DNA from: Bacillus sp. AFS037270
GTDB taxonomy: Bacteria; Bacillota; Bacilli; Bacillales_B; DSM-18226
Reading direction: 5' to 3'
Length of the DNA stretch: 23,398 nucleotides
NCBI RefSeq assembly: GCF_002585305.1
Contig: NZ_NUNF01000073.1
Location: forward strand, 1-23,398
Part shown: piece after piece, positions 1 through 23,398 of the stretch
How the letters are laid out: the number at the start of each line of letters is the position of its first letter
Position numbering within the stretch: the first letter of the stretch is position 1
Made by a program: the position numbers and the translations under genes
Notes under the pieces: generated by a model
The model's database searches: none
What the model saw: only the letters and a program-made list of their open reading frames with translations
Told to the model about the DNA's origin: nothing

Positions 1-39
1 TTTAGTTTTCAAAGAACAATGTCACTTATAAAAAGTGGC
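1..39 (-). promoter_or_regulatory. rRNA-type boxA with adjacent small hairpin
   Basis: Read on the minus strand, positions 19 to 1 give TTGTTCTTTGAAAACTAAA, the antitermination/processing motif (boxA) found in Bacillus rRNA leaders and in 16S-23S spacers. Just before it is a small hairpin (CACTT/AAGTG arms at 33-37 and 23-27) of the boxB kind. No 16S gene lies upstream of it in this window. A leader of an rRNA operon that continues off the left edge is therefore more likely than a 16S-23S spacer. The motif is seen directly; the operon itself is inferred. Confidence 0.6.
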
Positions 40-131
40 AAGAATATTACTCTATCACATTCCTAAGATTCTATCAATCATCAATTATTTCCAATTGCAA
101 TTGACTTCCATTCTCTTTTTTATGAGCAACT

Positions 132-160
132 CTTATAGTCTATCACATTGTGCATATCAA
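132..160 (-). promoter_or_regulatory. candidate sigma-A promoter of the off-window rRNA operon
   Basis: On the minus strand a -35 TTGATA (160-155) is separated by 17 nt from a -10 TATAAG (137-132), each matching 5 of 6 consensus bases. It fires towards the boxA at the left edge. The 11-nt string AATGTGATAGA directly before this -10 (149-139) recurs at 61-51 in front of TAATAT, suggesting a duplicated and partly decayed second promoter. No real gene lies between this promoter and position 1. Confidence 0.45.
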
Positions 161-500
161 AACAAGAGAAAGTTTTTTCTAACTGTTTCTTATCCACTCT
201 TTTAAAGAGCGACTTTACTAGTTTAACACCGTCGGTGTTCACTTGCAACAGATTTTTTTATTCTACAATAATCATCTGTACATCGTTCAATTCGTTTTCC
301 GATTTGAATTTTATCGCTCCCCCACCTCATTGATCCATTAACGGATATAAAGTTACTTGAATCCTCCAAAAACACGTTTTGGAGGCACCATCAAGGACGT
401 TGAACTTGGCGCAGATTGTTAAGGGATCGATTCCATTAATGCGGGGGATTGCCCGAAGGGGGCAAGATCAAAAAAGGATAATCCTTTCAATTCCTTTGAC
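161..500. other. intergenic stretch without a convincing gene
   Basis: I see no supported gene here. There is a perfect 9-bp inverted repeat (CCTCCAAAA at 363-371, TTTTGGAGG at 377-385) with a 5-nt loop, and a small TTGCCC/GGGCAA hairpin near 449-465. The frame of the following HTH ORF stays open back to 423 without a start codon or ribosome binding site. That would fit the tail of a formerly longer gene. Confidence 0.4.
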
Positions 501-503
501 TTG

Positions 504-776
504 ATGTCCATGGAGTTTATCTCTAGATTCTTATCACAAAAGATACTCCATTCTCCTCTAAGTCCATTTGAAAATAAATTCAATCAAACTTTCGAAGAGT
601 TAACTTTGAAAGAAAAAGAAGTATTGAATCTAGTTCAAAAAGGTTTTACGAACGTCGATTTAGCATGTGAATTATTCATAAGTGTCAATACCGTAAAAAA
701 ACATTTGCAAAGTATATCCAAGAAGCTTGATGTCACAAACCGTACCAGTTTTTGCTATAAGATAAATACACTATGA
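504..776 (+). CDS. small LuxR/GerE-type HTH protein or 3' remnant of a larger regulator
   Basis: The last ~60 residues form a LuxR-type DNA-binding domain: LTLKEKEVLNLV, then GFTNVDLACELFISVNTVKKH as scaffold and recognition helices, then a KLDVTNRT segment. The product is about 90 aa, close to the size of stand-alone GerE-like proteins, with no receiver or ATPase domain. No good Shine-Dalgarno sits before the ATGs at 504 or 510 or the TTG at 501. The reading frame is open upstream to 423, so this may be the C-terminus of a truncated NarL- or MalT-type regulator. It converges on the paa region and ends before a bidirectional hairpin. Its targets cannot be told from sequence. The domain call is firm; the status as an intact gene is not. 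Confidence 0.55.
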   Translation: MSMEFISRFLSQKILHSPLSPFENKFNQTFEELTLKEKEVLNLVQKGFTNVDLACELFISVNTVKKHLQSISKKLDVTNRTSFCYKINTL

Positions 777-839
777 CAAAGGACCGTTTGTGGACAAATA
801 AAGTTTTATTTCATATAAAAAAACAACCCCCATGAAAAT

Positions 840-887
840 AAAAGTAGCCGCCAATTAATGAAAAAACATCAATTGGCGACTACTTTT
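840..887. terminator. bidirectional intrinsic terminator
   Basis: Two 21-nt arms (840-860 and 867-887) pair except at two positions around a 6-nt A loop. The plus strand continues in a T run and the minus strand reads TTTTATTTT after the stem. It ends the HTH gene on the plus strand and backs up the terminator of the minus-strand catabolic genes. Confidence 0.8.
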
Positions 888-969
888 TGTATAGTGAATT
901 TTCCCTCTCAATTCCACCTATCAGCTTCTGGAATGATCAGGCTTTCCCTTGTCATTTTATAACCAAATT

Positions 970-996
970 AAAAAGGATCATGCCTTTACATGATCC
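970..996 (-). terminator. intrinsic terminator of the nmo-like/thioesterase unit
   Basis: On the minus strand GGATCATG (996-989) pairs perfectly with CATGATCC (982-975) around a 6-nt loop and is followed by TTTTTAATTT. It lies about 20 nt past the thioesterase stop codon. Confidence 0.8.
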
Positions 997-1017
997 ATCT
1001 CTTCCCCATTTAGAGTT

Positions 1018-1440
1018 TTACTGATCTATAATCATCACGGAAGAAACAACACTTGCCGCCTTCTTTTCGTTTTGAAATAAGTCTGCAAGAACATAGACGA
1101 CCTTTCTTCCCATCCTTTCAACTTTGGCCACAACCGTCACCTCTCCCATGAGGACAGGTCTATGAAAAGTCGTGTGCAAATCTATTGAGGTAAAGCCTTG
1201 TTCACCACTTATTTTAGTAGCAATTGCATATGCCATCATAATATCAGCTGCAGATGAAACAAACCCCCCCATTGCTACACCTATTCCATTCATGAACCTT
1301 TCATCCACTTTCCATATCCCACGCGCCATTCCATCATGAGCATCAGTCACTTCAATTTGTAATGTTATATCACATTGGGGAGGATATTCCTCATGCGCAA
1401 TGACCTTCATAAGGTCAACACCCTTTTTTATTTTTTCCAA
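1018..1440 (-). CDS. PaaI-family hotdog thioesterase
   Basis: A 140-aa single-domain hotdog protein of the PaaI/YdiI type, expected to hydrolyse acyl-CoA thioesters in the cytoplasm. The signature stretch is GGFVSSAADIMMAYA (about residues 58-72), the turn and central helix carrying the acidic residue of this family, followed by a TSIDLHTTFHRPV strand. The TTG start is chosen because AAAGGAGG lies 7 nt upstream of it; the internal ATG at 1410 has only a weak site. It sits 36 nt after the flavin oxidoreductase gene and probably shares its mRNA. Being next to paa genes, it may release CoA from stalled phenylacetate intermediates, but the substrate is inferred. It is distinct from the paaI copy at 14420. 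Confidence 0.8.
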   Translation of the reverse strand: MEKIKKGVDLMKVIAHEEYPPQCDITLQIEVTDAHDGMARGIWKVDERFMNGIGVAMGGFVSSAADIMMAYAIATKISGEQGFTSIDLHTTFHRPVLMGEVTVVAKVERMGRKVVYVLADLFQNEKKAASVVSSVMIIDQ

Positions 1441-1476
1441 AACAAATCCTCCTTTACCTGTTATTTATCTTCTGAA

Positions 1477-2430
1477 CTACTTGGTGAAAAGACGTAAACG
1501 ATCCTCCATGACGGCTCGTGCATCGCTCATCATTCTGTTAAATAATTCCTGCACTGACGGAATATCTTCAATAAGCCCGGCAACTTGGCCACTGTTCATA
1601 AAGCCATTTTCACCGTCACCGCTTAATGCACCAATAAGATGAAAATCTTCGGATGTCATATGACGATATTGTCCTTCTGACAATCCTTCGCGTTCTAATT
1701 CGATAATTTGTTTTGCATAAGGTGATTTTAACACCCGCCTAACTTGTCCAAGCGATCGTCCTAAAATAACGGTTTCATTATCATCTGCCTTTATAAGTCT
1801 CTGCTTATAGTTTGCATGAAAAGGGGAATCCTTTGTGGCAATCAACCGTGTCCCAAGCTGAACTCCTGACGCACCCAGCATCAATGCTGCCGCCAAACCC
1901 TGTCCATCGCCAATTCCCCCTGCAGCCAGAACTGGAACAGAAACATGTTTACAGATTTGCGGAAGGAGCGTAAAAGTGGTCAGCTCCAAATTTGAATTTA
2001 TCCCGGCTGCTTCAAAGCCTTCCGCAACTAACACATCGGCCCCGGCCTCTTCTGCCTTTTGCGCATGTTTGACAGCGGCGACAATGACAATTACCTTAAT
2101 GTTATGTTCATGCAAAAGAGCAATATATGGTGTCGGATTACCAGCAGACAATGACACAACGGGGATTTTATGTTTAATGACCAGTTGAATTAATTCTTCC
2201 GTATACGAACTAACATTAATTGGTATATTGATAGCAAATGGTTTATCCGTCTTTTCCTTTGTTTCCAATATAATCGTTTCGACTTGCTCCAGGTTCATGG
2301 TTCCACATCCAATGGTACCAAGCCCGCCAGCATTTGATACAGCGGCCGTAAGCTGTGAATTGCTTATATTTCCCATTCCACCCTGTATGATCGGATATTT
2401 TATGGATAGCACTTCATTAACATATTTCAC
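1477..2430 (-). CDS. NAD(P)H-dependent flavin oxidoreductase, nitronate monooxygenase-like
   Basis: A 317-aa TIM-barrel flavoprotein of the 2-nitropropane dioxygenase/FabK superfamily. FMN-binding features visible are QGGMGNISNSQL near the N-terminus, the AGGIGDGQGLAAALMLGASGVQLGTRL segment around residues 170-195 and the SLSAGNP strand. In nitronate monooxygenases and FabK a histidine follows the GG or AG pair of the EAGGH-type motif. Here the motif reads GFEAAGINSN, with Ile at about residue 144, so classic nitronate oxidation is doubtful. The start is GTG at 2430, with GGGAGG 7 nt upstream. It follows the paaX terminator and precedes the thioesterase gene. A role in handling quinonoid or unsaturated by-products of aromatic degradation is possible but unproven. 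Confidence 0.75.
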   Translation of the reverse strand: MKYVNEVLSIKYPIIQGGMGNISNSQLTAAVSNAGGLGTIGCGTMNLEQVETIILETKEKTDKPFAINIPINVSSYTEELIQLVIKHKIPVVSLSAGNPTPYIALLHEHNIKVIVIVAAVKHAQKAEEAGADVLVAEGFEAAGINSNLELTTFTLLPQICKHVSVPVLAAGGIGDGQGLAAALMLGASGVQLGTRLIATKDSPFHANYKQRLIKADDNETVILGRSLGQVRRVLKSPYAKQIIELEREGLSEGQYRHMTSEDFHLIGALSGDGENGFMNSGQVAGLIEDIPSVQELFNRMMSDARAVMEDRLRLFTK

Positions 2431-2458
2431 TCGTATTCCTCCCTCTTATAAAGGAAAT

Positions 2459-2484
2459 TTACCCGGTTCAATTTACAACAAAAC
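2459..2484 (-). promoter_or_regulatory. possible sigma-B-type promoter for the flavin oxidoreductase gene
   Basis: The minus strand has GTTTTG (2484-2479), 14 nt, then GGGTAA (2464-2459), resembling the Bacillus sigma-B consensus GTTTAA/GGGTAT with normal spacing. It lies about 30 nt before the GTG start and after the paaX terminator, where a promoter is expected. No good sigma-A box pair with 17-nt spacing was found. A chance match is quite possible. Confidence 0.25.
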
Positions 2485-2512
2485 AGCTCTTCTCACTGAA
2501 GTGGAAAAGCTG
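2475..2512 (-). terminator. intrinsic terminator after paaX
   Basis: On the minus strand CAGCTTTTCCACT pairs with AGTGAGAAGAGCTG (one bulged A, one G-T pair) across 2512-2484, followed by TTTTGTTGT. It begins 10 nt past the paaX stop codon and separates paaX from the flavin oxidoreductase gene. Confidence 0.65.
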
Positions 2513-2521
2513 CTTTGCTGC

Positions 2522-3403
2522 TTACTGAATCATATACGGATGTTGTTTGGCATCATAGGAGTCATCTTTTTTGCAAAGATCATTGTTTTCTTGAAAAATG
2601 CTTTCAAAAAAGCGACTAGCTGGTTCAGCAAGAACTTGATAATATTGGTTAAATAATGTAGCTGCAAGAGTTCCATTCCAATTTTCCGGCAGCAGTTCCT
2701 TCGGAAGACCTGGATCAATAAACAAAAATTTTCGGTATTCATGTACTAGTTTTGTCCGTTCGACGAAACATTCGGCATCCGACATTTCACCGCGTTTAAT
2801 AATCTCCTGATTGGAAATAAACTGCTTGCTATGCTTGATAATAAATTCTTCGTATTTTTCCACGACTTGATCTAACGGCCAGCTTTTTTCCACCAGAGTA
2901 TGGTTGTCCTTAGGACCTATATATTCAGAAATGAAAAAGTCGACATACTCACTGATGTCATATTTTTCAATAAGGATTTTAACCTCTTTCTCTAAATTAT
3001 TGGGAGAAATCCAACAGGCATTAGAAAAACTGCCAAAGCCGCTCCACAATAACTCCTGACGCAAATCATCGCGAATACTTCTTTTTTCCTCTGGAATGGT
3101 ATACATGAGAACACGCCATTTCCCATCCCATTCAATGGGATTAAGCTTAAAAATGCGATTCCCTGCTTCTTCTATACGGCTTATTCCCTGTTCTGTCAGA
3201 AAATAATAGCTGCGATTATCTTGCTTTTCAGATTGAAGCCATCCCTGCTTCATCATGCGGGAGACAGCAACCCGAGCCGCTTGGTCATTATGACCAAATT
3301 CCTTTAATAGACGTATTAAACTGCCAATCCAAATTTTATTTCCATAATGATGAATATAATCACCATATATTGTAAAAATCATAGAGCGTGTATTTTCACC
3401 CAA
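2522..3403 (-). CDS. paaX: PaaX-family phenylacetyl-CoA-responsive repressor
   Basis: A PaaX-type transcriptional repressor of about 293 aa. In Escherichia coli and Pseudomonas, PaaX represses paa promoters and is released by phenylacetyl-CoA. The N-terminal winged helix is recognisable: TRSMIFTIYGDY, then GSLIRLLKEFGHNDQAARVAVSRMMKQGWL and a SYYFLTEQG wing (about residues 6-75). The remainder matches the long PaaX C-terminal region, with GKWRVLMYTIPE and the WISPNN segment. I place the start at TTG 3403 because GGGGGTGA lies about 6 nt upstream and family members begin near ...NTRSMIF. The ATG at 3418 is an alternative that would add five residues but has a poor ribosome binding site. It lies downstream of the paa operon it should control, likely giving feedback regulation through the operators at 12565 and 14367. 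Confidence 0.88.
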   Translation of the reverse strand: MGENTRSMIFTIYGDYIHHYGNKIWIGSLIRLLKEFGHNDQAARVAVSRMMKQGWLQSEKQDNRSYYFLTEQGISRIEEAGNRIFKLNPIEWDGKWRVLMYTIPEEKRSIRDDLRQELLWSGFGSFSNACWISPNNLEKEVKILIEKYDISEYVDFFISEYIGPKDNHTLVEKSWPLDQVVEKYEEFIIKHSKQFISNQEIIKRGEMSDAECFVERTKLVHEYRKFLFIDPGLPKELLPENWNGTLAATLFNQYYQVLAEPASRFFESIFQENNDLCKKDDSYDAKQHPYMIQ

Positions 3404-3484
3404 GATCTTCACCCCCATTTCTTTTTTATATCACAAATTTAATACGAGCGTTAATATAATTATATATATTTTTAAAAAAACAAG

Positions 3485-4261
3485 CTATTTCCCAGAAAAA
3501 CGAGGAGCTCTTTTTTCGCTGAATGCATTTAAAGCTTCGATACGATCTTTAGTTGGAATCGTTAGTTCGTAGGCTTTTGCTTCTATTTCAAGCCCTGTTT
3601 GTAAGTCTGTGTTCAGTCCTCTTGTAATTGCATATTTCGCCTGTCTAATGGCAACAGGTCCATTTTTCATTATTTTTGCCGCAAATTCCTCGCAAGACGG
3701 AATCAATTGGTTTCGAGGTACTACCTCTAGGACGATCCCTAAATCCAACGCTTCCTTGGCAGATAATTTTTTTGCAGTGAAAATTAATTCTTTTGCCTTT
3801 GTCTCTCCGATTAACCTTGGCAAACGCTGGGTACCACCTGCACCAGGGATAATCGCCCAGCTTGTTTCTGTCAGTCCTAAAGAGATTCCTTCGGCAGCAA
3901 TGGCAAAATCACAGGATAGCAGCCATTCGAAGCCTCCGCCAAGTGCGTAGCCATTAACAGCAGCAATCGTCGGCTGCGGAAGCAAGGCAATACTGTTAAA
4001 CACATCGCGAATCGCTTTTACATTCCTTTTAACTTCTGTTTCCGTTAACGTTTTTCTTTCCTTCAAATCTGCGCCAGCACTAAAAGCCTTTTCACCGGCT
4101 CCGGTAAAAATAACGACATGTACATCTTGACTTAAAGAAATTGCATTAACAGCTTCCTGAAGCTCAAATAGTGTTTCATAATTAAAACAATTTAGAACGT
4201 CCGCACGATTGACTGTCACATATCCAATATGATTTTCAACTTTATATAACACGTTTGCCAT
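3485..4261 (-). CDS. enoyl-CoA hydratase/isomerase family protein (second hydratase of the cluster)
   Basis: A 258-aa crotonase. The oxyanion hole segments are SAGADL (about 61-66) and ALGGGFE (106-112). Both general acid/base glutamates of true hydratases are present at about 112 (GGGFE) and 132 (GLTETSWAIIPGAGG). The protein therefore should hydrate 2-enoyl-CoAs, unlike the PaaG-type isomerase at 8000. Its sequence looks more like methylglutaconyl-CoA hydratase or AUH-type enzymes than PaaF. The ATG at 4261 gives the usual MANVLYKV start; the TTG at 4267 is closer to the AAGGAG box and cannot be excluded. It follows paaJ after a hairpin, so it may be expressed at a lower level. A part in late beta-oxidation or oxepin-CoA hydration is inference only. 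Confidence 0.82.
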   Translation of the reverse strand: MANVLYKVENHIGYVTVNRADVLNCFNYETLFELQEAVNAISLSQDVHVVIFTGAGEKAFSAGADLKERKTLTETEVKRNVKAIRDVFNSIALLPQPTIAAVNGYALGGGFEWLLSCDFAIAAEGISLGLTETSWAIIPGAGGTQRLPRLIGETKAKELIFTAKKLSAKEALDLGIVLEVVPRNQLIPSCEEFAAKIMKNGPVAIRQAKYAITRGLNTDLQTGLEIEAKAYELTIPTKDRIEALNAFSEKRAPRFSGK

Positions 4262-4285
4262 AACCAATTCCGCTCCTTTATTTTG

Positions 4286-4321
4286 AAAAATAGCCCTTAA
4301 TAGTCATGCTATTTAAGGGCT
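4286..4321 (-). terminator. hairpin between paaJ and the second hydratase (weak terminator or attenuator)
   Basis: AGCCCTTAA (4292-4300) pairs perfectly with TTAAGGGCT (4313-4321), with three further pairs inside across one bulge. On the minus strand the stem is followed by ATTTTTC. The short T run suggests partial termination, so part of the transcripts may end after paaJ. Confidence 0.6.
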
Positions 4322-4328
4322 TTTACGT

Positions 4329-5534
4329 TCAATTTTCGATGTTTTCTATAATTGCTGCAATCCCTTGACCGACGCCAATACACATCGTTGCAAGGCCATA
4401 TTGAACCTTTTGCTTTTTCATCTCATGTACAAGTGTGGTTAAGATGCGTGCACCACTTGCACCAAGTGGATGTCCAAAGGCAATGGCACCACCATTTACA
4501 TTTACTTTCCCTTCATCAAGCTCCAGCTGTCTCATACATTCGATTGATTGGGATGCAAAGGCTTCGTTTAATTCCACTAAACCGATCTTTTCGATTGATA
4601 AATTCGCTCTAGTGAGTGCTTTTCTTGATGCAAAGATTGGTCCAAGCCCCATTACGGATGGTTCAAGACCTGCAACTGCGCCCACCACATATTTTGCAAG
4701 CGGCTTTAATCCAAGTTCCTTTGCTTTTTCAGAACTCATTAATAATAAGGCAGAGGCACCATCATTAACACCCGATGCGTTTCCTGCTGTGACAGAACCG
4801 CCCACAAAAATAGGCTTTAATTCTCCCAGCTTTTCCAAGGTGGAATCCGGGCGTGGATGCTCGTCCTGAGTAACCACTACCTCGTTCCCTTTCCGATCTT
4901 TAAAGCGGACGGGAACAATTTCATTGGCAAAACGTTCGTTTTCCATTGCCGCTTTTGCTCTTTGTTGGCTTCGAAGAGCAAATTCATCTTGTTCTTCTCG
5001 AGTAATGGAACAGCGCTTCGCCACGTTTTCCGCTGTTTGCGGCATGGATTCTGCCCCGTACATCTGTTCTAATTTTTTATTCGTAAAGCGCCAGCCAATC
5101 GTCGTATCCTGAAGTTCCATGGAACCCCTAGGAAAATCCACCTCAGGCTTGCCCATAACATAAGGAGCTCGTGTCATGCTCTCCGTTCCACCGGCAATAT
5201 AAATATCACCTTCACCTACAGCAATGGATCTTGCCGCATAAATCACTGCATCCAAACCGGAACCGCAAAGACGATTGATTGTCGTTCCCCCAACAGTAAT
5301 CGGCAGTCCTGCAAGCAGGGCTGACATCCTGGCAACATTTCGATTGTCTTCCCCAGCTTGATTGGCATTACCAAAAATGACATCTTCAATTTGTTCCGCT
5401 GGGAGATTTGGATTCCGCTCAAGAAGAGCCTTAATTACGATAGCCCCAAGGTCATCGGGACGGACACTTTTTAAAGCACCTTTATATTTTCCAATTGGTG
5501 TCCTAACGGCATCCACAATCACTACTTCTTTCAT
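4329..5534 (-). CDS. paaJ: thiolase, 3-oxoadipyl-CoA/3-oxo-5,6-dehydrosuberyl-CoA type
   Basis: A 401-aa thiolase of the usual family length. The nucleophile Cys at about 90 sits in NRLCGSGLDAV, the catalytic His at about 355 in GGAIAFGHPLGASG, and the second Cys at about 385 in CIGVGQG. In the paa pathway such an enzyme cleaves 3-oxo-5,6-dehydrosuberyl-CoA to dehydroadipyl-CoA and later 3-oxoadipyl-CoA to succinyl-CoA, releasing acetyl-CoA each time. General acetyl-CoA C-acyltransferases look very similar, and the assignment rests on position: its ATG overlaps the paaH stop by 4 nt (translational coupling) inside the paa operon. It is the only thiolase in the window, so it must serve both steps if the pathway is self-contained. 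Confidence 0.85.
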   Translation of the reverse strand: MKEVVIVDAVRTPIGKYKGALKSVRPDDLGAIVIKALLERNPNLPAEQIEDVIFGNANQAGEDNRNVARMSALLAGLPITVGGTTINRLCGSGLDAVIYAARSIAVGEGDIYIAGGTESMTRAPYVMGKPEVDFPRGSMELQDTTIGWRFTNKKLEQMYGAESMPQTAENVAKRCSITREEQDEFALRSQQRAKAAMENERFANEIVPVRFKDRKGNEVVVTQDEHPRPDSTLEKLGELKPIFVGGSVTAGNASGVNDGASALLLMSSEKAKELGLKPLAKYVVGAVAGLEPSVMGLGPIFASRKALTRANLSIEKIGLVELNEAFASQSIECMRQLELDEGKVNVNGGAIAFGHPLGASGARILTTLVHEMKKQKVQYGLATMCIGVGQGIAAIIENIEN

Positions 5535-6403
5535 TTTTTCACCAACTCTTCTTTTTTGGTATAATCATAAACACCTTTTCCGGTTTTCCTACCTAGTCTG
5601 CCAGCGCGAACATATTGTTCAAGCAATGGTGCCGGACGGTATTTTTCACCTAATTTTTCATGTAAATATTTCAAGTTATTCAAGCGTGCATCCAACCCGA
5701 CAAGGTCGACCAGCTCAAAAGGGCCCATTGGGTAATTCAAACCTAATTTAATCGCTTTATCAATGTCCTCGGGTGTGCCGAGACCTTCTTGAAGCATGTA
5801 AAAAGCCTCATTTCCGACTAAACAGCTAATTCTGCTTGTCACAAAGCCCGGGAATTCATTGATTACAACGGTTTCTTTTCCCATTCGTTCAGCTACTTTT
5901 TTAATGGTTTCTGCTGTTTCATCACTCGTTTCAAGACCACGAACGATTTCAACAAGCGGCATTTTATGAACCGGATTAAAGAAGTGCATAGCAATGGTCC
6001 GCTCCGCACGTTTTCCATAAGAAGCAATTTCAGTTGGACTCATTGTAGAAGTATTGGTACCAAAAAGACAATGTTCCGGTGCATATTGCTCCATCGTTTC
6101 AAAAACTTGCTTTTTAATTTCTGCTTTTTCAGGCACGGCTTCAATAATTAAATCGGCGGTTGAACAAGCCTGCGGTAAATCACTAATAAAAGAGAGGTTT
6201 GCTTTCGCCAATTGTTCTTGTTCAGCAGAAATTTTCCCTCTCGCAAGACCTTTTGCAAAAATTGAGTTTAGTTCACCTTCGGCGCTTCTTAGCGCATTTT
6301 CATTTACATCTACCAATGCAACGGAAAATCCACCGAGTGCAGACACATAAGCAATTCCTCTTCCCATTACGCCGGAACCAACAACAACGATGCTATTCAT
6401 CAT
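5531..6403 (-). CDS. paaH: 3-hydroxyacyl-CoA dehydrogenase, 3-hydroxyadipyl-CoA type
   Basis: A 290-aa NAD-dependent L-3-hydroxyacyl-CoA dehydrogenase. The N-terminal Rossmann motif is VVGSGVMGRGIA (about 7-18), with an acidic VDVNE at the end of the second strand, which favours NAD. The catalytic His (about 140, AMHFFNPV) and its Glu partner (about 152, LVEIVRG) are present. The C-terminal helical domain contains LGLNYPMGPFELVDLVGLD. It should oxidise 3-hydroxyadipyl-CoA to 3-oxoadipyl-CoA. Related butyryl-type dehydrogenases of 280-290 aa are near-identical in motifs, so the substrate is taken from the operon. AAAGGAGA precedes the paired ATGs. A perfect 13-bp hairpin lies between it and the aldehyde dehydrogenase gene. 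Confidence 0.88.
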   Translation of the reverse strand: MMNSIVVVGSGVMGRGIAYVSALGGFSVALVDVNENALRSAEGELNSIFAKGLARGKISAEQEQLAKANLSFISDLPQACSTADLIIEAVPEKAEIKKQVFETMEQYAPEHCLFGTNTSTMSPTEIASYGKRAERTIAMHFFNPVHKMPLVEIVRGLETSDETAETIKKVAERMGKETVVINEFPGFVTSRISCLVGNEAFYMLQEGLGTPEDIDKAIKLGLNYPMGPFELVDLVGLDARLNNLKYLHEKLGEKYRPAPLLEQYVRAGRLGRKTGKGVYDYTKKEELVKK

Positions 6404-6430
6404 CTATCTCTCCTTTACCTGATTAAAGAA

Positions 6431-6462
6431 GTACGAATGAGACCGTGAAGTCTCATTCGTAC
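6431..6462 (-). other. perfect 13-bp hairpin inside the paa operon
   Basis: GTACGAATGAGAC (6431-6443) and GTCTCATTCGTAC (6450-6462) are exact reverse complements around a 6-nt loop, in the ALDH-paaH gap. On the minus strand it is followed by TTCTTTAATC, a poor T tract. It could be a partial terminator, an RNase barrier or a processing site that sets the ratio of upstream to downstream gene products. Confidence 0.75.
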
Positions 6463-6472
6463 GTGTAGGATA

Positions 6473-7984
6473 TTAAACACCTAATGGATTTAATGGACGA
6501 CTTCCAAAGTAAGAAATAATGCTCTTTGTTTCGGTATAAAGATCAAGTGTTTCAATGCAAAGTTCACGGCCGAAACCAGATTGTTTATAACCGCCAAATG
6601 GTGTACCAGGGAATGCAGAGAATGGGCAGTTCACCATCACAATGCCTGCTTCGATTTGCTTCGCCACACGGGTTGCACGGGCACCATCCTTTGACCAAAC
6701 AGCTGAACCTAGACCGAATTCTGTATCATTGGCAAGCATAATCGCTTCTTTTTCATCCTTAAATTTCATAACAACGACAACAGGGCCAAAGATTTCTTCT
6801 TTTACAACGGTCATGTTATGGTCAACATTCGCGATGACAGTAGGCTCATACCAGAATCCGCCTTCATAGCCTTCAACTTTAGCTGGCTTACCACCGGCTA
6901 AAATCTCTGCTCCCTCTTCAATCGCTGATTTTACATAACCATCGATAACATCTAATTGTCCTTGGTCAATGATTGCACCAACATGTGTGCCTTTATCAAA
7001 TGGATTCGCAAGGACTAACTTCTTAGTTTTTTCAACAAATTTAGTCACGAATTCATCATAAATATCTTCATGTACATACAAACGAGAACGGGCTTCACAG
7101 GATTGTCCTGAATTGTAGAAGATACCGAAAAGGGATCCATCAACGGCAGCATCAATATCCGCATCTTCAAACACGAGATTAGGAGACTTTCCGCCTAATT
7201 CAAGAGTGACACGCTTTAATGTTTCGGATGCTTTCGCCATAATATCTTTTCCGATTGGCGTAGAACCAGTGAAAGCCACTTTATTTACTTTTGGATGTTC
7301 AACTAGGTAATTTCCAACCTCTGAACCTGATCCAGGAACAATGTTTACTACCCCGGCAGGAACACCTGCTTCTAAGCAGATTTCACCAAGAATAATCGCA
7401 GTAAGAGGGGTTAAGCTTGCTGGTTTTACAACAACAGAACAGCCAACCGCAATTGCTGGAGCAACTTTCCATGCAGCCATCATCAATGGATAGTTCCAAG
7501 GAATGATTTGTGCACAAACCCCAACAGGCTCTTTTTCTGTGAAATTATGAAACTGGCCTGGCATATTGTTCACTACACCGCGATGGCCAACAATGGCAGC
7601 CGCATAAAATTCAAAATCCTCAATAGCTTGTGATACTTGGCCTTGAGCTGCAGCCAATGATTTACCAGTATCCAAAATCTCTAATTCTACAATCTCATTA
7701 AAACGGGAACGCATAATTGCAGCAATTTTGTTCAAAACTTGTGAACGGCGGTTAATTGGGTATTTGCGCCATTTTCCATGATCAAATGCTTGACGGGCAG
7801 CCTGTACCGCTTTTTCTGTATCTTCTTTAGAAGCCTTTGCCACTTCTGCTAGAAGCTCACCAGTAGCAGGATTATAGGTTTTTATCGTTTGACCGGTTGA
7901 GCTTTCTACTTTTTCACCGTTTATAATTAAATGATAATAATCTCTTTTTAGTGAAACTGCTTCGATAACTTGTTGTGTAGACAT
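6473..7984 (-). CDS. aldehyde dehydrogenase of the paa operon (PaaZ-ALDH-like or phenylacetaldehyde dehydrogenase)
   Basis: A 503-aa NAD(P)-dependent aldehyde dehydrogenase of the class 1/2/9 fold. Asn164 (IIPWNYP), Lys187 (VVVKPAS), Glu262 (LELGGKSPN) and the nucleophile Cys296 (NSGQSC) are all present, so it should be active. Two roles fit. It may oxidise the semialdehyde formed by ring opening, as the ALDH half of PaaZ does. Or it may turn phenylacetaldehyde into phenylacetate, as FeaB does. Its position between paaG and paaH favours the first. It lacks the C-terminal MaoC-like hydrolase domain of fused PaaZ proteins (about 680 aa). AGAGGAGG precedes the ATG; the gap to paaG is 15 nt. Confidence 0.85.
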   Translation of the reverse strand: MSTQQVIEAVSLKRDYYHLIINGEKVESSTGQTIKTYNPATGELLAEVAKASKEDTEKAVQAARQAFDHGKWRKYPINRRSQVLNKIAAIMRSRFNEIVELEILDTGKSLAAAQGQVSQAIEDFEFYAAAIVGHRGVVNNMPGQFHNFTEKEPVGVCAQIIPWNYPLMMAAWKVAPAIAVGCSVVVKPASLTPLTAIILGEICLEAGVPAGVVNIVPGSGSEVGNYLVEHPKVNKVAFTGSTPIGKDIMAKASETLKRVTLELGGKSPNLVFEDADIDAAVDGSLFGIFYNSGQSCEARSRLYVHEDIYDEFVTKFVEKTKKLVLANPFDKGTHVGAIIDQGQLDVIDGYVKSAIEEGAEILAGGKPAKVEGYEGGFWYEPTVIANVDHNMTVVKEEIFGPVVVVMKFKDEKEAIMLANDTEFGLGSAVWSKDGARATRVAKQIEAGIVMVNCPFSAFPGTPFGGYKQSGFGRELCIETLDLYTETKSIISYFGSRPLNPLGV

Positions 7985-7999
7985 CTATTTATCCTCCTC

Positions 8000-8773
8000 T
8001 TATTTCCCGATAAAGTTTGGTTTTCTTTTTTCCATAAAGGCTTGGACACCTTCACGGTGGTCTTTCGTTAAGCCGGCGATTCTTTGGCCTTGTGCCTCTT
8101 CTTCCAAATAGTCAGTAAAGGATTGTTCAGCCGTAGCTTTAATCGTACGCTTAATTAATCCAACGGCTTTTGTTGGCAAGGCCGCAATTCGCTCCGCAAA
8201 TTGATTTACTTCAGCGTCCCAATTATCAGAAGAAACCACCTTAGTCGCCAGCCCCAAGACATGCGCTTGGTCGGCAGTTATTTTTTCACCTAAGATCGAT
8301 ATTTCTAATGCTTTTGCTTCACCAACTAATCTAGTAAGAAAATAACTATTCCCTGAATCAGGGATTAAACCAATGTGGATAAAAGCATTTATAAAGCTGG
8401 CACGGTCTGATAAAAGGCGAAAATCACACGCGAGAGCAAGACTAAAGCCTGCACCGGCAGCAATCCCGTTGACAGCTGCAATAATTGGCTTCTCACATTG
8501 ATAAATTTGCTTGATCATCGGGCCGTATTTCTCCCTTAACACTTGGCCATGATCCATATTTTCATCCACTTCCGACAAATCCTGGCCAGAGCAAAAACCG
8601 CGTCCCTCACCGGTAATGACGATGCAGCGGACCTCTTCAGAAGAGGAAGCAGCTTTAATCGCTTTAGTTATTTCCTTATTCATTCGGGCCACGAACGCAT
8701 TTAATGTATTTGGCCTATTTAACGTAATCCGAGCTACACCGTTTTCTACTGAATAGAAAATCGTTTCGTACAT
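8000..8773 (-). CDS. paaG: 1,2-epoxyphenylacetyl-CoA isomerase, PaaG
   Basis: A 257-aa crotonase that resembles PaaG rather than a hydratase. The first hydratase glutamate is missing (AAGAGFSLAL instead of GGGFE), while an Asp is present at about 139 in GLIPDSGNS, matching the catalytic aspartate of E. coli PaaG. The C-terminal QRIAGLTKDHREGVQAFMEKR also follows the PaaG pattern. PaaG converts ring-1,2-epoxyphenylacetyl-CoA into the seven-membered oxepin-CoA and shifts double bonds in later intermediates. The start is the ATG at 8773 with GGGAG about 8 nt upstream. Starting further upstream would run into the preceding gene, whose stop lies 4 nt away. Confidence 0.9.
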   Translation of the reverse strand: MYETIFYSVENGVARITLNRPNTLNAFVARMNKEITKAIKAASSSEEVRCIVITGEGRGFCSGQDLSEVDENMDHGQVLREKYGPMIKQIYQCEKPIIAAVNGIAAGAGFSLALACDFRLLSDRASFINAFIHIGLIPDSGNSYFLTRLVGEAKALEISILGEKITADQAHVLGLATKVVSSDNWDAEVNQFAERIAALPTKAVGLIKRTIKATAEQSFTDYLEEEAQGQRIAGLTKDHREGVQAFMEKRKPNFIGK

Positions 8774-8777
8774 ATGG

Positions 8778-9554
8778 TTATCTCCCTTTAAATTCCGGTT
8801 TCCGCTTTTCAATAAAAGCGTTCATACCTTCTTTTTGATCCTCGGATGCAAACAATAAATAGAAATTTTTTCTTTCATATTGCATTCCTTCATATAATGG
8901 ATAATCGACTGCCTTATTGACCGAATCTTTAATTAAACGAATCGAAAGCGGCGCCTGTCTTGCGATTTGTTTAGCTGTCTTCATTGCTTCTTCCATTAAT
9001 AATTCAGGTGAAACGACTCGATTAATCAGACCGTATTGGAGGGCACTCTCTGTTGTAATTCTCGTGCCGTTCCATAACCATTCCAATGCTTTCGTTCTGC
9101 CGACAATTTTTGCTAGACGCTGGGTACCACCAGCTCCGGGCATAACACCAAGGGTCACTTCCGGGAAAGAAAATTCTGTACCGCTGGCCGCAATTAATAG
9201 ATCACAGCTCAGTGCCAACTCAAATCCCCCGCCAAAAACAAATCCTTTTACGGCACCAATAATTGGCTTTTTGATTAACGTTAGTCGGTCCCAGTCAGCA
9301 AATTGATTTAATAGCTCCAGTCGAACTGGATTATCTCCTGCCATTTCATCAATATCTGCTCCTGCTGAAAATGCACGCCCTTTACCTGTGACCACGATGG
9401 CCCGAACTTCTTCATCCCGATCAAAAGCTTCCAATGCATCAACAATTTCACGAACCATCGTTCGATTCAACGCATTATATTGAGCTGGTCTGTTTAGTTC
9501 AATCAGAGCTACACCATCTTGTTGTGAAGCTTCAATACATTCGTACGCTTTCAT
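8778..9554 (-). CDS. paaF: enoyl-CoA hydratase, PaaF-like
   Basis: A 258-aa crotonase with both hydratase glutamates, at about 112 (FGGGFE) and 132 (FPEVTLGVMPGAGGTQRL), plus the SAGADI oxyanion loop. In the pathway PaaF hydrates 2,3-dehydroadipyl-CoA to 3-hydroxyadipyl-CoA. The PaaF label comes from the operon position next to paaG; the protein motifs alone say only 2-enoyl-CoA hydratase. The ATG overlaps the stop codon of the EthD-like gene by one base (TAATG), indicating coupled translation. Confidence 0.82.
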   Translation of the reverse strand: MKAYECIEASQQDGVALIELNRPAQYNALNRTMVREIVDALEAFDRDEEVRAIVVTGKGRAFSAGADIDEMAGDNPVRLELLNQFADWDRLTLIKKPIIGAVKGFVFGGGFELALSCDLLIAASGTEFSFPEVTLGVMPGAGGTQRLAKIVGRTKALEWLWNGTRITTESALQYGLINRVVSPELLMEEAMKTAKQIARQAPLSIRLIKDSVNKAVDYPLYEGMQYERKNFYLLFASEDQKEGMNAFIEKRKPEFKGR

Positions 9555-9856
9555 TAATCGTCTTCCCCAATGACCAAGGTTACGAGCTTGCCGGCAAATT
9601 TCATTAAGTCTTTTCCTGAGGCTTTTCCTTCCTCCGAACGTAAGCCCTTTTGTAAATCCTCATGGCTGTCATAGCGCATTTCACACATTAAATAATATGG
9701 AGGTTCTCCTCCCATTGGTGTTCCAGTAAACCTTGTCACCTTGATATCACGCAGGCCTGGAATTTTTTCCGTAATCGGTACGTGTACGTTATTGTAATGT
9801 TCATCAAATGCTGCCTTGTCTTCTGGTTGTTTATATAATGCAATTAGTTTTGCCAT
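9554..9856 (-). CDS. EthD-family small protein
   Basis: A 100-aa dimeric alpha/beta-barrel protein of the EthD family. The N-terminal strand MAKLIALYKQPEDKAAFDEHY followed by the HVPITEKIPGLRD helix is the family pattern, with a MCEMRYDS strand and a C-terminal LVTLVIGED strand. EthD proteins are short ferredoxin-like-fold proteins found in ring-cleavage and oxygenase clusters; their reaction is mostly unknown. Here it lies between paaD and paaF, sharing one base with the next gene, so it is firmly part of the operon. It may assist an unstable intermediate such as the epoxide or oxepin, but that is inference. Confidence 0.82.
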   Translation of the reverse strand: MAKLIALYKQPEDKAAFDEHYNNVHVPITEKIPGLRDIKVTRFTGTPMGGEPPYYLMCEMRYDSHEDLQKGLRSEEGKASGKDLMKFAGKLVTLVIGEDD

Positions 9857-9883
9857 AATCGTTTCTCCTCACATTCTCTTTAT

Positions 9884-10384
9884 TTACATTAAAGTTGATA
9901 TCGGTTTCATTGCTTCAAAAGGGTTTTTACAACTTTTACAATACAAAATACTTCTGCAAGCTGTTGGTCCAAAGATATTGTCCATGGTCACATAGGTGGA
10001 ACCGCAATACGGGCAGTCAACATGCCACGATCCGTCACTGTCCATTAATCGAGGTGGAGGAGCAATTCCAAATGCCTTTAACCCTTGTCTCCCTTTTTCA
10101 GATATACGGTCTGACGTCCAGGGCGGGTGGTTGATAAATTCTACCTCAACCTTTTGTACTTCCTCTATGACCTTAACTGCCTTTTCGATATTATTCTTTA
10201 TAATGCCAAGAGCCGGGCAGCCTAAAAAGGTCGGCAGGATTTTAATCTCAACTACACCGTTTTCGGCCATTACTTCCTCTACCATACCCAGGTCGATAAT
10301 ACTCACTGTATCGATTTCAGGATCTTTTACTTCATCTAGTACTTCTAATACCTGCTTTTTCAGTGAAATTACAGACATTTGCAT
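9884..10384 (-). CDS. paaD: phenylacetyl-CoA epoxidase maturation factor PaaD
   Basis: A 166-aa protein with an N-terminal MIP18/DUF59 domain (DEVKDPEIDTVSIIDLGMV, then the FLGCPAL motif with its cysteine) and a C-terminal zinc ribbon made of CPYCG and CKSCK, typical for bacterial PaaD. PaaD is linked to iron-sulfur or metal-centre assembly for the epoxidase system. The ATG at 10384 is preferred because AGAGG is 7 nt upstream; a GTG at 10390 overlaps that box, and another ATG lies at 10378. It follows paaC by 26 nt. If PaaD serves the 2Fe-2S reductase PaaE, its presence without paaE is notable. Confidence 0.9.
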   Translation of the reverse strand: MQMSVISLKKQVLEVLDEVKDPEIDTVSIIDLGMVEEVMAENGVVEIKILPTFLGCPALGIIKNNIEKAVKVIEEVQKVEVEFINHPPWTSDRISEKGRQGLKAFGIAPPPRLMDSDGSWHVDCPYCGSTYVTMDNIFGPTACRSILYCKSCKNPFEAMKPISTLM

Positions 10385-10410
10385 GATCACACCTCTTTTC
10401 TATATGTACA

Positions 10411-11223
10411 TTACCAAGTTGCAGCAGTATCAATTCGATAGACTTCTGAAAGTGTCTCAATCGCCGACACTAAATCTTCTGTATGTTCAAAATTTCGGCC
10501 ATTTCTTTCTCTATTGACCGGAATTTCTGGAACAGTTAAACCTATCGATTGGAAAACAGGCTCTAAATGTTGTTTCCATCGTTGGATAAGGACATCCTCT
10601 TTTTCAATTAATCCACCTGCGATAAATTTTTCCCCATCCGTTCCGAATGAGAAAACATCCGCAAAATCTTTCATGACTTGTTCAATCGCAGTTTGCATTT
10701 TTTGTTTTGCTTCTTCTGTTGAACTTAAAAGCTGAACAAACCAAGTTTTCCAGTGGAGTAAATGGTAATACAGTTCCATATTTACCTTGATTGCAACTTT
10801 TGCCAGCGGCTCATAGGAGCTGTTTTTCAAAGAGTCAATCTTTATTTTCTTCGCTGCGGTGTAAAAATAATTCCGAACGACGGCGTAGGCCCAATCATAT
10901 TTAGGGACTTCCATGTAATAGCCCTCACCATTAGGTCTCTCTACTAAAATACTATTCCTTCTTTCATTAGCAGGTCGCAGGTGGGCTAATGCATCTGCAT
11001 TTCCGATCCCGATTTCTTCTAATAATTGATAAAACATTGTGGCATGGCCCATACTGTCTTGGCTGATGGAGGAAGAAGCAACATCCTCCTCTATATGCGG
11101 TGCTAATCCAAGCCATTCAGACCCCCTGTAGGAATAAAAGAAGTCATCGTCTGCAAGCTGAAATAATAAATTGACTACTGCATCCTTTAATTCAGGAGTT
11201 ATCGTTAAGTTTTGTTCAGTCAT
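10411..11223 (-). CDS. paaC: phenylacetyl-CoA epoxidase structural subunit PaaC
   Basis: A 270-aa ferritin-like subunit. PaaC pairs with the catalytic PaaA and supports its fold. Recognisable stretches are DDDFFYSYRGSEWLG near the N-terminus, the EEDVASSSISQDSMGHA helix (PaaC keeps the helical scaffold but is not the catalytic diiron subunit) and YDWAYAVVRNYFYTAA. The start is placed at the ATG at 11223 because AGGAGGT lies 8 nt upstream; an upstream extension in frame would lie inside paaB. The gene overlaps paaB by 8 nt. Confidence 0.92.
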   Translation of the reverse strand: MTEQNLTITPELKDAVVNLLFQLADDDFFYSYRGSEWLGLAPHIEEDVASSSISQDSMGHATMFYQLLEEIGIGNADALAHLRPANERRNSILVERPNGEGYYMEVPKYDWAYAVVRNYFYTAAKKIKIDSLKNSSYEPLAKVAIKVNMELYYHLLHWKTWFVQLLSSTEEAKQKMQTAIEQVMKDFADVFSFGTDGEKFIAGGLIEKEDVLIQRWKQHLEPVFQSIGLTVPEIPVNRERNGRNFEHTEDLVSAIETLSEVYRIDTAATW

Positions 11224-11569
11224 TTTTGTTACCTCCTGCCCAAGAAAGGATTTCTTTTTCATCGAGCATTTGTTGTTCATAATGCCGCCATTTTTTCTTT
11301 AAGTAGCCATAGCCTTTCGTTGTACGGTAATCCTTATTATCTAATCGCTGCAAAGTAACCTTTTCTTCCTTTGATAGTCCGCGAATATGTTCACGCTTCA
11401 CTATCCATATATCTGCAACCGGATCCCGGCGCATAAAGTTTTCTTGAGCCATTACCATCGCCATTTCAGCATTTGGTGCCAACAAACTAAACTGGTGCTG
11501 AAAGGGTGAAGAAGGTGTTCGTTTACTGAAGACTTCAAATTCCTGATAGAATGTTTTCTTTTGCTCCAT
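11216..11569 (-). CDS. paaB: phenylacetyl-CoA epoxidase subunit PaaB
   Basis: A 117-aa subunit of the multicomponent epoxidase. The PaaB pattern is seen in the FEVFSKRTPSSPFQHQFSLLA start, the AEMAMVMAQENFMRRDPVADIWIVKREHI core and a lysine-rich tail. PaaB bridges PaaAC heterodimers. It is somewhat longer than the ~95 aa of the proteobacterial protein because of a C-terminal extension. It lies 18 nt after paaA and overlaps paaC by 8 nt, so A, B and C should be made together. Confidence 0.92.
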   Translation of the reverse strand: MEQKKTFYQEFEVFSKRTPSSPFQHQFSLLAPNAEMAMVMAQENFMRRDPVADIWIVKREHIRGLSKEEKVTLQRLDNKDYRTTKGYGYLKKKWRHYEQQMLDEKEILSWAGGNKND

Positions 11570-11587
11570 TTTTCCCTTCCCCTTTCA

Positions 11588-12544
11588 TTAATTAACTGCC
11601 GCACTTAAGGCATCGCGCACCCATGCGTTCGTTTCATAAGATACTCTCCGTAAATTCAATCGTGCCTGTGAGCGCGGGCCATTGTTTCTGATAATTTGTT
11701 TAAATTTATTCCAATCAGGCTGTTGGTAAACCCAGAGCTGCTGCTCTTCGTCAAAATGAAGAGTTGGGTCTGGAATCGTTAAACCTAATGATAAAATTCG
11801 AGGAATGTACTTGAAAAAAAAGCTTTGCCGAAGTTCTTCGTTTGTGCTTGTCCGAATTTTATATTTAATTGTTACGTCCTGTTTACTTGTGCCTGTTGTC
11901 GTACTGCTTGCCGGTCCAAAAAACATCAGAAGCGCTTCCCACCAGTCATTTAATGACTCCTGAATCATTTGTGTTTGTTCCTCTGTTCCTTCTGCAAGAG
12001 CCATGATAATCGCTTCCCCATGCTGTGCGTGGAACACTTCCTCCGCGCAAATGCGGTGCAATGCTCTTGCATATGGACCGTAAGAAGCACCCAGCATGTT
12101 TGTTTGGGTGATAATGGCAGCACCATCAACCAGCCAGCCAATCATTCCAGCGTCAGCCCAGGTGTTTGTTGCCATATGGAAGACATTATGAAACTTTAAA
12201 TCTCCATTAAATAGATCCTGCATTAGATCGCCGCGATCTTTTCCATATGGTTTTAATAAATCCTCTGCAACACGAAGGAGCAGTTGTCCATGCCCCATTT
12301 CATCCTGAACTTTAGCCATAATTCCCAATTTCCTTCTTAGTGAAGGTGCTTTCGGAACCCATTCCTTTTCAGGCAGTGCCCCCATAATTTCACTGATTCC
12401 GTGCTGTGATATTAATTTTATAAGAGCGACCCGATATTCTTCCGGCATCCAGTCATCTGCTTCAATTTTATCTCCTGCTTCAATTCGAGCAACAAATTTT
12501 TCTAATTCTTCCTGTTCAGTAAAATCTTTTTCCAGAGTACTCAC
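11588..12544 (-). CDS. paaA: phenylacetyl-CoA epoxidase catalytic subunit PaaA
   Basis: A 318-aa catalytic diiron subunit that epoxidises the ring of phenylacetyl-CoA with O2. The carboxylate-histidine motifs are DEMGH (about 81-85) and EEVFH (168-172), the latter followed by AQHGE. Length and order are as in other paaABC systems. Translation starts at GTG 12544, with AAAGGTGG about 7 nt upstream; the ATG one base out of frame stops at once. It is the first gene of the long operon, directly behind a strong promoter with an overlapping operator. Confidence 0.95.
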   Translation of the reverse strand: MSTLEKDFTEQEELEKFVARIEAGDKIEADDWMPEEYRVALIKLISQHGISEIMGALPEKEWVPKAPSLRRKLGIMAKVQDEMGHGQLLLRVAEDLLKPYGKDRGDLMQDLFNGDLKFHNVFHMATNTWADAGMIGWLVDGAAIITQTNMLGASYGPYARALHRICAEEVFHAQHGEAIIMALAEGTEEQTQMIQESLNDWWEALLMFFGPASSTTTGTSKQDVTIKYKIRTSTNEELRQSFFFKYIPRILSLGLTIPDPTLHFDEEQQLWVYQQPDWNKFKQIIRNNGPRSQARLNLRRVSYETNAWVRDALSAAVN

Positions 12545-12564
12545 ATTTATACCACCTTTCTAAT

Positions 12565-12585
12565 ATAACGTTTATTTAACGTTAT
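12565..12585 (-). promoter_or_regulatory. candidate PaaX operator at paaA
   Basis: A perfect inverted repeat, ATAACGTT, 5 nt, AACGTTAT, overlaps the paaA -10 box and the expected transcription start. The same half sites and spacing occur at the paaI promoter (14367). Binding here would block RNA polymerase. PaaX is the only paa-type repressor in the window, but the pairing of protein and site is inferred; this motif differs from the E. coli PaaX box. Confidence 0.7.
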
Positions 12586-12612
12586 TATATTTTATTGTTA
12601 TATGAATAGCAA
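12584..12612 (-). promoter_or_regulatory. sigma-A promoter of the paa operon
   Basis: On the minus strand TTGCTA (12612-12607), 17 nt, then a perfect TATAAT (12589-12584). Transcription would begin near 12577, giving a 5' leader of about 30 nt with a ribosome binding site before the paaA GTG. Confidence 0.75.
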
Positions 12613-12708
12613 GAGTATTTTCTATAATCATTGTTTTAATAGTGTATTCTTAGCAAATCACCTATGCTTGCAATCTGTCATTGAACAAGATGGAATTGGT
12701 AGCATATG

Positions 12709-12722
12709 TGAATCCGCTTTCA
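12709..12722. promoter_or_regulatory. candidate CcpA cre site upstream of paaA
   Basis: TGAAAGCGGATTCA (minus strand) matches the cre consensus TGWNANCGNTNWCA at all but one position. It lies about 100 nt upstream of the paaA -35 and just past the paaK stop, so it could damp either unit when sugar is available. Confidence 0.4.
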
Positions 12723-12743
12723 TTTTTTCTAATAATAACTTTA

Positions 12744-14069
12744 TTAAACTACTGGTACGGGATTCCTTTTATCTACCACTCTCTTTGCTTTTCCATCCGA
12801 ACGTGGAAGGCTTCCAGGTTTATTGATAATCGTATTCATTGTCACTAGACAGCTAGATTTCATTTGGTGTTGAATATTCCGTTTTAATTTTTGAATGTCA
12901 GCATGCCCTAAATCTTCTCCAACTTCCTGATAAAGATGCTTTTCAATTTCAACATGGAGTTCCACACTATCTAAGCTTCCTTTTTTAATCAAGTGAATTT
13001 GGTAATTTGGAACAAGACCCTCAATTTGCAAGAGAACATGCTCAATCTCGGAAGGGAAAACGTTTACACCACGGATAATCAGCATGTCATCTGTTCGTCC
13101 TTTTAAGCGAGACATACGCGTGTGTGTTCTGCCACACTTACATTTTTCACGCGTAATGGAAGCAATATCCCCTGTACGGTAACGGATAATTGGTAACGCT
13201 TCCTTTGTTAAGCTAGTAAATACAAGCTCTCCATCTTGACCATCTTCAACTGGTTCCATTGATTCAGGATTAAGTACCTCTACCAAAAAGTGATCGTCAG
13301 CAATATGTAAACCATCTTGAGCCTCAATGCACTCAATGGCTATCCCAGGACCCATTACTTCACTCAAACCATAAATATCAATTGCTTTTATATCCAACTT
13401 TTTCTCAAGCGTAGCTCGCATTTCCTCTGTCCATGGTTCAGCACCAAAAATACCATATTCAAGACTTGTTTCACGCGGGTCCATCCCCATTTGTTCCATG
13501 TTTTCAACAATATTTAAAATATATGATGGAGTTCCACAAATTCCTCTTGGTTTAAAATCATTAATAACCGTTATTTGTCTTTCTGTATTACCACCTGAAA
13601 TTGGAACCGTTGCCACTCCAAGTTCTTCCGCTCCATAATGAAGGCCAAGTCCGCCTGTAAAAAGACCATATCCATAAGCATTATGGAAAATATCTGATTT
13701 TCTTCCCCCTGCAGTTACAATGGCACGTGCAACAATCGAAGCCCAATTACTAATATCATTTTTGGTATAGCCAACAACTGTCGGTTTGCCACTCGTTCCA
13801 GATGATCCATGAATTCGATTTACTTCGTCCATTGAAACGGCAAATAATCCAAATGGATACTGGTCCCGTAAATCTTTTTTCATTGTAAATGGAAGCTTTT
13901 TGAGGTCGTCCAACGAGAGAATATCCTCTGGTGTGATCCCTAACTCATCGAATTTTACTTTGTAAAAGGGAACATTTTCATAAACCCTTTTTACTGTCTC
14001 TTGAAGACGCACTACTTGTAGTGCTTCCAATTCTTTACGGTTCATCGTTTCAATTTCCGGATTGTACAT
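12744..14069 (-). CDS. paaK: phenylacetate-CoA ligase
   Basis: A 441-aa adenylate-forming ligase that activates phenylacetate with ATP and CoA. The phosphate loop is HGSSGTSGKPTVVGYT (about 87-102); an IYGLSEVMGPG motif and a YRTGD motif follow, then KCKCGRT and a small C-terminal domain. Length fits the PaaK family (430-440 aa), shorter than general acyl-CoA synthetases. The ATG at 14069 has AGGAGG 8 nt upstream; an in-frame start further up lacks one. It is transcribed from its own promoter, ahead of paaA with a 200-nt gap. I see no clear terminator in that gap, so read-through into paaA is possible. Confidence 0.94.
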   Translation of the reverse strand: MYNPEIETMNRKELEALQVVRLQETVKRVYENVPFYKVKFDELGITPEDILSLDDLKKLPFTMKKDLRDQYPFGLFAVSMDEVNRIHGSSGTSGKPTVVGYTKNDISNWASIVARAIVTAGGRKSDIFHNAYGYGLFTGGLGLHYGAEELGVATVPISGGNTERQITVINDFKPRGICGTPSYILNIVENMEQMGMDPRETSLEYGIFGAEPWTEEMRATLEKKLDIKAIDIYGLSEVMGPGIAIECIEAQDGLHIADDHFLVEVLNPESMEPVEDGQDGELVFTSLTKEALPIIRYRTGDIASITREKCKCGRTHTRMSRLKGRTDDMLIIRGVNVFPSEIEHVLLQIEGLVPNYQIHLIKKGSLDSVELHVEIEKHLYQEVGEDLGHADIQKLKRNIQHQMKSSCLVTMNTIINKPGSLPRSDGKAKRVVDKRNPVPVV

Positions 14070-14120
14070 TCTCTGCTCCTCCTTACTATTTTTCAAAGAT
14101 TGATAGCAATAACCCAAAAT

Positions 14121-14138
14121 AACATATTTTAAACGACC
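14121..14138 (-). promoter_or_regulatory. degenerate PaaX-type operator in the paaK leader
   Basis: On the minus strand the sequence GTCGTT, 5 nt, TATGTT keeps 8 of 12 half-site bases and the exact spacing of the operators at 12565 and 14367. It lies about 20 nt after the expected paaK transcription start. It is weaker than the other two and may be chance. Confidence 0.35.
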
Positions 14139-14163
14139 AACAAAAATGATGTAACATATTTAT

Positions 14164-14192
14164 AGATTAATACCATATTTCCACTGTGTCAA
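14164..14192 (-). promoter_or_regulatory. candidate paaK promoter
   Basis: A perfect -35 TTGACA (14192-14187) on the minus strand is followed after 17 nt by a poor -10, TAATCT (14169-14164). The leader to paaK would be about 90 nt. Confidence 0.5.
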
Positions 14193-14324
14193 TATTGATA
14201 ACTGAAAATTTTAATTAAACAAAATTATCGCTCGCATCATAAAGATACAGCTATTTTAGCAACTGCAAAGCTAATAGTTTTATTAATCTAGCTAAACCAA
14301 TTCTGATTCATTGAATATTAAAAA

Positions 14325-14353
14325 TTGATACTAAATTAATAAAATGATATATT
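14325..14353 (+). promoter_or_regulatory. candidate paaI promoter
   Basis: TTGATA (14325-14330), 17 nt, then TATATT (14348-14353), each 5 of 6 to consensus. The start point would be near 14360, just before the operator at 14367. Confidence 0.6.
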
Positions 14354-14366
14354 TCAAATATAGACT

Positions 14367-14387
14367 ATAACGTTTAAATAACGTTTT
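14367..14387 (+). promoter_or_regulatory. candidate PaaX operator at paaI
   Basis: ATAACGTT, a 5-nt spacer, then AACGTTTT; the core AACGTT half sites and spacing are identical to the site at paaA. It lies directly downstream of the expected paaI transcription start, a normal place for a repressor site. Confidence 0.65.
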
Positions 14388-14419
14388 ATAAATAAAATAA
14401 AGTATAAGAGAGGGATACG

Positions 14420-14869
14420 ATGACTACTAATCTAGAAGATCACGCTTTTCATGAAAGACATTATGAACAGATTGTAAACAAAATGAAAGATGAACCCTAT
14501 GGCCGATTCCTTGGTATGAAGCTGATTAAACTAGGACCTGGGATAGCAGCAGCTGAATTAACCCCGGATGAAAACATGTTAAATGCCCATGGAACCGTCC
14601 ATGGAGGAGTTATCTTCTCTCTTGCAGATTATGTGTTTGCTGCAGCGAGCAACTCATATGGTAAAACGGCTGTCGGCATACAAACCAGCGTTAATTTTAT
14701 GTCTGCAGGAAAACCGGGGGAAACACTTTTGGCCACTGCAGAGGAAATAAAGAAAAACCATCGCCTCGGCTGGTATAACATTCATGTATATAGCAACAAA
14801 GAATTGATCGCTACTATGGAAGCAATGGTTTATCGAAAAAATCATTCCTTTGTTGAAGCAGAAGATTAA
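14420..14869 (+). CDS. paaI: phenylacetyl-CoA thioesterase PaaI
   Basis: A 149-aa hotdog thioesterase. The PaaI signature is complete: NAHGTVHGGVIFSLADYVFAAA with the catalytic Asp at about 70, followed by a VNFMSAGKPGETL strand and turn. PaaI hydrolyses phenylacetyl-CoA and hydroxylated or stalled derivatives, rescuing CoA when the pathway jams. AGAGAGGG lies 5 nt before the ATG. It is divergent from paaK, with its own promoter and the shared operator, so it should be induced together with the pathway. Confidence 0.88.
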   Translation: MTTNLEDHAFHERHYEQIVNKMKDEPYGRFLGMKLIKLGPGIAAAELTPDENMLNAHGTVHGGVIFSLADYVFAAASNSYGKTAVGIQTSVNFMSAGKPGETLLATAEEIKKNHRLGWYNIHVYSNKELIATMEAMVYRKNHSFVEAED

Positions 14870-14884
14870 GTATTTATAAATGTG

Positions 14885-14923
14885 AAAAATGATATGAGCC
14901 ATTATGGCCCATATCACTTTTTT
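14885..14923. terminator. bidirectional terminator between paaI and the permease gene
   Basis: TGATATGAGCC pairs with GGCCCATATCA (one mismatch) around 14890-14916, with a T run after the stem on the plus strand and A/T-rich sequence after it on the minus strand. It separates two convergent genes. Confidence 0.7.
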
Positions 14924-14957
14924 AATAGTTTACCTATTCTCTTATATATAGATATGA

Positions 14958-16334
14958 CTATACTATTTTATTTTCTTTTACTATCATGGTATCTTTTTCA
15001 TCCACATTTTTAAACTTAAAGATGGAAATCAAAAATAGCACCGCTAAAACAACAAGACAAGTAATAATACTCACTCGATTCTGTTTATCAAATAAAAATA
15101 TTACTGATATGATGCTTAACGTAACGACAGTAATCCCAGTTACATAGGGGAAGCCCCACAATTTAAAGCTTGGTTCTTTAGGATAAGAATTGCGAAGTTT
15201 TAAATGTGCTAGACAAATACCAACCCAGACCAACGATACGACAAAACCCGGAACCGCCATTAATAAAGTAAATACCTTTTCCTGCGCAACAAAGGCAATC
15301 ATCGAGCCGCCGACTAATACCACAGCTGTTAATATTAAACTGTATAATGGAACACCCTTTTTTGATACATAAGAGAAAGACTTTGGAGCTTCCCCTTCAA
15401 CCGCAAGGGAATGCAACATCCGTGTACAACCATATATACCGGAGTTGGCTGCAGATAAGACAGCTGTAATTAAAATAAAGTTCAAAAGGTGTGCTGCCCC
15501 CTTCAGGCCGGCCATGGATAACACCTGGACAAACGGACTCACATTACTGCTGGCAATCTCATTCCAAGGAATTAAACCGCAGATTACTAGAATTGGCAGC
15601 GTGTAAAACAAAATAATTCTCCAAACAAAGCTTTTAATCACTTTAGGTAAAATCCGTTCTGCATCTTTTACTTCTGTTACTGTTAAGCCTATTAATTCAG
15701 AACCTCCATAAGAAAACATAACAATTAACAGCGCTGAAAAGATTGACATCCATCCTTTCGGGAAAAAACCGCCATGCTCTGTAAGATTATGCAGATAGTT
15801 GGATTGATTGCTCGGGATGACTCCAAATAAAATACCTGCACCTAATATGATAAATACGATAATCATAGTGATTTTGATGCCTGCAAACCAAAATTCAAAT
15901 TCCCCATAATTTTTAACATTCATCATGTTAATTCCGATAACTAAAGCGGCACAGCCTAAACTTAATTCCCAAAGTGGAATGGATGGAAACCAGTATTGCA
16001 GGAAACTCCCTGCCACGACAATCTCGATGACACATACGGCCAGCCACATGAAACAATACATCCAGCCTATAACAAAGGAAGCGCGCTTACCAAAGGCTTT
16101 CTGAACAAATCCTTTCATATTTGTGTTCGGATAGACGATAGCCATTTCTGCTATAGCTCCCATAACAACAAGAAGCAATAGTCCGGCGAACACATATGTG
16201 AAGATAACTCCTGGTCCTGCTAATGATACGGTTTCTGCACTGCCTTTAAAAATCCCTGTTCCTATTGCTCCTCCCATTGCCATCAAACTTATATGCCGCG
16301 GCAACAACTTCTTTTGTAATGATGCATCATTCAT
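14958..16334 (-). CDS. APC-superfamily amino acid permease, probably for aromatic amino acids
   Basis: A 458-aa inner-membrane transporter with about 12 hydrophobic segments. The AAT-family start is clear: LLPRHISLMAMGGAIGTGIFKGSAETVSLAGPG, giving TM1 with its unwound GAIGTG region. Further family marks are FSYGGSELIGLTVTEVKDAE (about 225-245) and SAANSGIYGCTRMLHSLA (about 300-317). Relatives carry phenylalanine, tyrosine, GABA or proline in symport with protons. Phenylalanine is proposed here because the gene follows the phenylalanine dehydrogenase operon. GGAGGT lies 7 nt before the ATG. A cre site sits about 120 nt upstream. Confidence 0.85.
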   Translation of the reverse strand: MNDASLQKKLLPRHISLMAMGGAIGTGIFKGSAETVSLAGPGVIFTYVFAGLLLLVVMGAIAEMAIVYPNTNMKGFVQKAFGKRASFVIGWMYCFMWLAVCVIEIVVAGSFLQYWFPSIPLWELSLGCAALVIGINMMNVKNYGEFEFWFAGIKITMIIVFIILGAGILFGVIPSNQSNYLHNLTEHGGFFPKGWMSIFSALLIVMFSYGGSELIGLTVTEVKDAERILPKVIKSFVWRIILFYTLPILVICGLIPWNEIASSNVSPFVQVLSMAGLKGAAHLLNFILITAVLSAANSGIYGCTRMLHSLAVEGEAPKSFSYVSKKGVPLYSLILTAVVLVGGSMIAFVAQEKVFTLLMAVPGFVVSLVWVGICLAHLKLRNSYPKEPSFKLWGFPYVTGITVVTLSIISVIFLFDKQNRVSIITCLVVLAVLFLISIFKFKNVDEKDTMIVKENKIV

Positions 16335-16452
16335 TAATTAGACCTCCAAATATCTATTAATTAATTAATATACGAGAACGATAGGATCAAAATGAACTTT
16401 CTACTGGTTTCCTGGATGGCTTCGAACTTGTTCAACCGGAAAAATCCTTTTA

Positions 16453-16466
16453 AGCAAGCGCTTACA
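16453..16466 (-). promoter_or_regulatory. CcpA cre site upstream of the permease gene
   Basis: On the minus strand TGTAAGCGCTTGCT is a near-perfect cre (TGWAANCGNTNWCW), with the central AAGCGCTT palindrome. It suggests carbon catabolite control of amino acid uptake. Its distance of about 120 nt to the start codon fits a site at or just upstream of the promoter. Confidence 0.65.
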
Positions 16467-16571
16467 CTTTTTGCTGCTTTTTTTGGGGGATTTTTTTTCC
16501 CCCCAAGGCTCTTGTGAGGTCCGGTTTATTTTCGGGAGATCTGTTTCCACATCTTATCTACTTTTTGAGAT

Positions 16572-16637
16572 AGGAAGACTTCAACCAATCATTGGAAATG
16601 ACGATACTTTACCAAAATGATGTGGGGTAGTCTTCCT
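16572..16637. repeat. long imperfect hairpin in the permease-E2 intergenic region
   Basis: AGGAAGACT (16572-16580) and AGTCTTCCT (16629-16637) are exact reverse complements, and ATCATT/AATGAT pair inside them, giving a stem-loop of about 66 nt. The 378-nt gap between the permease and E2 genes also holds a G5-A-T8-C6 tract (16485-16504) and the cre site, but no gene that I can support. The hairpin may be the 3' end of the phenylalanine dehydrogenase operon mRNA or a small MITE-like relic. Confidence 0.5.
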
Positions 16638-16713
16638 TATTTGTTGTCCTATTGCCCCTGCGCTTGTCAAGACTTACTAGTTATATCTTGGGGTTTAGTG
16701 GATATTAAGTATA

Positions 16714-18000
16714 CTATGCAAGTTCTATTGGCCACAACTTAGGGTTTTCAATCAATTGTTTAAAACGGTTCGTAAAGGCTACTGCTGTGGCACCGTCTGC
16801 AACGCGGTGGTCAAACGCCATCGACATGGTCATGATCGAGCGAATCGCAATCTCATCGTTTTCCATAACAACAGGCATTTTTTTCGTCTTATGAAAGGCA
16901 ATTAACCCTGTTTCCGGATGATTAATAATCGGAGTTGCTCCGATGCTTCCTAATGGACCGACGTTACTGATGGTAAACGTACCGCCTTTCATATCCATCG
17001 GTGTCAGTTTGTTCTCTTGCGCTTTTTTGGTTAACTCTTTAAGTTTGTCATGAATTTGGCGAACTGTTAATTGATCCGCATGATGAATGACAGGGACAAT
17101 TAAACCATCTTCTGTATCAGTAGCAATCCCAATGTTATATTCTTTCTCTAAACGAATTACTTCATTTTCTTCATCAAGCTTGGCATTGAAAACAGGGAAT
17201 TGTTTTAATGCTACTGCAATCGCTTTAATAAAGAAGGCGACAGCCGAAACATTGATATTCATCTCTTTTAATCCGTTTCTATAGGCGAGCAGCTCAGTTA
17301 AATCTGCCTCTTCGAAATGTGTCACGTGAGGAATTGTATAAAGTGACTGGGTCATTTTCTTTGCAATTTGCTTCCGACGGCCTCTAAACGGAATCACTTC
17401 TGCTTTTGTTTCATTTATGTTCCGAATTTCCTGCTTTTGAATCTCTTGTTTAGGTTCTGTTTTTGCTTTAGTCACTTCTGCGGAAGCCTCTTTTATTTCC
17501 TTAGGAGATTGGATCGCATCACGTTGTTTAACAAAGTTGTATATATCTTCCACAGTGATGCGCCCATTTGTGCCAGTTCCTGTAATTTCGTTAATATCTA
17601 CACGAAACTCCCGTGCAATTTTTCTTGTGTAAGGCGCAGCTATGATGAACTTTTTTTCTCCCTTTTGCTCGGTCACAGCTGTTTGCTGCGGTTGTGATTG
17701 TAACGCCTCTGTATTTTTAGAAGCTACTTCTGCCGGTTTCTTATCTGTTTCTACCGCTTTTGCTCCTTCTGTTTCCAGTACAAGAAGAGTAGTACCAACA
17801 GAGACAGTATTACCATGATCCACAACAATTTCCTTTACTTTCCCTGAAGCTGGGGAAGGAAGCTCTGCCACCATTTTATCTGTTTGTACCTCTAAAAGTG
17901 GCTGGTCTACCTTGACCGAATCCCCCACTTTGACGAAATAGTGAATAACTTCTCCCTCTGTCATCCCTTCACCAATGTCATGAAGTTTTACTTCAACCAA
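16714..18000 (-). CDS. 2-oxo acid dehydrogenase E2 (dihydrolipoyl acyltransferase)
   Basis: A 428-aa E2 core protein. In order: one lipoyl domain (1-78, lipoyl Lys42 in QTDKMVAELPSP), a charged linker, a peripheral-subunit-binding domain (about 118-157, APYTRKIAREFRVDI and GTGTNGRITVEDI), a second linker, and a catalytic domain ending in DHRVADG with the active His at about 398. It transfers the acyl group from lipoate to CoA. The single lipoyl domain with DKM rather than DKA resembles branched-chain or aromatic 2-oxo acid complexes. The start is TTG at 18000, with AGGAGGGG upstream and no ATG alternative. It lies 12 nt after E1-beta. The E3 partner is not in the window. Confidence 0.88.
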   Translation of the reverse strand: MVEVKLHDIGEGMTEGEVIHYFVKVGDSVKVDQPLLEVQTDKMVAELPSPASGKVKEIVVDHGNTVSVGTTLLVLETEGAKAVETDKKPAEVASKNTEALQSQPQQTAVTEQKGEKKFIIAAPYTRKIAREFRVDINEITGTGTNGRITVEDIYNFVKQRDAIQSPKEIKEASAEVTKAKTEPKQEIQKQEIRNINETKAEVIPFRGRRKQIAKKMTQSLYTIPHVTHFEEADLTELLAYRNGLKEMNINVSAVAFFIKAIAVALKQFPVFNAKLDEENEVIRLEKEYNIGIATDTEDGLIVPVIHHADQLTVRQIHDKLKELTKKAQENKLTPMDMKGGTFTISNVGPLGSIGATPIINHPETGLIAFHKTKKMPVVMENDEIAIRSIMTMSMAFDHRVADGATAVAFTNRFKQLIENPKLWPIELA

Positions 18001-18012
18001 TGTTTTCCCCTC

Positions 18013-19035
18013 CTAAAAATGCACAACTTTTTCGATTGCGTTGAATATCCGCTTTGGTGTAGGTAAATAATGTTCTTCCAGCGCAAATAATGGTACTGGT
18101 ACATCAAAACCTGTCACGCGCTCAATCGGAGATTTTATATACAAAAATGATGTATCATTTATAATGGAAACAATATCATTACCCACTCCGCCTGTTGCAT
18201 GGGCTTCATGAACAATAACCGCACGTCCTGTTTTTTGAACAGATTCTGCAATAATGTCCTTATCAAGTGGATAAAGGGTCCGCAAATCAATGACATCACA
18301 GGTAATGCCGTATTTTTCGGCCTGCTCCGCTGCTTTCATGGCTACCGGTACCATCGCACCCCATGCAAAAACAGAAACGTCATTTCCTTCTTTGAGCCTT
18401 TTCCCTTTTCCGATTTCAACTATATACTTTCCTTCCGGAACCTCTTCACGGTTAGCACGGTAGATTCTCATGGACTCTAAAAATAAGACGGGATCCGGAT
18501 CTTCGATAGCTGCGATGATCAGACCCTTTGCATCATATGCAGATGAAGGGCAAACAACTTTTATTCCGGGCATATGTGTAAACAATGCTTCCACACTGTC
18601 TGAATGGACTTCCGGAGCACGGATGCCTGCACCGTATGGAGCACGGATGACCATTGGAACTGTATAGCTACCCATCGTACGCATACGAATGCGTGATACA
18701 TGTGTCATGATCTGCTCATACGCCGGATAAATAAAACCAAAAAACTGCATTTCCACTACGGGTTTGAATCCATTGACAGCCATTCCGATAGAGGTTCCGA
18801 TAATTCCTGCTTCGCTCAGTGGCGTATCAATAACGCGATCTTCCCCAAATTCTTCTTGCAAACCCTCGGTAGCACGGAATACACCACCGTTTTTACCGAT
18901 ATCTTCACCTAGCAAAAGGACCCGCTCGTCCTCTTTTAAAATCGTGCGCAACCCATCTGTTACGGCTTGAACGAGTGTTAGCTCGTTAGTTTTCGTAGTT
19001 TGGTCTTCTACCGGTCTATCAACACTTAAGATCAT
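18013..19035 (-). CDS. 2-oxo acid dehydrogenase E1 component, beta subunit
   Basis: A 340-aa transketolase-type beta subunit that forms the ThDP site together with E1-alpha. Visible marks are LLGEDIGKNGGVFRATEGL (about 41-59), DTPLSEAGIIG with its conserved Glu (about 75), the MQFFGFIYPAYEQI segment and IVHEAHATGGVGNDI in the C-terminal domain. The ATG at 19035 shares one base with the E1-alpha stop (TGATG) and has GGGAGG 8 nt upstream. Motifs fit pyruvate or branched-chain complexes equally, so substrate is inferred from the phenylalanine dehydrogenase gene at the head of the operon. Confidence 0.88.
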   Translation of the reverse strand: MILSVDRPVEDQTTKTNELTLVQAVTDGLRTILKEDERVLLLGEDIGKNGGVFRATEGLQEEFGEDRVIDTPLSEAGIIGTSIGMAVNGFKPVVEMQFFGFIYPAYEQIMTHVSRIRMRTMGSYTVPMVIRAPYGAGIRAPEVHSDSVEALFTHMPGIKVVCPSSAYDAKGLIIAAIEDPDPVLFLESMRIYRANREEVPEGKYIVEIGKGKRLKEGNDVSVFAWGAMVPVAMKAAEQAEKYGITCDVIDLRTLYPLDKDIIAESVQKTGRAVIVHEAHATGGVGNDIVSIINDTSFLYIKSPIERVTGFDVPVPLFALEEHYLPTPKRIFNAIEKVVHF

Positions 19036-20102
19036 CAAGCTTCCCTCCCGATCAATTGGAAATATTCTTCTTTTTGTTTCGCAATCGTCCAAGTCGGCTT
19101 TTCAAATACATTATCGAATAAATCATTGATATTTGGTTTTGGATAGCTTTCCATATCTTTTACCGCTTGTTCTACTTCGGTTTGTGTTTCTTCATTGACC
19201 TTCATCACCCAATCTTCATCCCAGAAGTTGTTTTCTTTCATAAAGCGTTCTACACGAAGAAGAGGATCTTGATTTTCTCGAATTGTGTCACTTTGGGACT
19301 GATCCCGATATTTAGACGGGTCATCTGCCGTTGTATGGGCACCATATCTCCATGTCATTGCTTCAATTAAAGTTGGGCCTTCTCCTTTACGGGCACGGTC
19401 AAACCCTTCTATCGTTTGGAAATACACAGCAAAAATATCGTTTCCATCGACACGGACACCGGGCATATCATAAGCGAGTGCTTTTTGGGCAATCGTTTTG
19501 GAATTCATTTGTTTTTTTATCGGCACTGAAATCGCAAAGCCGTTATTTTGATTAAAGAAGATAACTGGAGCTTTAAACACACTGGCAAAATTCAATCCTT
19601 CATGAAAATCGCCCTCTGAAGTGGCACCGTCTCCAAAATAGGCAATCGCTGCATTTTTCGTTCCTTTTCTTTTTTCAGCCATAGCAGCCCCTGCTGCATG
19701 CGGGATTTGTGTTGCTATGGGAACGGCTGGAGGGAAAATCTTTTTCCCTTCTTCAGGCACGCATCCCTCCACACGCCCATTCCAATATAAATATGTACGG
19801 GCCATGCCGGCACCAAACGTTAACGTGGCACCATGGTCACGATAGGTAGGGAATACCCAGTCATCTTTTTCAAGTGCCAGTGCACTTCCAACTTGAGAAG
19901 CTTCCTGACCCTCAAACGGAGCATACGTTCCAAGTCTTCCTTGACGCTGCAAACTAATGGCTTTTCGATCAAAGGTACGAATGCGAACTATATTATAGTA
20001 GAATTTTTTTACAAGATCTTCGGTTATTTTATCTTTGTAATCCTCATTTATTAATACGCCGTTTTCATCGACAATTTGAAATATAGGAAATTCCGTTGAC
20101 AT
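19035..20102 (-). CDS. 2-oxo acid dehydrogenase E1 component, alpha subunit
   Basis: A 355-aa ThDP-dependent subunit that decarboxylates the 2-oxo acid. The ThDP motif GDGATSEGDFHEG (from about 157) ends in NN at about 186-187. The YRDHG loop (about 87-91) and RYGAHTTADDP segment are also typical. It resembles Bacillus PdhA closely in layout (LQRQGRLGTYAPFEGQEASQ), so automatic annotation would call it pyruvate dehydrogenase. The position 30 nt after phenylalanine dehydrogenase instead points to phenylpyruvate as substrate, giving phenylacetyl-CoA. GAGGTGA precedes the ATG. Confidence 0.88.
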   Translation of the reverse strand: MSTEFPIFQIVDENGVLINEDYKDKITEDLVKKFYYNIVRIRTFDRKAISLQRQGRLGTYAPFEGQEASQVGSALALEKDDWVFPTYRDHGATLTFGAGMARTYLYWNGRVEGCVPEEGKKIFPPAVPIATQIPHAAGAAMAEKRKGTKNAAIAYFGDGATSEGDFHEGLNFASVFKAPVIFFNQNNGFAISVPIKKQMNSKTIAQKALAYDMPGVRVDGNDIFAVYFQTIEGFDRARKGEGPTLIEAMTWRYGAHTTADDPSKYRDQSQSDTIRENQDPLLRVERFMKENNFWDEDWVMKVNEETQTEVEQAVKDMESYPKPNINDLFDNVFEKPTWTIAKQKEEYFQLIGREA

Positions 20103-20132
20103 GTCATCACCTCATAAACAGAAATTAATTAA

Positions 20133-21272
20133 TTAATTACGAATATCCCATTTAGGACGTTTTGTATGAGTGAAAAAGCTATTTTGCTTTTTTCGGTCTT
20201 CTATTCGTTTTTCACATAGCCGGTTTGCCGCTTGAATGGTCGTGATATCATCCAACTCTGCCTGTCTGTACACTTCCAATAACGATGTGTAAATGGATCT
20301 TGTTTTCGATAATACACGCTCTTTATTGTAGCCGTATAGTTCATCAGCTACTTGAATTAAACCGCCAGCATTTACAATGTAATCTGGAGCATATAAAATT
20401 CCTTTTTGTTTCAGTACTTCTCCGTGTTTCTCCGTAAGAAGCTGATTGTTAGCCGAACCAGCCACTGCTTTTACTTTTAACAGATCAATCGTTTCATCGT
20501 TAATAATTCCGCCAAAAGCACAAGGAACAAATACATCTGCTTCTGCAGCATACACATCATTTCCGCTTACTGCACGAGCAATACTTCCTAATTGTTTTGC
20601 ATGTTCTTGAATGGCTTTTACGGCTTCTTCATTAATATCACTTACATATAAATCTGCGCCTGATTCAAGCAATTGTTCGGCTACTTTGTACCCTACTTTT
20701 CCAAGACCTTGGATTGTGAAGGTTTTGCCGGAAAGATCATCTGTGCCAAAAACGACTTTATTCGTTGCTTTTAAACCGTAAATGACTCCAATCGCCGTCG
20801 GAATGGACGAATCCCCACCGCCACCGTATGCTTCAGGAATTCCTACAATACAATTTGTCTCTTTTGATGCATGGATAAAGTCATCCATTGATGTACCCAT
20901 ATCTGTTCCTGTGTAAAAACGGCCGTTTAAAGAATCAACAAACTGGCCGAGAGCTCTAAACATAGCCGGTGTTTTATCCGTTGCTGGATCACCGAAGATT
21001 ACCGCTTTTCCTCCACCGAAATCGACATCGGCAGCAGCGCATTTATATGTCATCCCTTTAGATAAACGCAATACATCTTCCAAGGCCTCATCCATTGTAC
21101 GATACGGGCGCATACGGCAGCCCCCCAATGCAGGTCCGAGTGTTGTATTATGAATGGCGATAATAGCTTTCAACCCTGTTGTCGGGTCATTGCAAAAAAC
21201 AATTTGCTCATGTTCATGCATTTTTTCAATAACTGATTCAGTTGTTTGTACAGAATGTTCTAACACGTTCAT
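20133..21272 (-). CDS. phenylalanine dehydrogenase
   Basis: A 379-aa NAD-dependent amino acid dehydrogenase that deaminates L-phenylalanine to phenylpyruvate and ammonia. It has the family residues Lys77 (GMTYK), Lys89 (FGGGK), Asp124 (YTGTDMGT) and the NAD loop QGLGKVG (188-194). It differs from leucine dehydrogenase where phenylalanine dehydrogenases do: [20 protein letters not shown] in place of the ETDYVTG...FGSSG type, and a C-terminal KWDIRN tail like that of the Bacillus badius enzyme as I remember it. The Asn at about 140 corresponds to the specificity residue Asn145 of the Lysinibacillus sphaericus enzyme. GGAGGT lies 7 nt before the ATG. It heads the operon with E1-alpha, E1-beta and E2, and is divergent from an Lrp-type regulator. 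Confidence 0.92.
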
Positions 21273-21297
21273 TTAAATTACCTCCATTAGCACTGTG

Positions 21298-21303
21298 ATT
21301 ATA
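21298..21303 (-). promoter_or_regulatory. -10 box of the phenylalanine dehydrogenase operon
   Basis: A perfect TATAAT on the minus strand about 26 nt before the start codon. Seventeen nt upstream there is only a T run, not a -35 box. Such a promoter often needs an activator, and the divergent Lrp/AsnC protein is the obvious candidate. Confidence 0.5.
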
Positions 21304-21580
21304 GTAGAAAAATATTTTAAAAAAAAAGAAAAAACAACGTCTTTTCCGGTGTTAATGATGAAGAAGTTACATTTTCGACAACTTCCTTGACTCCTTCTTC
21401 TCGAATTACCATCTCTAGATACCGAGCCTTCCATTTTGGTAGCGATTACATTTTATAAAATAGCAACTTACAGGTAGAAATCGTTACAACAAACCCTTCT
21501 GCTGTTGATGCGGACAAATTAAGCAGCACCTTTCATAAACAATGGTCGAGTTCATTGAGATTACCATGATTTGAGTTAAT

Positions 21581-21621
21581 ACATAATCTTTTTATTTGTA
21601 TAAAAATTAAAAGGATTATGT
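21581..21621. promoter_or_regulatory. large palindrome in the lrp/phenylalanine dehydrogenase intergenic region
   Basis: ACATAATCTTTTTA (21581-21594) and TAAAAGGATTATGT (21608-21621) are reverse complements at 13 of 14 positions, around an AT-rich 13-nt centre. The size and AT-rich middle suit a site wrapped by an Lrp-type regulator. The rest of this 476-nt gap contains a cre-like sequence (21437-21450, two or more mismatches to strict forms) and no supported gene. A possible lrp -10 TATAAT is at 21640-21645. Confidence 0.5.
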
Positions 21622-21748
21622 CTCTATTTAATGATAAGCTATAATAAAATGGAAAAACATATAAAAATGTATAAATTTTGGTACATATCATTATATTTTG
21701 CATAAGTTTTTCAGTATTTAACTTCATTTTAAAAAGGGGAATAATTCT

Positions 21749-22207
21749 ATGGACCAATTAGATATTCGTCTGCTTGAACTTCTTCAAATGGACGGACGGA
21801 TGACTTTAAGTGAATTATCGAAGAAATTATCCCTAAGTCGTCCAAGCATTACGGAGCGTTTAAAACGGCTTCAAGATAGGGGAATTATTGAAGGATTCAG
21901 TGCCCGAGTATCCCTTAAAGAAATCGGACGGGATGTAATTGTTTATATTCAAGTAAGTGAACTCAAGGTATTTTCTTATGCTGAATTTGAGAAGTGGATT
22001 ATCGATGAACCTGACATCGTTGAATGTCATCGGTTAACCGGCTCTGTTAGCTATTTACTTAAAGCTGCCGTTACAGGGATGGATCATTTGAGCAGACTTA
22101 TTGACCGGCTAACCCCTTACGGAAATGTAAATACATCAATCGTTTTATCATCACCCGTCTCGTTTCGCTGCATCACTCCAAATGACGATAAGGAAGAAAA
22201 AAAGTAA
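21749..22207 (+). CDS. Lrp/AsnC-family transcriptional regulator
   Basis: A 152-aa regulator. The N-terminal winged helix is MDQLDIRLLELLQMDGRMTLSELSKKLSLSRPSITERLKRLQDRGII (about 1-47) and the RAM ligand domain runs from about 60 to 140, with an ECHRLTGSVSYLLKAAV strand-loop. Lrp/AsnC proteins sense amino acids and act on neighbouring catabolic or transport genes. As a divergent neighbour of phenylalanine dehydrogenase, phenylalanine or phenylpyruvate is a likely effector (inference). AAGGGGA precedes the ATG by 8 nt. A strong terminator follows. Confidence 0.9.
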   Translation: MDQLDIRLLELLQMDGRMTLSELSKKLSLSRPSITERLKRLQDRGIIEGFSARVSLKEIGRDVIVYIQVSELKVFSYAEFEKWIIDEPDIVECHRLTGSVSYLLKAAVTGMDHLSRLIDRLTPYGNVNTSIVLSSPVSFRCITPNDDKEEKK

Positions 22208-22234
22208 ACCTGGTGCAATGGGTATGAAAAATGG

Positions 22235-22270
22235 AAAAAGAAAGCAGCTTTTTATTACTGCTTTCTTTTT
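22235..22270 (+). terminator. intrinsic terminator of the Lrp-type gene
   Basis: AAAAAGAAAGCAG (22235-22247) and CTGCTTTCTTTTT (22258-22270) are perfect 13-nt reverse complements with a 10-nt loop; the right arm itself supplies the T run. Confidence 0.85.
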
Positions 22271-22294
22271 AACTCATCTAATGTCTTCCCATTT

Positions 22295-22564
22295 TTATCT
22301 TTCCACCTCAATGTTTATTTTACGAATCATGCTAAATAGTTCAGACATGAAGTAGGCGGGTTTCGTCATATCTTCTAAGCCTATTCCACTAACATAACCA
22401 AAGGCAATCAATTAATTATTTTCATCTCTTACCCTAGCCCAGAAATTACAATATTCAAACAATGCCGGGTAATCTTCATCTCGTCTACCCCAACCAACCA
22501 GTTCTCTTAATTCTGTTACTTCATTAATAGATATTGGAATATTTATAGTAGCTTTATAGTTCAT
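22295..22564 (-). pseudogene. GNAT-family acetyltransferase, broken
   Basis: From the ATG at 22564, with AGGAGGGG upstream, the frame reads MNYKATINIPISINEV, then ELVGWGRRDEDYPALFEYCNF and continues to a TAA at 22412-22414. It carries on in the same frame with LIAFGYVSGIGLEDMTKPAYFMSELF and ends at 22295. The opening and the LIAFGYVSGIGL strand are GNAT-like, but the acetyl-CoA loop (the Q/RxxGxG region) that should follow is missing. So there is one in-frame stop and an internal deletion. This marks the right flank of the catabolic block as decaying DNA. Confidence 0.65.
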
Positions 22565-22858
22565 AGATTCCCCTCCTTACTTACAACAATATGCTAATTT
22601 CTATATGGCCCAGTCCGATTCCTTATTTAACTATCTTGCCAGGTTAGCACAAAAAAGTTGCATTTATGGGTAGCTGAACGACACCTTGGCTAAATCTAAG
22701 AAGGAGTAAGAAATTGCATGAAAACGAAAATTCATCGGCGAAAGAGGTCCTAAAACCCCGTCATAGGATCGGTAGACCATATTTGCTTATAAAGGAATTT
22801 TCCATCCTAGAAGCAAAAAATTGTCGAGATTGGGATGCGTTTAAATAACCTACTGTAT
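22565..22858. other. intergenic stretch, no gene seen
   Basis: No ORF with a ribosome binding site and recognisable product is present. A very short ATG frame at about 22718, behind AAGGAG, codes for only about ten residues before a stop. Likely debris between the broken acetyltransferase gene and the rRNA operon. Confidence 0.4.
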
Positions 22859-23152
22859 TTAATACAGATATCTAGCTTTCAAAGTCCAATTTAAAAACTT
22901 CCAAATTCGATTTGTATTTTTTAAAGTCTTATCCATACCGGATAGTATCGATTTTATAAGAAAGAGAGTTTTATGTTTGAGCTGTTCGGAAATAAACCGG
23001 AGAAGAGTAGGAAGATTTCTTGATTCACGAAGAATAAACCAAGATTGCTTATCGGGGAAAAAAATTAGATCCGAAATGCAATCAGAATGATATTTATCTA
23101 TTGCAATACATTTTATTAAAGCTCTCTCCCCAGTAGGTATTAAATTACTCAT
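22859..23152 (-). CDS. hypothetical protein, doubtful
   Basis: A 97-aa frame (MSNLIPTGERALIKC start) with no family I recognise, no signal peptide and no clear membrane segment. A Shine-Dalgarno is not visible before the ATG. It is rich in basic residues towards its C-terminus (NTNRIWKFLNWTLKARYLY). It lies directly downstream of the rRNA terminator, in a region that looks decayed, so it may be non-coding or a fragment. Confidence 0.25.
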   Translation of the reverse strand: MSNLIPTGERALIKCIAIDKYHSDCISDLIFFPDKQSWFILRESRNLPTLLRFISEQLKHKTLFLIKSILSGMDKTLKNTNRIWKFLNWTLKARYLY

Positions 23153-23200
23153 TTTTGAAATTTATAACTAATAAAATATTCCACTTTTTTAACATTTAAT

Positions 23201-23230
23201 AAAAAAAACCTTAGGAATAACTCCTTAAGG
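23201..23230 (-). terminator. terminator of the upstream rRNA operon
   Basis: On the minus strand CCTTAAGGA and TCCTAAGG form an 8-bp stem with one bulged A, followed by eight T residues. It lies 40 nt after the tRNA-fMet gene and should end the 5S-tRNA transcript. Confidence 0.85.
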
Positions 23231-23270
23231 CGAATGAAAACTATGTAATTCTAAGTATTTTTTTACTTGA

Positions 23271-23344
<74 letters not shown>

Positions 23345-23381
23345 ACGATAATATATATTATATATACTAAGTATAAATTAA

Positions 23382-23398
23382 GCCTGGCAACGTCCTAC
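23382..23398 (-). rRNA. 5S rRNA, 3' end only
   Basis: The last 17 nt of the window read on the minus strand as GTAGGACGTTGCCAGGC, the conserved 3' end of Bacillus 5S rRNA. The rest lies outside the window. Confidence 0.85.

What the first reader, a model, noticed from the sequence alone, without database searches (positions are those of the whole stretch)
16714..21272. Phenylalanine dehydrogenase in one operon with a dedicated 2-oxo acid dehydrogenase: a proposed phenylpyruvate-to-phenylacetyl-CoA route
The order PheDH, E1-alpha, E1-beta, E2 on one strand (gaps of 30, -1 and 12 nt), some 4 kb from a full paa pathway, suggests that phenylpyruvate is decarboxylated oxidatively and leaves directly as phenylacetyl-CoA. 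This would bypass phenylacetaldehyde, free phenylacetate and the ATP cost of PaaK. The E1/E2 proteins would normally be annotated as pyruvate or branched-chain dehydrogenase. Gene identities are seen; the substrate is inferred from context. I do not recall a well-characterised phenylpyruvate dehydrogenase complex of this type in Bacillaceae.
Basis: partly seen in the sequence, partly recalled or inferred. Interest (0 to 1): 0.8.

Follow-up and report, generated by a model that had tools for sequence, protein, structure and literature searches.

The report
Likely phenylpyruvate dehydrogenase operon in Bacillaceae
Next to its genes for breaking down phenylacetic acid, this bacterium carries an enzyme complex that databases call pyruvate dehydrogenase but that very probably turns the keto form of phenylalanine straight into the activated compound that pathway needs; relatives seem to use the same complex for tyrosine.

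Summary
In detail: PheDH, E1-alpha, E1-beta and E2 lie on the minus strand with gaps of 30, -1 and 12 nt, near paaK and paaABCD. The PheDH pocket matches a characterised PheDH at 12 of 12 residues. The E1-alpha clade is separate from PdhA, BkdA and AcoA; 8 of 8 related genomes have their own PdhA and BkdA. Of the 80 closest loci, 66 have PheDH directly upstream and 68 hold paa core genes; 57 add an E3. In 397 genomes of the order, E1 is in 156 of 167 with the ring epoxidase PaaA and 9 of 230 without; of 29 PaaA genomes lacking PaaK, 27 have E1. The nine E1 genomes without PaaA all have HpaD of the 4-hydroxyphenylacetate pathway within 16 kb of E1, against 0 of 20 controls. Best reading: a catabolic arylpyruvate dehydrogenase complex, delivering phenylacetyl-CoA here and probably 4-hydroxyphenylacetyl-CoA in hpa clusters. 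Nothing is assayed; the substrate is inferred. The only enzyme found named phenylpyruvate dehydrogenase for this reaction is PglB/PglC of pristinamycin biosynthesis.

The parts
20133..21272 (-). L-phenylalanine dehydrogenase (ELFV family, 379 aa)
   Evidence: Pfam ELFV domains; 12 of 12 pocket residues as in B. halodurans PheDH at the same numbers, whereas 7 of 7 bkd-linked relatives carry AEDV and Val (residues from PMC9728165)
19035..20102 (-). E1-alpha of the proposed arylpyruvate dehydrogenase (355 aa)
   Evidence: PF00676, 297.5 bits; 42-row clade 97/86 apart from PdhA/BkdA/AcoA; ThDP motif
18013..19035 (-). E1-beta (340 aa, ATG at 19035, overlaps the E1-alpha stop by 1 nt)
   Evidence: PF02779 + PF02780; nearest solved chain is E1-beta of the PDH complex, 3duf_B; start and gap
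16714..18000 (-). E2 acyltransferase (428 aa; one lipoyl domain, E3-binding domain, catalytic domain)
   Evidence: PF00364, PF02817, PF00198; QTDKM and DHRVADG motifs
14958..16334 (-). amino acid permease, possible uptake partner
   Evidence: PF00324; follows E2 in L001, L002, L004, L006 and is found in L003; no NCBIfam cut-off reached, substrate not told
21749..22207 (+). divergent Lrp/AsnC-type regulator
   Evidence: PF01037 and PF13404; also divergent upstream of PheDH in L002, L004, L006
12744..14117 (-). PaaK phenylacetate-CoA ligase (the step that the route would bypass)
   Evidence: TIGR02155, 650.0 bits against cut-off 646.3
14420..14869 (+). PaaI-like hotdog thioesterase
   Evidence: TIGR02286, 111.2 bits, just under cut-off 118.9
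9554..12544 (-). paaA, paaB, paaC, paaD and an EthD-family gene: phenylacetyl-CoA epoxidase, the proposed consumer of the product
   Evidence: PaaA TIGR02156 458.7, PaaC TIGR02158 237.1, PaaD TIGR02159 175.1 bits, all over cut-off; paaB named by position and recall, not scanned; 94% identical to an L006 gene in the same place
2522..9554 (-). paaF/paaG/ALDH/paaH/thiolase/enoyl-CoA-hydratase-like genes and PaaX: lower phenylacetate pathway and its repressor
   Evidence: NCBIfam hits, several below curated cut-offs; PaaX TIGR02277 324.7 bits over cut-off 264.55

Best explanation
The operon encodes a catabolic arylpyruvate (here phenylpyruvate) dehydrogenase route. PheDH deaminates L-Phe with NAD+ to phenylpyruvate. 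The ThDP enzyme E1-alpha/E1-beta decarboxylates it and passes the phenylacetyl group to the lipoyl arm of E2, and E2 hands it to CoA. E3 (in the operon of 57 of 80 relatives; probably shared from pdh or bkd in this lineage) reoxidises the arm with NAD+. Phenylacetyl-CoA enters the neighbouring PaaABCD ring epoxidase directly, without phenylacetaldehyde, free phenylacetate or the ATP spent by PaaK; PaaK then serves outside phenylacetate. Shown by sequence: gene identities, PheDH pocket, separate E1 lineage, conserved linkage, PaaK-less genomes. Inferred: substrate, product, E3 sharing, and regulation by the Lrp-type protein.
For: Intact tight operon with the catalytic motifs. PheDH pocket 12/12. 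PheDH directly upstream in 66 of 80 loci, paa core genes in 68 of 80, both in 59. E3-like gene in 57 of 80 loci, -1 to 2 nt after E2 in the 55 where the gap was computed. Order-wide: E1 in 156/167 PaaA+ against 9/230 PaaA- genomes; 27 of 29 PaaA+ PaaK- genomes have E1. In 57 E1 genomes: PaaA 57/57, full PaaK 37/57, IorA over cut-off 0/57; the PaaK state changes at least 7 times on their E1-alpha tree. Separate PdhA and BkdA in 8 of 8 relatives. Members of the same clade lie in 4-hydroxyphenylacetate clusters.
Against: No enzyme assay. NCBIfam files E1-alpha as pyruvate dehydrogenase, 472.7 bits over a cut-off of 411.35, and public names say pyruvate or 2-oxoisovalerate dehydrogenase. Exceptions: G177 has PaaA and PheDH but neither PaaK nor E1; G293 has PaaA but none of PaaK, E1 and PheDH; eleven PaaA+ genomes lack E1; ten genomes have PheDH without E1 or PaaA. 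At the stricter E1 cut-off 25, not 27, of the 29 PaaK-less genomes have E1. PaaK is kept in most genomes, this window included. A generic acyl-CoA ligase could replace PaaK; weak AMP-ligase-like hits exist. IorA-like proteins below cut-off occur in 22 of 57 genomes. Many genomes are drafts, so single absences are unsure. The p-values are not corrected for kinship.
Confidence: 0.85

Rival explanations
1. A broad branched-chain or general 2-oxo acid dehydrogenase that happens to lie beside PheDH and paa genes.
For: At several E1-alpha columns (128, 135, 156, 167, 193, 211, 221) the clade shares the bkd residue and not the pdh one. Enzymes of this type can tolerate several 2-oxo acids (recalled).
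Against: A separate BkdA exists in 8 of 8 genomes, in 7 of them read in an operon with a LeuDH-type gene. Those BkdA are 35-39% identical to the window E1-alpha and fall in another group. The lineage follows paa or hpa genes.
Confidence: 0.07
2. A second pyruvate (or acetoin) dehydrogenase, as annotated.
For: TIGR03181 over cut-off; best solved relatives of E1-alpha and E1-beta are PDH E1 chains, and of E2 PDH E2 chains.
Against: A separate PdhA exists in 8 of 8 genomes checked, 42% identical to the window E1-alpha in the three operons scored; 39 E1-alpha columns are fixed in the clade and differ from PdhA; a PDH would not be expected to track PaaA or HpaD.
Confidence: 0.03
3. The true substrate is mainly 4-hydroxyphenylpyruvate or indolepyruvate, with phenylpyruvate secondary.
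For: The same clade sits in hpa clusters; six loci have paa genes on one side and hpaG/hpaF-like genes on the other, five of them with hpaB-like genes; a TrpX-like binding protein, below its cut-off, follows E3 in L019.
Against: In the window and 66 of 80 relatives the upstream gene is PheDH with a Phe-type pocket, and the neighbouring consumer in 68 of 80 is the phenylacetyl-CoA pathway.
Confidence: 0.05

Closest known systems
PglB/PglC, phenylpyruvate dehydrogenase of L-phenylglycine biosynthesis in Streptomyces pristinaespiralis (PMC7089894 and PMC10685826, passages seen)
   Same: Pyruvate-dehydrogenase-like alpha and beta subunits proposed to turn phenylpyruvate into phenylacetyl-CoA
   Different: Antibiotic-precursor synthesis in an actinomycete; the pglA-E genes as listed include no PheDH, E2 or E3; sequence kinship to the window proteins was not tested
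Pyruvate dehydrogenase complex (PDB 1w85, 3duf; source organism G. stearothermophilus recalled)
   Same: Same E1-alpha/E1-beta/E2 architecture; best solved match of both E1 subunits, second-best of E2
   Different: Housekeeping PdhA fall in a separate group; 39 fixed E1-alpha columns differ from PdhA; other gene neighbourhood
[quoted passage not shown]
   Same: Amino acid dehydrogenase (LeuDH type) in the operon with E1/E2 and an E3-size gene
   Different: LeuDH-type gene has the AEDV/Val pocket; genes of ptb and buk size precede (names recalled); E1-alpha 35-39% identical
Indolepyruvate/arylpyruvate:ferredoxin oxidoreductase (proposed for phenylpyruvate in Desulfococcus multivorans, PMC5109826, passages seen)
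   Same: Arylpyruvate to arylacetyl-CoA
   Different: Ferredoxin-linked enzyme of anaerobes and of another family; no IorA over cut-off in 57 genomes
PheDH of Bacillus halodurans (PMC9728165, abstract and passages seen)
   Same: 1,140-bp gene, i.e. the same length, and the same 12 pocket residues
   Different: Studied as a biocatalyst; the passages seen give no operon or pathway role

Membership tests
2-oxo acid dehydrogenase multienzyme complex | E1 with ThDP-binding GDG...NN motif and E1-beta domains | tested here: met
2-oxo acid dehydrogenase multienzyme complex | E2 with lipoyl, E3-binding and catalytic domains, lipoyl lysine, DHRxxDG | tested here: met
2-oxo acid dehydrogenase multienzyme complex | A partner E3 (dihydrolipoyl dehydrogenase) | tested here: inconclusive
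   No E3 gene recognised in the window; an E3-like gene in 57 of 80 related loci, TIGR01350 over cut-off in L009 and just under (403.7 against 408.8) in L019; own genome not held
Pyruvate dehydrogenase (acetyl-transferring) | E1-alpha over the NCBIfam TIGR03181 cut-off | tested here: met
   472.7 against 411.35 bits; the cut-off does not keep this clade out
Pyruvate dehydrogenase (acetyl-transferring) | Falls with the housekeeping PdhA in a tree | tested here: not met
   Separate 42-row clade, support 97/86
Pyruvate dehydrogenase (acetyl-transferring) | Acts on pyruvate | not testable with these tools
   needs an enzyme assay
[quoted passage not shown] bkd gene neighbours | tested here: not met
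L-phenylalanine dehydrogenase | ELFV domains and PheDH-type pocket residues | tested here: met
L-phenylalanine dehydrogenase | NAD-dependent Phe deamination | not testable with these tools
   needs an enzyme assay
Phenylpyruvate dehydrogenase (PglB/PglC type) | Homology to PglB/PglC | not tested
   PglB/C sequences were not retrieved
Arylpyruvate:ferredoxin oxidoreductase | IorA-type family membership | tested here: not met
   the window genes are E1/E2; no IorA over cut-off in 57 relatives, weaker hits in 22
Phenylacetate (paa) catabolic cluster | paaA, paaC, paaD, paaK, paaX over curated cut-offs | tested here: met

The most novel reading that the evidence does not exclude
This is a member of an unrecognised family of catabolic arylpyruvate dehydrogenase complexes (NAD/lipoyl type) spread across the order that holds the Bacillaceae. 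One E1/E2(/E3) lineage channels the 2-oxo acids of both Phe (into paa, as CoA ester) and Tyr (into the 4-hydroxyphenylacetate/homoprotocatechuate pathway), replaces PaaK outright in some species, and is filed in databases as pyruvate or branched-chain dehydrogenase.
Probability: 0.7. Interest if true: 0.8.

Novelty: new variant of a known kind. Interest (0 to 1): 0.72.

Why it matters
It would give a complete, ATP-saving route for aerobic Phe breakdown through phenylacetyl-CoA and a physiological role for Bacillus PheDH, known mainly as biocatalysts (recalled). It would correct the name of a protein lineage found in 165 of 397 sampled genomes of the order. It makes a clear prediction: PaaK-less species should grow on Phe but not on phenylacetate. 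It would also supply an NAD-linked phenylacetyl-CoA-forming enzyme for biotechnology.

Tried and rejected
Housekeeping PDH or Bkd: rejected for the relatives from separate PdhA and BkdA copies and the tree. Plasmid origin: no match of 14958-22300 in 72,556 plasmid records by megablast. An RNA switch: only a tRNA at 23271-23344 reached Rfam cut-offs. Promoters and terminators: no more sites than in shuffles, 28 against a mean of 30.2 and 7 against 7.0. A shared regulator site upstream of PheDH: the intergenic regions of the window, L002, L004 and L006 show only a weakly conserved AT-rich stretch; not pursued. Mapping the E1 pocket onto solved coordinates was not possible; residues were compared by alignment only. 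One E1-alpha column (91, G against A) and two E1-beta columns separate paa-type from hpa-type rows; no claim is built on them. No structure prediction was run, because single-chain models would not show the pocket between E1-alpha and E1-beta.

Rows left out or counted twice: the tree used 68 rows (42 of the 80 loci L001-L080 were named for it, but six rows L101, L102, L104, L108-L110 were dropped as duplicates, and with them L003, L004, L006, L009, L013 and L023 where these were stored under those names). Searches covered 57 of the 80 genomes (50 loci and eight handles given; L024 is not held; 22 of the 80 were not submitted). The PheDH rows hold five second copies from overlapping loci and five rows chosen by hand; the E1-alpha rows also hold duplicates. 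In one search, 13 PheDH neighbours were missed because E1-alpha starts were called too far upstream; one search recounted with the tblastn match start, and its 450-nt cut left out L001 (458 nt). E2 'missing' includes L015, which has one, and L057, which has no E1-beta or E2 match in its short stretch. The twenty controls are the twenty genomes listed without a match in both. E-value cut-offs of the profile are my choice; with E1 at 1e-140 instead of 1e-120 the figures are 146/167 and 9/230.

Literature: ten searches, nine of them on the route itself and on PheDH residues; no paper that describes this operon was seen in the listings. Subscription journals are mostly not held, so absence from print is not shown.
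Full report
WHAT IS THERE. The window holds, on the minus strand, PheDH (20133-21272), E1-alpha (19035-20102), E1-beta (19035 down to 18013) and E2 (16714-18000), with gaps of 30, -1 and 12 nt and intact frames. An amino acid permease follows after 379 nt, then a plus-strand PaaI-like thioesterase, then paaK, paaABCD, an EthD-family gene and the lower phenylacetate genes down to PaaX. A divergent Lrp/AsnC-type regulator lies upstream. Catalytic motifs of E1 and E2 are present. The closest protein with a given name is 97% identical and from Neobacillus cucumis, so the window is probably a Neobacillus. Its own genome is not held, and no plasmid record matches the operon.

THE DEHYDROGENASE IS A PHE-TYPE ENZYME. 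Among solved structures leucine dehydrogenases score first, so overall similarity does not decide. PMC9728165 (abstract and passages seen) lists the pocket of the B. halodurans PheDH: L49 G50 G51, M74, K77, G122 T123 D124 M125, N275, L305, V308. The window protein has all twelve at the same numbers. All 80 PheDH rows compared (70 from 68 of the loci L001-L080, five second copies from overlapping loci, five chosen by hand) have GTDM, and 78 of 80 have Leu at 305; the 7 LeuDH-type rows from bkd operons read AEDV and Val.

THE E1/E2 IS NOT THE HOUSEKEEPING SET. In 8 genomes that carry the clade, every one has several other E1-type genes. By best match to operons read directly, 8 of 8 have a PdhA and 8 of 8 a BkdA of their own. 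Three pdh operons (E1-alpha of 371-374 aa, E1-beta, E2, E3-size gene), seven bkd operons with a LeuDH-type gene, and aco-like operons were read in the regions fetched; these labels rest on gene order, size and recall, not on named reference proteins. In a 68-row tree the window E1-alpha lies in a 42-row clade (97/86) apart from the pdh, bkd and aco groups, which sit on branches of 1.71, 2.16 and 2.68 changes per column. In an alignment of 112 rows, 39 columns are fixed (90% or more) in the clade and differ from PdhA. Yet NCBIfam TIGR03181 calls the protein pyruvate dehydrogenase, and among the 120 best of 7,724 hits every source name shown (the column is cut short) is pyruvate or 2-oxoisovalerate dehydrogenase.

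LINKAGE. Of these, 66 have PheDH directly upstream (median gap 28 nt), 68 have a paa core gene in the locus and 59 have both; seven have PheDH without a paa gene in the stretch held; nine have paa genes without PheDH inside the 450-nt cut, of which L001 has it at 458 nt and L023 about 3 kb away; five have neither. E2 follows at the expected place in 75 of 80. A dihydrolipoyl-dehydrogenase-like gene follows E2 in 57 of 80 and was not found in 23; NCBIfam names it lipoamide dehydrogenase in the two tested, L009 over cut-off and L019 just under. So in most of these relatives the operon ends E1a-E1b-E2-E3, a whole dedicated complex. L001-L004 and L006, the relatives at 80-88%, lack the E3 like the window; L001, L002, L004 and L006 have the permease there instead, and L003 has one too.

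CO-OCCURRENCE. In 397 genomes drawn from the order of G005 (the genome of L006), with equal set size in four searches, E1 (E <= 1e-120) is in 165, PaaA (1e-100) in 167, PheDH (1e-130) in 155 and PaaK (TIGR02155, 1e-140) in 139. E1 is in 156 of 167 PaaA+ and 9 of 230 PaaA- genomes; PheDH in 145 of 167 and 10 of 230; PaaK in 138 of 167 and 1 of 230. E1 is thus tied to the phenylacetyl-CoA epoxidase about as closely as PaaK is. Ten of the 165 E1 matches are borderline (1e-123 to 1e-133); without them the first figure is 146 of 167. Fisher p-values are below 1e-65 but take no account of kinship.

THE PAAK TEST. If E1/E2 makes phenylacetyl-CoA, PaaK should be dispensable for Phe. Of 57 E1 genomes all have PaaA, 37 have a full PaaK (582 bits or more) and 20 have none; among the 20, G046 (L050) keeps only a broken remnant and G026 a distant relative of 192.6 bits. 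No IorA reaches its cut-off in the 57; weaker hits occur in 22. On the E1-alpha tree of the 57 the PaaK state changes at least 7 times. In the order-wide set 29 PaaA+ genomes lack PaaK; 27 of them have E1 (25 at the stricter cut-off) and 25 have PheDH; G177 and G293 have no E1. The G177 locus shows paa genes, PheDH and parts of an ABC transporter, but no E1 in the 18 kb fetched. A non-orthologous ligase in PaaK-less genomes is not excluded, and drafts can lose genes.

THE TYROSINE SIDE. The nine order genomes with E1 but no PaaA also lack PheDH. All nine, and the five genomes of L044, L069, L071, L077 and L079, have HpaD (3,4-dihydroxyphenylacetate 2,3-dioxygenase) over cut-off; of 20 control genomes without E1 and PaaA none does (two weak hits). 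In all nine HpaD lies on the same contig as E1, 7.2 to 15.6 kb away (coordinates, distances). Neighbours were read in four of the nine: L134 has HisC-type aminotransferase, E1a, E1b, E2, NhaC-type antiporter, esterase-like gene, HpaG N and C parts; L135, L136 and L137 have similar aminotransferase, antiporter and hpa-like genes. L044 has E1a-E1b-E2 and an E3-like gene followed by HpaI-like, HpaE, HpaB, HpaD and a HpaC-like gene. L069 has HpaE, L071 HpaG and a HpaF-like gene, L075 a HpaI-like gene and HpaG with PheDH-E1-E2. In the tree these hpa-context rows sit at three places inside the window's clade (seven Halobacillus-type rows; L071 and L075 with L122; L044 on a long branch near the window), so the context changed more than once or some placements are unsure. 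Six loci (L019, L039, L042, L045, L048, L053) have paa genes upstream and hpaG/hpaF-like genes downstream, about 3 kb past E3 in L019, five of them with hpaB-like genes; all six genomes lack PaaK. In L009 a 4-hydroxyphenylpyruvate dioxygenase and a HisC-type aminotransferase follow E3. The shared theme is aromatic amino acid breakdown, which points to arylpyruvates as substrates of the lineage.

MECHANISM, SHOWN AND INFERRED. Shown: genes, motifs, linkage, co-occurrence. Inferred: L-Phe + NAD+ to phenylpyruvate (PheDH); oxidative decarboxylation to phenylacetyl-lipoyl-E2 (E1); transfer to CoA (E2); NADH by an E3 shared with other complexes in the window's lineage; product to PaaABCD. Compared with a route through free phenylacetate this saves the ATP of PaaK (pathway knowledge) and avoids phenylacetaldehyde. 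The Lrp-type protein as an aromatic amino acid sensor is a guess from position.

WHAT IS KNOWN. In the library searched, 'phenylpyruvate dehydrogenase' occurs in 4 papers (listing); one of them, PMC10685826, uses it for PglB/PglC (passage), and PMC7089894 describes PglB/C as a pyruvate-dehydrogenase-like complex forming phenylacetyl-CoA for phenylglycine (passages); the other three were not opened. PMC5109826 (passages) proposes an indolepyruvate:ferredoxin oxidoreductase for the same conversion in a sulfate reducer. PMC13285125 (search listing only) holds the term arylpyruvate oxidoreductase. The paa review PMC9493321 (passages) starts the pathway with PaaK. Ten searches brought up no title or abstract start that describes this operon; the library lacks most subscription journals.

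VERDICT. I rate it a new variant of a known kind: an ordinary 2-oxo acid dehydrogenase architecture with, very probably, an aryl substrate and a catabolic role that I did not find described for aerobic bacteria in the searches made.

Noticed in passing
window 1477-2430 (-): FabK/nitronate-monooxygenase-like protein (TIGR03151 313.7 bits, below cut-off 453.1) recurs beside PaaX and PheDH in most related loci; role in the pathway unknown.
   Followed up: no
window 9554-9856 (-): 100-aa EthD-family gene (TIGR02118) between paaD and paaF, found in many related paa clusters, while no PaaE reductase gene was recognised in the window.
   Followed up: no
L050 (genome G046): PaaK present only as a broken remnant (best piece 291.5 bits with one stop, further pieces behind it) in a genome that keeps PaaA, PheDH and the E1/E2 genes.
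   Followed up: partly
L126 (genome G001): An E1-alpha/E1-beta pair (53% and 61% identical) without an adjacent E2, with a divergent Lrp-type gene 69% like the window's.
   Followed up: no
L138 (genome G061): PheDH (71%), 4HBT thioesterase and Lrp (59%) near E1a (55%), E1b (61%), a pdhE2-like E2 and an E3: a related but different complex beside PheDH.
   Followed up: partly
L139, L140 and genomes G099, G107, G156, G182, G236, G282, G304, G324, G364, G365: PheDH without E1 clade or PaaA (neighbours of two seen); what becomes of phenylpyruvate there is open.
   Followed up: no
L010, L014: Records titled Chryseobacterium sp. ISL-80 and Pseudomonas sp. ISL-84 carry Bacillaceae-like operons; the record names look wrong or contaminated.
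   Followed up: no
L009:14856-17215: 4-hydroxyphenylpyruvate dioxygenase and a HisC-type aminotransferase directly behind the E3 of the operon: two Tyr routes may meet in one locus.
   Followed up: partly
window 501-776 (+): Short LuxR/GerE-type DNA-binding ORF at the end of the paa cluster.
   Followed up: no
window 23271-23344 (-): tRNA gene (Rfam RF00005, 64.5 bits).
   Followed up: no
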